From Deltaproteobacteria bacterium (lineage in GTDB: Bacteria > Myxococcota > Myxococcia > Myxococcales > Anaeromyxobacteraceae), in assembly GCA_016214955.1 (NCBI GenBank), contig JACRMN010000013.1, positions 1-64,000 of the forward strand: 64,000 nucleotides of DNA. Reading direction: 5' to 3'. The notes under the pieces were generated by a model. That model searched no databases and was not told where the DNA came from. It saw only the letters and a list, made by a program, of their open reading frames with translations. Shown one piece after another: positions 1 to 64,000 of this stretch. Position 1 is the stretch's first letter; each line of letters opens with the position of its first letter. Made by a program: the position numbers and the translations under genes.

Positions 1-254
1 CCTTCACGGCGTGCCCTGCGCGACCTGCGGGTAGCGCGCGCATCGAGCAGCCCGGAGACGCGGCAGCCAGGGCGCAGGCTCCGGCGGAGGACTGCCTCCA
101 GCCAAGGCCTGCTCGCTTCCAGCGTCGTCCCCCCGGCTCGGGAAAGTCTCGCCCCGGCGGAGAGCCGCTTACCACTGCTCCAACCCGAAGGATTCCTCGG
201 TTGCACAGCCGCGGGCAGGCCGCGGCTCGCGACAACTACTCTCGGACGGGTTCC
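1..254. other. Left-edge non-coding stretch
   Basis: No convincing gene or RNA gene is visible here. The only clear structure is the hairpin at 207-227, listed separately, which lies just beyond the stop of the minus-strand hydrolase. Confidence 0.4.
207..227 (-). terminator. Hairpin after the hydrolase gene
   Basis: AGCCGCGG at 207-214 and CCGCGGCT at 220-227 form a perfect 8-bp stem with a 5-base loop, 27 bases past the hydrolase stop. No T-run follows on the minus strand, so a factor-independent terminator is only a candidate. Confidence 0.4.
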
Positions 255-1959
<1,705 letters not shown>

Positions 1960-2000
1960 TCGCTCCGCGGGCCCGCCCAGGGCCCAGCGGGTGACCGGCC

Positions 2001-3062
2001 GTGTCCCCGGACTCCAAGCTCCAGCCGCTCTCGGCGGCACTGGCGCGCGCCGCCGTCGACTCCCTCGGCGAGGCGGTGCTGCTGGTGGGCGCCGATGGAG
2101 GCGTGCTGCACCTCAACCCCGTGGCCGAGGAGCTCTTCGACCGCAGCCGCGACCGCGCGGTCGGGCTGCCGGTGCGCACGCTGCCCGTCGGCACGCAACT
2201 GGCAACGCTCTGCGAGCGCGTCCGCGAAGGGCAGGAGGCGGCGCGCACCGAGCTCCCGCATCCCCAGGATCCGTCCGTGAAGGTCACCGCCGAAGCCGCG
2301 CCGCTCCTCGATGGCCCCGAGTGCCGGGGCACGGTGCTGACGCTGCGCCTGCCGCGGCAGACGGAGCGGATGCTCGACTTCGAGGCGCTGGCGGCTGGCC
2401 TGGCCCACGAGATCCGCAACCCGCTGGCCGGGCTGCAGGGCTCGGCCGAGCTCCTGGCGCGCGAGGCCCAGGGCGGCACCCGCGAGTACGCGCTGGTCAT
2501 CGCCCGGGAGGCGCGGCGGGTGGACGGCCTGGTGCGCGAGCTGCTCGACCTGGCGCGGCCGGCGGCGCTGCGCCCCGCCCCCTTCAACGTCCACTCGGTG
2601 CTGGGCGACGTGCGGCTCCTGGCTCGCGGCTTCCCCGGCGGCGACAGGGTGGTCTTCACCGAACGTTACGACCCCTCGCTCCCCGACGTGGTGGCCGACC
2701 GCGAGAAGCTGACGCAGGTGCTGCTCAACCTCACCCGCAACGCCGTCGAGGCCGCCTCGACGCGCCCCGCCGGCGAGGTGGTCCTCGAGACCAGCGTGGC
2801 CTCGGTGCGCCTGCGCACCTCCGCCGGCGGCCGCACCCGGCCGCTGGTGCGGGTCTCGGTGCTCGACAACGGCCCCGGCATCGCCGAGGCCATGCTGCCG
2901 CGCCTCTTCACCCCCTTCGCCACCTCCAAGTCGAGCGGCACGGGCCTGGGCCTGGCCATCTCCCGGCGCATCGTCGAGGCCCACGGCGGGCGCATCGACG
3001 TGAAGAACCGGGCCGGTGGCGGCGCCGAGGCGACCATCTTCCTTCCCTTCGAGGTGACGTAA
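2001..3062 (+). CDS. ntrB: Nitrogen sensor histidine kinase NtrB
   Basis: 353-residue soluble histidine kinase with an N-terminal PAS-like sensor domain (about 15-120) and no membrane segment. The H-box LAHEIRNP carries the phospho-accepting His136. The ATPase part shows the N-box (LNLTRNAVEA), DNGPGI and GTGLGLAISRRIVEAHGG. Such kinases phosphorylate NtrC under nitrogen limitation and are switched by PII. It lies between glnB and ntrC, 17 bases before the latter, which supports the NtrB name over a generic PAS kinase. The GTG start at 2001 is the first plausible one. Confidence 0.9.
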   Translation: MSPDSKLQPLSAALARAAVDSLGEAVLLVGADGGVLHLNPVAEELFDRSRDRAVGLPVRTLPVGTQLATLCERVREGQEAARTELPHPQDPSVKVTAEAAPLLDGPECRGTVLTLRLPRQTERMLDFEALAAGLAHEIRNPLAGLQGSAELLAREAQGGTREYALVIAREARRVDGLVRELLDLARPAALRPAPFNVHSVLGDVRLLARGFPGGDRVVFTERYDPSLPDVVADREKLTQVLLNLTRNAVEAASTRPAGEVVLETSVASVRLRTSAGGRTRPLVRVSVLDNGPGIAEAMLPRLFTPFATSKSSGTGLGLAISRRIVEAHGGRIDVKNRAGGGAEATIFLPFEVT

Positions 3063-3079
3063 GTGACACGGAGCACGCC

Positions 3080-4510
<1,431 letters not shown>

Positions 4511-4559
4511 CGCCGACGAGCCCGCCGCTCGCAGGCAGGGATCCTCGCCGCCGAATACA

Positions 4560-4595
4560 GGGCGCCCCCTTCCCGGAGGAAGAGGGCGCCCCTTT
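4560..4595. terminator. Bidirectional terminator, ntrC / lipoprotein gene
   Basis: GGGCGCCCCCTT (4560-4571) pairs with AAGAGGGCGCCC (4580-4591), one mismatch, then CTTT. It sits between the convergent stops of ntrC (4510) and the minus-strand lipoprotein gene (4621). Confidence 0.65.
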
Positions 4596-4620
4596 GCACC
4601 GGCGATCGAGTCGTTCGAGC

Positions 4621-5583
4621 CTAGTTGCCGCCGCCGCTGCCGCCGCTGCCGCCCCCGTGCGCCTTGCAGGTGCCGTCGGAGACGTCGAGCTCCATGCCGT
4701 CGGGGCAGGTGCCGTTCACGGGGGGAGTGCCACCGGTGCCGCCCCCGTGCGCCTTGCAGGTGCCGTCGGAGACGTCGAGCTCCATACCGTCGGGGCAGGT
4801 GCCGTTCACGGGCGGCGTGCCGCCGGTGCCGCCGCCGTGCGCCTTGCAGGTGCCGTCGGAGACGTCGAGCTCCATGCCGTCGGGGCAGGTGCCGTTCACG
4901 GGCGGGGTGCCGCCGGTGCTGCCGCCGGGCGCCTTGCAGGTGCCGTCGGAGACGTCGAGCTCCATGCCGTCGGGGCAGGCGCCGTTCACGGGCGGGGTGC
5001 CGCCGGTGCTGCCGCCGTGCGGCTTGCAGAGGCCGTCGTCGAGCTCCATGCCGGGGTCGCAGGTGCCGTCGGCGTTGGGCGCCACGCCGGCGCTGTCGTC
5101 GCCGTGGGGCTTGCAGACGCCGTCGTCGCACTCCAGGCCGGCGCCGCAGGCCTCGGCGCACACCGCAGCGTGGCGCAGCTCGAAGGTGCCGCCGTGCTTC
5201 ACCGCCGCCTCGCGGGCGTGCTCCACCTCGTTGTGGCGCTCGGTCTCGATGCCGTGCTCGACCTCGTTCTCCACCTCGACGAGCTTGTGGTGGGCCGAGT
5301 CCTCGGTCTTCATCGAGATGCGGGCGGCGAGCACGAGGGGCGCCGGCAGCTCCACCTCGATGCGCGCCTTGGCGCCGTTGCGCGGCTCGACCTCGCGGAG
5401 GTGGACCTCGACCTCGCGGGAGAGGGCGCCGGCGGGGATGTCGACCCGGGCGCCGCTGGCGGTCTTGAGGCTGCCGCCGGCGGCGCCGATGCGGGTCGAG
5501 GAGGTGGCCTCGCGGGAGCCGCCGCAGGCGGCGAGGGCGATGGCGAAGAGGGCGGAGAGGGTCGTCTGGGTCGTGGTCGTCAT
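4621..5583 (-). CDS. Repeat-containing lipoprotein with ZU5-like N-terminus
   Basis: 320 residues. The signal peptide ends in a lipobox (LAAC, Cys20), so the mature protein should be lipid-anchored. Residues about 30-60 carry a ZU5-like pattern (GAAGGSL..., DIPAGALS). A charged His/Glu-rich middle follows, then five 30-residue C-terminal repeats of the type PPVNGTCPDGMELDVSDGTCKA. Each repeat has two cysteines, suggesting a disulfide loop. The ATG at 5583 is chosen because AGGAGG lies about ten bases upstream and the lipobox is then correctly placed; an upstream start adds ten residues. Function unknown. The repeats are nearly identical at the DNA level. Confidence 0.8.
   Translation of the reverse strand: MTTTTQTTLSALFAIALAACGGSREATSSTRIGAAGGSLKTASGARVDIPAGALSREVEVHLREVEPRNGAKARIEVELPAPLVLAARISMKTEDSAHHKLVEVENEVEHGIETERHNEVEHAREAAVKHGGTFELRHAAVCAEACGAGLECDDGVCKPHGDDSAGVAPNADGTCDPGMELDDGLCKPHGGSTGGTPPVNGACPDGMELDVSDGTCKAPGGSTGGTPPVNGTCPDGMELDVSDGTCKAHGGGTGGTPPVNGTCPDGMELDVSDGTCKAHGGGTGGTPPVNGTCPDGMELDVSDGTCKAHGGGSGGSGGGN
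4661..5050 (-). repeat. Five 90-bp in-frame tandem repeats
   Basis: The same sequence block starts at 4661, 4751, 4841, 4931 and 5021, a strict 90-base period (30 codons). The last copy, at the N-terminal side of the array, is shortened. Near-identity including silent positions shows recent expansion. Confidence 0.9.
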
Positions 5584-5605
5584 GTCGGTGTTGCCTCCTG
5601 CCCTC

Positions 5606-5635
5606 CCTGACACCCGCCGCCGGCGCCGTGAGACA
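5606..5635 (-). promoter_or_regulatory. ECF-type promoter-like element A
   Basis: On the minus strand TGTCTCA (5635-5629), 16 bases, then TGTC (5612-5609). It lies 52 bases before the lipoprotein ATG. The same layout precedes the next two genes (elements B and C). It resembles the TGTCACA / CGTC consensus known for ECF41-group sigma factors; this copy is the weakest of the three. Confidence 0.35.
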
Positions 5636-5691
5636 GCCCCCTCGGCGAACGCGCCGCTCGCGCTCCGCGGGCTCGCCAGGCGCAGAAATGC

Positions 5692-5716
5692 GAAGCGGGC
5701 CCCGGGGGGCCCGCCT
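5692..5716 (-). terminator. Terminator hairpin after 102-residue repeat protein
   Basis: GCGGGCCCC (5695-5703) and GGGGCCCGC (5706-5714) form a perfect 9-bp stem, about 30 bases past the minus-strand stop at 5743. A closely related hairpin follows the next upstream gene at 6160-6185. Confidence 0.5.
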
Positions 5717-5742
5717 CGCGCTGCGGATTCTCGGATGTCGTA

Positions 5743-6051
5743 CTAGGCCAGCTTGTGCCCCGGCCGCTCGCCCTTCTCCGGCTTCTGCGCTTCGGGGGTG
5801 AGGTCGTCCGCGCCGTGCTTCGCCAGCTTGTGCCCCGGCCGCTCGCCCTTCTCCGGCTTCTGCGCCTCGGGGGTGAGGTCGTCCGCGCCGTGCTTCGCCA
5901 GCTTGTGCCCCGGCCGCTCGCCCTTCTCCGGCTTCTGCACCTCGGGGGTGAGGTCGTCCGCGCCGTGCTTCGCCTTCGCCGTCCCCGGAACCACGAGCGC
6001 CATCGCAGCCGCGACCACCGTTGCACCGAACCACTTGTCGAACCGAGTCAT
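5743..6051 (-). CDS. Secreted three-repeat protein
   Basis: 102 residues: a signal peptide (MTRFDKWFGATVVAAAMAL, cleavage likely after GTAKA) followed by three 25-residue repeats of KHGADDLTPE(V/A)QKPEKGERPGHKLA type, reaching the C-terminus. The mature part is almost wholly repeat, hydrophilic and probably disordered. The ATG at 6051 is preferred because AAGGAC precedes it and the signal peptide then starts normally; an in-frame ATG at 6093 would add 14 residues. No family was recognised. It sits between two other small minus-strand genes sharing a promoter-like motif. Confidence 0.75.
   Translation of the reverse strand: MTRFDKWFGATVVAAAMALVVPGTAKAKHGADDLTPEVQKPEKGERPGHKLAKHGADDLTPEAQKPEKGERPGHKLAKHGADDLTPEAQKPEKGERPGHKLA
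5747..5971 (-). repeat. Three 75-bp in-frame tandem repeats
   Basis: Copies at 5747-5821, 5822-5896 and 5897-5971. Neighbouring copies differ by a single base each, so the array is very young or kept uniform by slippage or recombination. Confidence 0.95.
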
Positions 6052-6090
6052 GCTGTCGTCCTTTGTTGTTGTCCGACCCTCACTCTCCTT

Positions 6091-6117
6091 CACACCGCGT
6101 CACCGGACCGCGTGACA
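6091..6117 (-). promoter_or_regulatory. ECF-type promoter-like element B
   Basis: On the minus strand TGTCACG (6117-6111), 16 bases, then TGTG (6094-6091), 66 bases before the ATG at 6051. Same spacing as elements A and C. Confidence 0.4.
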
Positions 6118-6159
6118 TCCCAGGTGGGCTCCGCTCGAGGGGGGGGGGCGTAAAGGCGA

Positions 6160-6185
6160 GAGGCGGGTCCCGGAGGGCCCGCCTC
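6160..6185 (-). terminator. Terminator hairpin after 54-residue protein gene
   Basis: GAGGCGGGTCC (6160-6170) pairs with GGGCCCGCCTC (6175-6185) through 11 pairs including one G-T, closed by a CGGA tetraloop, 35 bases past the stop at 6220. It is clearly related to the hairpin at 5692-5716. Confidence 0.5.
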
Positions 6186-6219
6186 GCTGCGCCAGCCCGG
6201 ATCGACCGGGCCGCCGTCG

Positions 6220-6384
6220 CTACAGGATCTCGATGACGATGACGCTGCCGCCGGAGGGCTCTGCCTCCTCGGGCTGCGGCTGCGGCTGGTAGACGGGGAC
6301 GTCGACGTGGAGGCCTGGCCGCTGCTCGTGCTCCCGCTCGCGGCGCTGCTTCTCCAGCTCCTCGATCATCCAGGTGGGCAGCAT
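6220..6384 (-). CDS. Small 54-residue protein, Pro/Gln/Glu-rich
   Basis: A short gene with strong start signals: ATG at 6384 preceded by AAGGAGG. The product starts MLPTWMIEELEKQRREREHE, an amphipathic charged helix, then a Pro-Gln stretch (YQPQPQPEE) and a hydrophobic Ile/Val-rich tail (SVIVIEIL). No signal peptide. Short proteins beginning with a Leu-Pro-x-Trp-x-Ile-Glu-Glu-Leu pattern are, from memory, common in myxobacteria without known function. It has its own promoter-like motif (element C) and a following hairpin, which supports expression as a single gene. Confidence 0.7.
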   Translation of the reverse strand: MLPTWMIEELEKQRREREHEQRPGLHVDVPVYQPQPQPEEAEPSGGSVIVIEIL

Positions 6385-6414
6385 GGCGTCCTCCTTCCGT
6401 CCCTCTTCCCGGTT

Positions 6415-6441
6415 GACCCACGGACCACGTCCCGCGTGACA
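6415..6441 (-). promoter_or_regulatory. ECF-type promoter-like element C
   Basis: On the minus strand TGTCACG (6441-6435), 16 bases, then GGTC (6418-6415), 57 bases before the ATG at 6384. The -35-like half TGTCACGCGG is identical to element B over ten bases. Confidence 0.45.
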
Positions 6442-6522
6442 GCCGTCCCTACGAAAGGTCGTCTGTGGTTATTTGGCTATTCACGCGCACCCGGGGAAGT
6501 CCCGTGAGGGCAGGAAGCGGAA

Positions 6523-6589
6523 GCGGCGGACCCACCTGTTGGGATGGGTCCGCCGCGGTCGGAGAGGCCCCACCTCAAACTGGGGCCTC
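6523..6589 (-). terminator. Tandem hairpins after the caspase/RCC1 operon
   Basis: First on the minus strand is GAGGCCCCA/TGGGGCCTC (6564-6572 with 6581-6589), a 9-bp stem. Then comes GCGGCGGACCCA/TGGGTCCGCCGC (6523-6534 with 6545-6556), a perfect 12-bp stem with a 10-base loop. They lie 160-230 bases past the RCC1 gene stop. A double terminator is likely; no T-run follows. Confidence 0.5.
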
Positions 6590-6752
6590 CCCGGCCGGCG
6601 GCGAAGCGGAGCTACGCTCTGGCTGCGCCACCGGCTCGAGGCGCGTGTTTCGCTGCCTCTGATCCAGGAAGACACCGCACCCGGCCAGGGGACGCCAGAA
6701 TCGGCGAGACCACCCCGGGCAGGGGGCGGCCGCCCACCAGCCGCGCAGCGGG

Positions 6753-8003
6753 TCAGCGGCCGGAGACGGTGACCACCGTGCCCGCAGCCACGGGCGCCGC
6801 AGAGCCGGTGCCCAGCTGGGCGGAGGCGTTGGCCCCCCAGCACTGCGCGCTGCCGTCGGGGAACAGGGAGCAGGTGTGGTCCCGGCCCGCGGCCAGAGTG
6901 AAGCTCCCGGCGCCCGGGCTGGGGACGGTCGAGAGCTCCCCGGCGTTCACCACCGCCTGGCCGAGCTGCCCCAGGCCGTTGTCGCCGAAGCACTTCGGAC
7001 CCTCGGCGGCCTTGTGGACACAGACGTGGGCGCGGCCCGGAGCGATCTCGACGGCGTCGAAGTTCACGCGGGTCACCTGCGCCGGCGCCGCGCCGTTGCC
7101 CCAGCAGTGGAGGGCCCTTGTCCCGGAGCCCTCGGCGGCGCAGGCCTGGTCGTACCCGGCGCCGATGGCGGCCATGCCCGAGGCGAACACCACGCGGCTC
7201 TGGGTGGCCGCGGTGCCGCCACCGAGCTGTCCCTGGGCGTTGTCGCCCCAGCAGGTGACCGCGCCTCCCGAGTCGAGCGCGCAGGCGTGGCTGGATCCGG
7301 TGGCGATGGCGACGAAGGCGCTGCCGGTGGGCGCGGCGGTCATGGCCCTGCCCGTGCCCCAGCACTGGATGGCGCCCGAGGAGAGCAGCGCGCAGGCGTG
7401 GCTCGCCCCGACGGCCAGCGCGGTGGCGGTGGTGACGGCCGGGCTCGGCGAGGCCACCGATCCCCAGCAGGTCACCGCGCCGCCGATGACGGCGCAGGTG
7501 CTGGTGCCGCCGGCGGCGAGGAGCGTGGCGCCGCTCGCCAGATCGAAGGGGAGGAGCACGTTGCCGCTCGTGCCGGCGCCGGTCACCTGCCCGGCTCCGT
7601 TGGCGCCCCAGCACTTCACCAGGCCCCCGGCGAGGGCGCAGGCGTGGGCGTCGCCCGCGGCCACGGCCGCGGCGCGGCTGCAAGCGGTCCCGGTGCGCAG
7701 CCAGCCGGCGCTGCAGTCGAGGTGGCAGGCCCAGTCCCCGGCAGCGGCCGAGGACTCCAGGCATCGCTGGAGGCCGTTGGCGGGATCCGCGGGGCAGGCG
7801 TCGGTGCAGCTGGCGCAGTGGGCGACGTCGTGTTCCGCGCAGACCGGCCCCTGGCCCAGGTCGCACGACATCTGGGCGGGGAGGCACTGGCTGCCTGTCA
7901 CCGGCAGGGCCGGCAGCCCCTCCGACGTGTAGAGCGTGCCGCCGCAGCCGCCGAGGGACGCGGCAGCCAGGGTGGCGAGAGCGAGGCCGAGGAGGGAGCG
8001 CAT
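6753..8003 (-). CDS. RCC1-repeat lipoprotein
   Basis: 416 residues. The signal peptide ends in lipobox LGGC (Cys20). A cysteine-rich segment (about 35-90) resembles small disulfide-bonded domains of myxobacterial surface proteins. Seven RCC1/alpha-tubulin-suppressor-like repeats follow, each with a paired pattern such as HACAL...CWG; the two cysteines per repeat suggest one disulfide per blade and a complete seven-blade propeller. Probably displayed outside the cytoplasm as a binding or sensor module. It is the last gene of the sigma operon, three bases after the caspase-like gene. The partner is unknown. Confidence 0.85.
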   Translation of the reverse strand: MRSLLGLALATLAAASLGGCGGTLYTSEGLPALPVTGSQCLPAQMSCDLGQGPVCAEHDVAHCASCTDACPADPANGLQRCLESSAAAGDWACHLDCSAGWLRTGTACSRAAAVAAGDAHACALAGGLVKCWGANGAGQVTGAGTSGNVLLPFDLASGATLLAAGGTSTCAVIGGAVTCWGSVASPSPAVTTATALAVGASHACALLSSGAIQCWGTGRAMTAAPTGSAFVAIATGSSHACALDSGGAVTCWGDNAQGQLGGGTAATQSRVVFASGMAAIGAGYDQACAAEGSGTRALHCWGNGAAPAQVTRVNFDAVEIAPGRAHVCVHKAAEGPKCFGDNGLGQLGQAVVNAGELSTVPSPGAGSFTLAAGRDHTCSLFPDGSAQCWGANASAQLGTGSAAPVAAGTVVTVSGR

Positions 8004-8006
8004 CGC

Positions 8007-9518
8007 TCAGTACCCGTAGAGGAGGACGAGGGCAGCGCCGGCGGCGGGCCGGACCTGCTGCTTGCCGTCGAGCTTCAGCGAGCGGCCGCCGCCGAAGAGG
8101 TCCACTGCGCCGCGGAAGCTCTTCCAGGCGGGCAGGGAGTAGCGCAGCGTGGCGCCGAAGAGCAGGTCGGCGGTCTCGAAGTGGCGGCCGTCGCGCCAGG
8201 CCTGGGTGTTCCAGCCGCCGCCCACGGTGAGGCCGCCCTCGAGGAGCTGGCGGGTGCCGGAGAGCGGGTAGAGCGCCGAGGCCGAGGCGCCCACGCGGGT
8301 GAAGGAGTAGCTGCGCGAGAGGCCGCCCGAGCCGTCGGTGACGTCGGCGAAGGCGTAGTCCATGCGGAGGAGGAGCCCCAGAGGCCCGAGCTCGTGGCGC
8401 ACGCCGCCGCCGAAGGACGGGGCCACGCTGCCTCCCGGCAGCCCGACGAGCTGGACGCCGCCGGACAGGAACCACTCGGTGTCCATGGGGCCGCCCTTGG
8501 CGCGCGCCATGGCGTAGCGGGTCGGCTCCAGCCGCGGGAGCGTGCGCACCTCGCCGCGCGCCAGGGCCAGCGAGCCCGTGGCCCGGCCCTCGGGCGAGCG
8601 GCGCTCGATGGCGTAGGGCCCGGCCGGCAGCCCCAGCGAGAGCTGGCTCTGGCCCGCCGGCACCTCGGCCACCAGGCCGCGCGGCCCCTTGAGCACGTAG
8701 AGCGTGCCCGGGTCGACCGGGACGAGGAGCCTGGCCTCGGCGCGGCGCAGGTCGGCCAGCACCACGTCGCCGCGGCCCGCCATGCGGAAGTCGTAGGTGG
8801 GGTGCTGCGGCCCGACGTGGGTGGCGCTGGTGGCGGCCACGGTGGCCGAGGAGGTGTAGCGGAAGGCCTCGGCCAGCGTCACGAGCCCGTCGCCGTCGGC
8901 GTCTGCGGCGCCGCGCAGGCCAACCTCGAGGTGGTGGGTGAAGAAGCTGCCGCCCAGGATCACCGATTCCTGGGCCGACTCGCCCACCGCCGTGGAGGCA
9001 ATGAAGGCGGTGCCTTTCACCTCGTCCTTGGGCAGGGGGAAGTTGACCGTCTCGGAGGGCTTGGCCCCCTTCACCTGGGTGAGGTTGCCCGCCTCGCAGG
9101 CGTCGACGATGACCACCTTGGCCTCGGCGACGCTCTTGCCCACCAGCTCCTTGAGCTCGTCGTAGGAGACGATGTCGGTGCCCAGCTCCAGGCCGCCGGC
9201 CCCGGCGTGGCCCGAGTAGTAGACCACCAGCAGCGCCCGCTCCCCGGTGGCCCGCGCCTTCTCGACGCTCCGCTCGATGCGGGCCATGGCCGCCCGGAAG
9301 TCGGCCGGCTTGCCGCCCCGGAGCACCAGCACGTTGTCCTCGGTGAAGTCGCCCAGCTCCGCCAGCGCGCGCTGGAAGCGCTCGGCGTCCTTCTCGGCGA
9401 ACTGGAGCCGGGCGCGGCCGGCGCCGCCGATGTTGTTGCCCAGCACCACCGCGAACCGGCTGGCCGCCTGGGCGGCCGCGGGCAGGGCGAGGGCGAGGAG
9501 CAGCGCGAGGGACCGCAT
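8007..9518 (-). CDS. Secreted caspase-like (C14) protease with barrel-like C-terminus
   Basis: 503 residues. A signal peptide (1-19, ending AQAA) sends it out of the cytoplasm. Residues 20-250 form a caspase/metacaspase-type peptidase with the dyad His104 (YYSGHAG) and Cys141 (VDACEAG). A canonical EF-hand-like loop follows at 206-217 (DADGDGLVTLAE), so calcium dependence is plausible. The C-terminal 170 residues show short alternating hydrophobic stretches and end in LLYGY, which looks like an outer-membrane beta-barrel or similar beta domain. The gene follows the anti-sigma gene by 33 bases. Substrate unknown; self-cleavage or the neighbouring anti-sigma protein are the obvious candidates. 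Confidence 0.85.
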   Translation of the reverse strand: MRSLALLLALALPAAAQAASRFAVVLGNNIGGAGRARLQFAEKDAERFQRALAELGDFTEDNVLVLRGGKPADFRAAMARIERSVEKARATGERALLVVYYSGHAGAGGLELGTDIVSYDELKELVGKSVAEAKVVIVDACEAGNLTQVKGAKPSETVNFPLPKDEVKGTAFIASTAVGESAQESVILGGSFFTHHLEVGLRGAADADGDGLVTLAEAFRYTSSATVAATSATHVGPQHPTYDFRMAGRGDVVLADLRRAEARLLVPVDPGTLYVLKGPRGLVAEVPAGQSQLSLGLPAGPYAIERRSPEGRATGSLALARGEVRTLPRLEPTRYAMARAKGGPMDTEWFLSGGVQLVGLPGGSVAPSFGGGVRHELGPLGLLLRMDYAFADVTDGSGGLSRSYSFTRVGASASALYPLSGTRQLLEGGLTVGGGWNTQAWRDGRHFETADLLFGATLRYSLPAWKSFRGAVDLFGGGRSLKLDGKQQVRPAAGAALVLLYGY

Positions 9519-9551
9519 GGACTTCTCCGCGGGGCAGCGTGGCCTGGAAGC

Positions 9552-10304
9552 TTAGCGCTTTTCGAGGAGCACGCTCGCCTGGGCGGTCCCCTCGGGCAGG
9601 CCGAGGATCTCCCGGACGGAGCGCACCGCCGGCTCGCCCCGCGCGGTGGCCGCCTGCACCGCGCGCTCCAGCGCCGCGTAGTAGGTGGGCTGGGGCGTGC
9701 AGATGGCGTAGACCCGCTCGGGACCGGGCTTGCCGTCGAGCACCGCGCCGCCCGGGATCTCGTACTGCGTGGCCACCAGCACGCCGCCGTCGCCGGTGGT
9801 GGGGAAGAGGCGCGAGACCTGCCCGGAGGCGTCCACCGACACGATCCACAGGTGGCAGGGCTTGCGCGTCAGGTCCACGCGGAAGCGGATCTGCTCCGAG
9901 GCCGAGACCGGCTCCCCCTCGCTGGCGCAGTGGACGCCGGTGGCGCGGTTCACGAAGACCGAGAGGCCCAGGCCGCCGCGCCCCTTGATGCCGTCGTAGT
10001 CGGCGGGGAAGCCGTCGGAGGCGGGCTGCACCAGCAGGAACAGGGCGGCGGCTGCGGCCACCGCGGAGACGGGGGCGAAGAGCGGGATCCAGGAGAAGCG
10101 GCGGGCGCCCTTCTCGGCGGCCTGCTCCACCTTCTCCACCGTCGCCGGGAAGACGAACTGCAGGAACTCCTCGCCCTGGCGCTTCATCTCGGCGAGCCGG
10201 GTGCCGCACCGCTGGCAGCTCTCCACGTGGCTCTTCACGGCCGAGGCCGCGGGGTCGAGGAGGTGGCGCTCCAGGGCCAGCTCGGACGGGTGGGTGGCGT
10301 TCAT
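9552..10304 (-). CDS. Anti-sigma factor with zinc-finger and DUF4384-like domain
   Basis: 250 residues. The N-terminus carries a zf-HC2 type anti-sigma motif (HVESCQRC, about 26-33), one membrane segment near 75-95 (FAPVSAVAAAAALFLLV), and an outer part of about 150 residues resembling DUF4384, a domain often linked to caspase-like proteins. It should hold the adjacent ECF sigma at the membrane. The ATG at 10304 overlaps the sigma stop in an ATGA junction and has AGGAG upstream, so the pair is translationally coupled. The long open frame further upstream is a shadow of the sigma gene. Confidence 0.85.
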   Translation of the reverse strand: MNATHPSELALERHLLDPAASAVKSHVESCQRCGTRLAEMKRQGEEFLQFVFPATVEKVEQAAEKGARRFSWIPLFAPVSAVAAAAALFLLVQPASDGFPADYDGIKGRGGLGLSVFVNRATGVHCASEGEPVSASEQIRFRVDLTRKPCHLWIVSVDASGQVSRLFPTTGDGGVLVATQYEIPGGAVLDGKPGPERVYAICTPQPTYYAALERAVQAATARGEPAVRSVREILGLPEGTAQASVLLEKR

Positions 10305-10795
10305 GTCTCGCTCCTGATGATCATCTTCCTGGCGTTCTCGAGGAACCTGTCGAGCTTGCGGGCCACGGTGCGGCGCGAGACGCCGAGCATCTCGGCCACC
10401 TCCTCGTGCTCCAGCCCGTCGACGAGCACGCCGACGGCCACCGTCTGCGTGGTCTCGTCGAACTTCCCAAGCACCTGCTGCACCAGGTGGCGGTCGGGGT
10501 AGCTCTCGCGGGCCGGCCCGTCGGGGATCTCGAGCTCCGTCTTGGCGGTGTCCTCGCCGCGGCGGGTGGAGTTGCGGCGCAGGTTGAGGCAGTGGTTCAT
10601 GGCCACCCGGTAGAGCCAGGGCAGTACCGTCTCGCGATCCGAAAGCCGCTCCATGTCGCGCACCAGCTTCATGAACACTTCCTGCGTTGCATCCTTGGCC
10701 GCCTCCGGGTCGCGGAGGAGGCGCAGGCATCGGCGGTAGACCAGCGGGCCGTATTCTCTGTAAAGCGCTGCGGCACGCGATCGGCTCTCCTCCAA
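10301..10795 (-). CDS. ECF sigma factor of the caspase operon
   Basis: 164 residues from the TTG at 10795. Region 2 reads LRLLRDPEAAKDATQEVFMKLVRDM...LPWLYRVAMNHCLNLRR and region 4 HEEVAEMLGVSRRTVARKLDRFLENARK. The TTG has AAGGAG six bases before it; an alternative GTG at 10843 adds 16 residues but has no properly spaced ribosome site. The gene heads a four-gene operon with its anti-sigma factor, the caspase-like protease and the RCC1 lipoprotein. It lacks the C-terminal extension of ECF41 sigma factors, so it is not an obvious reader of the motif at 5.6-6.4 kb. Confidence 0.88.
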   Translation of the reverse strand: MEESRSRAAALYREYGPLVYRRCLRLLRDPEAAKDATQEVFMKLVRDMERLSDRETVLPWLYRVAMNHCLNLRRNSTRRGEDTAKTELEIPDGPARESYPDRHLVQQVLGKFDETTQTVAVGVLVDGLEHEEVAEMLGVSRRTVARKLDRFLENARKMIIRSET

Positions 10796-11152
10796 GACAG
10801 GCTCCTTGTCCCGATGACACCGGGACCATTCCGGGTGGGCCACCCTTCGGTACGGGCCGCCCGAAAAAGTACCGTTCCGCGCGAAACCCTGAAAGAAAAC
10901 GGCTTCCAGGGCGACCAGGCCCCAGTTGGGCTGGCGCGGCCACCGTGGCCAGCCGCGCCCCCCGCGCGCGGCCCCGGCTCGGGCCCGGAGCAGGTGCCCT
11001 GATTTCGGGCATCACCCTGCCTGGGTCGTAGGCAGCGCACGCGAATTTCCTTCAGGATCCGCGGCGGATCCGGGGTTCCTGCCCGGCATGCAGCATGCTA
11101 TGCAGGCGGCCGACTAACGCCCCCGCACCACCCACGGAGACAGGAAAGAACG
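10796..11152. other. Divergent region, ECF sigma / glnA
   Basis: A gap of about 357 bases between the divergent sigma operon and glnA. The stretch 10861-10915 is clearly richer in A/T than its surroundings and may be the sigma-operon promoter. The glnA side holds the sigma-54-type element at 11084-11099. No gene was seen. Confidence 0.5.
11084..11099 (+). promoter_or_regulatory. Sigma-54-type promoter of glnA
   Basis: CGGCATGCAGCATGCT matches TGGCACRN4TTGCW at GG (11085-11086) and GC (11097-11098) with the required ten bases between, plus C4, A5, R7, T13 and W16. It starts about 70 bases before the glnA ATG. NtrC, encoded in this window, would be the activator. No clear NtrC site was identified by eye. 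Confidence 0.55.
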
Positions 11153-12577
<1,425 letters not shown>

Positions 12578-12619
12578 ACTGCGAGGACGCCGCGGCCCCG
12601 CCGGTGGCCGAGGCAGGAG

Positions 12620-12652
12620 GCGGCCGCCCCTCACCGGGGCGGCCGTCTTCGT
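12620..12652 (+). terminator. glnA terminator
   Basis: CGGCCGCCCC (12621-12630) and GGGGCGGCCG (12636-12645) form a perfect 10-bp stem with a five-base loop, followed by TCTTCGTT, 44 bases past the stop. Confidence 0.75.
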
Positions 12653-12699
12653 TCTGGGACCCGCTCGTCCGCCCCCCGCACCGCGGGTATCATCCCCCG

Positions 12700-13908
12700 G
12701 TGTCCGCCGGCGCCGGTCAGCTCCCCGCCCCCTACTGGTGGCTCTTCGCCGGCCAGGCGGTGAACTCCTCGGCCAGCTTCGTCCTCCCCTTCCTGGCCCT
12801 GTTCCTCACCGCGCGGGGCTTCCGCACCGAGGAGGCGGGGCTGGTGGTGGGGCTCTTCGGCGGCGGGCTGCTGGTCTCCGGGCCGCTCGCCGGCCTGACG
12901 GCCGATCGGTTCGGCCGCCGGCCCACCATCCTCGTCTCGCTGTTCGGCGGCGCGGCGGCCACCGCCGTCCTGCCGGCACTGCACCAGCCTGCGGCCCTGG
13001 CCGCGGCGGTGGGCCTCCTGGGGCTCGTCGCCTCGGCCTACCGGCCGGCCTCCAGCGCCGCCGTCGTCGACCTCGTCCCGCCCGAGGGGCGCACCCGCGC
13101 CTTCGGCCTGCTGTACTGGGTGGCCAACCTCGGCATGTCGCTCTCCGCCGCGGGAGGCGGGCTGCTCGCCGCCCGGGGCTTCGGCCTCCTCTTCCTCTTC
13201 GACGCCGCCACCACGCTGGTCTTCGCGCTCCTCGTCTGGTGGCAGGTGCCCGAGACGCGTCCGGCGGCGCCGGCGGGCGGAGCGACGCCGGGCGGCTACC
13301 GCGAGGTGCTGGCCGACCGCTGGCTGCTGCTCCTGCTCGGCCTGCAGCTCCTCTTCCTCGTCCCCTTCCTGCAGTTCATGGTGGCGCTCCCGGTCCACAT
13401 GTCGCAGCTCGGGCTGGGCCCAGCCGTCTATGGACGCGTACTGGCCGTGAACGGGGTCGCCATCGCGCTGCTGCAGCCCCTGGCGGCGCGCTGGCTGCGA
13501 GGCCTCGACGCCGGGCCGGTGCTGGCGGTGGCCTCGGCGCTGGTGGGGATTGGCGTCGGCGCCTACGGGCTCTGCGCCTCGGCCTGGCAGTTCGCCGGCG
13601 CCACGCTGCTCTGGTCGCTGGGGGAGATCCTGGCCTTCCCCACCGTGGCCACCCTGGTGGCGGCGCTGGCGCCAGCCCACCTGCGCGGCCGCTACCAGGG
13701 GCTGTACTCCGTGGTGTGGGGCGTGGCCATGCTGGTGTCGCCCGTCCTGGGGGCGTCGGTGCTCGACCGGCTCGGCGCCCGGGCGCTCTTCTCCGGCTGC
13801 CTGGTGACGTGCCTGGCGGTGGCCGCCGGCCACCTGGCCGCGGGGCCGGGCCGCCGCCGCCGCCTGGCCGCGCTGGCGCAGGCCGAGGGCTCGCGCACCG
13901 CGGCATGA
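12700..13908 (+). CDS. MFS transporter, drug-efflux-like
   Basis: 402 residues with about twelve hydrophobic segments, i.e. a major facilitator superfamily permease of the inner membrane. The loop after helix 2 reads GLTADRFGRRP, the MFS motif A. The RGRYQGLYSVVWGVAML stretch in the second half resembles the MdtH/YceL-type multidrug efflux branch. Substrate unknown. The GTG at 12700 is the first start before the first helix; no strong ribosome site is visible, so the start is uncertain. It follows glnA beyond a terminator and is separated from the next gene by 43 bases. Confidence 0.85.
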   Translation: MSAGAGQLPAPYWWLFAGQAVNSSASFVLPFLALFLTARGFRTEEAGLVVGLFGGGLLVSGPLAGLTADRFGRRPTILVSLFGGAAATAVLPALHQPAALAAAVGLLGLVASAYRPASSAAVVDLVPPEGRTRAFGLLYWVANLGMSLSAAGGGLLAARGFGLLFLFDAATTLVFALLVWWQVPETRPAAPAGGATPGGYREVLADRWLLLLLGLQLLFLVPFLQFMVALPVHMSQLGLGPAVYGRVLAVNGVAIALLQPLAARWLRGLDAGPVLAVASALVGIGVGAYGLCASAWQFAGATLLWSLGEILAFPTVATLVAALAPAHLRGRYQGLYSVVWGVAMLVSPVLGASVLDRLGARALFSGCLVTCLAVAAGHLAAGPGRRRRLAALAQAEGSRTAA

Positions 13909-13951
13909 AGGGTTTGATCGCCGCCCGGTCGCCCGGTATCGTGGCCGCCTC

Positions 13952-15268
13952 GTGGCTGCCCAGCGGATCCTGCTCGTCGACGACAACCAGGTGCTCGTCG
14001 CGCTCCTCGCCCGGATGCTGGAGGCGGAGGGGTTCGTGCCGGTGCTGGCGCTGCGGGGCCGCGCCGCCCTGGACAAGATCGCCGCCGAGCCGCCCGACGC
14101 CGCGGTGGTCGACGTGCTCCTGCCCGACATGATGGGCTACGACGTGGGCGCCGCCCTGCGCAAGGTGGGCGTGCCCTTCGTCTTCATGACCGGCATCTTC
14201 AAGGGCGGGAAGGCGGCCACCGAGGCCAAGACCCAGCACGGCGCCGCCGCCTACTTCGAGAAACCCTTCGACGCCAAGAGGCTGGTGGACATGCTCCGCA
14301 CCATGCTGCCCGCGCCCGAGGCCACTTCCGCGCCGCCAGCTCCCACCCGCGAGGAGCCGGTGGACTTCGAGCTCGACGTGGCGGTCGAGGCCGAGGAGCG
14401 GGTCGATCCCATGGAGCTCACCGGCCGGGTGGAGGTGGTGGAGGGCGGCCACGTCCAGGCCATCATCCGCGGCCAGCCGCTGCAGGCGGTGGCGGTGGAG
14501 CCGCCGGCCAACACCCCGCCGCCGGTGGCCCGCCCCCGCGAGCCCGAGACCGCGGCGCGCGGCGCCAGCCAGGCCCCGCCGGTGGGGGAGCTGCGCGACA
14601 ACTTCCCCGAACTCATCACCGCCTTCTGGCTGGCGCAGCAGGACGGCGAGCTGGTGCTGCAGAAGGGCAAGGTCCGCAAGGTCGTCTACTTCGAGAAGGG
14701 GCGGCCGGTGTTCGCCAGCTCCAACCTGCTGGCCGATCGCTTCGGCCCCTTCCTGCACCGCGTCGGCAAGATCAGCCAGTCGCAGCTCGACGCCGCGGTG
14801 GCCATGGAGCGGCCGGGCACGCTGGTGGGCGACACCTTCGAGGAGCTCGGCTACCTGCAGGAGCAGGAGAAGATCTACTACCTGGCACAGCAGGTGAAGG
14901 CCATCATCTACTCCCTGTTCGCCTGGGAGGAGGGGCGCTACCGGCTCTCCTCGGGCAACCGGGCGCCGCGCGGCGCCACCCACATCGAGGTTCACCCCGC
15001 CAACCTCATCGTCCGCGGGGTGAAGAAGCTCTACAAGCCCGAGCGGCTGGCGCGGCTCCTGCGCCCCACCGACAGGCTCCTCCCCACCCAGCAGCCGGCC
15101 TACGGCCTCCACGAGGTGGTGCTGGAGATCTGGGAGGCGCAGCTCATGCCCCAGGTGAACGGCCAGCGCACCGTGGCCGACCTGGTGAAGATGTCGGGCC
15201 GGACGGAGCCGGAGGCCCTGGCCTTCCTCTGGTCGCTGGTGGCCCTGCAGATCCTGGAGCGCGGCTAG
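13952..15268 (+). CDS. Response regulator with DUF4388 (PATAN) domain
   Basis: 438 residues. An N-terminal receiver (1-120: RILLVDDNQ, phospho-acceptor in VVDVLLPDMMGYD, EKPFDAKRL) is joined by a Pro-rich linker to a DUF4388/PATAN domain from about 205 (GELRDNFPELITAFWLAQQDGELVLQKGKVRKVVYFEKGRP split over the domain start). A further helical part reaches the C-terminus. Such proteins are typical of Myxococcota and Deltaproteobacteria and act in signalling without DNA-binding output; PATAN domains are linked to motility or polarity control in other bacteria. No histidine kinase is adjacent. The GTG start gives a normal receiver N-terminus. Confidence 0.88.
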   Translation: MAAQRILLVDDNQVLVALLARMLEAEGFVPVLALRGRAALDKIAAEPPDAAVVDVLLPDMMGYDVGAALRKVGVPFVFMTGIFKGGKAATEAKTQHGAAAYFEKPFDAKRLVDMLRTMLPAPEATSAPPAPTREEPVDFELDVAVEAEERVDPMELTGRVEVVEGGHVQAIIRGQPLQAVAVEPPANTPPPVARPREPETAARGASQAPPVGELRDNFPELITAFWLAQQDGELVLQKGKVRKVVYFEKGRPVFASSNLLADRFGPFLHRVGKISQSQLDAAVAMERPGTLVGDTFEELGYLQEQEKIYYLAQQVKAIIYSLFAWEEGRYRLSSGNRAPRGATHIEVHPANLIVRGVKKLYKPERLARLLRPTDRLLPTQQPAYGLHEVVLEIWEAQLMPQVNGQRTVADLVKMSGRTEPEALAFLWSLVALQILERG

Positions 15269-15287
15269 CGCCCGGCGCCGCGCGCGG

Positions 15288-16385
15288 CTACACGTGCCGC
15301 GCGGTGGGGTCCTGTCCCGGCCCGTCGGCCGGGAGGCGCGCCGCCAGCGCCAGGTGCTCCGGCGTCCGCAGCACCCCGGCCAGCGCGTCCGCGTCGGGCG
15401 GCGGGCCGGCCCAGCGCCGAAGCACGGCGGCCCGCGCCTGCGCCTCCTGGAGCCGCTCCCGCGAGATGTGGCCGCGCTCCACCGCGGCGCGCAGGGCGTC
15501 GATGGCGGCGTGCTGCACCCCGGGCCGGTGGCAGACGAGGATCACGTCCACGCCGGCGTTCACCGAGGCCACCACCGCCTCGGCCAGGGGAAAGTGCTCG
15601 GCCACCGCCTTCATCTCCAGGTCGTCGGAGATGACCGGCCCGTGGAAGCCGCACTCCTCCCGCAGGAGCCGCAGCACCGCGGGGCTCATGGTGGCGGGCC
15701 GGTCGCGGTCGAGCGCCGAGAAGACCACGTGGGCGGTCATCACCGAGGCCACCCCGGCGCGGGCCAGCGCCGCGAAGGGCGGCAGCTCCACCGACCGCAG
15801 CCTGGGCAGCTCATGGGTCAGCCTGGGAAGGTCGCGGTGGGAGTCCTGGCTGGTGTCGCCGTGGCCGGGGAAGTGCTTGGCGCAGGCGGCGACCCCCTGC
15901 GACTGGAGCCCCTGCGCCAGCGCCGCGCCGAGGCGGCCCACCACCGCCGGGTCGGCGGAGAAGGCCCGGTCGCCGATGACCGGGTTCTCGGGGTTGGTGT
16001 CCACGTCGACCACCGGCGCGTAGTCGAGGTCGATGCCCACGGCGCGGAGCTCGCGCCCCAGCAGCGCCCCGGCCTGGCGCGCCAGCGCCTCGTCGCCGCG
16101 CGCCCCCAGGGCCCGCATGGCCGGCAGCTCGGTGAAGCCGTGCCGCTCCCGCAGCCGCATCACCCGCCCGCCCTCCTGGTCCACCGAGAGGAGGAGCGGC
16201 CGCCCGGCCTCGCGCTTCAGCGCGCCGGTGAGCCCCGCCACCTGGGCCGCCGACTCGACGTTGCGGGCGAAGAGGATGACGCCGCCCACGCCGCGGCGCA
16301 CGAGCTCGCGCACCTCGGGCGAGGGCGCGGCCCCATGGAAACCCACGGTGAAGAGGCTGGCGCAGGCGGCGTCGAGCGCGGACAT
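15288..16385 (-). CDS. nagZ: Beta-N-acetylhexosaminidase
   Basis: 365-residue glycoside hydrolase family 3 enzyme of the single-domain NagZ type. It removes GlcNAc from anhydro-muropeptides in cytoplasmic peptidoglycan recycling. Diagnostic parts are LLLSVDQEGGRVMR (65-77), the His/Asp dyad loop KHFPGHGDTSQDSH (170-183) and the nucleophile in VISDDLEMKA (Asp254). Length and single domain fit NagZ; no signal peptide is present. The gene is convergent with the response regulator gene (20-base gap). Confidence 0.92.
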   Translation of the reverse strand: MSALDAACASLFTVGFHGAAPSPEVRELVRRGVGGVILFARNVESAAQVAGLTGALKREAGRPLLLSVDQEGGRVMRLRERHGFTELPAMRALGARGDEALARQAGALLGRELRAVGIDLDYAPVVDVDTNPENPVIGDRAFSADPAVVGRLGAALAQGLQSQGVAACAKHFPGHGDTSQDSHRDLPRLTHELPRLRSVELPPFAALARAGVASVMTAHVVFSALDRDRPATMSPAVLRLLREECGFHGPVISDDLEMKAVAEHFPLAEAVVASVNAGVDVILVCHRPGVQHAAIDALRAAVERGHISRERLQEAQARAAVLRRWAGPPPDADALAGVLRTPEHLALAARLPADGPGQDPTARHV

Positions 16386-16418
16386 GGAGCGAATCTAGCG
16401 CAGCCCCGGCGGAGACGC

Positions 16419-18556
16419 TCAGGCGAGCAGCAGCCCCTCGGCCAGGAACAGAACCACCGCCGCGAGGAGCAGGAGCGACCAGAGCGGCGTGGGCCGCTCG
16501 CTGCGGGGCGCGGCGTCGGCGGCCACGTGGGCGTGGCCCTGGCCGCCGAACCAGGCGGTGAGCTCGGAGGGCTCGAGCCGGCTGGTGTCGGCCTCGCGGG
16601 CGTCGGGCACGGCGGCGAAGGCCAGGGAGGGGTCGAGCCGCTCCTGCCCGCCCTCGGCCACCTTCACCTGCCAGAGCCCGGGCCTGTCGGGCGTGACCTC
16701 CGCCGCGCCACCGGGGCCTGCACCGGCCAGGCTCCCGGGCCGCCGCTCCTTGCCGTCGGGCCCGACGACCGCCACCACCTTCTTCCCCTCGGGGGCGCCC
16801 AGGGCCCGGGGCACGCCCACCGGCACCGAGGTGGTGCGCCGCTCCTCCAGCGAGCCGGCCAGCCAGGAGACGAAGCGCTGCAGGGCGGGGAGGAAGCTGG
16901 TGCGGATGGGCCAGTCGGACCACTCGCGGTCGGCGGTGGAGGTGTAGAGCAGCACCCGGCCGGCGCCGCGGCGCGCCGCCACCAGCGCGGGCGAGCCGTC
17001 GTCGAAGGCCATGAGCACCTGGTCTCCCTCCCCCTTCCGCGCCGGCCGCAGCAGCATGTAGCGGTAGGTGCGGGCCCCGGTGATGCCCTCGGCGGCGGCG
17101 CCGGCGAAGAGGGAGAGGGCCGGGTGGGCCTGGTCCAGGGTGGCGAAGCGGGCCGCCCGCTCGGCGGCGCCCGGCTGCCCCTTCTCGGCGGCTGTCTTCA
17201 CCACGTGCAGCGGGCGCGGCAGGAGACCGCCGAGCTGCTCCGCGTAGGTGTCGGGATCGACCTGGTCGCCCATGGCCACGAAGAGGCCGCCGCCCTTCTC
17301 CACGAAGGTGCGCAGCTCCTCGGCCTTGGGGCCCAGCGAGCGGACGTTGAGGAGCAGCACCACGTCGTGGTCGGCGAAGCGGGTGCGGGAGAGCGACTCG
17401 CCGTCCACCACCGTGGGGCGCACCGGCGAGGCGGGCGAGGCCAGCGCCGCCTCGGCGAAGAAGGCGGCGTCGCGGTGCTTCACCGGGCTGGCGGCGCCGT
17501 CCACGAGGAGCGCCCGCACCTCGCGGGGCACGTCCACCACCAGGGCGCGGGCGTCGTCGTACTCCAGGGCGTCGCCGGGCAGGGAGACGGTGAGGCCGGT
17601 GGTGCCGCCGGCGGGCAGCGTCAGGGAGAGCTGCTTCTTCACCACGCCGCCGGGCGGCACGGTGACGAAGGCCCGCAGCGCCACCGGGCCTGCCGGCGCC
17701 AGGCCGGTGCGGAGCTGGAGCGGGACGTCCTCGGCGGCGGCGCGGCCGCGGTTGGCCACCGCCACCGTGACCCGGAAGCCGCGCGGCCCGGCGGCGGGGT
17801 CGGGCTCGACCGAGAGGTCGGCGACGCCGAGGTCGGGGAGCGGCTCGCCGCGGGCGGCGTCGAGCAGCGTCACCTCGGGGCGCACGGCGCCGCGCGGCGT
17901 CTGCACCAGCGGCGCCGCGGCGTCGAGCCGCCAGGCCGAGGCGGTGAGGTCGGTGGCCAGCACCAGCCGCTGCGAGAGCATCGAGGCCGAGGCCGACTCG
18001 GAGAGGGCCCGGGCCGCGGCCGCGGCGCAGCCGCTCATGTCGGCGTGGAGGGCGGTGGGCTCGGCCTCCTCCAGCACGCGGCGCACCGCCGCCTTGTCGA
18101 AGCCGGCCGGCTCGGCCCGCGGCGCCTCGCCCCCGCCGCACACCAGGGCGGTGGCCGGCTCGTCGTTGCCCAGCGAGGCCAGGGCCTGGAGGGCATCCTG
18201 GCGGGCCCGCTCGAAGAGGCTCCGCCCGCCGAGCCGGTAGGTCATCGAGGCCGAGGCGTCGAGGACGATGGCGGTGGCCGCCGGGCCGCGCGCCGCGGCA
18301 GCCGCTTCCTGCGGGCGCAGCAGCTCCGGCCGGGCGATGGCCAGGGCCACCGCCGCCAGCAGGAAGGTGCGGGCCAGGAAGAGCAGCAGCTTCCTGAGCC
18401 GCAGCCGGCGCTGGTTCTCGCGCCGGGCCTGGAAGAGGAAGTCGAGGGCCGGAAACGGGGTGGGGCGCGGCCGGCGGCGGAAGAAGAGGTGGACGAGGAG
18501 CGGCAGGGCGGCCGCGGCCAGGCCCCAGAGCAGGAGCGGGTGGAGGAAGCCCAGGC

Positions 18557-18560
<4 letters not shown>
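16419..18560 (-). CDS. BatA-like membrane protein with VWA domain
   Basis: 713 residues. Two N-terminal membrane segments (about 6-27 and 57-77) match the BatA/TIGR02226 N-terminal region. A von Willebrand A domain follows from 98 with the MIDAS start DASASM (101-106). A large extracytoplasmic part then leads to a last helix (PLWSLLLLAAVVLFLAEGLLLA) at the C-terminus. It overlaps the DUF58 gene by four bases. In such MoxR/DUF58/VWA clusters the proteins are thought to work with the AAA+ ATPase in envelope stress or metal-ion-dependent assembly; the exact role here is unknown. Confidence 0.85.
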
Positions 18561-19452
<892 letters not shown>

Positions 19453-19456
<4 letters not shown>

Positions 19457-20466
19457 CCCTTCACCTGCTCCAGCAGCCGGGTGACGATCTGCTCGCTCGT
19501 CACCCCGTCCGACTCGGCGCGGAAGTTGGTGAGCACGCGGTGCACCAGCACCGGCCGGGCAAGCGCCCGCACGTCCTCCACCGAGGCGGCCATGCGGCCG
19601 TCGAGGATGGCGCGGGCCTTGGCCGCCAGCACCAGGTGCTGCGAGGCGCGCGGCCCGGCGCCCCACTCCACCAGCTCCTTCACGAAGGCGGGCGCGCCCG
19701 GCTCCCTGGGCCGGGTGAGCCGCACCAGCTCCACCGCGTGGCGCACCACGTGGTCGGCGGCCGGCACCCGGAGCACCAGGTCCTGCAGCTCGGTGATCTC
19801 CTGGGCCGAGAGCAGCCGGGTGAGCGGCTGGCGCGCGCCGGTGGTGGTGGTGCGGACGATCTCCACCTCCTCCTCCGGCGTGGGGTAGTGGACCGAGACG
19901 TAGAACATGAACCGGTCGAGCTGGGCCTCGGGCAGGGGATAGGTGCCCTCCTGCTCGATGGGGTTCTGGGTGGCGAATACCTGGAAGGGCGGCGGCAAGG
20001 GGTAGGTGCGGCCGCCGGCGGTGACCCGCTGCTCCTGCATGGCCTGCAGGAGGGCCGCCTGGGTCTTGGGCGGGGTGCGGTTCACCTCGTCGGCCAGCAG
20101 CAGGTTGGCGAAGATGGGGCCGGGGACGAAGCGGAAGGCCCGCTTGCCGGTGGTGTGGTCCTCCTCCAGCACGTCGGTGCCGGTGATGTCGGAGGGCATC
20201 AGGTCCGGGGTGAACTGGATGCGGTTGAAGGAGAGGTGCAGCACCTCGGCCACGGTGGAGATGAGCAGGGTCTTGGCCAGGCCCGGCACGCCCACGAAGA
20301 GGCAGTGGCCGCGGGCGAAGAGCGCGATGAGCAGGTGGTCCACCACCTCGCGCTGGCCGACGATGCGCTTCTCGATCTCGCCGACCACGCGCCGGCGGGC
20401 CTCGGCGAGGCGGCGGACGGCGTCCAGGTCGGCTTCGGGCGGCGCTGCGGTGGCGGTGCTCTCCAT
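19453..20466 (-). CDS. MoxR-family AAA+ ATPase
   Basis: 337 residues. Walker A reads GVPGLAKT (59-66), Walker B LLLADEVNR (122-130), with the MoxR signatures QFTPDLMPSDITGTDV, ALLQAMQEQRVT and FATQNPIEQEGTYPLPEAQLDRF. A chaperone-like ATPase acting in the cytoplasm with the DUF58 and VWA proteins encoded after it. The ATG at 20466 is 17 bases from the stop of the TPR-metalloprotease gene, so it belongs to the same operon. Confidence 0.95.
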
Positions 20467-20483
20467 CGGGTCTCCGTTTCCGT

Positions 20484-22186
<1,703 letters not shown>

Positions 22187-22190
<4 letters not shown>

Positions 22191-25100
22191 TTGACCAGCT
22201 CCTGGTAGTAGCGCTGCAGCTCGGGGCGGTAGGGCTCGGGCGCCCCCTGCTTCATGGCCTCGAGGATGTCCCTGCGGAACTCCTCCGGCACCTTGTAGGC
22301 CTCGGCGCCCGGGATCTCGACCTTCTCGCGCGAGAGCTCGCCCTCCTCGCCCCCCTGCGCCTCGCCGCCGCCCATGGCGAACGGCATGGGGAACCCGTCG
22401 CCCTCCTGGCCCGAGCCGCCGCGGGCGTTCTTGGCCATCTCCTCCAGCCCCTTGCGGAAGCGGCCCAGCGCGTCGAGCGCCTGCTTCTGGCGGCCGTGCC
22501 CCTTCTGCGGGTTCCGGCGGGCCAGGTCGCCGGCCGCCTCGCCCATGTGGCCCTGGGCCTCGCCCAGCATGGCCTGCGAGCCCGGCGGGAACACCGGCGC
22601 CTTCTCGGCAAGCTGCTGCAGCTTCTGGCGCAGCCCGCCGGCCTGCCGCTCCAGCTCCCCCTGGCGCTTGCCGAGCTGCTCCAGCCTCTGCTGGTCGCCC
22701 TTGCCGAGCACGCTCTGCGGGTCGGGGAAGAGCTTCTCCAGCTCGTCCTTCACCTTGCGCGCCGGCTGCGCCGCCTTCTGGGCGTGCTGGGCCGCCTCGC
22801 GCAGCACCATCGGCCCCTTCTGCCCCGGGGCGTTGCCGAAGCGCTCGGCCAGCATGGCGTCGTCCTCCAGGGCGCCGCCGAGCCGCTGCACCGAGGGCAC
22901 CGCCTTGCGGGCCGACTCCAGCGCGGCGTCGAAGTCCCTGGCGGCGAGCGCCTTCTCCAGGTCGGAGAGGGCCTCGCGGGAGCGGTTCCACTCCTCCTCG
23001 CCGCGGGGCGAGAGGCCGTCCCGGGCCTTCTGCAGCTCGGCCTGGGCCTCGCGGGTGAGCTTCTGGAGCCGCCCGGCCTGCTCGCCCATGCGCTTCAGCT
23101 CCTCGGCGAGCCGCTTGCGGTACTCCTGGCGCACCTGCTCGGTCTCGCCGGCCACCTGCTCCTGCTGCTTCTCCACCTCGCGCACCTTCTGCTCGAACTC
23201 CCGCATCTCCTTCACCAGCTCGCGGTTCTTCTCCCCCGGCCGGCCGGCGGTGCGCTCCAGGCGCGCCACCATCTCCTGCATCTCGCTGCCCAGGGCGTCG
23301 AGGGCCTTCATGGCGCCCTCCAGGTCGCCCTTCTGCAGCATCTCCTCCACCTGGTCCAGGCCGGAGAGGGCGTCTTGCTGGCGCGACATCTCCGCCAGCG
23401 CCTCCATGTTCATGTGCTCGTCGTTGATGCCCTTGGCGAGCTCGGCCATCCGCGAGGCCAGCTCGCGCATGCGCTGCTTCATGCGGCCGATCTCGGCGAG
23501 GAGCTGGCGGCGCGCCTCGTCGCTGGGCGCCTGCCTGTACCTGTCGAGGAGCGAGGCCAGGTCGCGGCGGCGGGCCTGCAGCTCCTTGGCGAGCCGCACC
23601 AGGTCCTGGGCCCGCTCCCTGTCGAGGAGCTGCTCCAGGTAGAGCACGTCCTTCTCCAGCTCCCTGTCGAGCGCCTGGTCCTGGCCCTGGAGGCGCCGCC
23701 AGAAGCCCTCCTGCTGGCCGATGCTGGAGAGGAGCCGCACCGCGGTGGCGCGGTCGATGCTGAGCGGCTGCTCGGCGGCGCGGATGCCGGCGGCGGCGGT
23801 GAGCAGGGCGTCGGGGATGGAGCGCGGGGCCGCCTTGTCCTTGCGCAGGGCGGCGGCGGTCTCGCGCAGCCCCTCGTGCAGGGCGCGGGTCCGGCCGTCG
23901 AGCGCCTGGCCCTGGGCCAGCTTGTCCCGCGACATCACCAGCACGCCCTCCAGCGCCTCGAGCCGATCGCCGAGCAGCCGCACCATCTGCTCCCAGAGCG
24001 CCTGGGCCTTCTCCATGAGCCTCTGGCGGTGCTCGGCCTCGCTGTAGATGCGGATCACCTGCGTTGCTGACGCGCCGCGCTTGGGGCCGGAGACGGCGTC
24101 GTTGTCCTCCACCTCCAGCCAGTAGAGCAGCCGCTCCCCCTCGGCCAGGCGCAGCGCCGGCAGGTCGAGGTCGAAGGAGCCCGACTCGCGCCGGGCGCTC
24201 TCGAAGCGGCGCAGCGGGCGGCGCTCCTCCTGCCCGGCGGCCGGCTTCAGCACCAGCGTCAGCGCCGAGAGGCCGTGGTCGTCGGAGGCGGTCCAGTCGA
24301 TGCGCGGCCGGGCGCCGGCGTCCACCTCGACGTCGGGGCCGGGGAAGGTGATGCGCACCTCGGGGAAGGCGTCGGGCTCGACGGCGATGGGGATGGGCGG
24401 CCCCTCGGCCACCAGCCGCTTGCCCTTCTTGAAGCGGAAGCGGTAGCTGCCCGGCTCGTCCACCACCAGCGCGGCGGAGAGCTGGCGGCCGTCCTTCACC
24501 TGCAGGGCCAGGAGGCGCGGGCCCGGCGGCGGCGCCCCCTCCTTGCCAGCCTGCGGGCTCGCTGGCGCCGCGGCTCCCCCGGCCGGCTCGATGCGCAGCT
24601 CCGCCGCCTCCACCGGCCTGTCGGCCTTGGCCTGGAGCCGCACCTCGGTGCCGCGGGGCGCGGTGATCTCGCCGCCGGTGCCGGAGACGGTGCGGGGCGG
24701 GCGGCCGGTGTGGGCCGGGTAGAGGAAGGTGAGCTCGACGTCGCCGGTGATGGGGTCGGCCTGGACCACCGGCAGGTCGGGCCCCAGCCCCAGGAGCCGC
24801 GCCCAGCCGGCGCCGAAGCCCTTGCCGGCGAGGGGCAGGGCCAGGAGGTTGACGGCGGCGGCGGCGAGCAGGAAGAGCCCGGCGCGCACGGCGGGGCGCG
24901 AAGGGAGCGCGAGGCGCAGGTCCACGGCGGAGGTGCGGCCGGCGGTGAGGCCGATGTGGGCGTCGACGAGCGGCAGGCTGTAGCCGGCGGCGGCCAGGCC
25001 GGCGTAGTCGCGGCGGAGCTCGACCGCCGAGAGCAGGTCGGAGCGCAGCGCCGGCTCGGCGCGACCCAGCGAGCGGGCCACCGCCTCCTCCGAGGCCGCG

Positions 25101-25345
25101 CGGCGCAGGAGGGCGAAGGCGGCCCAGCCGGCGGCGCCGAGGAGCGCGAGCACCATCCCGGCGAGGGCGGCGGAGCGCACCGCGCCCGGCTGGCCGAACC
25201 CGCGCGCCAGCGCCAGCGCGCCCAGGAGGCCCGAGAGGAGCACCCCGGCCAGGCCGAAGGCGAGGCCGGAGAGGAGGACGATCCTCCCCTCCCGCCGCCG
25301 GGCCCTGGCGAGGACCCGTGCGATCTCTGCGTAGGCCTCGGTCAT
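22187..25345 (-). CDS. Large coiled-coil membrane protein (DUF4175-like)
   Basis: 1052 residues. Three hydrophobic segments lie in the first 180 residues (two near 25-85, one near 145-165). A beta-rich region (about 180-420) follows, then 500 residues of Glu/Lys/Arg/Gln-rich coiled coil and a C-terminal Gly/Glu-rich segment with GGGEAQGGEEGEL. The layout matches the DUF4175-type proteins that often precede MoxR clusters. It probably forms a long periplasmic coiled coil with unknown function. The ATG at 25345 starts just before the first helix; the open frame continues upstream without a ribosome site. Confidence 0.75.
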
Positions 25346-25474
25346 GCAGTTCCCAGCGATCGGAAAACAGTCCCGGGGCCGCGTCATTCCGGGCGATTTC
25401 GCGAAAAAGGATAGTAACGCGGCGGGCCTCGGCGCACCCGCCCATTCGCTCCTGGATGCCCCGGGCCGCGATCG

Positions 25475-25524
25475 GGTGCCCGGGCACCGTGGTAGAAAGC
25501 CCCGCCGGGACACGTGCAGTGCAC
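25475..25524. promoter_or_regulatory. Two palindromes in a divergent promoter region
   Basis: GGTGCCCGGGCACC (25475-25488) is a perfect 14-base palindrome, and GTGCAGTGCAC (25514-25524) is a palindrome about a central G. They lie between the divergent coiled-coil membrane protein gene and the ECF sigma gene, 30-80 bases before the sigma ATG. Plausible operators. Confidence 0.4.
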
Positions 25525-25554
25525 TGAATTTCCCCGCCCCCACACCCGTCCGCC

Positions 25555-26187
25555 ATGATGGAAGACGACGACCTCTCGCTGGTGCGGCAAGCCAAGGCCG
25601 GCGAGGCGTCGGCCTTCCGGACGCTGGTCGTCCGCCATCAACGGAAGGTCTACGCCGTGGCGCTGGGCATCGTGAAGGACAGGGATCTCGCCTGGGACGT
25701 GTCCCAGGATGCCTTCGTGCGGGCCCACCAGCACCTACCCGAGTTCCAGGGCGAGGCCTCCTTCTCCACCTGGCTCCTGCGCATCACCACCCACGTGGCC
25801 ATCGACTCGGTGCGGCGCGAGCGCGCCGCCCAGAAGGACGACGTGGACGAGGTGCGCGAGGCCGACCTGGCGGGCGGCGGCGAGGGGATCCTGGCCACCG
25901 GCCTGGGCACCAACCCCCACGAGAACGCGGTGCGCCGGGAGATGATGGGGAAGATCCAGGAGGCTCTCGGGCAGCTGCCCGAGAAGCACCGGACCATCCT
26001 GGTGCTGCGCGAGGTGGAGGGGCTCTCCTACGAGGAGCTGGCCGAGCGGCTGGGCATCCACAAGGGCACGGTGATGAGCCGGCTGTTCCACGCCCGCAAG
26101 AAGATGCAGGTGCTGCTGGCGGAGTACGCCGGCGTCGCTCCGCCCGGCGCCGGAGCCGGCGAGGAAGAGGAAGGAGAGGCGCCGTGA
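25555..26187 (+). CDS. ECF sigma factor (RpoE-like)
   Basis: 210 residues. Region 2 (DRDLAWDVSQDAFVRAHQ, FSTWLLRITTHVAIDSVRR) and region 4 (YEELAERLGIHKGTVMSRLFHARKKMQ) are intact; the linker between them and the C-terminus are Gly/Glu-rich. The gene is directly followed by a zinc-type anti-sigma gene through a GTGA overlap, the classic ECF layout. Its target promoters are unknown. Two successive Met codons open the frame; the first, at 25555, is used. Confidence 0.92.
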   Translation: MMEDDDLSLVRQAKAGEASAFRTLVVRHQRKVYAVALGIVKDRDLAWDVSQDAFVRAHQHLPEFQGEASFSTWLLRITTHVAIDSVRRERAAQKDDVDEVREADLAGGGEGILATGLGTNPHENAVRREMMGKIQEALGQLPEKHRTILVLREVEGLSYEELAERLGIHKGTVMSRLFHARKKMQVLLAEYAGVAPPGAGAGEEEEGEAP

Positions 26188-26660
26188 GCGCGGCCTGCAC
26201 CCGCTTCGCGCCCATGCTCGGCGCCCGCCCGGGCGAGCTCCCGCCCGCCGACGAGGCCGCGCTCCACGACCACCTGGCGGGCTGCGACGCCTGCCAGGCG
26301 CGGCTGGCCGACGCCGTGGCGCTGGGAGGGGCGCTCTCCGAGGCGCTCCTGGCCGAGGCGGCCCGCGTGGACTTCGCCCCGTTCGTGGACCAGGTGATGG
26401 CGCGGGTGGAGCGGCCGCAGGGGGTGCGCGGGTTCCTCAGCTGGCTGAGGGGTCACCGGCTGGTGGCTGCGACAGCGGCGCTCACGCCGACGCTGGCCGC
26501 CCTCGGGCTCATCGTGTACCTTTCGCGCGCTGGCTCCGAGCCGGCGCCGATGGCGGGCGACGTCGAGGTGACGGCGGTCGGCCGGGCCACGGTGGTGCTC
26601 CAGGACGCCGACGGCCCGGTGGTGATGCTGGGCGACCCGTCCGACGACGAAGGGACGTAG
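26184..26660 (+). CDS. Anti-sigma factor, zf-HC2 type
   Basis: 158 residues. HLAGCDACQ (about 29-37) is the zinc-binding HxxxCxxC motif of anti-sigma factors. A single membrane helix is at about 95-113 (LVAATAALTPTLAALGLIVYL), with a short outer tail rich in Val/Asp. It should bind the ECF sigma just upstream. The GTG at 26184 overlaps the sigma stop, and AAGGAGAGG precedes it. The outer part is only about 45 residues, so it may be a simple membrane anchor rather than a sensor. Confidence 0.88.
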   Translation: MSAACTRFAPMLGARPGELPPADEAALHDHLAGCDACQARLADAVALGGALSEALLAEAARVDFAPFVDQVMARVERPQGVRGFLSWLRGHRLVAATAALTPTLAALGLIVYLSRAGSEPAPMAGDVEVTAVGRATVVLQDADGPVVMLGDPSDDEGT

Positions 26661-26669
26661 GAGAAGACG

Positions 26670-27095
26670 ATGCGCACCCTGGCCCTGCTCCTGGCGCTGT
26701 GCCTCGCCCCCGCGGCGCTGGCAGCCGAGCCGACAATCCCGGTGCGCGTCCGCATCCTCAAGGGCTCGCGCCAGGGGCCGCCGGCGCTCGACCCGCGCCT
26801 CGCCGACCTGGCCGGCCAGCTCGGCAAGACAGCCTACCAGCGCTGGGAGCAGGTGGCCGAGGAGACGCGGGCCATGGCCTTCAAGAGGCAGGCCGACCTC
26901 GCGCTCCCCGGCGGCGAGACGCTGCAGCTCGTGCTCGAGGCCGCGCACGAGGAGACGGTCACCATCCAGGTGAAGGTCCCGGCCCGCAAGACCCAGTCGC
27001 GGATCACCATCTCCAAGACCCAGCGCATCGTCCACCAGGTCACCGACGAGCGGGGCGGCGAGGCGCTGTTCGTCAGCATCCGGCCCTGGCCGTAG
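26670..27095 (+). CDS. Secreted hypothetical protein
   Basis: 141 residues with a clear signal peptide (MRTLALLLALCLAPAALAAE, cleavage after ALA). The mature part (about 122 residues) is beta-rich in its second half (LVLEAAHEETVTIQVKVPARK, ISKTQRIVHQVTDE) and has no cysteine. It follows the anti-sigma gene by nine bases, so it is probably co-transcribed and part of that envelope-linked regulatory unit. No family was recognised. Confidence 0.8.
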   Translation: MRTLALLLALCLAPAALAAEPTIPVRVRILKGSRQGPPALDPRLADLAGQLGKTAYQRWEQVAEETRAMAFKRQADLALPGGETLQLVLEAAHEETVTIQVKVPARKTQSRITISKTQRIVHQVTDERGGEALFVSIRPWP

Positions 27096-27100
27096 GGCGG

Positions 27101-27132
27101 CTCCCCCGCGGAGCGAAGCGCAGCGGGGGGAG
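27101..27132 (+). terminator. Hairpin after the ECF operon
   Basis: CTCCCCCGC (27101-27109) pairs with GCGGGGGGAG (27123-27132) with one bulged G, starting six bases past the stop at 27095. It is also the first part of the repeat patch that follows. Confidence 0.5.
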
Positions 27133-27260
27133 AGGGTCAGGGTGAGGGGGGCGAAAGCGCCGCCTGGCTCTCCACGGGGCGCAGGGTGAGGGGCGCGAGG
27201 GAGGCGAAGGCGCCGCCTGGCACCACGGGGCGCCAGGGTGAGGGGGCCGACGGCCCCCGT
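27133..27260. repeat. Three imperfect CAGGGTGAGGGG repeats
   Basis: CAGGGTGAG recurs at 27138, 27182 and 27234 within longer related units that share AAGGCGCCGCCTGGC and CACGGGGCG blocks. Such intergenic GGGTGAGGG elements with an adjoining hairpin look like a dispersed REP-like family. No coding potential. Confidence 0.65.
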
Positions 27261-27323
27261 GTCGGACTGTGTGTGCGCCTCGCCGTGCCCCCCCGCGAGC
27301 CGCGGCGGCGCTAGGATGGCCCC

Positions 27324-27749
27324 ATGGCCACCAAGCGAACGACCCCGAAGCGCAGGAAGAGCCCTGCCCGGCCGGTGAAGCCGGCCCGCCCGGCCGCGCC
27401 CGACGACGCCACGCAGGTGGTGGTCCGGGCTGCCGCCGCCGCGCCCGCTCCCGCGGCCGCGGTGCTGCGCGTGACCGCCTGCCCCGACGAGCGGCTGGTG
27501 GGGCGCGCCTTCGCCGTCGGCACCGACGACGTCACCCTGGGGCGAGACGCCGGCTGCAGCGTCCCGCTCCCCGACTCCGACGTCTCCCGACAGCACGCGC
27601 GCATCGTGCGCACCGGCAACTCGCACGTGCTGGTGGACATGGAGTCCACCAACGGCACCCGGCTCAACGGCAAGCCGGTGAGCGAGGCCACGCTGCGCGA
27701 CGGCGACAGGGTCTCGCTGGGCCAGAGCCAGCTCGTCTACGAGGCCTGA
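27324..27749 (+). CDS. FHA-domain protein
   Basis: 141 residues. A basic Lys/Arg/Pro/Ala-rich N-terminus (1-45) is followed by one forkhead-associated domain (about 58-138) with the phosphothreonine-binding pattern [18 protein letters not shown] and [12 protein letters not shown]. It should bind Thr-phosphorylated partners of Ser/Thr kinases, abundant in myxobacteria; no kinase is in this window. The basic tail could bind nucleic acid or be a kinase substrate itself. Stand-alone gene between the repeat patch and the polysaccharide locus. Confidence 0.9.
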
Positions 27750-27833
27750 GCGCCGCCCGCGGCCGGGTGCCGGCGCGGCCGGCGGGCGGGCCGAGGTTGA
27801 CTCCCCGGTCCGCCCTCCCTACCCTCCGGCCCG

Positions 27834-28781
27834 ATGCTCTCCTGGGCCGCCGAGCGCGTCGTGGTCACCGGGGGAGCCGGCTTCCTGGGCTCGTACGTGG
27901 TGGAGGAGCTTCGCCGCCGCGGCTGCGCGGAGGTGTTCGTCCCCCGCTCCCGCGACTACGACCTCGTCGACCTCCAGGCGGTGCGCCGCCTGTACCGGGA
28001 CGCGCGCCCCACGCTGCTCGTCCACCTGGCGGCCCGGGTCGGCGGCATCGGCGCCAACCGCGACAGCCCCGGGAGCTTCTTCCACGACAACCTGATGATG
28101 GGCACCCAGCTCCTGGAGGAGGGGCGCAGGGTGGGCCTCCGGAAGCTGGTGGCCACCGCCACCATCTGCGCCTACCCCGGGAACGCCCCGGTGCCGTTCC
28201 GCGAGGAGGACCTCTGGAACGGCTACCCCGAGCCCACCAACGCCCCCTACGGCCTCGCCAAGAAGATGCTGCTGGTGCAGAGCCAGGCCTACCGGCAGCA
28301 GTACGGGATGAACTCGGTGGTGCTCTTCCCCGTCAACCTCTACGGCCCCCGCGACAGCTTCGACCCGAGAACGTCGCACGTCATCCCGGCCCTGATCCGC
28401 AAGTGCGTCGAGGCCCGCGAGCGCGGCGACCGGAGCGTGGTGGCCTGGGGCACCGGCACCGCGACCCGGGAGTTCCTCCACGCCCGCGACGCCGCGGAGG
28501 GAATCGTCGCCGCGGCCGAGCGGTACGACTCCTCCGAGCCTGTCAACCTCGGCTCCAGCAGCGAGATCGCCGTCCGCGAGCTGGCGGCGCTGGTCGCGCG
28601 CCTGTGCCGCTTCGAGGGCCAGATCGCCTGGGACCCGTCCCGCCCCGACGGCCAGGCGCGGCGCGCGGTGGACGGCTCGCGGGCGCTGCGCGCCTTCGGC
28701 TGGAGGGCGCACACCGCCCTCGAGGACGGGCTGCGCGAGACCATCGCGTGGTGGGAGCGGCACCGAGCGGAGGCCACGTGA
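27834..28781 (+). CDS. GDP-L-fucose synthase-like epimerase/reductase
   Basis: 315-residue short-chain dehydrogenase. NAD(P) site GGAGFLGSY (13-21), the GDP-fucose-synthase-type [10 protein letters not shown] and [14 protein letters not shown] segments, and the catalytic pair in PYGLAKK. Gene order with gmd just downstream (GTGA overlap) suggests that the 4-keto product of Gmd is turned into GDP-L-fucose or a related GDP-6-deoxyhexose. The C-terminus ends with a [13 protein letters not shown] pattern common to this group. Fcl is the best name, but a 4-reductase with another stereochemistry cannot be excluded. Confidence 0.8.
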
Positions 28782-29800
28782 AGAAGGCGCTCATCACCGG
28801 CATCACCGGCCAGGACGGCAGCTACCTGGCCGAGCTGCTCCTCGGCAAGGGCTACGAGGTCCACGGCGTCATCCGCCGCTCCTCCTCGTTCAACACCTCG
28901 CGCATCGACCACATCTACCAGGACCCGCACACCCCCGGCTGCCGGCTCTTCCTGCACTACGGCGACCTCAACGACGCCTCCTCCCTCAACCTGCTGCTCC
29001 GCAAGCTCCTGCCCGACGAGGTCTACAACCTCGGCGCCCAGAGCCACGTGCGGGTCAGCTTCGACGTGCCCGAGTACACGGGCGAGGTGACCGGGCTCGG
29101 CGCCACGCGGGTGCTGGAGGCGGCGCGCGAGCTCGGGCTGGCGCGGACCCGCATCTACCAGGCCTCCAGCTCGGAGATGTTCGGCGCCGCGCCGGCGCCG
29201 CAGAACGAGGCGACCCCGTTCCGCCCCCGCAGCCCCTACGGCGCCGCCAAGGCCTACGCCTACTGGATGGGGGTGAACTACCGCGAGGCGTACGGCCTGC
29301 ACGTGTCCAACGGCATCCTCTTCAACCACGAGGGGCCGAGGCGCGGCGAGACCTTCGTGACCCGCAAGGTCACCCGGGCCGCGAGCCGCATCAAGCTCGG
29401 GCTCCAGCAGAAGCTGTACCTCGGCAACCTGGAGGCCCGCCGCGACTGGGGCTACGCCAAGGACTACGTCGAGGCCATGTGGCTCATGCTCCAGCAGCCC
29501 GAGGGAGACGACTACGTCATTGCCACCGGGGAGTCCCACTCGGTGCGCGAGCTGTGCGAGGCGGCCTTCGGCATCGTCGGGCTCGACTACCGGCGGTACG
29601 TCGAGGTGGACCCGCGCTACTTCCGCCCGGCCGAGGTCGATCACCTCTGCGGCGACGCCAGCAAGGCCGAGGCCCGGCTGGGCTGGAGGCCGCGCACCAC
29701 CTTCGCCGAGCTGGTCCGCATCATGATGGAGGCGGACCTCCTCCTCGCCGAGCGGGAGCAGCGCGCCGGCGCGGGGCCCGCCGTGAGCCGCCACGGCTGA
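28778..29800 (+). CDS. gmd: GDP-mannose 4,6-dehydratase
   Basis: 340 residues. Converts GDP-D-mannose to GDP-4-keto-6-deoxy-D-mannose. The N-terminal [51 protein letters not shown] and [15 protein letters not shown] stretches are all diagnostic of Gmd, including the tetramer/cofactor loop. The GTG at 28778 overlaps the stop of the upstream reductase gene. The last twenty residues are a poorly conserved Glu/Arg/Ala tail. Confidence 0.95.
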
Positions 29801-29892
29801 GCGCCCCGGCGCCCGGCCCCGTCCTGCGCGGGCGGTGAAGGTCTGCGGGGCCGGCGCGGCCGTGTCCCTTCGGTGCCCGACGTGGAATCGAG

Positions 29893-29921
29893 TGGATCCC
29901 GCTCGCGGTGATCCCTAGAAT
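29893..29921 (+). promoter_or_regulatory. Sigma-70-like promoter before the dehydrogenase gene
   Basis: TAGAAT (29916-29921) matches five of six bases of the -10 consensus; TGGATC sits 17 bases upstream as a poor -35 element. It lies about 36 bases before the ATG in a locally A/T-richer patch. Confidence 0.35.
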
Positions 29922-29957
29922 GCGCCGCGTCAAGCCTGGCGAACGGGGGAACACGGG

Positions 29958-31277
29958 ATGGGCAACTTCGAGCAGAAGGTCGCGGATCGCAGCGCGGTGG
30001 TGGGCGTCATCGGGCAGGGCTACGTGGGCCTGCCGCTGGCGCTGGTGTTCCAGGAGGCCGGCTTCCGGGTGATCGGCTTCGACCTCGACCCCGCCAAGAT
30101 CGCGGCCATCTCCCGCGGCGAGAGCTACATCAAGCACATCGGGCCGGAGCGCGTGGCCGCCGCGGTGAAGACCGGCAAGTACACGGCCACCACCGACTTC
30201 GACAAGCTGCGCGACTGCGACGCGGTGCTCATCTGCGTGCCCACCCCGCTCGGCCCGCACCGCGAGCCCGACAACTCCTACATCCACTCGACGGCTCGCG
30301 AGATCGCCAAGCGGCTCAAGAAGGGCCAGCTGGTGGTGCTGGAGAGCACCACCTACCCGGGCACCACCGACGAGGAGGTGCAGCCCATCCTGGAGAAGAG
30401 CGGCCTCAAGTGCCCGCAGGACTTCCTGCTGGCCTTCTCGCCGGAGCGCGAGGACCCGGGCCGCAAGAGCCACAACACCAAGACCATCCCCAAGGTGGTG
30501 GGCGGCGTGAACGCCGAGAGCACCCGCGCCGCGGCCGCCCTCTACTCGGCCGGCCTGGACCGTGTGGTCGAGGTGTCGTCGGCCCGGGCCGCGGAGAGCA
30601 CCAAGCTCCTCGAGAACGTGTTCCGCTCGGTGAACATCGCGCTCGTCAACGAGCTCAAGGTCATCTTCGACAAGATGGGCATCGACGTGTGGGAGGTGAT
30701 CCGCGCCGCCGACACCAAGCCCTTCGGCTTCATGGCCTTCTACCCGGGCCCGGGCCTGGGCGGCCACTGCATCCCCCTCGACCCCTTCTACCTCTCCTGG
30801 AAGGCGGCCGAGCACGGCGAGTGGGCCCGCTTCATCGAGCTGGCCGGCGAGATCAACACCCGCATGCCGCGCTACGTGGTGGACAAGGTGGCCGAGGGGC
30901 TCAACACCGACGGCAAGTCGGTGAAGGGCGCCAAGGTGCTGGTGCTGGGCCTGGCCTACAAGGCCAACATCGACGACGACCGCGAGTCGCCCTCCTACGA
31001 GATCCTGGAGCTGCTCCAGGAGCGGGGCGCCCAGGCCGACTACTGCGATCCGCTCTTCCCGGTGGCGCGCCACGGCCGCAAGCACAAGCTGGAGATGAAG
31101 ACCGTGCCCTGCGACGCGGCCACCTTCGCCCGCTACGACGCGGTGGTGGTCTCCACCGCCCACGACCTCTTCAAGCTCCCCGAGCTGTGGAAGGACGTGA
31201 AGCTGGTGGTGGACGCCCGCAACCTGGTGCTGCCGCTCTTCCCCAGGGGCGGCGCTCCGCGGGTGGTGAAGGCCTAG
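29958..31277 (+). CDS. wbpA: UDP-N-acetylglucosamine 6-dehydrogenase (WbpA-like)
   Basis: 439-residue nucleotide-sugar dehydrogenase. NAD site VIGQGYVGLPLA (17-28), ESTTYPGTT, and catalytic Cys271 in GGHCIPLDPFYLSWKA, a form typical of UDP-GlcNAc 6-dehydrogenases rather than UDP-glucose dehydrogenases. The product, UDP-GlcNAcA, would feed WbpB/E/D/I, which lie about 29 kb further right in this window. WbpO/TviB-type use of UDP-GalNAc is an alternative. The gene ends in a four-base CTAG shared with the opposing VanZ-like gene. Confidence 0.88.
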   Translation: MGNFEQKVADRSAVVGVIGQGYVGLPLALVFQEAGFRVIGFDLDPAKIAAISRGESYIKHIGPERVAAAVKTGKYTATTDFDKLRDCDAVLICVPTPLGPHREPDNSYIHSTAREIAKRLKKGQLVVLESTTYPGTTDEEVQPILEKSGLKCPQDFLLAFSPEREDPGRKSHNTKTIPKVVGGVNAESTRAAAALYSAGLDRVVEVSSARAAESTKLLENVFRSVNIALVNELKVIFDKMGIDVWEVIRAADTKPFGFMAFYPGPGLGGHCIPLDPFYLSWKAAEHGEWARFIELAGEINTRMPRYVVDKVAEGLNTDGKSVKGAKVLVLGLAYKANIDDDRESPSYEILELLQERGAQADYCDPLFPVARHGRKHKLEMKTVPCDAATFARYDAVVVSTAHDLFKLPELWKDVKLVVDARNLVLPLFPRGGAPRVVKA

Positions 31278-31681
31278 GTCTCGCCCCGGGGCGGGCCTTC
31301 CCCGGCCCGCCTCCGCCGCAGCCACAGCGCCGCCGCAGCGCCCAGCGCACCGCCCGCGGTGTCGGCGACCCAGTCGCGCGCGCTTGCCTCGCGCCCGGGG
31401 ACCAGGCCCTGGTGGAGCTCGTCGCTGGCGCCGTAGAGGCTGGCCAGGACGACGGCGAGCAGGAAGGCGCGCCGCGGCGCCACCCGCGCCAGCGGCCAGG
31501 CGAGTAGCGCGCCCAGCGTTCCGTACTCGGCGGCGTGGAGCAGCTTGTCGGAGAGCCGGCTGGTGAGGTCGGGGAGCGGGTTCTCCAGCGAGGAGAGGTA
31601 GAAGACCAGCGCCGCGAAGGCGAGCGCGGGGAGGAAGGCGAGGGCGGCCCGGTAGCCGCGAGGGCGGGGCTCGGGCGACAC
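31274..31681 (-). CDS. VanZ-like membrane protein
   Basis: 135 residues with about four hydrophobic segments and the VanZ signatures DKLLHAAEYGTLGALL and GASDELHQGLVPGREASARDWVADTAGG. Inner-membrane protein of unknown biochemical role, often found in polysaccharide loci. Its stop overlaps that of the opposing dehydrogenase gene. It ends 17 bases before the next upstream gene on the same strand (start 32715, stop 31699), so the two may be co-transcribed. Confidence 0.88.
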   Translation of the reverse strand: MSPEPRPRGYRAALAFLPALAFAALVFYLSSLENPLPDLTSRLSDKLLHAAEYGTLGALLAWPLARVAPRRAFLLAVVLASLYGASDELHQGLVPGREASARDWVADTAGGALGAAAALWLRRRRAGEGPPRGET

Positions 31682-31698
31682 GGTGTCCGGGGGCGGTG

Positions 31699-32715
31699 CT
31701 ACCGCCCCGCCCGGTTCACGTACCAGCGCGCGGTCTCGGCCATGCCCTGGCGCACCGTGTGGCTGGGCGCGTAGCCCAGCTGCTTCCGCGCCAGCGAGAT
31801 GTCCGCCAGCGAGTGGCGCACGTCGCCGGCGCGGAACTCGCGGGCCACGGGCTCCACGGCGGCGGCGGCCGGTCGCACCGCGGCCACGTGACCGCGGATC
31901 AGCTCGAAGAGGTCGCGGAGCGTCGTCCGCTCTCCGCAGGCCACGTTGTACACGCGGTTGGAGGCCCCGGTGGCCGGAATGGTGGCGGCCCGGAGGTTGA
32001 CCTGCACGACGTTGTCCACGTAGCAGAAGTCGCGGCTGGTGAGCCCGTCGCCGTTGATGTGGGCCGGCGCTCCGGTGAGGAGGGCCTGGAACCAGAGCGG
32101 GATCACCGCCGCGTACGGACCCGACGGATCCTGTCTGGGGCCGAAGACGTTGAAGTAGCGCAGCCCCACCAGCTCCAGGCCGTACGAGGCCGCGAAGGCG
32201 TGAGCATAGACCTCGTCGGCGAACTTGCTGGCGGCGTAGGGCGAGAGCTGCCGGCCGACCTGGTCCTCCACCTTGGGGAGGACGGGGTGGTCGCCGTACA
32301 CCGAGCTGGAGCTGGCGTAGACCACCCGGCGCACCCCGGCCTGGTGGGCGGCCCGCAGGACCTGAAGGAAGCCGGTGACGTTGACCTCGTGGCTGGTGAT
32401 CGGATCCTGGATGGAGCGCGGAACCGAGCCCAGCGCCGCCTGGTGCAGCACCAGGTCCACGCCCCGGCAGGCCCCCGCACAGGTGGCGGGGTCGCGGATG
32501 TCGCCCTCGACGAGCTCGAAGGCCTCGCCGGCCCCGGCGGTCACCTCCTCGAGGTTCTCGCGCCTGCCGGTGGCGAAGTTGTCGAGGCAGCGCACCCGCT
32601 GGCCGGCCGAGAGGAGCGCCGCCACCAGGTGAGAGCCGATGAACCCGGCACCGCCGGTCACCAGCCAGGTTCGTCGCGATGCCCCCACGATCTCTCGCCA
32701 GCCGTCCGGTGTCAT
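31699..32715 (-). CDS. UDP-HexNAc(A) 4-epimerase, WbpP/TviC-like
   Basis: 338-residue SDR epimerase. GGAGFIGSH (21-29), catalytic Tyr160/Lys164 in SPYAASK, and the LGSVPRSIQDPITSHEVNVTG region typical of WbpP/TviC enzymes that act on UDP-GlcNAc or UDP-GlcNAcA. Together with the WbpA-like enzyme next to it, this could give UDP-GalNAcA, i.e. a TviB/TviC-type pair, as a second use of the dehydrogenase product. It is read away from the chain-length gene on the same strand. Confidence 0.85.
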   Translation of the reverse strand: MTPDGWREIVGASRRTWLVTGGAGFIGSHLVAALLSAGQRVRCLDNFATGRRENLEEVTAGAGEAFELVEGDIRDPATCAGACRGVDLVLHQAALGSVPRSIQDPITSHEVNVTGFLQVLRAAHQAGVRRVVYASSSSVYGDHPVLPKVEDQVGRQLSPYAASKFADEVYAHAFAASYGLELVGLRYFNVFGPRQDPSGPYAAVIPLWFQALLTGAPAHINGDGLTSRDFCYVDNVVQVNLRAATIPATGASNRVYNVACGERTTLRDLFELIRGHVAAVRPAAAAVEPVAREFRAGDVRHSLADISLARKQLGYAPSHTVRQGMAETARWYVNRAGR

Positions 32716-32778
32716 GGTGGGCGGAGTCTAGAGGGCGGCGGGCGGCCTGGGAAGCGCGAGGGGGCCTCGCGGTGTGAG

Positions 32779-33984
32779 CTAGGAGCTCTTCTTCCGCCAG
32801 GCAGCGCGGAGCGCCTCCAGGCGGCCGCGCTGCGCCGGGTCCTGCCGGGCGCTCTCGAGGGCGTTCCTCGCGAAGGCCACGACAACCCCTGCAAGGAGGC
32901 CGGCCAGCGTGGACCCGATCACGATGACCGCACGCTTTGGTCCCGACTTCCTCTCCGGCGGCGTGGCCTTGTCGAGCACCTGGATGACCGGGGCCTCCTT
33001 GGCCTCGTCCACCCGCGCCAGCTCGTACTGCTTGGCGAGCAGCTCGAACATGACCTCCTGGTACTTCACCTCGCGCATGAGCCGGATGTTGGCCACGCCC
33101 TTGGCGTCACCGGGGATACTTGCTCCTCCCTCCCCACCCGGTATGCCCGATTCAAGGCGCGTGAGTTCCTGGCGCATGGAGGAGAGCTCCCGCTCGGCCC
33201 GCTGCAGGTCGGGGTTGCCGGCGGCGGCGTAGCCCTTCATGGCGCCGATCTGGATCTCCTTGGCGCTGATCTGAGCCCGCAGGCGAGCCACCGTTTCCAC
33301 CGCGGCCCGCCCCTGGGCGTCCACCGAGACCAGGCCGCCCGACTCGATGGCCTGGCGCAGCTTCACCTCGGCGTCGGCCAGCTTCTCCTTGGTCTGCTGG
33401 AGCTGCCGCTCGAAGAAGATCCGGCGCTGCCCCGCCTCGGTGACCGCCAGGGTGCCCGTCAGCCTGTGCAGCTGCTCGACGTAGGCGTTGGCGATGTCGG
33501 CCGCCAGCGCGGGGGTGCGAGCCTCGACCTCGATGGTGATGATGCCGCTCTTGTCGGCGAGAAACCGCGTGCTACCTGCCAGGCGAACTCGAGCGTCGAC
33601 GAAGTACTGCGTACTCCACAGCTCTCTCAGTCCAAGGCGCTCGATGATGGGGTCCGCAACTGCCTGACTCTTCAGCATGCCGATGTAGAGGTCCGAGGGG
33701 TTCTTGATACCCAGTGCCCCGCTGGCCATGCCGGCAAGACCACCGCCAAGCTGACCCAGCAGGGCCGCCGCCGTGCTCTGTCCCTGCTGTGGCGGGAGGA
33801 TACGGGTGGCAGCCGTGAACGTCCTGGGCAGAAGCAGGCTGGCAACGATGGAAAGGGCAGCCGTCGCGATCGTGATACGAGCCACCAGCCGCTTGTGTCG
33901 CCCGACCACGATCAGGAGGTCGAGGGGGACCATCTCGGGCGGGGCCGGAAGAGCGGGATTCGGCGTGCTGTCGGGCGTGTTCAT
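32779..33984 (-). CDS. Chain-length determinant (Wzz/GNVR-type)
   Basis: 401 residues with an N-terminal helix (about 38-53), a long periplasmic coiled-coil part (about 190-270 rich in Gln/Glu/Arg), and a C-terminal helix (AVIVIGSTLAGLLAGVVVAFA). This is the Wzz/PCP fold that sets polymer length with the polymerase at the inner membrane. No tyrosine-kinase domain is fused, so it is of the PCP1/O-antigen or PCP3-without-kinase type. The export protein gene lies nine bases upstream, forming an export pair. Confidence 0.9.
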   Translation of the reverse strand: MNTPDSTPNPALPAPPEMVPLDLLIVVGRHKRLVARITIATAALSIVASLLLPRTFTAATRILPPQQGQSTAAALLGQLGGGLAGMASGALGIKNPSDLYIGMLKSQAVADPIIERLGLRELWSTQYFVDARVRLAGSTRFLADKSGIITIEVEARTPALAADIANAYVEQLHRLTGTLAVTEAGQRRIFFERQLQQTKEKLADAEVKLRQAIESGGLVSVDAQGRAAVETVARLRAQISAKEIQIGAMKGYAAAGNPDLQRAERELSSMRQELTRLESGIPGGEGGASIPGDAKGVANIRLMREVKYQEVMFELLAKQYELARVDEAKEAPVIQVLDKATPPERKSGPKRAVIVIGSTLAGLLAGVVVAFARNALESARQDPAQRGRLEALRAAWRKKSS

Positions 33985-33993
33985 GCGAGGCCC

Positions 33994-36501
33994 TCAGGGC
34001 ACCAGGATCTTGATGGCGGCCACGCCCAGGCCGAACTGGTAGAAGATCTGCGACCAGTCGCGTAGCTCGCGCACCCAGGAGATGGGGGCGAAGTCCTCGG
34101 GCACCACGATGGCGTCGTTGGGCATGAGCTCGCGGGAGCCGAAGCGGCCGAGCCAGCCGGCCTGGCGCTTCGAGACCACCGAGCCGTCGGCGCGGAGCAC
34201 GTAGACGCTGGACTCGTCTGCCGCGCGGGTGGGGCCTCCAGCTTGGGAGAGGTACTCGTCGAGGCTCTTGCCCGGCTTGTGGATGAAGCTGGTCTCGTTG
34301 TAGACGGCGCCGAACACGCCCACGGTGGCATAGCGGTAGGGCACGTAGAGCCGGTCGCCGTTCTCGAGGACGATGTCGGGCAGGTCCTCCACCTTGCCGG
34401 CCGCGGGATCGAGCTCCAGCACCATGCGGCCCGAGGCCTTGAGGAAGCGCATGCGCTGGATGGCGGCCCGCTGGCTGTCTATCTGGACGCGGGTGGCGGC
34501 CGCCTCCTCGGCGCTGATGGCCCGCGTGAGCCGCTCGACGCCGGAGTGCTCCAGCTCCCGCTCGGCGCGGCGGGCCACCTCCTCGAGGCGGGACTGCTGG
34601 TCCTTGCGGGTGCTCTCGCGAGTGAACTCGGCGCCGAAGAGGTAGGCGTTCCGGGCCAGGCCTCCGGCCCGCTCCACCAGGCGGCGCAGCGTCTCCCCGG
34701 GCCGCACCTGGTAGATGCCGGGGGAGTTCACCTCGCCCTCGATGCGCACGAAGTAGGTGCGCTTGTCGGAGGGGGCGAGGACGTCCTTCTGCGAGAAGAT
34801 GGTGACGATGTCACCGGGCTGGAGCGGCAGGTCGTGGGCCGGGTCGCGGTCCACCACCGCCTTCCTGAGGTTGAACGGGAGGAGCTGCGGCTCGAGCTGG
34901 TCGCGGTCGAGCCGCTCGACGACCGCGTACTCCCAGTTCACCTCGTCGAGCAGGTTCTCGACGTCGGTCTTGATGTGCGTGGTGGAGCGGTCCACGAAGC
35001 GCGGCGCCGAGGCGGCGGGCGCCATCGGTGTCGCGCCCAGGGTGCCGGGCGCGGTTCCGGCGCGCCCGTCGGGCTCTCGCGCGTCGCGGCGCCGGCCCAG
35101 CTCGCGGTCCAGCTCGCGATCGGCCTCCCGCTCCCGCTCCCGCTCCAGCTCCTGCTCGCGCTCCCGCTCCCGCTCGCGCTGCTGCTCGCGGGTGGGCTGG
35201 TGGGCGCGCGCCGCGGCCCGCTCCCAGTAGCTCTCCGGCACCAGCACCCGCCTGTCGGGGATGAGGCCGGAGATGGTGAGACCCGGCCGCCACTCGGTGC
35301 GGATGGGGAAGGCCACGTTGCCGCGCAGGGTGACGGCGTTGTCGAAGCGCTGGGAGAGGGCGCGGAGCTGCACCACGTCGCCGTCGCGGAGCGGGGTGGC
35401 CAGGGCGGCCGGCGACCAGGCCAGCTCCTGCACCACCCGGCCGCGGTCGGGGTCGAGCCGCTCGAGCTGGATGGAGTGGAGGTCCGTGGTGGTGGTGGGG
35501 CCGCCGGCGTCGGAGAGGAGGGTGGAGAGCGGAGTCCCCGGAGCCGCGAGCTCGTAGACCGCGGGGGTCTTCACCTTGCCGGCGATGGCCACCACCGAGC
35601 CGAGCGGCGGGACGAAGATGACGTCGCCCGACTGGAGGCGGAGATCCTTCGACTTGTCGCCCCGGAGCAGGAGGTCGTACAGGTCGAAGGTGCCCACCGT
35701 CTTCTCGGCACGGCGCAGCTCGATGCGGCGCATGGTGCCTGTGGGGGCCGGCCCGCCCGAGGCGATGAGTGCGTTCATGAGCGTGCTGAGGCCGCCCACG
35801 GTGTAGAGGCCGGGCTGGACCACGTGGCCCACAACGAAGACCTGCAGCGAGCGGAGCCGGCCGAGGGAGACGGCCAGCTCGAAGTTGCGGTAGTTGCGGC
35901 CCACCGCGGCGCGGAGCGCGGTGGACAGCTCCTGGTAGCGGGTTCCGGCCACCGGGATGACGCCGACGCGGGGGATGGCGATGGTGCCCTCGCGCGAGAC
36001 CACGGCGCGGACGTCGATCTCCACCTGGCCCCAGCCGCGGACCAGGATCTCGTCGCCCGGGCCGACGAGGTAGTCGGAGGCGGGGGCGGCGTCGTCGACC
36101 GGCGCGAAGGTGCTGGGCGGCTCGATGAATAGGCTCTGGCCGAAGACCGGCAGAGTGCTCCCCACCGAGGTGGCGGCGAACTTCTGGAAGTCGGTGGGCG
36201 GGGAGGGCGGACGGGGCGGGGTTCGCTGGCCCCCGCCGGGCTGCTGCCCGCGCTCGCCGGCCTGGCGCGGCTGCGGGTCGGTGGAGCGGAGCACATCCAC
36301 GCGCTGACCGGCACTGGCGGGAAGTGCCACTCCTCCCCCGATGCCGGTGCCGGTACCGGCGCTGGCACCGCCCGCCGCCTGCTGCCGGGCATTGAGCAGG
36401 GCTGCAGCGTCGGGAGAGATGTCCTGGCCAGGCGCCAGGGCCGGTGCGAGGAGCGCCAGGGCCGCGCCCAGCGCGGCGGCGCAGGGGCGGTTTGCCTTCA
36501 T
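33994..36501 (-). CDS. Outer-membrane polysaccharide export protein with SLBB domains
   Basis: 835 residues. Signal peptide (MKANRPCAAALGAALALLAP, cleavage near PGQ), a poly-export domain (from about 130: SDYLVGPGDEILVRGWGQVE) and several SLBB domains (for example VVGHVVQPGLYTVGGLSTLM, VAIAGKVKTPAVYEL, RIEGEVNSPGIYQV). Between them is an extremely charged Arg/Glu stretch (REREREREQELERER) near residue 425. It should form the outer-membrane export channel with the Wzz-like protein. It is about twice the length of Wza. The ATG at 36501 gives a clean signal peptide; one at 36522 adds seven residues. Confidence 0.88.
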   Translation of the reverse strand: MKANRPCAAALGAALALLAPALAPGQDISPDAAALLNARQQAAGGASAGTGTGIGGGVALPASAGQRVDVLRSTDPQPRQAGERGQQPGGGQRTPPRPPSPPTDFQKFAATSVGSTLPVFGQSLFIEPPSTFAPVDDAAPASDYLVGPGDEILVRGWGQVEIDVRAVVSREGTIAIPRVGVIPVAGTRYQELSTALRAAVGRNYRNFELAVSLGRLRSLQVFVVGHVVQPGLYTVGGLSTLMNALIASGGPAPTGTMRRIELRRAEKTVGTFDLYDLLLRGDKSKDLRLQSGDVIFVPPLGSVVAIAGKVKTPAVYELAAPGTPLSTLLSDAGGPTTTTDLHSIQLERLDPDRGRVVQELAWSPAALATPLRDGDVVQLRALSQRFDNAVTLRGNVAFPIRTEWRPGLTISGLIPDRRVLVPESYWERAAARAHQPTREQQREREREREQELEREREREADRELDRELGRRRDAREPDGRAGTAPGTLGATPMAPAASAPRFVDRSTTHIKTDVENLLDEVNWEYAVVERLDRDQLEPQLLPFNLRKAVVDRDPAHDLPLQPGDIVTIFSQKDVLAPSDKRTYFVRIEGEVNSPGIYQVRPGETLRRLVERAGGLARNAYLFGAEFTRESTRKDQQSRLEEVARRAERELEHSGVERLTRAISAEEAAATRVQIDSQRAAIQRMRFLKASGRMVLELDPAAGKVEDLPDIVLENGDRLYVPYRYATVGVFGAVYNETSFIHKPGKSLDEYLSQAGGPTRAADESSVYVLRADGSVVSKRQAGWLGRFGSRELMPNDAIVVPEDFAPISWVRELRDWSQIFYQFGLGVAAIKILVP

Positions 36502-36644
36502 GCGCGGTTGGTACCCTTCCATGGAGGACTTTTCCTTGTCGAGCCGCACGGTTGTACCGCAAGGAAACCGGGGCGTCGAGGAACGCGCTGCTCGCGGCCC
36601 GCGTACCGCGGGGCAGGAGCGGCGCAGCCTGGGGTGGCGACCCG

Positions 36645-38597
36645 CTAGGCCCGAGGCCGGGAGTCCTCGGAGCCGGTGAGCGGCAGCTCGTAGACCGGCG
36701 CCAGCGACAGCCCCTCGGGTGTGCGCTCCGGCTCGGAGCCGGGCGTGTAGCGGTAGGTGGGGATGAGCGAACCGAGCGCCAAGATGATGCCGCGCCGGTC
36801 GCCGCCCTCGGCCAGCTTCTTCAGCTCGGCGAGGCGCACGTGGAGGTCGCGCGGCGGGGCGGGGCTGCGCGCCACCTTGATGCGGTTGCGGACCACCTGG
36901 GTGCGCTCCTCGTCCTCGGTGAGCAGCTCCTCGAAGAGCTTCTCGCCCGGCCGCAGGCCGGTGTAGCGGATCTCGATCTCCTGGCCGGGGATGAAGCCGG
37001 CCATGGTGATGAGGTTGTGGGCCAGCTCGGCGATCTTGATGGGCTCGCCCATGTCGAGGATGCAGAGGTCGCCGTACCCGCCCAGGCCCGCCAGCAGCAC
37101 CAACCCCACCGCCTCGGGGATGGTCATGAAGTAGCGGGTGCACTCCGGGTGGGTAACGGTGACCGGGCCACCGCGCTCGATCTGCTGCTTGAAGATGGGG
37201 ACCACGCTCCCGGCCGAGCCCAGCACGTTGCCGAAGCGCACCGCCGTCATGCGGGTGCCGGACTGCCGGGCCAGGTCGCGAACCACGTACTCGGCGAGCC
37301 GCTTCGAGGCGCCCATCACCGAGGTGGGGTTCACGGCCTTGTCGGTGGAGATGAGCACGAAGTGGGAGGCGCGGACCTCGTCGGCCACCTTGGCGACGTT
37401 GAGGGTGCCGAAGACGTTGTTCTTGATGGCCTCCTCGGGCGCGTCCTCCATGAGCGGCACGTGCTTGTGGGCCGCGGCGTGGAAGACGTACTCGGGGCGG
37501 TAGCGGGCGGCGATGCGGCGCAGCCGGGCGAACTCGCGGATGTCGGCCACCTCGGCCTGGACGTGGATGCCGGGGTACTCCGACTGGAGGCGGCGGGCGC
37601 TGAGGTAGAGCTCGTTCTCGTTCATGTCCACGAGGACGATGCGGCTCGCCCCGCTGGCCGCCAGCTGGTTGCAGATCTCGCCGCCGATGGAGCCACCGGC
37701 GCCCGTGACCAGGGTGCGCTTCCCGGCAACCATGGCCTGGATCTCGCGGGGGTCGAAAGCAACGGAGGCGCGCGGGAGCAGGTCCTCGGGCGAGAGGTCG
37801 TGGAGCATGGCCGCCGTGACCTTCTGGTCGAGGCGGGCGAAAGAGGCCGGGATGATCTTGAAGCTGGCCCTGCTAGAGGCGCAGAGGGCCAGGATGTGGC
37901 GGATGCGCTCCGGGGCCAGGCTGGGGATGGCCAGCAGCACCATGCTTATGCGGTGGCGGGCGATGAGCCGGGGCAGGTCGTCGATGACGCCGAGCACCGG
38001 GCGCCCGTGGAGCGAGGTCCCCTGCTTGGCGGGGGCGTCGTCGACCAGGCCGACGACGAAGTAGGGGTGGTCCTTGGAGCGGTTGAGATCGCGCAGCAGC
38101 AGGTCGCCCGCGCCGCCGGCGCCGACCACGATGGTGCGCTGGTTCCCAGCGGCGTTGCGGCGCACCTGGTCGGACCAGAGGGCCAGGAAGATGCGCGGGA
38201 AGAAGCGCACCAGCGCGAAGAGCGAGAGGGCGAGGAAGAACTCGAGCGCGTAGATGGAGCGCGGCAGGTAGCGCGAGGAGAGGCCGTGGAAGACGGCGTA
38301 GAAGAGGGCGGTGCCGGCGGCGGTGGCGGCGACGAGGCGGATGGCCTCGTGGAGCCCCGACATCCGGAACGACCAGCGGTGCAGCCGGGCCGTGAGCACC
38401 GCGGCCAGCCGGCAGGCCACCAGCACCGGGAGCGCCTGGCGGAGCGACTCGCGGATATCGGCGGAGATGTTGCCGTCGAGCCGGAGCAACACCGCCGTCT
38501 GGAACGCGAAGGCGGCCGCCAAGGCGTCGAGGCCGAGGATCAGGGTAAAGCGGACGAGGGCGATGGAGTTCCAGCCGACGGCGATTCTCTTGAGCAT
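36645..38597 (-). CDS. wbpM: UDP-GlcNAc 4,6-dehydratase, WbpM/CapD-like
   Basis: 650 residues. Four N-terminal membrane helices (about 15-135), a CoA-binding-like Rossmann domain (TIVVGAGGAGDLLL, 155-168), then the SDR dehydratase domain with GAGGSIG (299-305) and the Thr-Met-Lys type active site (Met428, Lys432 in SVMGASK). Converts UDP-GlcNAc to UDP-4-keto-6-deoxy-GlcNAc at the membrane. With the WbpV- and WbpL-like genes upstream on the same strand it should supply the first sugar (QuiNAc or FucNAc). The ATG at 38597 is chosen because the first helix follows it directly. Confidence 0.93.
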   Translation of the reverse strand: MLKRIAVGWNSIALVRFTLILGLDALAAAFAFQTAVLLRLDGNISADIRESLRQALPVLVACRLAAVLTARLHRWSFRMSGLHEAIRLVAATAAGTALFYAVFHGLSSRYLPRSIYALEFFLALSLFALVRFFPRIFLALWSDQVRRNAAGNQRTIVVGAGGAGDLLLRDLNRSKDHPYFVVGLVDDAPAKQGTSLHGRPVLGVIDDLPRLIARHRISMVLLAIPSLAPERIRHILALCASSRASFKIIPASFARLDQKVTAAMLHDLSPEDLLPRASVAFDPREIQAMVAGKRTLVTGAGGSIGGEICNQLAASGASRIVLVDMNENELYLSARRLQSEYPGIHVQAEVADIREFARLRRIAARYRPEYVFHAAAHKHVPLMEDAPEEAIKNNVFGTLNVAKVADEVRASHFVLISTDKAVNPTSVMGASKRLAEYVVRDLARQSGTRMTAVRFGNVLGSAGSVVPIFKQQIERGGPVTVTHPECTRYFMTIPEAVGLVLLAGLGGYGDLCILDMGEPIKIAELAHNLITMAGFIPGQEIEIRYTGLRPGEKLFEELLTEDEERTQVVRNRIKVARSPAPPRDLHVRLAELKKLAEGGDRRGIILALGSLIPTYRYTPGSEPERTPEGLSLAPVYELPLTGSEDSRPRA

Positions 38598-39081
38598 GTG
38601 AACCGGTATCCCCCTGAACCTGGAGCGCGGTGCTGGAAGCAGGAAGGGGGCCAGGGTGCGACCTGCGGACACGCTGTCAGTGAATGAGGTACATTCCGCT
38701 GAGATTCAACGGGGATGCGGTGCATTTGGTACCACTGTCGGTGACAGAAGTCCAGCGCAGTCAAGGGGGTCCTTGAGCACCCGGGGTGCGTGACCTGGCG
38801 CTGGCTCGGACTCCGTAACATACCGCCATTCATCGAGAATCGGCGACGGGAATGCCGCGCAGATGGCCGATCGGCGTGCGCGATCTCGCGCGCTGGCCGC
38901 GATAGTGGCACCACAACCCAGACGGAGCGTCCAGGACTACTGGATTCCCTGCACGGCGACCCCTTCCCGAGACTCCGGAACCCCTGCCAGTCCGCGCTGA
39001 CCGCTCTTGCGCTCACCGCCGGCGCGGACTCGGGCCTGTGTGAGCCGAGCGGCAACGGACGACGCCGGATCGCCGGAGGAC
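38598..39081. other. 484-base intergenic region with clustered dyads
   Basis: No gene with start signals on either strand. The part nearest the WbpM-like gene (38680-38840) is richer in A/T and holds three adjacent inverted repeats (38735-38789, listed separately). The stretch 38840-39081 shows nothing recognised. Confidence 0.5.
38735..38789. promoter_or_regulatory. Three adjacent inverted repeats upstream of wbpM
   Basis: CTGTC-GGT-GACAG (38735-38747), TCAAGG-GGGT-CCTTGA (38761-38776) and GCACCC-G-GGGTGC (38777-38789) are all perfect. They lie 138-192 bases before the WbpM-like ATG and some 290 bases past the stop of the acyltransferase gene. Operators or terminator hairpins are both possible. 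Confidence 0.45.
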
Positions 39082-39699
39082 TCAGAGAAGCGCTTCGCCC
39101 GGTCCGACTGCGGTGCCGCACTCGAGGACCCGCTTCGCACCGACGGCGGCCCGCGGGCCCACCCTGACCGACGCGCCCAGGTTCGCAAAGCCACAGACGA
39201 CCGCGTGTGGCCCCAGGTAACTGAAGGGGCCGACTCGCACGTCGTGATCGATGAAGGCGTGGGCATGGACGAACACGTGGTCCCCGAGCACCGCATCGGG
39301 CCCAACGAAGGCGAAGGGCGCGATCACACAACCCGCGCCGAGTCTGGCAGTGGGAGCTACGCAGGCCGACGGGTGCACAAGAGTGTGAAAGCGGGCGCCT
39401 CGCTCGGCCGCCAGGGCGGCAAGCCGTTCTCGCACCGCTGGATCGGCCACGGCGATGAGGTGGAGATCGGTGCGCCTGGGACGGTGCGCGGCTAGCGTGC
39501 CAACAACCGCGACATCGCGCGCGTATCCCGCCAGCGAGTCCAGGTTGTCGTCGAGGAACCCCGCGGCACGGATGCGCTCTGCCGAGGACGCAGCGTCATG
39601 CACGAACTGGAGGACCGTTCGGCCGAGTCCGCCCGCACCGACGATGAAGAGGCGGCTCGCGATGGCGCGATTCGAGCGCCGAGGAGACCCAGGCCGCAT
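39082..39699 (-). CDS. NeuD/PglD-like sugar O/N-acyltransferase
   Basis: 205 residues. An N-terminal Rossmann part (RLFIVGAGGLGRTVLQF, about 17-33) is joined to a left-handed beta-helix of hexapeptide repeats (VAPTARLGAGCVIAPFAFVG and on). This is the NeuD/PglD architecture of acetyltransferases that modify amino or hydroxyl groups on nucleotide sugars. The ATG at 39699 overlaps the stop of the upstream epimerase gene by one base (TGATG), so the genes are coupled. The acceptor is unknown; a 4-amino sugar would need an aminotransferase not seen in this operon. Confidence 0.8.
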   Translation of the reverse strand: MRPGSPRRSNRAIASRLFIVGAGGLGRTVLQFVHDAASSAERIRAAGFLDDNLDSLAGYARDVAVVGTLAAHRPRRTDLHLIAVADPAVRERLAALAAERGARFHTLVHPSACVAPTARLGAGCVIAPFAFVGPDAVLGDHVFVHAHAFIDHDVRVGPFSYLGPHAVVCGFANLGASVRVGPRAAVGAKRVLECGTAVGPGEALL

Positions 39700-40673
39700 C
39701 ACTCCCGCGCCTCGGTGCGCCGCTTGTCTCGCTCCCCGTGCCATCGCGCTGTCTCCGCCAGTCCATGGGCCATGCTCGTGGGCGGGGTCCACCCGAGTCG
39801 CTCGCGGAGCCGGCCGCTGTCCACCGCGAACGAGCCCAGGAGCCGGTCCGCAGCCGCGCCCTTGCCAAGCAGAAGCGCGACGGCGCGCAGCAGGCCTGCT
39901 GGGACCCCAAGGAGCCTCGCCGTCCTCCCCAGCGCGACGCCAATCCGTACCAGGAGCTCCGAGGTGGAGACGTCCTCGCCATCGCTCACGAAGAACGTCT
40001 CGCCTGCGGCCGCGGGATGGGTTGCGGCTGCGACCACAGCGTCGGCGAGGTTGCCGACGAAGATGAGACTCCTCCGGTTGTTCACCGCCCCCAGGGGCAA
40101 GGGTATCCCGGCGTGGACCAGCTGCATGAGCCGGAGGAAGTTCGCGCGAACGCCCGGGCCGTAGACGAGCGGAGGGCGGAGGATGACGACCTGCAGACCA
40201 GTCTCCTCGCCAATGCGCGCGAGTGCCTGCTCGGCCTCCCACTTGCTCTGCCCGTAGGCGTCCGCAGGGCGTGGAGGGTCGCCTTCGCGGTAGGGCGCCG
40301 GGCGCCCCTCCCCCATGACCTTGACGCTGCTCATGTAGACGAGCCGGCGGACGCCAGCCGAGGCAGCCGCTCGCGCGAGGCGCTCGGTGCCCCGCACGTT
40401 GACCTCCCGGTGCGCCTCCAAGGGATCGGGCGCCCGGTCCCTCATCTGGTGCACGCGAGCCGCCAGGTGGACCACACAGTCGATACCCTCCAGCGCCGCG
40501 TCCCAACTCGTCTGGCTCCCGACGTCGCCGACGACGGCGACCTCGGCAGCCTCGGCAACCTGGGCACCGACCGTTCGGACCGCCGCCCGCACCTCGATGC
40601 CTCGGCGCGTGAAGGCTGAGCAGGCCGCCCTTCCGACGAACCCGGTGGCGCCGGTGACGAGGACGCGCCTCAC
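39699..40673 (-). CDS. WbpV-like NAD-dependent 4-reductase/epimerase
   Basis: 324-residue SDR. VTGATGFVGR (6-15), catalytic Tyr140/Lys144 in AYGQSKWEAE, VILRPPLVYGPGVRANFLRL. This form is shared by WbpV/WbfY-type enzymes that reduce or epimerise the 4-keto product of WbpM to UDP-D-QuiNAc or UDP-D-FucNAc. Placement directly after the WbpL-like transferase gene, with a GTGA overlap, supports that. A UDP-glucose 4-epimerase role is the main alternative. Confidence 0.82.
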   Translation of the reverse strand: MRRVLVTGATGFVGRAACSAFTRRGIEVRAAVRTVGAQVAEAAEVAVVGDVGSQTSWDAALEGIDCVVHLAARVHQMRDRAPDPLEAHREVNVRGTERLARAAASAGVRRLVYMSSVKVMGEGRPAPYREGDPPRPADAYGQSKWEAEQALARIGEETGLQVVILRPPLVYGPGVRANFLRLMQLVHAGIPLPLGAVNNRRSLIFVGNLADAVVAAATHPAAAGETFFVSDGEDVSTSELLVRIGVALGRTARLLGVPAGLLRAVALLLGKGAAADRLLGSFAVDSGRLRERLGWTPPTSMAHGLAETARWHGERDKRRTEARE

Positions 40674-41713
40674 GGTCGCTCCCGCAGAGGGGCGGGGTCC
40701 GGGGATCCCTCAACCCGTCGTACGGCAAGTACCGCCGGCAGGAAGACAATGGCGGGAGCGGCGAGGAGCAACGCGTGCAGTGCCGGTCCAACCTGCGCAA
40801 GCGCAGCGGACGCCAGGGCCAGCAGGAGCATCCCCGCATAGGCCCACAGGGTGATCGTCCTGTGGGCGAAGCCGTGCCTCAGGGGCCGCTGGTACCAGTG
40901 ACTCCGGTGCGCCTCGTACCAGCGCTCTCCATTTCGCAGCCTCCTGACGAGCGTGGTGGTGGCGTCGAGAATGAACAGGCCCACGGCCACCCATACTGCC
41001 TCCAGGGGCACGGGGCGGGACGCCGGGAGGAGCGGGACGGTCGCCAGGAAGAAGCCGATGGCGGTCGAGCCCACGTCTCCCATGAAGATGGTGGCCGGGG
41101 GGAAGTTGAAGAGGAGGAAGCCCGCGCTGGCGGTCGCCAGCAGCAGCAGCAACACCGGATTCCCCGAGCCAGCACCGGCCATCCAGGCCGCGAGTCCAAG
41201 GCAGGCGAGGATGGTCTGACCGGCCGCGAGCCCGTCGATGCCGTCCATGAAGTTGTACAGGTTGGTCATCCAGACGACCCAGAGGACGAATGCCGGCCCC
41301 AGGAGCCACGAAGGCAGGCTCACGGTGGCCACGGCGCTTCCCAGGGCTTCCCAGCGGGCTGCCACCACTCCAGTGGCCGCCAGGGCCTGAACGCCAAAGC
41401 GCACGCGAGCGGGCAAGGGTCTCAGGTCATCCACCAGTCCCAGGATGCTGACCACTCCGGTCCCGACCAGCACGGGAAGTGCGCCGGCGACCGCGGAGGA
41501 CCCCAGGCCCAGCGCCGACCCCAGGAAGACCACGATGATCCCGATTCCGCCCAGCCGCGGCGTGGGCCGCTCGTGGGCGCTGCGGGCGTTCGGGTGGTCG
41601 AGGATGCTGCGCCGCCGGGCCTGGCTTCGCACGAGCGCCACCGCCGCCATGGACCCGAGCCCACACAGCAGCAGGCGCAAACCTGATTCGAACGGGGGCA
41701 CTGTGATATCCAT
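40670..41713 (-). CDS. Undecaprenyl-phosphate sugar-1-phosphate transferase (WbpL/WecA-like)
   Basis: 347 residues with about ten or eleven membrane helices. Cytoplasmic-loop motifs of the WecA/MraY family: GLVDDLRPLP (Asp95-Asp96), NLYNFMDGIDG (152-161), FMGDVGS and HRSHWYQRP. Starts glycan assembly by putting a HexNAc-1-P on undecaprenyl phosphate. The downstream WbpV-like gene suggests QuiNAc or FucNAc as the donor sugar, as in Pseudomonas aeruginosa WbpL. The ATG at 41713 begins just before the first helix; the open frame extends further without a ribosome site. Confidence 0.92.
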   Translation of the reverse strand: MDITVPPFESGLRLLLCGLGSMAAVALVRSQARRRSILDHPNARSAHERPTPRLGGIGIIVVFLGSALGLGSSAVAGALPVLVGTGVVSILGLVDDLRPLPARVRFGVQALAATGVVAARWEALGSAVATVSLPSWLLGPAFVLWVVWMTNLYNFMDGIDGLAAGQTILACLGLAAWMAGAGSGNPVLLLLLATASAGFLLFNFPPATIFMGDVGSTAIGFFLATVPLLPASRPVPLEAVWVAVGLFILDATTTLVRRLRNGERWYEAHRSHWYQRPLRHGFAHRTITLWAYAGMLLLALASAALAQVGPALHALLLAAPAIVFLPAVLAVRRVEGSPDPAPLRERP

Positions 41714-41905
41714 CCAGTCGAGCGGGCAGCCACGGCCAGATTCGTCCTCTGGCCGGCAGCCTGGAACACGTACCACACCACCTGGCGGGGCGCTTCAGTC
41801 GGGAGAGATGAGCCGTTGAACTTCAGGCCGAACCGGGTAAGGTCGTCCCCCGAGGTACGCGTCCGGTGCGGCCAGGTGGCGTCCGCGCCTCCTTCATCAA
41901 GCGGT

Positions 41906-41937
41906 CCCGCGTCTCGCCCGTCGTCGCGAGACGCGGG
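41906..41937 (+). promoter_or_regulatory. Strong leader hairpin before wbpG
   Basis: CCCGCGTCTCGC (41906-41917) and GCGAGACGCGGG (41926-41937) are perfect 12-base arms with an 8-base loop, 36 bases before the wbpG ATG in the divergent region 41714-41973. No T-run follows, so it may be an operator or a transcript-leader structure rather than a simple terminator. Confidence 0.45.
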
Positions 41938-41973
41938 GACCCGGGCCGAGGGCCGCAACACTCCGCGAGCGTC

Positions 41974-43125
41974 ATGACCAGAATGGCAACCCAGCGTCCC
42001 TACGCAATCTGCAGCAACTGCATCATGGATACCAGCGACTCGAACATCACGTTCGACGCGCGCGGCTGGTGCGACTACTGCAACAACTTCCACGCCAACA
42101 TCCTCCCCCACTGGCACCCGGACGAGGCCTCGGAGCGGGAGATCATGGCCGTGGCCGACCGCATCCGGCGAGAGGGCAAGGGCCGCGACCACGACTGCAT
42201 CATCGGCATCAGCGGGGGTGTCGACAGCTCCTACGTCACATACCTCGCCAAGGAGAAGCTCGGGCTGCGCCCGCTGATCTTCCACGTCGACGCGGGGTGG
42301 AACTCGCAGCAGGCGGTGAACAACATCGAGAAGCTGGTGGACGGGCTCGGCCTCGACCTGCACACCGAGGTCATCGACTGGCACGAGATGCGGGACCTCC
42401 AGCTGGCCTTCTTCCGGGCCCAGGTCCCGCACGTCGATTCGCCCCAGGACCACGCCTTCTTCGCGGCCCTCTACAACTTCGCCGCCGGGCACGGCTTCCG
42501 GTACACCATCACCGGCGCCAACTACTCGACCGAGTGCGTGCGGGAACCGCTGGAGTGGCACTACCACGCCTCCGACCTGCGTCAGCTGCGCGACATCCAC
42601 CGACAGTTCGGCACCATCCCACTCAAGACATTCCCCACGGCGGACATCTTCACCTACAAGTTGTACTACCGGTTCGTGAAGGGCGTCCGGGTGGTGAAGC
42701 CGCTGAACTACTTCCCGTACCACAAGGAAGCGGCCATGCAGGAGCTGGTGGATCGCTTCGGCTGGCAGAAGTACGCGCACAAGCACTACGAGTCGCGCTT
42801 CACGCGCTTCTACGAGGGCTACTGGCTCCCGACCAAGTTCGGCTACGACAAGCGCCGCGCCCACTTCTCCAGCCTCGTCCTCACCGGGCAGCTCACCCGG
42901 GCCGAGGCGCTGGAGCGCATCGCCAGGCCGGCCTACGACGCCGAGACGATCGCCCAGGACTTCGAGTACATCGCCACCAAGCTCGGCCTGACGGTCGCCC
43001 AGCTCGAGGAGATCAAGGCGGGACCGAACCGGACGTACCGCGACTACCGGAACGCCATGGGGCTCATCGAGCTGGGAACCAAGGTCCTGCGGGCCCTCGG
43101 CGTGCAGCGAGCCATCATTCGATGA
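41974..43125 (+). CDS. wbpG: N-acetyl sugar amidotransferase (WbpG-like)
   Basis: 383 residues. Two CxxC pairs (Cys13/16, Cys33/36) for zinc and a PP-loop ATP-binding motif [10 protein letters not shown] (80-89). These mark the WbpG/PseA family, which turns an acetamido group on a nucleotide sugar into an acetamidino group using ammonia from a HisH-like partner. The next genes are hisH- and hisF-like, the exact Pseudomonas wbpG-hisH2-hisF2 order. Substrate by analogy: UDP-ManNAc(3NAc)A. Start: ATG at 41974; another Met three codons later. The hisH-like gene overlaps as ATGA. Confidence 0.93.
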
Positions 43126-43736
43126 TCGCCATCGTCGACTACGGGCTCGGCAACATCCGGGCCTTCGTGAACCTCTACAAGCGCATCAACGTCGACGTGT
43201 CGGTCGCGAGGTCCGCCGAGGAGCTTCGTCCGGCGACCAAGGTCATCCTCCCCGGGGTCGGCGCGTTCGACCACGCCATGCAGCTGCTCGACCAGTCGGG
43301 CATGCGCGCCACGCTGGACTCCCTGGTGCTGGAGGAGAAGGTCCCCGTACTCGGCATCTGCGTGGGCATGCAGATCCTCGCCCAGGGCAGCGACGAGGGC
43401 GTCCTGCCGGGCCTGGGCTGGATTTCCGGACGGGTGAGGGGCTTTCGCTCGCTGAAGCTGGCCGAGAAGCTGCCCCTCCCCCACATGGGCTGGAACGACG
43501 TGCTCGCGACCCGTCAGGACCCGCTTCTCGGCGGGCTCGAGTCCGAGGCTCGCTTCTACTTCCTCCACTCCTACTACTTCGAATGTGCCTCGCCCGGAGA
43601 CGTGCTGGCGACGAGCAGCTACGGCAGGGAGTTCGCCAGCGCCGTCAACGCCGGCAACGTGTACGGCGTGCAGTTCCACCCGGAGAAGAGCCACCACTTC
43701 GGGACCCAGCTCCTGAAGAACTTCGCGGAGCTCTGA
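43122..43736 (+). CDS. hisH2: HisH-like glutamine amidotransferase subunit
   Basis: 204 residues, class I glutamine amidotransferase. Catalytic Cys80 (GICVGMQ), His186 and Glu188 ([10 protein letters not shown]) are intact. Releases ammonia from glutamine. Its position between wbpG and a hisF-like gene, with no other his gene, shows that it serves sugar amidination, not histidine synthesis. The ATG at 43122 overlaps the wbpG stop; the next gene starts two bases after its stop. Confidence 0.92.
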
Positions 43737-43737
43737 G

Positions 43738-44529
43738 ATGCTGCGCCCTCGCATCATTCCCTGCCTGCTGGTCAGCCGCGGCGGCCTGGTCAAGACCGTG
43801 CGGTTCAAGGACCCCAAGTACGTGGGCGACCCCATCAACGCAGTGAAGATCTTCAACGAGAAGGAGACCGACGAGCTGGTGGTGCTCGACATCGACGCCA
43901 CGGCCAAGGGGGCCGAGCCCGACTTCAAGATGATCGCCGACCTGGCGGTGGAGTGCCGGATGCCCCTCTGCTACGGGGGCGGGATCAAGACGGTGGAGCA
44001 GGCGCGCCGGATCATCGGCCTGGGGGTGGAGAAGGTGGCCATCAGCTCTGCGGCCGTGGAGAACCCCGAGCTCATCTCCCTCATCGCGCGGGAGATCGGC
44101 AGCCAGAGCGTGGTGGTGGTGCTCGACGCCAAGAAGCGGCTCTTCGGGGGCGACCACGATGTCTTCACCAACAACGGGCAGAAGAACAGCAAGCGGTCCG
44201 TGCTGGAGCTGGCGCGCCAGGCCGAGTCGCTGGGCGCCGGCGAGATCGTGGTCAACTCCATCGACGACGACGGTAGCATGAAGGGGTACGACCTGGCGCT
44301 CGCCCGGTGCGTGCGCGAGGCGGTCGGGATCCCCATGACCTTCCTGGGAGGCGCCGGCTCCCTTCAGCACATCGCCGAGCTCATCCGCACCTGCGGGGTG
44401 GTGGGCGCTTCCGCGGGCAGCCTGTTCGTCTTCAAGGGACCGTACCGGGCCGTCCTCATCAACTACCCGAGCCCCTCGAGCCGGGAGGAGCTCCTCCGCT
44501 CCGCGATGGGGCAGAGCCCGCAAGCGTGA
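43738..44529 (+). CDS. hisF2: HisF-like cyclase paralogue of the amidination module
   Basis: 263-residue TIM-barrel protein of the HisF family, starting MLRPRIIPCLLVSRGGLVKT. The phosphate-binding regions (CYGGGIKTVEQ, GGAGSLQHIAELI) and acidic residues of the barrel (VVLDIDATA) are present, with an insertion (KKRLFGGDHDVFTNNGQ) typical of the O-antigen paralogues. With HisH it supplies ammonia to the WbpG-like enzyme. Tight spacing confirms one operon. Confidence 0.92.
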   Translation: MLRPRIIPCLLVSRGGLVKTVRFKDPKYVGDPINAVKIFNEKETDELVVLDIDATAKGAEPDFKMIADLAVECRMPLCYGGGIKTVEQARRIIGLGVEKVAISSAAVENPELISLIAREIGSQSVVVVLDAKKRLFGGDHDVFTNNGQKNSKRSVLELARQAESLGAGEIVVNSIDDDGSMKGYDLALARCVREAVGIPMTFLGGAGSLQHIAELIRTCGVVGASAGSLFVFKGPYRAVLINYPSPSSREELLRSAMGQSPQA

Positions 44530-44573
44530 GCGAGCACCCGGGCACGCAGCTGCGCCGCGGAGACGGAGCTGGA

Positions 44574-45608
44574 ATGTTCACGAACAGCGTGTTGCTGATC
44601 ACGGGCGGTACCGGCTCCTTCGGGAACGCCGTCCTGCGCCGATTCCTGCACGCGGACCTGAAGGAGATCCGCATCTTCAGCAGGGACGAGAAGAAGCAGG
44701 ACGACATGCGGAAGCGGTACGCGGACCCGAAGCTGAAGTTCTACATCGGGGACGTCCGCGACGGGCGGAGCGTGGCCGGCGCCATGCGCGGGGTGGATTT
44801 CGTCTTCCACGCGGCTGCGCTCAAGCAGGTGCCCTCCTGCGAGTTCCACCCCATGGAGGCGGTGCGCACCAACGTGCTCGGCACCGAGAACGTCCTCGAC
44901 GCCGCCATCGCAGCCCACGTCAAGCGGGTCATCTGCCTCAGCACCGACAAGGCGGTCTACCCCATCAACGCCATGGGCATCTCCAAGGCGATGATGGAGA
45001 AGGTCATGGTCTCGCACTCCCGCAACCTGGAGGGCACGGGCACGGTCATCTGCGGCACGCGCTACGGCAACGTGATGGCGTCGCGCGGATCGGTGATCCC
45101 GCTGTTCGTGGAGCAGGTGCTGGCGGGGAAGCCCATCACGGTCACCGACCCGAGCATGACGCGGTTCATGATGACGCTGGAGGACGCTGTCGAGCTCGTG
45201 CTCTTCGCCTTCCAGAACGGCGGCAACGGGGACATCTTCGTGCAGAAGGCGCCGGCCGCCACCATCGGCGTGCTGGCCCGGGCCGTCCTCGAGCTCATGA
45301 AGCGGCCCGGACACGAGGTGCGGGAGATCGGCACCCGGCACGGCGAGAAGCTGTACGAAGCACTCCTCAGCCGCGAGGAGCGCGCCGCCGCCGTGGACCT
45401 GGGCGGCTACTTCCGCGTGCCGCCGGACGGGCGCGACCTGAACTACGCCAAGTTCTACGAGCAGGGGGAGCAGCGCATCACCCACGGCGAGGAGTACAAC
45501 TCGCACAACACCCACAGGCTCGACGTGGAGGGCATGAAGCAGCTCCTCCTCAAGCTCGACTTCATGCAGCGCATCGCCCGCGGCGAGCGGGCCAGCCCGG
45601 AGCACTGA
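44574..45608 (+). CDS. fnlA: UDP-GlcNAc C4,6-dehydratase/C5-epimerase (FnlA/WbjB/CapE)
   Basis: 344-residue SDR. LLITGGTGSFGNAVLRRF (6-23), FSRDEKKQDDMR, the Met-Lys active site in INAMGISKAMME and a MTLEDAVELVLFAFQ segment identify the FnlA group. First step from UDP-GlcNAc to UDP-L-FucNAc. The ATG at 44574 with GGAG upstream is preferred over long upstream extensions that are shadows of the hisF-like gene. fnlB follows after four bases. Confidence 0.95.
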   Translation: MFTNSVLLITGGTGSFGNAVLRRFLHADLKEIRIFSRDEKKQDDMRKRYADPKLKFYIGDVRDGRSVAGAMRGVDFVFHAAALKQVPSCEFHPMEAVRTNVLGTENVLDAAIAAHVKRVICLSTDKAVYPINAMGISKAMMEKVMVSHSRNLEGTGTVICGTRYGNVMASRGSVIPLFVEQVLAGKPITVTDPSMTRFMMTLEDAVELVLFAFQNGGNGDIFVQKAPAATIGVLARAVLELMKRPGHEVREIGTRHGEKLYEALLSREERAAAVDLGGYFRVPPDGRDLNYAKFYEQGEQRITHGEEYNSHNTHRLDVEGMKQLLLKLDFMQRIARGERASPEH

Positions 45609-45612
45609 GGCA

Positions 45613-46725
45613 ATGCACATCGTCGTCACTGGCGCCCAGGGGTTCATCGGCAAGAACCTCTGCTGGCGCCTCCGCGAGCAGGGCCACCTGGACGTGGCGG
45701 GGGTGGACGTCGACACCGGTGAGGCTGAGACACAGCGTGCGCTCTCGGCGGCCGATCTCGTCTTCCACCTCGCCGGCGTGAACCGGCCCAAGGACCCCGG
45801 GGAGTTCACCGAGGGCAACGCGCGCTACACGGAGAAGCTCTGCGAAGCGCTGGCCGCCGCCGGGCGGAGGGCCGCGGTGGTCTTCTCCTCTTCGACCCAG
45901 GCCGCCCTCGACAACCCCTACGGTCGCAGCAAGCGGGCGGCGGAGGAGGCGCTCCAGCGCCACGCGGAGCGGACGGGCGCCCGGGTGCACCTCTTCCGGC
46001 TGACCAACGTGTTCGGGAAGTGGGCCCGACCCAACTACAACTCCGCGGTGGCGACTTTCTGCCACAACGTCGCCCGCGGGCTGCCGATCACCGTCAACGA
46101 CCCGGCCGCTCCTCTTCACCTCGTCCACGTGGACGACGTGGTCGAGGCCTTCCTGGCCCTCCTCGCCGCGCCGCAGGTGGCGTCGGGGTTTGCGGAGGCG
46201 GGTCCGGTCTACGCCACGACGGTGGGCGAGGTGGCCGAGACGGTGCGGGGTTTCGCGGCAAGCAGAAGCACGCTCCTCACCGCTCGCGTCGGCACGGGGC
46301 TCGTCCGCGCGCTGTACTCGACCTACCTCAGCTACCTGCCGCCGCAGTCGTTCGGGTACCCGTTGCAGCGCCACGCCGATGCGCGCGGCGAGTTCGTCGA
46401 GGTGCTGAAGACGCCGGACTGCGGACAGTTCTCGTACTTCACGGCCCACCCGGGCGTGACCCGCGGCGGCCACTACCACCACAGCAAGACCGAGAAGTTC
46501 CTGGTCATCCGGGGAAGCGCGCGCTTCGGCTTCCGCCACATCGAGACCGGGGAGACCCATGAGATCCTCACCCGGGGAGGAGAGGGGCTCGTCGTCGAGA
46601 CCGTTCCCGGGTGGACGCACGACATCACCAACGTGGGCCAGGACGAGCTCGTGGTCATGCTGTGGGCCAACGAGCTCTTCGATCGTCAGCACCCCGACAC
46701 CATCGCGATGAAGGTGCAGCCGTGA
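45613..46725 (+). CDS. fnlB: UDP-sugar reductase/epimerase (FnlB/WbjC/CapF)
   Basis: 370 residues in two parts: an SDR domain (1-250: VTGAQGFIGKNL, NPYGRSKRAAEEAL) and a C-terminal cupin (about 255-370) with the metal-site stretch GVTRGGHYHHSKTEKF. This is the CapF/WbjC architecture, second step to UDP-L-FucNAc (cupin: C3 epimerisation; SDR: C4 reduction). Overlaps fnlC by GTGA. Confidence 0.95.
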   Translation: MHIVVTGAQGFIGKNLCWRLREQGHLDVAGVDVDTGEAETQRALSAADLVFHLAGVNRPKDPGEFTEGNARYTEKLCEALAAAGRRAAVVFSSSTQAALDNPYGRSKRAAEEALQRHAERTGARVHLFRLTNVFGKWARPNYNSAVATFCHNVARGLPITVNDPAAPLHLVHVDDVVEAFLALLAAPQVASGFAEAGPVYATTVGEVAETVRGFAASRSTLLTARVGTGLVRALYSTYLSYLPPQSFGYPLQRHADARGEFVEVLKTPDCGQFSYFTAHPGVTRGGHYHHSKTEKFLVIRGSARFGFRHIETGETHEILTRGGEGLVVETVPGWTHDITNVGQDELVVMLWANELFDRQHPDTIAMKVQP

Positions 46726-47855
46726 AGAAGCTCAAGGTCCTGACGGTGGTGGGCACCCGCCCGGAGATCATCCGCCTCTCGCGGGTGATGGCACGGCTCG
46801 ACGAGCACTGCTCCCACGTGCTGGTACACACGGGCCAGAACTACGACTACGAGCTCAACCAGGTGTTCTTCGACGACCTGGGCGTCCGCAAGCCGGACCA
46901 CTTCCTGAACAGCGCGGGAGCCAACGCCGCGGAGACGATCGGCAAGGTGATCATCGCCGTGGATGCCGTCCTGGCCGCGGAGCAGCCAGATGCCGTGCTG
47001 GTGCTCGGCGACACCAACAGCTGCATGGGCCTGCTGCCGGCGAAGCGCCGGAAGATCCCCACCTTCCACATGGAGGCGGGGAACCGGTGCTTCGATCAGC
47101 GTGTACCCGAGGAGATCAACCGGCGAATCGTCGACCACATGGCCGACGTCAACCTCACCTACAGCTCCATCGCCCGGGAGTACCTGCTGCGCGAGGGCCT
47201 TCCGCCGGACTTCGTGATCAAGACCGGCAGCCCGATGCTCGAGGTGCTCACCCACTACCGGCCGAAGATCGACGCCTCGGTCGCGCTGCAGCGGCTCGGC
47301 CTCGAGCCGGACCGCTACTTCGTCGTGAGCGCGCACCGCGAGGAGAATGTCGACGCCCCCAGGAACTTCGCCGGCCTGGTGGGGGTGCTGAACGCCGTGG
47401 CCGAGGATCACGGCCTCCCGGTGATCGTCTCCACCCACCCGCGAACCCAGAAGCGCATCGACGCCGCCGGGGCCAGCTTCCATCCGCTGGTGCGGCTGCT
47501 CAAGCCGCTCGGCTTCCTGGACTACGTGAAGCTCCAGATGTCGGCCCGGGCAGTCCTGTCGGACAGCGGGACCATCACCGAGGAGTCGTCCATCCTGAAC
47601 TTCCCGGCCCTCAACATCCGGGAGGCTCACGAGCGGCCCGAGGGCATGGAGGAGGCGGCCGTCATGATGGTCGGGATGAGCGTCGACCGCGTGCGTCAGG
47701 GGCTCGCCATCCTGGCCACGCAGCCCAGGGGGGCGGAGCGCGCGCTGCGCCTGGTGGACGACTACTCGATGCCAAACGTGTCCGACAAGGTGCTGCGCCT
47801 CATCCACAGCTACACCGGGTACGTGAACAGCGTGGTCTGGCGGAAGGACGCCTGA
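46722..47855 (+). CDS. fnlC: UDP-HexNAc 2-epimerase (FnlC/WbjD/CapG)
   Basis: 377 residues, WecB-type non-hydrolysing epimerase. TVVGTRPEIIRLSRVM (8-23), HTGQNYDYELNQVFF, GDTNS, HMEAGNRCFDQRVPEEINRR and SDSGTITEES follow the family order. Last step to UDP-L-FucNAc by inverting C2. fnlA, fnlB and fnlC are in the conserved order. The GTG start overlaps fnlB. It is distinct from the WbpI-like epimerase near the right end of the window. Confidence 0.95.
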   Translation: MKKLKVLTVVGTRPEIIRLSRVMARLDEHCSHVLVHTGQNYDYELNQVFFDDLGVRKPDHFLNSAGANAAETIGKVIIAVDAVLAAEQPDAVLVLGDTNSCMGLLPAKRRKIPTFHMEAGNRCFDQRVPEEINRRIVDHMADVNLTYSSIAREYLLREGLPPDFVIKTGSPMLEVLTHYRPKIDASVALQRLGLEPDRYFVVSAHREENVDAPRNFAGLVGVLNAVAEDHGLPVIVSTHPRTQKRIDAAGASFHPLVRLLKPLGFLDYVKLQMSARAVLSDSGTITEESSILNFPALNIREAHERPEGMEEAAVMMVGMSVDRVRQGLAILATQPRGAERALRLVDDYSMPNVSDKVLRLIHSYTGYVNSVVWRKDA

Positions 47856-47871
47856 GCGCGAGGGCCCGAAC

Positions 47872-49098
47872 GTGCGCCTGCTGGTGGTGAGCCAGTACTT
47901 CTGGCCCGAGAACTTCCGCGTCAACGAGCTGGTGTCCGAGCTGGTCGCGCGGGGGCACGAGGTCACGGTGCTCACGGGGGTGCCCAACTACCCCGAGGGG
48001 AAGGTCTTCGAGGACTACCGGCGCGACCCCGAGAGCTTCTCGAGCTACTCCGGCGCCGAGGTCCTGAGGGTCCCGCTGCGCCCGCGAGGCCAGGGGAAGC
48101 TGCAGCTCGTCCGCAATTACTGGAGTTTCGTCTTCTGGGGCACGCTCCTGGGGCCCTGGAAGCTGCGCGGAAAGCCATTCGACGCCATCATCTTCTTCGA
48201 GATCTCGCCCATCACCTCCGTCCTCCCGGCGCTCCTCCTGCGCCGCCTCAAGCAAGCCCCGCTTCTGCTCTGGGTTCTCGATCTCTGGCCTGAGACCCTG
48301 GCTGCAGTGGGCATCGTGCGGTCGCCCACCATCCTGCGCCTGATCGGTCGACTCGTCTCTTTCATCTACCGGCGGTGCGACCTGATCCTGGCGCAGTCGC
48401 GTGGCTTCGTCCCCAACATCGAGCGCTGGTCCGGCGACTCCAGCCGCATCCGCTACTTCCCGCAGTGGGCGGAAGCGATCTTCGACAGGGATCTCGCCGA
48501 CGTCGAGTGCGCACCGGAGGTTGCTCCCTACCGCGACACGTTCAACGTCATGTTCGCGGGCAACATCGGTGAAGCGCAGGACTTTCCCGCGATTCTCGAC
48601 GCGGCCGAGTGCCTGCGCGAGCACAACGACATCCGCTGGCTCGTCGTCGGGGACGGGCGCGCCGCGCAGTGGGTTCGAGCCCAGATCGAGGCACGGGCCC
48701 TCCAGAAACGCGTCGTCATGCTCGGCAGGTATCCCCTCGAGCGCATGCCCGCCATCTTCCGAGGCGCGAATGCGCTGTTGGTATCGCTTAGGCCCGATCC
48801 GATCTTCGCGATGACAATCCCTGGCAAGGTGCAGAGCTACCTGGCCGCGGGGTTGCCCCTCCTAGGCATGGTTGACGGTGAGGGCGCAGGGGTGATCCAG
48901 GAGTCCGGTGCGGGTCTGGTCTGCGGGGCTGGCGACGGGTTCGGCCTGGCTCGCCGCGTTCGACAACTCGCGGATGCCACAGCAGAGGAGAGGGCCGCCA
49001 TGGGTCAACGAGGAAAGCAGTATGCGCGGAGGGAGTTTGACCGGGCAACGCTCGTCGGAAGATTGGAGGGATGGCTAGGAGGGCCACCCCGCCCCTGA
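47872..49098 (+). CDS. wbuB: GT4 glycosyltransferase, WbuB-like (L-FucNAc transferase)
   Basis: 408 residues. N-terminal VSQYFWPENFRVNELVSELVARGHEV and VLTGVPNYPEGK are the hallmark of the WbuB group of L-fucosamine transferases. The C-terminal GT-B half carries PAIFRGANALLVSLRP and the nucleotide-binding end. Cytoplasmic face of the membrane. Its place straight after fnlABC supports transfer of L-FucNAc. The GTG at 47872 is the start. Codon use drifts toward lower G+C in the second half, the left edge of the low-G+C core. Confidence 0.88.
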   Translation: MRLLVVSQYFWPENFRVNELVSELVARGHEVTVLTGVPNYPEGKVFEDYRRDPESFSSYSGAEVLRVPLRPRGQGKLQLVRNYWSFVFWGTLLGPWKLRGKPFDAIIFFEISPITSVLPALLLRRLKQAPLLLWVLDLWPETLAAVGIVRSPTILRLIGRLVSFIYRRCDLILAQSRGFVPNIERWSGDSSRIRYFPQWAEAIFDRDLADVECAPEVAPYRDTFNVMFAGNIGEAQDFPAILDAAECLREHNDIRWLVVGDGRAAQWVRAQIEARALQKRVVMLGRYPLERMPAIFRGANALLVSLRPDPIFAMTIPGKVQSYLAAGLPLLGMVDGEGAGVIQESGAGLVCGAGDGFGLARRVRQLADATAEERAAMGQRGKQYARREFDRATLVGRLEGWLGGPPRP

Positions 49099-49168
49099 AT
49101 TCGACATCGGAGGGTGGCGACCTGGTACCCCATGGGGGTGGCGCTGCAGAAGCGGAGGGTGATCACTC

Positions 49169-50320
49169 TCAGGACCGTCGCGAACGGAAGTCACCTCGAT
49201 AGAGGCGCTCGAGCTTGAGGCGCTCGACGTCCCAATTCATCTGCTCCGCCGCGCGTGCGGATGCGCTCCTGAACCTTTCACGGAGCGCCCGATCGCTGAC
49301 CACCAGCTGCAGCTTCTCGGCAAGCGAGTCTACGTCGCCGGGGCGGCAGGTTAGGCCTACGCCGTGCTCGGCGACGACCCGCGCCATCTCCGGCAGATCC
49401 GAGACGACTAGGGCGAGGTGGCCCTGGATGTACTCGAACAGCTTGTTCGGAAGCGCCCACATGTGGTTCAGGAGGCCTCCGGCCAGCGCGTGCACGCCAA
49501 TGTCCGCGTCCGAAGTATATGCAGGGAGCTCCTCCTTCGGGACGAACGGTAGGAAGTGAACACGATCGGACAGGTCCGCCAACTCGGCGCGGATGACCTC
49601 GACGGCGGGCCCCGATCCAAGGAACACGAGTGCCACATCGCCACGGATCTTGCGAAATGCCCGGGCAAGCAGCAGCGGTGACTCGCCTGTCACAACACCC
49701 TGGAACAGCACCACGGTCCTCCCGTCGGGGATGTTGGCGGCCTTGCGAAGCTTGCGCTCGACGGCGGTCGACCATCGCTCCGGGACGTTCCTTACGACCA
49801 CGGGCTCTAGTCCGATTCTTTCGGCAAGCGCGCCCGCTATGCTGTCAGAGACCGTGATGCACGCGTCGGCACGCCGGGCGAAGAACCACTCGCCGGAGGC
49901 CTGTAACTTGGCGAGCCATCGTGGGGTGTGCTGATTCCTGGTCGGATCCGCCCATAGTTCGTGCGCGTCGTACAGCAGCCGCGCATGGGTTACCGCCGCG
50001 ATGCTGCCGCCGATCGGGAGGCCGTCCGCGTCGTTCGCGTGGATCACATCCGGACGGAGGCGGATCCCGGCGACCAGCATCCGCGCGTACAGTTCCAGAT
50101 ACTTCACCACTTGAACGGGCTTGCTCTTCGACCACGGGCGACTCACCAGGTTGAACCTGCGGATGGCGACCCCCGACTCGACTCCATCACTTGGCAGCCC
50201 GGGCCCGGACATCGCGAAGACCGTCACGTCGAAGCCAAGGTCGCGCCCGCACTCCGCCGCCCGTCGGACGCGGTTGTCGTTCGCGTAGTCGTTGAGGACG
50301 ATGTGTAGGAGACGGGGCAC
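49169..50320 (-). CDS. GT4 glycosyltransferase
   Basis: 383 residues, GT-B fold. N-terminal LLHIVLNDYANDNRVRRAAE and LLYDAHELWADPTRN; C-terminal LPNKLFEYIQGHLALVVSDLPEM with the usual acidic and Gly-rich nucleotide site. Donor and acceptor unknown. Third gene of the minus-strand unit flippase - AsnB - transferase; its ATG is only three bases from the AsnB stop. Lower G+C than the flanking locus. Confidence 0.85.
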   Translation of the reverse strand: MPRLLHIVLNDYANDNRVRRAAECGRDLGFDVTVFAMSGPGLPSDGVESGVAIRRFNLVSRPWSKSKPVQVVKYLELYARMLVAGIRLRPDVIHANDADGLPIGGSIAAVTHARLLYDAHELWADPTRNQHTPRWLAKLQASGEWFFARRADACITVSDSIAGALAERIGLEPVVVRNVPERWSTAVERKLRKAANIPDGRTVVLFQGVVTGESPLLLARAFRKIRGDVALVFLGSGPAVEVIRAELADLSDRVHFLPFVPKEELPAYTSDADIGVHALAGGLLNHMWALPNKLFEYIQGHLALVVSDLPEMARVVAEHGVGLTCRPGDVDSLAEKLQLVVSDRALRERFRSASARAAEQMNWDVERLKLERLYRGDFRSRRS

Positions 50321-50323
50321 AGG

Positions 50324-52216
50324 CTATCCTCTTACCATTGCGTGATACCAGATCGTGTAGTTGAGGAGCCGCCAGGTATGCGGCGAAGATAGCCCGTCGC
50401 TCGCGCAACTCGCTCGCGCAACCCGCGCGTCGAAGAATGGGATGCTCGAGATCTGATCGAGCGCCCGCTCCACGAGGTCGCCGCTGCCTTTGAGCCAAGC
50501 ACCCTCGGGCGTGGCAAACCCGATCTTGTCACGGCGATCGAGTATCGCATCCGGCACGATACCGCGCATCGCTCGCCGGAACACGTGCTTGGTTGTTCCG
50601 TCCTGCGCAACGAGGTAGTGCTCTGGCAGGGATAGGAGCGCTTCCGCGAAGTCGGTCGTAAGGAATGGCACGCGGCTCTCAATGGAGTAGGCCATCGAGT
50701 TTCTGTCCTCATAGTGCAGGAGCGAAAGAAGGCCCACCGTCACACCCTCAACGAGGTCCGCGTGGAGATAGCGCCTCTTCCGCACTGCGACCCTCGGAGG
50801 TGCTGAGCGCGCGCCTCGCTCACGGAACCACTCCTCCTTGAGCCACGGGGGAGGGGCGTTTCGACCCGTCAGGCGCTCGACGACCGGCAGTGTCGACCAC
50901 GGCAACATGGAACGCACCGCACCGCGAACGAGCTGCGACCGCTGCAGACGCCGCTCGCGTCCACCGGAGAGAAAGCGCATCGCACCGAGCCAGTTGCCAC
51001 CAGCGAGGAGCGACGCCAGACGCGCTCCCTGGTATCGGATGTACCCGCCCATCAACTCGTCTGCGCCTTGACCATCGAGCATGACCTTGACGCCAGCTTC
51101 GCGCGCTTCCCGAAAGACGCAATGTTGCGCGTAGATGCTGGTCGTCGAGAATGGTTCGCCCTGCGCTTCGATCAGCCGGTGGACATCGCGAATGAGGTCG
51201 TCAGCGCTCGCCGTCACGGGATGGGCAAGGGCACCCACGTGCTTGTTGACAATCGCCACCCATCGTGACTCATCGAGCCGCGGGTCGTCTGCCAAGTAGC
51301 TGAAGGTATGAATCTCCCTGTCCGGCTCCAAGTGTCTAATCGCGCAGACGATTGCGGAGGAATCGATCCCGCCGGACAACGCAGAGCCCAAGGGCACGTC
51401 GCTTCGCAGGTGGAGCGATACGTTGCGAAGGAATCGGTCGCGGATCTCTGCGGCCGCGTCGTCGAAGGATATGCGGCGCTCCTGGATCCTCGCTGGGTCC
51501 CAGTAGCGCTTTCGACTCTGGCTAATCGACTCTTCCGCAAGACCCAACCGCATCCACGTCGCGGGCTCCACCTGCTTCACCCCAGACAGCATCGTCGTCG
51601 AGCCGTTGTCGGCGACCCCGTGACGAAGGTACAGCCAAGCCCCCGAAGCATCCGGCGACCGGTCAATACCGGGCAGCGTGACCAGCGCGCTGAGCTCGGA
51701 CCCGAACGCGATCCCGTGCTGCCAGTCGCAGACGTAGAGCGGCTTGATGCCGAATGGATCCCTTGCCAACAGTACGGAGTTGTCGCGCGTATCGAGTACC
51801 GCCAACGCGAACATCCCTACGAAACGCCGAAGCGCCACATCGGGGCCCCAGGACGCTATCGCCTCGAGCGCGACCTCGGTGTCGGTCGAGGTCCTGAAAC
51901 GCAGCCCTTCGGTCTCGAGTGTCCTGCGGAGTTCAACGTAGTTGTAGATCTCTCCGTTGAACACTATCCACCGACTGCCGTCCGCTGACCGCATGGGCTG
52001 TCGACCGGCAGACGACAGATCAATGATCGCCAACCGCCTGTGCCCCAGGGCGACGCGACACGGGGAAGGCTCGGCCGGGTCGTGCAAGGGAGTACAGCCG
52101 GGGGACCAGTACATGATTCCCGCGTCGTCTGGACCTCGGTGCTCGATAGCGCCGAGCGAGCGTGCCAGATTCACCATCGCAGGGCGCTTCGTCACAGCGC
52201 CGACGATTCCGCACAT
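50324..52216 (-). CDS. asnB: Asparagine synthase-type amidotransferase
   Basis: 630 residues. N-terminal Ntn glutaminase with nucleophile Cys2 (MCGIVGAVT), HRGPDD and LGHRRLAIIDLS; C-terminal synthetase with the PP-loop ALSGGIDSSAIV and the DGQGADELMGGY segment. It makes carboxamides from carboxylates with glutamine and ATP. Located one base from a flippase gene within a glycan locus, it most likely amidates a uronic acid carboxyl rather than aspartate, as suggested for WbpS-type proteins. That role is an inference from context. Lower G+C than the flanks. Confidence 0.9.
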   Translation of the reverse strand: MCGIVGAVTKRPAMVNLARSLGAIEHRGPDDAGIMYWSPGCTPLHDPAEPSPCRVALGHRRLAIIDLSSAGRQPMRSADGSRWIVFNGEIYNYVELRRTLETEGLRFRTSTDTEVALEAIASWGPDVALRRFVGMFALAVLDTRDNSVLLARDPFGIKPLYVCDWQHGIAFGSELSALVTLPGIDRSPDASGAWLYLRHGVADNGSTTMLSGVKQVEPATWMRLGLAEESISQSRKRYWDPARIQERRISFDDAAAEIRDRFLRNVSLHLRSDVPLGSALSGGIDSSAIVCAIRHLEPDREIHTFSYLADDPRLDESRWVAIVNKHVGALAHPVTASADDLIRDVHRLIEAQGEPFSTTSIYAQHCVFREAREAGVKVMLDGQGADELMGGYIRYQGARLASLLAGGNWLGAMRFLSGGRERRLQRSQLVRGAVRSMLPWSTLPVVERLTGRNAPPPWLKEEWFRERGARSAPPRVAVRKRRYLHADLVEGVTVGLLSLLHYEDRNSMAYSIESRVPFLTTDFAEALLSLPEHYLVAQDGTTKHVFRRAMRGIVPDAILDRRDKIGFATPEGAWLKGSGDLVERALDQISSIPFFDARVARASCASDGLSSPHTWRLLNYTIWYHAMVRG

Positions 52217-52217
52217 C

Positions 52218-53450
52218 CTACAGTTCCCTCACGGCTGAATACAGGACACCAGAGTACACGATGTTGCTCGCCGCAGCTGCAATAGAGAAGGCGACGACTG
52301 TGTGCTGAATCCCTTGCCCGCGCGTGACATATGCGGCGACGACTGCGCCCGCAACGGATGAGAGGTCGTAGATCCACTTCAGCTGTGGACGCTGCAGGAT
52401 GCCAACCGCGGTGCTGAGCGGGCTGACCACGAGCGATGATGCAGCCCAGATCGATAGGGCCGGGACGAGGTGCCCTGCTGCGCCCCACTGCTGGCCGAAT
52501 AGTCGCCCGAAGATGGGTGGAGCGACAACGCTCAGCGGAACGTATAGCGCGCACGAGCATGCGACGAGGGTCGCCAGCATCTTGCCGAAGAACAGCCGTC
52601 CGGCCTTCGCATCTCCGGCACGCACGAGGTACGCAAACCTCCCACGGAACACCTCGGCCAGCGCGGAGCCGAGATGGGTGCTGGGGAGGGTGGTCACGCG
52701 GTAGGCTATCGCGTACAATCCCGCCGGTTCAGCTCCCAATCGGCCCGCAATCGTGAACACAGGAAGTATTGCGCCGATCTGGTCAAACACCTGGGACGGG
52801 ACCTCAAATACCGGAAAGCGCTTCCACTGCGCCACGGTCACGAGGACCTCGGAGAGCCTGCTGCGTGACGCGTTCGCGACGAGTTCCCTGATCCTGGAAT
52901 CGGCTAGCTTGTACGTCGATGCCCACGCCGAGATGACCTCGGCAAGAAGGAGGGCGGTGATCCCGCTTCCGAGTGCTCCGCCAACGAGTCGCGGGATCAC
53001 GTTTGAGAGGTTGCGGACTGTCGCCACCGTTGAGATTGATTGATAGTCTTCCCGCCTGAGACGCGACGCACGGAATACGAGCGCGAACCCGCCAGCGATC
53101 ACGATAGGTGGCACCGCAAAGACCGCCCACCAAGGGAGGATGTGAATCCCGAAGAGCCGCAGCTTCACCAGGATCGCGTACGCCACACTCGTGAGTCCCG
53201 CCACGACTACGGTGGCCCAGACGTTCACCGCTTCGAGCCTAGACAGATCCCGTCGTTCTCGGACGATGAGCAAGGGACTGTCGAGGCGGAGCGTCGCAAC
53301 GGCCAGCGGGACCGATAGGGACGAGATGAACACCGAGATCGCACCGAGCTGCTCAGCGCCAAACAGCCTCGTAACGACGGGCATGGTGGCAAGCGTGATC
53401 GCCTGCGCCACGATCGAACCGGACACCAGTCTCGCGACGGCGCGTCTCAT
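52218..53450 (-). CDS. wzx: O-antigen/polysaccharide flippase (Wzx-like)
   Basis: 410 residues with about twelve membrane helices and the N-terminal pattern SGSIVAQAITLATMPVVTRLFGAEQLG, typical of Wzx/polysaccharide-biosynthesis flippases. The lysR-like LRLDSPLLIVRE motif after the second helix fits this family. It would move undecaprenyl-linked repeat units across the inner membrane. First gene of the minus-strand unit leading to asnB and a transferase. Lower G+C suggests import with its neighbours. Confidence 0.88.
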   Translation of the reverse strand: MRRAVARLVSGSIVAQAITLATMPVVTRLFGAEQLGAISVFISSLSVPLAVATLRLDSPLLIVRERRDLSRLEAVNVWATVVVAGLTSVAYAILVKLRLFGIHILPWWAVFAVPPIVIAGGFALVFRASRLRREDYQSISTVATVRNLSNVIPRLVGGALGSGITALLLAEVISAWASTYKLADSRIRELVANASRSRLSEVLVTVAQWKRFPVFEVPSQVFDQIGAILPVFTIAGRLGAEPAGLYAIAYRVTTLPSTHLGSALAEVFRGRFAYLVRAGDAKAGRLFFGKMLATLVACSCALYVPLSVVAPPIFGRLFGQQWGAAGHLVPALSIWAASSLVVSPLSTAVGILQRPQLKWIYDLSSVAGAVVAAYVTRGQGIQHTVVAFSIAAAASNIVYSGVLYSAVREL

Positions 53451-53738
53451 TCTGGGGGCCGGTGCCGGGGTGCCGTGTTCAGAGTCTGTGAGTGTTACAC
53501 TGCCAAGAAGGGCTCACATTTCCCCGCGCGTGGCTCCCAGCGGCACCGAATCTGCCTGCGCGGGCGCATTCGCCGCTCGCGCCGCCCAGCGTCGCGCCGT
53601 ATCATGCAGCACCGTCTCGCCGGTGGCCTGTTGGGTTGGGTCAGTCTCAGGTGTCGCCCGCAACGGGCCGCCGATCTGGTGCCGTGGTGTCGGGATTCCC
53701 TACACGAGTAGAGGTGTTTGCGCAAGACTCGAGTTCCT
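53451..53738. promoter_or_regulatory. Divergent promoter region with palindrome
   Basis: 288 bases between the divergent flippase and glycosyltransferase genes. It holds AGTGTTACACT (53491-53501), a palindrome about a central T, some 40 bases before the flippase start. No gene was seen in the rest. Confidence 0.4.
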
Positions 53739-54878
53739 ATGAACGTTCTCTTCGTTGCACCGCTGCCGGAACCGACTACCGGCCAGTCGCTCGCGTCCAG
53801 GGTGCTTCTCGACGATCTCGCCAAGTGCCACTCCGTAGCGGTGGTCAACCTTTCCCAGCATGGCCTCCGCCCTGGGATCCGCTCATGGTCTCGCATCGGG
53901 CAGGTGTTGCGGATTGCGTGGCGGGTCTTCCGCGGGATGAGATCTGCTGACGTGGTGTACGTCACGATTTCCGAGTCCATCGCAGGAAACTGCAAGGACT
54001 TGCTGCTGTATGCGCTATGTGGGCGGATGCTTCAGCGTGTCGTCGTTCATCTGCACGGTGGTGCAGGCATGAGACTACTGATGGCGAAGGGTACGCTTAC
54101 GCGGTGGATCAATACCCTCTTTCTCGGCCGCATCGGCGGAGTGATCGTCCTCGGGAAGCGCCACGTCCCGATCTTCGAGGGCGTCGTGGCAGCAGACAGG
54201 CTTCACATCGTGCCCAACTTTGCAGAGGACGACCTGTTCGTGACGACACAGGACATCGACAAGAAGTTCAGCGCGCCATCACCACTCCGCATTCTCTTCC
54301 TTAGCAACTTGCTGGTCGGCAAGGGCCACCGCGAGCTACTGGAGGCGTTCCTGCGGCTCGGATCTGAAGCGAGGCGCTTGATACGCTTGGACTTCGCTGG
54401 CAGTTTCGATACCGCCGAGGCGCGCATCGACTTCGTCGATCGGATAGGCCGAGTCCCTGAGGTCACTTACCACGGTCCGGTGAGCGGGGAGCGCAAGCGA
54501 CTGCTCCTCCGAGAAGCGCACGTCTTCTGCCTTCCAACGTACTATCCCTACGAGGGGCAGCCAATCAGCATCCTGGAGGCGTACGCGTCCGGGTGTGCTG
54601 TGATAACCACGGACCATAGCGGCATATTCGACGTCTTCACACCGGAAGTGAACGGCTATGCGGTCGAGAAGAAGTCCATCGATTCGCTTGTGATGGCACT
54701 CGAGAGGGCGGTAGCTGCCCCTGCAGGACTGCGCGCGTTCGCAACTGCCAATCACGCCATCGCTCTCAAGCAGTACCGGAGCAACGCCTATACACGTAGC
54801 CTGCTTCAGGTGCTTGAGACAACCTGGGCTGCTTCGAGAGCCACGGACGGGTCTCGTGGCGAGCGGCGCAGAGTCTGA
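53739..54878 (+). CDS. GT4 glycosyltransferase
   Basis: 379 residues. MNVLFVAPLPEPTTGQS at the N-terminus, VVHLHGGAGMR, and the C-terminal PYEGQPISILEAYASG motif with the two glutamates of GT4 enzymes. Sugar specificity unknown. The ATG at 53739 begins directly with the first strand; a TTG seven codons upstream is less likely. First gene of a plus-strand unit with a second transferase and a polymerase-like gene. Clearly lower G+C than the flanks. Confidence 0.88.
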   Translation: MNVLFVAPLPEPTTGQSLASRVLLDDLAKCHSVAVVNLSQHGLRPGIRSWSRIGQVLRIAWRVFRGMRSADVVYVTISESIAGNCKDLLLYALCGRMLQRVVVHLHGGAGMRLLMAKGTLTRWINTLFLGRIGGVIVLGKRHVPIFEGVVAADRLHIVPNFAEDDLFVTTQDIDKKFSAPSPLRILFLSNLLVGKGHRELLEAFLRLGSEARRLIRLDFAGSFDTAEARIDFVDRIGRVPEVTYHGPVSGERKRLLLREAHVFCLPTYYPYEGQPISILEAYASGCAVITTDHSGIFDVFTPEVNGYAVEKKSIDSLVMALERAVAAPAGLRAFATANHAIALKQYRSNAYTRSLLQVLETTWAASRATDGSRGERRRV

Positions 54879-54899
54879 GTCTGCGGACAAAGTGTCTCG

Positions 54900-56099
54900 A
54901 TGAAGATCCTAATGCTCTGTGACTTCTTCGGCGAAGGCCTCCAATACCAGGAGAACCTTCTTGCGAAGTACTACGTCAAGCATGGACACGCCGTATCGGT
55001 GGTCACGTCGCTGATCGAGTCGGTGTTCGAGTACGCCAACGACACCTATAGGAGACCATCGGGGGGGCCGCGCGAATCGTGCGTGAACGGGATTCGCATC
55101 CGCAGACTGCCCTACAGAACGGACTTTCTGAAGCGTGTTAGGACGTTCGCGCCGCTTGACGATTACCTGGAGTCCGAAGCGCCCGACCTGATCTACGTCC
55201 ACGACATCATGCTGAACCTCCCCGACGCCGTTCGATACGTGAGGCGACACCCGAACGCGAAACTCATTCTCGACTATCATGCGGACTACAGCAACTCGGG
55301 ACGGAACTGGGCCTCACTGCGAGTCCTCCATGGCATCATCCGAAAGCGCGCACTCGATCGAGCGCGTCCCCACCTCGCTGGCCTGTTTCCGATCACGCCG
55401 CCGAGTGCGAGATTCTTGCATGAGGTGTATCGGGTTCCGTACGAGGAGATGGAACTCTTGCCGCTCGGCACAGATCTCGACCTGTGTCGAGAAGTGGAGC
55501 TATCCGACGCTCGGACGAGACTGCGCGCCCAGCACGGGGTCGGTGAGGACGGCTTCGTCATCATCACGGGCGGCAAGCTGGCACCCAGGAAGCGGACTGA
55601 AATGCTCATCGAAGCGTTTCACAACCTTGGCGATGCTAACGTTTGGCTCGTTGTCGTTGGTGCCGCCGAGGGCGATGCTAAGTACGATGACCTCTTGAGG
55701 CGCACCGCGCGTGGATCCCCGCGCGTGATCTTCACAGGCTGGCTCGATACACGATCCGTGTGCGACTACTTCGCGATGGCGGATGTCGCCGTATTTCCTG
55801 GGAGCCAGTCCATTCTGTGGCAGCAGGCAATCGGCATGGGCAAACCCCTCGTGATCGCAGAACCGATGGCGCGATCGGGGGGCGATCAGGATGTCTCGTA
55901 CCTGAATCGCTGTGGGAACATTCTCGTGTCCGAGGACCCAGATACGCGTGTTGAGTGGCTCGCCAAGACAATCTCGCGACTCATGCACGATCGCGACCTG
56001 TGCTCGCGGATGAGCATGGGCGCGCGTAGTGTCGCCTCCGAGATGCTCGATTGGAATGTGACAATCGCCAAGACCTTGCAGTGCTGCCGAACGCCCTGA
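54900..56099 (+). CDS. Glycosyltransferase, GT-B fold
   Basis: 399 residues. LMLCDFFGEGLQYQENLLAKYYVKHGH N-terminal region (split across the first strand and helix), then VIITGGKLAPRKRTEMLIEAF in the donor domain and a weak GT4-type end (QQAIGMGKPLVIAEPMARSGG). Probably adds one sugar of the repeat unit. A 60-base sample at 54961 has 33 G+C, far below the flanks. The polymerase-like gene overlaps its stop by one base (TGATG). Confidence 0.8.
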   Translation: MKILMLCDFFGEGLQYQENLLAKYYVKHGHAVSVVTSLIESVFEYANDTYRRPSGGPRESCVNGIRIRRLPYRTDFLKRVRTFAPLDDYLESEAPDLIYVHDIMLNLPDAVRYVRRHPNAKLILDYHADYSNSGRNWASLRVLHGIIRKRALDRARPHLAGLFPITPPSARFLHEVYRVPYEEMELLPLGTDLDLCREVELSDARTRLRAQHGVGEDGFVIITGGKLAPRKRTEMLIEAFHNLGDANVWLVVVGAAEGDAKYDDLLRRTARGSPRVIFTGWLDTRSVCDYFAMADVAVFPGSQSILWQQAIGMGKPLVIAEPMARSGGDQDVSYLNRCGNILVSEDPDTRVEWLAKTISRLMHDRDLCSRMSMGARSVASEMLDWNVTIAKTLQCCRTP

Positions 56100-57454
56100 T
56101 GACCGGCTCGTCCGCGAGCACAGTGCGCAAGCCCACACCGGCTGGAACGCGGCGTCCCCACGTTGTCGTCGTCGGAGCGTTCCTCGCACTCTACGCCGGT
56201 GTGACAGCGTTGTTGATGGAAGTCCCTGTCGGCTTGGCTGTTCTTGATGCTCCGCAGTTCGAGACTGCTCGATTCTTGGTCGGGGGGCTCATCGCCGCTC
56301 TGGGAGCCTTCTCACTGAGCCTTCAGGCGACGAGCGTTGTTCTGCCGAGCACGGTCTTCCTGGCGTTCCAGTGCGTGTTTGTGCACGTTCCCAGCGTCGC
56401 GCTGTGTGCGGTGCACCCGAGCCTCCCACTAGCGTCGACGTTCATGACCTCGTTGGCGCTCAACGTTGTCGGATACCTCTCGGGAAACCGGGTCCAAGCG
56501 CCGGCGCTCAGAGTGCCGCGCCTTGTCGCTGCAGTCTGCGCCGCTCCAGTCTTCTTGTGGCTCGCATACGCATCCTTCGTCTTCCTCAAGACGCTCCTCT
56601 CCGGCTCCTTCTCGCTCGAGTCCGTCCTCGACCTGGACGTACTCTATGACTTCCGAGAGAAGGTGTTCTCGAGCTTCTCTGGGCGGGACCTTACGGCACT
56701 CTCCGCGCTGGGCTATTTCGTGTTTCCGCTCTTGGCCGTGGAATGCGCCGCGCGGCGGTCTTACGTCGGAGTGCTTATTGTCTTTTGCATGGTGATGGCT
56801 CTGTACAGCACGACCGGCGCCAAGGCGTATGTCGCGGTGCCGTTCCTGTCGCTTGCGGTCTTCCGCCTGGCACGGCGAGGCGAGTCGCACCGGTTCGTAC
56901 TGGGGTTCGTTTCGCTCGTCGCGGCCGCCGTGTTGGCTGCCCTGGTTCTTGGGGTGGTTCTCGACTCCCCTTGGCCGCTTGCGCTTGCCCTGAGAGGTCT
57001 CGTCACGCCTGGCGAGAGTCACATCATCTACTTCGACTACTTCCGAGAGCTCCGCCGCCTCTCCATTTTCGACTTGTTTCCGTCTGGCCTGCCAGAGTTT
57101 GGGAACTTGTCGGTCTCGGAAGTCGTCCACCACTACGTGTACGGAGCTGAGATCGGGGATGGACAGGGCACCAACGCGGGGATCTTCGGAACAGCCTACG
57201 CGCTGTACGGAGTACTCGGGGTTGCCGTCTACACCGTCATTGCGGCGGTCGTCCTGTCCGTTCTCGACAGGTTCGGAGCAAGGCATACGCGCTCGGGATT
57301 GGCGCTGTCCTCAATCCCATCGCTATTTCTTCTCACGAACGTGAGCCTCACGTCGGCATTCGTATACTACGGTCTCGGGTTCGCACTGGTTCTGGCAGTC
57401 TGCTGGGAGGCCCTCTTTCGCCCTTCCCTGGGGCAGCCGTCGCTCTATCATTAA
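56099..57454 (+). CDS. O-antigen polymerase-like membrane protein (Wzy candidate)
   Basis: 451 residues with about eleven hydrophobic segments and one larger soluble loop (about 300-360: RGLVTPGESHIIYFDYFREL, GDGQGTNAGIFGTAYALYG). Such layouts with a big periplasmic loop are typical of Wzy/oligosaccharide-repeat polymerases, whose sequences hardly resemble each other. It follows two glycosyltransferase genes and is the only polymerase candidate in the locus. The ATG at 56099 overlaps the preceding stop. Confidence 0.65.
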   Translation: MTGSSASTVRKPTPAGTRRPHVVVVGAFLALYAGVTALLMEVPVGLAVLDAPQFETARFLVGGLIAALGAFSLSLQATSVVLPSTVFLAFQCVFVHVPSVALCAVHPSLPLASTFMTSLALNVVGYLSGNRVQAPALRVPRLVAAVCAAPVFLWLAYASFVFLKTLLSGSFSLESVLDLDVLYDFREKVFSSFSGRDLTALSALGYFVFPLLAVECAARRSYVGVLIVFCMVMALYSTTGAKAYVAVPFLSLAVFRLARRGESHRFVLGFVSLVAAAVLAALVLGVVLDSPWPLALALRGLVTPGESHIIYFDYFRELRRLSIFDLFPSGLPEFGNLSVSEVVHHYVYGAEIGDGQGTNAGIFGTAYALYGVLGVAVYTVIAAVVLSVLDRFGARHTRSGLALSSIPSLFLLTNVSLTSAFVYYGLGFALVLAVCWEALFRPSLGQPSLYH

Positions 57455-57595
57455 GGCAGTCCTCCGGAGAGCCGGAGACCGCGCGAGGTCGCGGAGCACG
57501 TCGTCGTACTTGCCGTGCACGGCTCAGGGCTGGGGCATGTGCAATGGAGCAATTCGGCCATGTGCGTTTGCCCCGAATGGGGCACTCCAGGAACG
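57455..57595. terminator. Hairpins between convergent genes
   Basis: CTCCGG-AGAG-CCGGAG (57462-57477) lies just past the polymerase-like stop. A second small stem, CCGCG/CGCGG, starts at about 57479. The rest of this gap before the convergent methyltransferase gene holds nothing recognised. Confidence 0.4.
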
Positions 57596-58429
57596 CTATT
57601 GCGCGACCGGCGCCTTCGCCGCAACCAAGAAGAGGCTGGTAGGGCGCAGGAGGTGAAGCTTGCGCCTCGGGTGGTAGTTCACGTTCCATGCAAATGCCCG
57701 CGACACCATCGCGTCGAACCAAACGGCAACGGGGCTATTGTAGACATCGCGGACCATCAGGCGGAATAGGCGCTCGGTGATGGGAAACCCGAATAGCGTC
57801 TCACTGACCGTCGCGAGTCCCGCAGCATGGACCATGTCACGGAGGATCTTTGCCGGTATCCCCCGCTCACGCTTGGTCAGTCCTGGTCTCGGGTAGCGCC
57901 AGTCACCCATGGACACAATGGGCTCGCGCAAGAGCAGGTAGGCGCCTGGTTTCATGACTCGGGCAAGGTCGTTCACCACATGGCTTACGTTGGCAATGTG
58001 GTGTAGCACACCGAAGCAGGTAACCAGATCAAATATTTCCGGTGGAAAGGGGAGTTGCCCGGTCGCCAGCGGAGTCACATACTCCGCGGGGACACCATGC
58101 ACTTCTGTGCGCGTGAACTTCGTTGACGGATCGACGATAGTGATTCTGTCGATTCTGTCTATGACGGGCAGGAGCTCGTCGCCATACGCGCTCCCGAATC
58201 CCAAGGCATGCGAATAGCGTTTGTCGCCAAGGTGTCGGTAGCCGGCATAGCGATTCGACGCATGGTACTCGTAGTGGTAGTGCTCTCGGTCCTCCGCGCC
58301 CAGTTCTGCGTAGGCTTCACATTCGTCGGCGTACCATTCGGCAACTTGCGTGTCATCGAAGTCGTCGCCATAGAGACGGTCGCCCGAAAAGAACGGCTCC
58401 AGGTCTTCTCTCTTCACTTGCTCAAGCAT
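57596..58429 (-). CDS. Class I SAM-dependent methyltransferase
   Basis: 277 residues. HALGFGSAYGDELLPVI around the SAM-binding site, then LVTCFGVLHHIANVSHVVNDLARVMKPGAYLLLREP, split here as motif I to post-I of class I methyltransferases. A C-terminal 80-residue part may bind the acceptor. In this place it probably methylates a sugar of the repeat unit or caps the chain. Single minus-strand gene at the right edge of the low-G+C core. Confidence 0.8.
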   Translation of the reverse strand: MLEQVKREDLEPFFSGDRLYGDDFDDTQVAEWYADECEAYAELGAEDREHYHYEYHASNRYAGYRHLGDKRYSHALGFGSAYGDELLPVIDRIDRITIVDPSTKFTRTEVHGVPAEYVTPLATGQLPFPPEIFDLVTCFGVLHHIANVSHVVNDLARVMKPGAYLLLREPIVSMGDWRYPRPGLTKRERGIPAKILRDMVHAAGLATVSETLFGFPITERLFRLMVRDVYNSPVAVWFDAMVSRAFAWNVNYHPRRKLHLLRPTSLFLVAAKAPVAQ

Positions 58430-58618
58430 AGGGAGAGGCTACCGCACGTTACGGTGGGATTGCCTAGGTGGCTCTCGGATTGTTGGCGGGAATCGTACCA
58501 TGGTGTGTTGGGAGTGCGACCCCGTCGCTAGGGCCAGAGCCTAGCCAACACTCCCCAAGACGCAGCGCCTCGGGGCCTACTCGCGCTTGGCCCGCCGGCG
58601 GAACGGCCCGCTACCCCG

Positions 58619-59740
58619 TCACCGCACGGGACCCGCGAGCTCGCGGATCCGATCGCTGACGCGGACCTGGGTCTCGCGCGCGATCCTCGGCCACATCGGC
58701 AGCGACAGCACCTCGTGGGTGGCCGCCTCGGTGTTCGGTAGGTGCAGACTAGCCTGGGGGTAGATCGGCAGCTGGTGGAGCGCCTTCGGGTAGTAGACCA
58801 TGGTCCCGATGCCCGCTTCCTGCAGGGTTGTTTGCACGCGGTCCCTGCGCCCGTCCAGGACTCGCACCGTATACTGGTGGAACACGTGCTCTGCGCCGGC
58901 GCGCGTCCGCGGCAGGACCAGCCCCTTCACGCCCGAGAGCAGCTCGGTGTACCGCGCGGCGGCCTCGCGCCGGGCTCGGTTCCACTCGTCCACCCGCGGC
59001 AGCTTCGCTCGCAGGAAGGCTGCCTGGAGCGCGTCCAGCCGGGAGTTGTAGCCGATGGCCTCGTTGAAGTACTTCCGCCGGGACCCGTGCGCCCGGAGCA
59101 TGCGCGTGGCCTCGGCAACCTTGTCGTCGTCGGTGGCGACGAGCCCGCCGTCACCCATGCAGCTGAGGTTCTTCGAGGGGAAGAACGAGAAGGCCGCTGC
59201 GGCGCCGATGGTTCCCAGCTTCCGGCCACGCCAAGCCCCGCCGAACGCCTGGGCCACGTCCTCCACCAGCAGCAGCTTCTTCTCCCGCGCCAGCGTGCCG
59301 AGGGCATCCATGTCGGCGCTCTGGCCGAAGAGGTGCACGGGGATGATGGCCTTCGTCCGCGGCGTCACGGCGGCAGCCGCGGCCTCGGGGCTGAGGTTGA
59401 AGGTCTCGGGGTCGATGTCCGCGAAGACCGGTGTCGCGCCCACCGCGCTCACGGACTCGGCGGTGGCGAAGAAGGTGAAGGGCGGCACGATCACCTCGTC
59501 GCCTGGCCCAATCTCGAGCGCCCGCAGCGCCAGGACCAGCGCATCGGTGCCCGAGTTGACTCCGATGGCGTGCCTCACGCCCAGGTAGGCAGCCACCTCG
59601 CGCTCGAAGGCCTCGACCTCCGGGCCGAGGATGAAGTGTCGCGACGCGACCACGCGCTTGTACGCCGCCTGCAGCTCGGCCGAGACCTCCGCCAGCTCCG
59701 GCCCCAGGTCGAGAATCGGGATCTGCTGCTCGTTGCTCAC
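58619..59740 (-). CDS. wbpE: DegT/DnrJ/EryC1 aminotransferase (WbpE-like)
   Basis: 373 residues, PLP-dependent sugar aminotransferase. ILGPEVEAFEREVAAYLGVRHAIGVNSGTDAL region, PLP lysine Lys190 in FSFFPSKNLSCMGDGG, and EHVFHQYTVR. Adds the 3-amino group to UDP-3-keto-GlcNAcA made by WbpB. The GTG at 59740 with GAGGAG just before it is preferred over an upstream ATG lying in the wbpD-like gene. The wbpD-like stop is seven bases upstream, so wbpB-wbpD-wbpE is one operon. Confidence 0.92.
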   Translation of the reverse strand: MSNEQQIPILDLGPELAEVSAELQAAYKRVVASRHFILGPEVEAFEREVAAYLGVRHAIGVNSGTDALVLALRALEIGPGDEVIVPPFTFFATAESVSAVGATPVFADIDPETFNLSPEAAAAAVTPRTKAIIPVHLFGQSADMDALGTLAREKKLLLVEDVAQAFGGAWRGRKLGTIGAAAAFSFFPSKNLSCMGDGGLVATDDDKVAEATRMLRAHGSRRKYFNEAIGYNSRLDALQAAFLRAKLPRVDEWNRARREAAARYTELLSGVKGLVLPRTRAGAEHVFHQYTVRVLDGRRDRVQTTLQEAGIGTMVYYPKALHQLPIYPQASLHLPNTEAATHEVLSLPMWPRIARETQVRVSDRIRELAGPVR

Positions 59741-59747
59741 GCTCTCC

Positions 59748-60395
59748 TCACTTCTTGAAGGTGTCGTAGGCCGCCTTGCCCGTCGCCAGCTCCGGCGGCA
59801 GGGGCGCATCCTCGTCGAGGTCCAGGCAGCGCAGCACGCCGGCGGGCTTCTCCTGGTAGCGGAGACCGCTCTCGGGGCACACCATCACTCCCTGGACGTC
59901 GGGCTTGGGCAGCCGGTGGCCGTGCCGGCTCATCCACCCGGCAAAGCGCGCCGGCACACCCACCATCAGCGCGTAGTCGGGCACGTCCTTTGCGACCACG
60001 GCGCCGGCCGCCACGAAGGCGTAGCGCCCGATGGTGACGCCGCAGACCACGGTCGCGTTGGCACCGATCGAGGCCCCGCGGCGGAGCAGGGTCTTCTCGT
60101 ACAGCGCACGGCGGACCACCTGCGACCGGGGATTGGTGACGTTGGTGAGCACGCAGGAGGGGCCCAGGAAGACGTCGTCCTCGATGACCGTCCCCTCGTA
60201 GATGGAGACGTTGTTCTGCACCTTGACGTTGTTGCCGATCGTGACCTGGCCGGCGATGGAGCAGTTCTGGCCGAAGCTGCAGCGCTCGCCAATGACCGCG
60301 CCCGAGAGCACGTGGCAGAAGTGCCAGAGCTTGGTGCCCTTGCCGATCCGGGCGCCCTCGTCGACGTACGACGACTCGTGAACGAAGTAGTCCAT
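59748..60395 (-). CDS. wbpD: UDP-sugar N-acetyltransferase (WbpD-like)
   Basis: 215 residues, left-handed beta-helix of hexapeptide repeats ([20 protein letters not shown] to [21 protein letters not shown]). Two-thirds is helix repeats; the C-terminal tail reads [15 protein letters not shown]. Acetylates the 3-amino group to give UDP-GlcNAc(3NAc)A. The ATG at 60395 directly starts the conserved N-terminus. Between wbpB and wbpE on the same strand. Confidence 0.92.
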
Positions 60396-60410
60396 GAATA
60401 CCTCTCGCGC

Positions 60411-61367
60411 CTAGCGTGTCCGGACGACGAAGGGATGCGTCCGGTCGCCCCCCGCCCGCACCACCGGGGCCTCCCGGATGTCGTGCGCCAGCGTGACCGA
60501 GGCCCGGGCGTCGTCGATTCCGAAGCCGCGTCCGGCGAGGATCTCCCGGTAGACGGCCGTGTGGAGATCGGCAAACCCGTCCGAGAACTCGACCTCCTCG
60601 CCCCCGATGGTCAGGGAGCGGTAGGTGGTCCGGCCCTTGTTGCGCTGCTCCTCGGGAATGTCGCGCTTGTCGAGCGACAGGAACCACCGGACGGTTGCCC
60701 GCTCCAGCTCGAGCACGCCGCCCGCGCGAGTGGGCTCGGAGAGGTGGACCTGCATCTCCTTCACGCCGCCGAAGATCCAGGCGAGCATGTCGAAGAAGTG
60801 GATGCCGATGTTCGTGGCGATGCCACCCGACTTGTCCTGCGCTCCCTTCCAGGAGACGGCGTACCAGCGCCCGCGGGAGGTGATGTAGGTGAGGTCCACC
60901 ACGTGTCGCTTCTTTCCGGCGGGCTCGGCACGGATCCGATCGCGCAGGGCGACGATGGAGGGGTGGAGCCTGAGCTGCAGGATGTTGTAGACCCGCCGCC
61001 CGGTCTCGGCTTCCAGCTCCGCGAGGGCATCGAGATTCCACGGGTTGAGGACCAGCGGCTTCTCGCAGATGGCGTCGGCGCCCACGCGCAGCGCGAAGCG
61101 GATGTGCGCGTCGTGCAGGTAGTTGGGCGCGCAGATGGAGAGGTAGTGGAGCCGCTCCTCCTCGCTCCTGCGACGCAGCTTCTCGATGGCCCGGTCGAAC
61201 CGCTCGAACTCTCGGTAGTAGGACACATCGTCGAAGTAGCGATCGAGGACGCCGACCGCGTCGTGCGGATCGAGCGCAGCGATCAGGCGGTTGCCAGTAT
61301 CCCGGATGGCCTGTAGGTGGCGCGGGGCGATGTACCCGGCTACCCCGGTGATGGCGAAGTTCTTCAC
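60411..61367 (-). CDS. wbpB: UDP-GlcNAcA 3-dehydrogenase (WbpB-like)
   Basis: 318-residue Gfo/Idh/MocA-type oxidoreductase. KNFAITGVAGYIAPRHLQAI (2-21) is the NAD site; the catalytic segment reads ICEKPLVLNPWN, and the C-terminal domain has GGIATNIGIHFFDML. Oxidises C3 of UDP-GlcNAcA. The GTG at 61367, with GGAG about eight bases before it, gives the known WbpB N-terminus. Divergent from the wbpI-like gene by 71 bases with a shared dyad. Confidence 0.92.
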   Translation of the reverse strand: MKNFAITGVAGYIAPRHLQAIRDTGNRLIAALDPHDAVGVLDRYFDDVSYYREFERFDRAIEKLRRRSEEERLHYLSICAPNYLHDAHIRFALRVGADAICEKPLVLNPWNLDALAELEAETGRRVYNILQLRLHPSIVALRDRIRAEPAGKKRHVVDLTYITSRGRWYAVSWKGAQDKSGGIATNIGIHFFDMLAWIFGGVKEMQVHLSEPTRAGGVLELERATVRWFLSLDKRDIPEEQRNKGRTTYRSLTIGGEEVEFSDGFADLHTAVYREILAGRGFGIDDARASVTLAHDIREAPVVRAGGDRTHPFVVRTR

Positions 61368-61382
61368 GCTCGAGTCTCCAAC

Positions 61383-61400
61383 GTGCCGGGCCTCCGGCAC
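61383..61400. promoter_or_regulatory. Dyad between wbpB- and wbpI-like genes
   Basis: GTGCCGG-GCCT-CCGGCAC (61383-61400), perfect 7-base arms in the middle of a 71-base divergent gap. It could coordinate both directions. Confidence 0.4.
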
Positions 61401-61438
61401 TCCCCCTGTGGGGTCGGATGATGTAATAGGCTGGTCCG

Positions 61439-62542
61439 ATGCATCGACACAAGCTCGTAACCGTCATTGGTGCCCGGCCGCAGTTCATCAAGGCATCCGC
61501 CGTCAGCCGTGCACTGGCAACATCGAGGGTGTTCTCCGAGGTCATCATCCACACTGGGCAGCACTTCGACGACAACATGTCGAAGGTGTTCTTCGACGAG
61601 CTAGCCATCCCGGCGCCTCGCCACAACCTCGGGATCGGCTCTCTTGGTCACGGTGCCATGACCGGGCGCATGCTCGAGCGGATCGAGCAGATCCTGCTAG
61701 CCGAGAGGCCGAGCCTGGTCCTGGTGTACGGCGACACCAATTCGACGCTCGCGGGAGCGCTGGCCGCACGCAAGCTCCAGGTCCCCGTCGCACACGTGGA
61801 GGCGGGGCTGAGAAGCTTCAACCTCCGGATGCCAGAGGAGGTGAACCGCATCCTGACCGATCGCATCAGCGACCTGCTCTTCTGCCCCACCAGCAGCGCG
61901 GTGGCGAATCTGAGGGCCGAAGGGTTCGAGGGGTTCCCGTGCCGGATCCACCTGACCGGCGACGTCATGGAGGACACGGCACGTCACTTCGGCAGGCTCG
62001 CAGCCGGCAAGGCGACGGTGGTCGATCGCCTTTCCCTTCGAGGGCGGCCATTCGCACTGTGCACGCTTCATCGCGCCGAGAACACGGATGACGCGGGCCG
62101 CCTGGCATCCATCGTCGCCGCCCTTCATGAGATCGCTCGGGAGCTACCCGTCGTCCTGCCGCTCCATCCCCGGACCGCCGGCGCTATCCGCCGGCAGGCC
62201 ATTGCCATCGACCTCCAGGTCATCGAGCCGGTCGGCTACATCGACATGGTGGCCCTGCTCCAGGCGGCCCGGCTGGTGCTGACGGACAGCGGCGGCCTGC
62301 AAAAGGAGGCCTACTTCTTCGAGCGGCCCTGCGTGACCCTCCGCGACGAGACCGAGTGGGTCGAGCTCGTGCAGGGGGGCTGCAATTGGCTCGCCGGCGC
62401 CACCACGCAAGGGATCCTGGCTGCGTACCGCAGTGCAGCCGCCGCTCGGCCGGACTTCTCGACCAAGCTCTACGGAGGCGGCGCGGCCAGCAGTGCCATC
62501 GTCGCCGCCATTGAAGACTACTTCGCTGCCGACAGGCAGTGA
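61439..62542 (+). CDS. wbpI: UDP-GlcNAc(3NAc)A 2-epimerase (WbpI-like)
   Basis: 367 residues of the WecB/WbpI epimerase family. TVIGARPQFIKASAVSR (8-24), HTGQHFDDNMSKVFF, GDTNSTLAG, HVEAGLRSFNLRMPEEVNR and LTDSGGLQKEAYF. It is closer in these motifs to the WbpI/MnaA type than the FnlC-type epimerase in the same window. Converts UDP-GlcNAc(3NAc)A to the mannuronic form. Completes WbpA-B-E-D-I. Confidence 0.93.
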   Translation: MHRHKLVTVIGARPQFIKASAVSRALATSRVFSEVIIHTGQHFDDNMSKVFFDELAIPAPRHNLGIGSLGHGAMTGRMLERIEQILLAERPSLVLVYGDTNSTLAGALAARKLQVPVAHVEAGLRSFNLRMPEEVNRILTDRISDLLFCPTSSAVANLRAEGFEGFPCRIHLTGDVMEDTARHFGRLAAGKATVVDRLSLRGRPFALCTLHRAENTDDAGRLASIVAALHEIARELPVVLPLHPRTAGAIRRQAIAIDLQVIEPVGYIDMVALLQAARLVLTDSGGLQKEAYFFERPCVTLRDETEWVELVQGGCNWLAGATTQGILAAYRSAAAARPDFSTKLYGGGAASSAIVAAIEDYFAADRQ

Positions 62543-62571
62543 GGCGCCGGCTGGTTTGCCCGCCGGCCCAC

Positions 62572-64000
62572 CTACCTCCCCACCCTCTTCCCCGCCTCCC
62601 GGAGCCCCCAGGCAGCGAGCTCACCGGCGCGCGCCAGGCTGTCGGCCTCGGCGTAGCAGCGCAGCTCGGCGGCGTTGCCGGAGGGGCGCAGGTGCACCAC
62701 CTCGCCGCTCGCGAGCGTGACGCGCAGCCCGTCGGTCTGGTCGAGGCCGGCCACGGGCCCGAGCCCGGCGAAGAAGATGGAGAGCTGCTCCCGCGAGCTC
62801 GAGAGCGCCGCCAGCAGGCTCTTCGAGTCGGCGGTGGGCACGTCCTGGATGCGGTCGCTGGCGGTGAAGCGGCGCGGCAGGCTGGTGAGCAGCCCCGAGA
62901 CCGGCACCCCGGCCCGGGCGGCGGCGTCGAGCACCGCCAGGGCCGGCAGCACGGCGTCGCGCGTGGCCAGCGGCGCGAGCCGGCGGCCGTCGCGCTCCAC
63001 GGGGCTCCCCAGCAGCAGCCCGCCGTTGGCCTCGAAGCCCACCACCGGCCCGCGGGCGCCGGCCACCGCCCCCTGCATGGCCTCGATGACGTAGGGCGAG
63101 CCGATGCGGGTCCGCACCACCCGGCGGAAGCGGCCGCACTTCTCGAGCGCGCTGTTGCAGCTCACCGGTGCCACCACGGTGTCGGCGCCGAGCGCCGCGG
63201 CGCACAGGAGCCCCACGATGTCCCCGCGCAGCCAGGTGCCGGCCTCGTCGCCCACCAGCGGCCGGTCGCCGTCGCCGTCGGTGGACACCAGCGCGTCGAG
63301 CCGGTGCTCGGCCGCCCAGGCCCGCGCCTGCCGCTGGTCGGCCTCGGCCACCGCCTCGGTGTCCACCGGGACGAAGGCGTCGGTGCGGCCCAGGGCCACC
63401 GGCTCGCCGCCGAGGCGGGCCACCAGCTCGGCGAGGAGATCGCGCGAGGCGCTGGAGTGCTGCCAGATGCCCACGCGCTTCCCGCGCAGCATGCCGGGCG
63501 CGAAGAAGTCGAGGTAGCGGCGCAGGTACCCCTCGGCGGCCGCCGGGCTCGCCGGCGGAAGGGGCGTGGCGCCGAGCCCCTCGGGCCGCTCGACCTCGCG
63601 GGCGAGGATGGGCGCCTCGTCGGCCTTCAGGATCTCGCCCTGGGGCTTGTAGAACTTGATCCCGTTCCGGTCGAACGGGATGTGGCTGCCGGTCACCATC
63701 ACCGCGGCGGCGCCGGCCTGGCCGGCGTGGAGCGCCAGCGCCGGCGTTGGCACCACACCGCAGAAGCGGACCTCCCGGCCGGCCTGCCGGATGGCGGCGG
63801 CGCAGGCGGCGGCGATGCGGGGGCTGCTGGGTCGCAGGTCGTGGGCCAGCACCACGGGAGCCGCCGGTCCGGCGGCGGGCAGGGTCCGGAGGAAGGCCAG
63901 GGCGAAGGCGTGGCAGACCTCGTCGGTCATCGCGGCCACCAGGCCGCGCACGCCGCTGGTGCCGAAGCCCACGCCGCTCGATGCACTCAGCTCGCGAAGG
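62572..64000 (-). CDS. Phosphohexomutase (PMM/PGM), cut by the window edge
   Basis: At least 466 residues of a phosphomannomutase/phosphoglucomutase. FGTSGVRGLVAAMTDE at the start, the phosphoserine loop as VMVTGSHIPFDRNGIKF, the metal loop DGDGDRP and the sugar-binding GFEANGGLL. The GTG at 63972 is a possible start, but the frame stays open to 64000, and the preceding residues LRELSASSGVGFGTSG look like the usual N-terminus of this group, so the true start probably lies beyond the edge. It would supply mannose-1-P or glucose-1-P for the nucleotide sugars of the locus. Confidence 0.9.
   Translation of the reverse strand, partial: LRELSASSGVGFGTSGVRGLVAAMTDEVCHAFALAFLRTLPAAGPAAPVVLAHDLRPSSPRIAAACAAAIRQAGREVRFCGVVPTPALALHAGQAGAAAVMVTGSHIPFDRNGIKFYKPQGEILKADEAPILAREVERPEGLGATPLPPASPAAAEGYLRRYLDFFAPGMLRGKRVGIWQHSSASRDLLAELVARLGGEPVALGRTDAFVPVDTEAVAEADQRQARAWAAEHRLDALVSTDGDGDRPLVGDEAGTWLRGDIVGLLCAAALGADTVVAPVSCNSALEKCGRFRRVVRTRIGSPYVIEAMQGAVAGARGPVVGFEANGGLLLGSPVERDGRRLAPLATRDAVLPALAVLDAAARAGVPVSGLLTSLPRRFTASDRIQDVPTADSKSLLAALSSSREQLSIFFAGLGPVAGLDQTDGLRVTLASGEVVHLRPSGNAAELRCYAEADSLARAGELAAWGLREAGKRVGR

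Follow-up and report, generated by a model that had tools for sequence, protein, structure and literature searches.

Gene content and synteny

The window analysed here, the whole stretch of 64,000 nt from Deltaproteobacteria bacterium (Anaeromyxobacteraceae; GCA_016214955.1, contig JACRMN010000013.1, positions 1-64,000 forward), contains four minus-strand genes at 6753-10843. A preliminary description had delimited these genes and given their spacing as an ATGA overlap followed by gaps of 33 and 3 bases; domain matches for each gene confirm the former, and the spacing was re-checked and is correct. The first gene encodes a sigma factor of the ECF type (SIG, 10301..10843), with region 2 and region 4 only (TIGR02937, E 2e-22; Sigma70_r2, E 2.5e-16; region 4 weaker, E 2e-5). 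Its start is more likely the TTG at 10796 than the GTG at 10843, because an AAGGAG lies 6 bases before the TTG. The remaining genes encode a membrane anti-sigma factor of 250 amino acids (ASF, 9552..10304), an exported caspase-family protease of 503 amino acids fused to a beta-barrel (CASP, 8007..9518) and an accessory RCC1-propeller lipoprotein (6753..8003; PF13540, E 2e-23). A defence-system reading was rejected, as PADLOC returned only a weak HTH-only match of the sigma factor and none for the caspase.

The order SIG-ASF-CASP is found in 52 of the 56 uncut caspase loci sampled, a synteny far beyond chance. Relatives of ASF are present in 156 of 195 Myxococcota genomes, and all five caspases in the window's genome lie within such operons. 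The window locus is best explained as one member of a set of sigma/anti-sigma/caspase envelope switches that myxobacteria run in parallel. The expectation that all four genes would be conserved together holds for these three and not for the lipoprotein, which adjoins CASP in 13/15 loci of the barrel clade; other caspase clades have unrelated lipoproteins. By these comparisons, the lipoprotein is outside the conserved core and confined to the caspase clade of the window. Its lipobox (LGGC) and seven C[WF]G repeats bear out its initial assignment as a seven-blade RCC1 lipoprotein. It was rejected as a caspase substrate, since it contains no K-G or R-G.

The caspase and its predicted outer-membrane barrel

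CASP was originally described as a secreted caspase-like protease with intact H104 and C141, and the PF00656 match (E 1.4e-9), a predicted signal peptide and an alignment of 80 caspases agree with this. In that alignment the catalytic H104 (9207-9209, minus strand) and C141 are each present in 80/80 sequences, and D139 in 70/80; the D139-A140-C141 stretch (9096..9104, minus strand) thus holds both the catalytic cysteine and the expected S1 acidic residue. The AF2 model (mean pLDDT 90.7) has the C14 caspase fold, with a Z of 22.0 against the metacaspase-4 structure (rmsd 2.8, 209 residues aligned), and a sequence search of the PDB gave weak metacaspase-4 matches only. Against NF047832 (EACC1-associated caspase), CASP scores 59.8 bits, below the NCBIfam cut-off of 140 bits, and is not assigned to that family. 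An EF-hand-like loop, DADGDGLVTLAE (residues 206-217; 8868..8903, minus strand), is a possible Ca2+ site, with D206 in 80/80, D210 in 78/80 and E217 in 79/80 caspases.

Two lysine-glycine pairs stand out within the protein. K150-G151 (9066..9071, minus strand), a candidate self-activation site, opens a disordered loop past the catalytic cysteine (residues 151-162, pLDDT <50 in the AF2 model), and is present in 70/70 caspases of the D139 type and 0/10 of those without D139. K341-G342 (8493..8498, minus strand), a candidate self-release site between the protease and the barrel, falls between helix 334-340 and strand 347 of the model; in the D139-type caspases, position 341 is K/R in 69/70 and position 342 is G in 68/70. 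The divergent caspases (10/80, one of them in the window's genome) have A139, lack K150 and have no consistent K341. Two loci considered as carrying a catalytically dead caspase (L050/L005) were rejected as such, the alignment placing H and C in both, with D139 replaced by A. Outside the caspases proper, the C14 family favours Arg/Lys at P1 via an acidic pocket; in type II metacaspases the p20-p10 linker is itself cleaved with Ca2+ (PMC5756287). The aspartate before the cysteine and the conserved linker K-G are consistent with a basic P1 specificity for CASP. The co-occurrence of D139 and these cis sites across caspases counts in favour of the cleavage model developed below, in which CASP would cut itself and then ASF.

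Residues 347-502 (8013..8480, minus strand) are modelled as an eight-stranded beta-barrel, with strands of 11-19 residues each and a C-terminal Tyr. Foldseek matches this region to OmpW, OmpX, OmpA, Ail and NspA with E values of about 1e-5 (OmpX 1qj9, E 1.1e-5, TMt 0.64). The C-terminus of CASP is, on the strength of the model, an OmpA/OmpX-like barrel with a predicted outer-membrane location, a feature absent from the preliminary description.

The anti-sigma factor and its K107-G108 pair

ASF has an H-x3-C-x2-C anti-sigma domain of the ZAS/zf-HC2 kind, a single TM helix at 77-92 and a DUF4384 domain (PF14326, E 5e-8). The zinc ligands H26-x3-C30-x2-C33 (10206..10229, minus strand) are kept in 136-137 of 156 caspase-linked ASFs. 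The family profile matches the anti-sigma structures RslA 3hug, ChrR 2q1z, DdvA 8rlz and RsiW 5wuq; zf-HC2 is detected in 16 of 47 members, and the window sequence alone falls below PF13490. The identification of the outer domain as DUF4384 (residues 137-206; 9687..9896, minus strand), on the basis of its profile match, is also new relative to the preliminary description. No Foldseek match for its fold was below 1e-3, the best being RhoGDI-like beta-sandwiches, none better than E 0.003. DUF4384 is also fused to 23 cyanobacterial orthocaspases (PMC8283722), which counts for the cleavage model. In the AF2 model of ASF (mean pLDDT 88), the linker at 93-111 is disordered.

Within this predicted periplasmic juxtamembrane linker lies K107-G108 (9981..9986, minus strand), a candidate site-1 cleavage site. 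In the 156 caspase-linked ASFs, position 107 is K in 154 and R in 2, and G108 is invariant (156/156), making these the most conserved residues of the protein, above the zinc ligands. A basic residue at 107 is thus present in 156/156 caspase-linked ASFs versus 6/13 orphans (Fisher 2.5e-9, phylogeny ignored). It has been lost at least four times, only in ASFs without an adjacent caspase and never in caspase-linked ones, so that all losses fall on the 5.6% of tree length that lacks a caspase (p ~1e-5 under a uniform-rate model); a stricter independent-pairs test on a smaller set had too few pairs and did not reach significance. In the window's clade, the seven ASFs that lack a caspase retain nearly all other strongly conserved residues. 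This natural comparison supports a tie between ASF and caspase, in that conservation of K107 appears linked to the presence of the caspase.

Several loci count against the cleavage model. K-G is retained with no adjoining caspase in the orphan ASFs L141, L247/L255 and L265, the first of which has two matrixin-like secreted metalloproteases downstream, and the orphan L237 retains K with S as the next residue. At L086 and L108 a caspase is present and the ASF lacks both TM helix and DUF4384, and ASFs paired with divergent A139 caspases still carry K-G. The orphans that keep K-G, including L141 with its metalloproteases, would fit K-G being the site of a different, general site-1 protease, the caspase-linked pattern being a by-product of orphan decay. 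However, the window-clade orphans show no decay of zinc ligands or DUF4384 core, and four separate losses all fall on caspase-less lineages; we regard this explanation as very unlikely.

The co-conservation data suit binding as much as cutting, and K107-G108 may instead be a docking or pseudosubstrate motif, its lysine occupying the S1 pocket while DUF4384 blocks caspase activity or senses the state of the enzyme, in which case cleavage would not be the switch. The DUF4384-orthocaspase fusions fit such an arrangement, whereas the matching K-G pairs in the caspase linkers resemble processing sites and a disordered near-membrane linker suits site-1 cleavage; on balance docking seems quite unlikely. 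A further alternative takes the caspase as an output: SIG and ASF would sense stress via DUF4384 and drive caspase and lipoprotein effectors (in envelope remodelling, predation or cell death), another protease cutting ASF. The operon is co-directional with the sigma gene first, orphan ASFs occur without a caspase, and ECF factors commonly have targets adjoining their own gene. This arrangement nevertheless leaves unexplained why loss of K107 is confined to caspase-less cases and why the same K-G motif occurs within the caspase, and we consider it unlikely.

A possible caspase switch and its closest relatives

The preferred reading is that the caspase probably frees itself from the outer membrane and then makes the site-1 cut in the anti-sigma factor, releasing the sigma factor. 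At rest, ASF would bind SIG at the inner membrane while the barrel parks the caspase on the outer membrane. Candidate signals may include an uninserted barrel, sensing by barrel or lipoprotein, or Ca2+ at the EF-hand-like loop. The caspase would then activate itself at K150-G151, release itself from the barrel at K341-G342 and cut ASF after K107, some 15 residues beyond the inner membrane on its periplasmic side. The destruction of ASF would be completed by site-2 proteolysis of the RseP type and by proteases of the cytoplasm, freeing SIG to transcribe its putative regulon; the window's genome has RseP-like M50 proteases as candidates (PF02163, best E 4e-69, in a 566 aa frame). The preliminary description had already suggested a switch worked by the outside protease, an idea strengthened by the co-conservation of SIG, ASF and CASP and by K-G tracking the caspase; the cleavage itself we infer. 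Counting against the model, the ECF promoter GGAAC-N15-19-CGT was found upstream of the sigma gene at 1 of 91 loci versus 1.6 expected, and autoregulation is therefore unsupported. Some barrel-clade loci have a GTGTCAC-like stretch close to the start, too irregular to support a claim, and scans for sigma-70 promoters and terminators gave nothing above chance.

More tentatively, and a little short of an even chance, a single K-G cutting code may serve self-activation, barrel self-release and site-1 cleavage of the anti-sigma factor, in a trans-envelope caspase switch present in up to about ten copies per myxobacterial genome, with barrels and lipoproteins as exchangeable sensors. If true, this would make a caspase the basis of an envelope-sensing pathway, and cysteine proteases would join the site-1 proteases that act in ECF signalling as a further class. 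What bacterial caspase homologues do is largely an open question, most often answered in terms of cell death; a large set of them would gain a substrate and a scissile bond, both predicted, together with a readout, and the model offers an explanation for the many caspases and ECF sigma factors kept in myxobacteria.

Sigma-metacaspase operons have been reported in Myxococcus, Anaeromyxobacter, Haliangium, Sorangium, Ralstonia and Fibrobacter (Asplund-Samuelsson 2012, PMC3501461), and at the level of a sigma-70 gene and a metacaspase these very likely belong to the same operon family. The passages of that paper that deal with them name no anti-sigma factor, DUF4384, barrel, K-G sites or mechanism, unlike what is described here, and no published mechanism for such operons was found in the literature. 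The barrel fusion, K107-G108 of ASF, the pattern of basic-residue loss and the caspase's own K-G sites are new here. In the same passages a possible link to autolysis is proposed, and the operons could accordingly be read as a developmental module in which metacaspases and sigma factors bring about programmed lysis. That link is put forward there as a suggestion only, and the protease here is predicted to be exported and barrel-anchored; such a module is highly improbable as the explanation, and is compatible with the cleavage model.

By analogy, the RseA/DegS/RseP envelope pathway appears to be a closer match than Craspase, to which the locus had first been compared. It likewise has a membrane anti-sigma factor on an ECF sigma factor and, as proposed for the window, a periplasmic site-1 protease tied to the state of outer-membrane proteins, and RseP-like M50 proteases occur in both. 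In the window, however, the candidate site-1 enzyme is a cysteine protease of the caspase family that shares the operon and carries a fused outer-membrane barrel, and the anti-sigma factor has DUF4384 and a fixed K-G site. The Craspase comparison (Cas7-11-Csx29/Csx30/CASP-sigma) stands as an analogy of logic, since there the inhibitor of a sigma factor is cleaved by a protease of the caspase clan, as would happen here. It does not extend further: Csx29 is a CHAT protease, RNA-activated and cytoplasmic, acting on soluble Csx30, whereas the window system is without CRISPR. Membership in type III-E was rejected, the window having a C14 caspase with a barrel and no Cas gene among the four.

ECF sigma factors near caspase-superfamily genes are also known from ECF54 (CHAT/subtilase/carboxypeptidase context; PMC8999054) and the EACC2-caspase-ECF systems (PMC8195603). 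ECF54 is listed without an anti-sigma factor, and EACC2 is a different domain; neither matches the window's DUF4384 anti-sigma factor with its barrel-fused protease. Finally, the type II metacaspases of Arabidopsis, metacaspase-4 and -9, share the caspase fold with CASP, and their preference for basic P1 residues and, in most, Ca2+-induced linker cleavage are proposed parallels, although they have neither a barrel nor a sigma pathway.

Conservation of the operon

The preliminary description placed four tightly spaced minus-strand genes together, with an ATGA overlap and gaps of 33 and 3 bases, and this arrangement was confirmed. The genes encode an ECF sigma factor (10301-10843; the start is probably TTG at 10796 rather than GTG at 10843), a membrane anti-sigma factor (9552-10304), an exported caspase-family protease with a predicted outer-membrane barrel (8007-9518), and an RCC1 propeller lipoprotein (6753-8003). 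All five caspases of this genome (5.3 Mb in 30 contigs) lie within sigma/anti-sigma/caspase operons. Within the family, the window's caspase has eight full-length relatives at 55% identity or more; at seven of them the four genes stand in the same order, or only the sigma pair is missing. A sigma gene also immediately precedes the more distant caspases that were checked. Relatives of the anti-sigma factor were detected in 156 of 195 Myxococcota genomes (E 1E-15). A sigma promoter motif was sought and not found.

The expected conservation of all four genes holds for the first three, which were found in order on one strand at 52 of 56 caspase loci uncut by contig ends (iterated profiles), and in part for the fourth: within the clade of barrel-bearing caspases, RCC1 directly follows the caspase at 13 of 15 loci, and the other two carry a different, beta-helix-like lipoprotein. 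A lipoprotein gene lies immediately 3' of the caspase in at least 58 of 103 caspase loci. A mature N-terminus resembling C-G-x-[ST]-[LFWY]-x-[DN] is common to several of these lipoproteins (L078, L080, L085, L087, L110 and others), which differ in body (RCC1 propeller, beta-helix-like or a type of about 320 residues); judging by sequence, it looks like a shared tag to which interchangeable domains are attached.

Asplund-Samuelsson et al. (2012, PMC3501461) reported that metacaspase operons include sigma-70 genes in Myxococcus, Anaeromyxobacter, Haliangium, Sorangium, Ralstonia and Fibrobacter, and DUF4384 fusions to cyanobacterial orthocaspases have been published (PMC8283722). No paper joining a caspase or metacaspase with a DUF4384 anti-sigma factor was found in a search of largely open-access literature. 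New here are the link between Lys-Gly (K-G) and the caspase, the natural comparison that bears on it, the fusion to a barrel, and the mechanism proposed from these.

The K-G linker of the anti-sigma factor

A profile of the anti-sigma family finds RslA, ChrR, DdvA and RsiW, anti-sigma domains of solved structure. In the AlphaFold2 model (mean pLDDT 88), a zinc domain is followed by a transmembrane helix (residues 77-92) and, from residue 112, by a DUF4384 beta domain. K107-G108 lies in the linker between the two (93-111), which is unstructured at a pLDDT of about 51. In 156 anti-sigma factors with a caspase at their locus, G108 is invariant and position 107 is Lys in 154 and Arg in two; the next most conserved residue reaches 91%, and the zinc ligands 87-88%. 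A conserved positive charge at the outer side of the transmembrane helix goes against the positive-inside rule, and since the linker is disordered, folding would offer no reason for its conservation.

Anti-sigma factors without a caspase in the neighborhood (orphans) provide a natural comparison. In seven orphans from the clade of the window's own anti-sigma factor, K107 is replaced by A, Q, R or T or falls in a gap, and all seven keep H26, C30, C33, P184 and G194. In the larger set, a basic residue occupies position 107 in 156 of 156 linked proteins vs 6 of 13 orphans, with L159 (whose contig holds a caspase of its clade at a distance of 6 kb) and L140 (caspase adjoining on the opposite strand) scored as linked. 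Parsimony requires four losses, all on orphan branches, which make up 5.6% of the tree (p about 1E-5 under a uniform-rate model on a quick tree of moderate support); an independent-pairs test on a smaller set, in which too few pairs differ, could not reach significance. K-G is retained in orphans L141, L247/L255 and L265, and L237 retains only the Lys. At L141:4391-8164, the sigma and K-G anti-sigma genes are followed by two secreted matrixin-like metalloproteases.

Caspase sites and a proposed cleavage chain

The AlphaFold2 model of the protease (mean pLDDT 90.7) joins a caspase domain and a small beta domain to a barrel of eight strands at residues 347-502. Foldseek matches the protease part to metacaspase-9 and caspase-8 and the barrel to OmpA, OmpX, OmpW, Ail and NspA; in VIA-align, metacaspase-4 scores Z 22.0. 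All 80 caspases compared have H104 and C141, and an EF-hand-like loop (D206, D210, E217), by resemblance a possible Ca2+ site, is nearly invariant. The 70 caspases bearing D139 all have K150-G151, and 69 have K/R341. K150 opens a disordered loop following the catalytic Cys, the region in which processing of caspases and type II metacaspases takes place (PMC5756287), and K341 lies between protease and barrel.

Some loci complicate the chain proposed below. The remaining ten caspases form a divergent clade with A139, no K150 and no consistent K341, yet their anti-sigma factors still have K-G. These caspases (L018, L019, L020, L021, L022, L027, L028, L029, L032, L005/L050) have SSHG and A-x-C in place of SGH and D-x-C, with no K-G sites in cis. 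At L086:6516-6845 (minus strand) and L108:4761-5060 (plus strand), anti-sigma factors of only about 80-100 residues have lost the transmembrane helix, K-G and DUF4384, while sigma factor and caspase remain.

Non-animal C14 proteases cleave after Arg or Lys (PMC5756287; PMC6426788). We propose that a signal would lead the caspase to process itself and then to cut the anti-sigma factor after K107; an RseP-like protease, one of which is present in the genome, would carry out site-2 proteolysis, and breakdown of the anti-sigma factor would release sigma. A protease held at the outer membrane would have difficulty in reaching a target that lies about 15 residues off the inner membrane, so K341 as a self-release site, or the barrel as an assembly sensor, would make sense. 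The closest working analogue is DegS, a protease that cleaves RseA on sensing misfolded outer-membrane proteins (PMC8103513).

Other features of the window

Past the 3' end of the operon, 5743-6051 (also minus strand) encodes a predicted secreted protein of 102 residues, with a signal peptide and three near-identical 25-residue repeats (75-bp period, 98% match), each with one K-G; no counterpart was found in other genomes of the family. In a lipoprotein-like gene (4621-5613, minus strand), a 90-bp repeat is present in 4.5 copies (94% match) and encodes 30-residue units that contain Cys. Finally, GC content is 62-65% at about 48000-60000 vs about 74% elsewhere, and this stretch is possibly an island.
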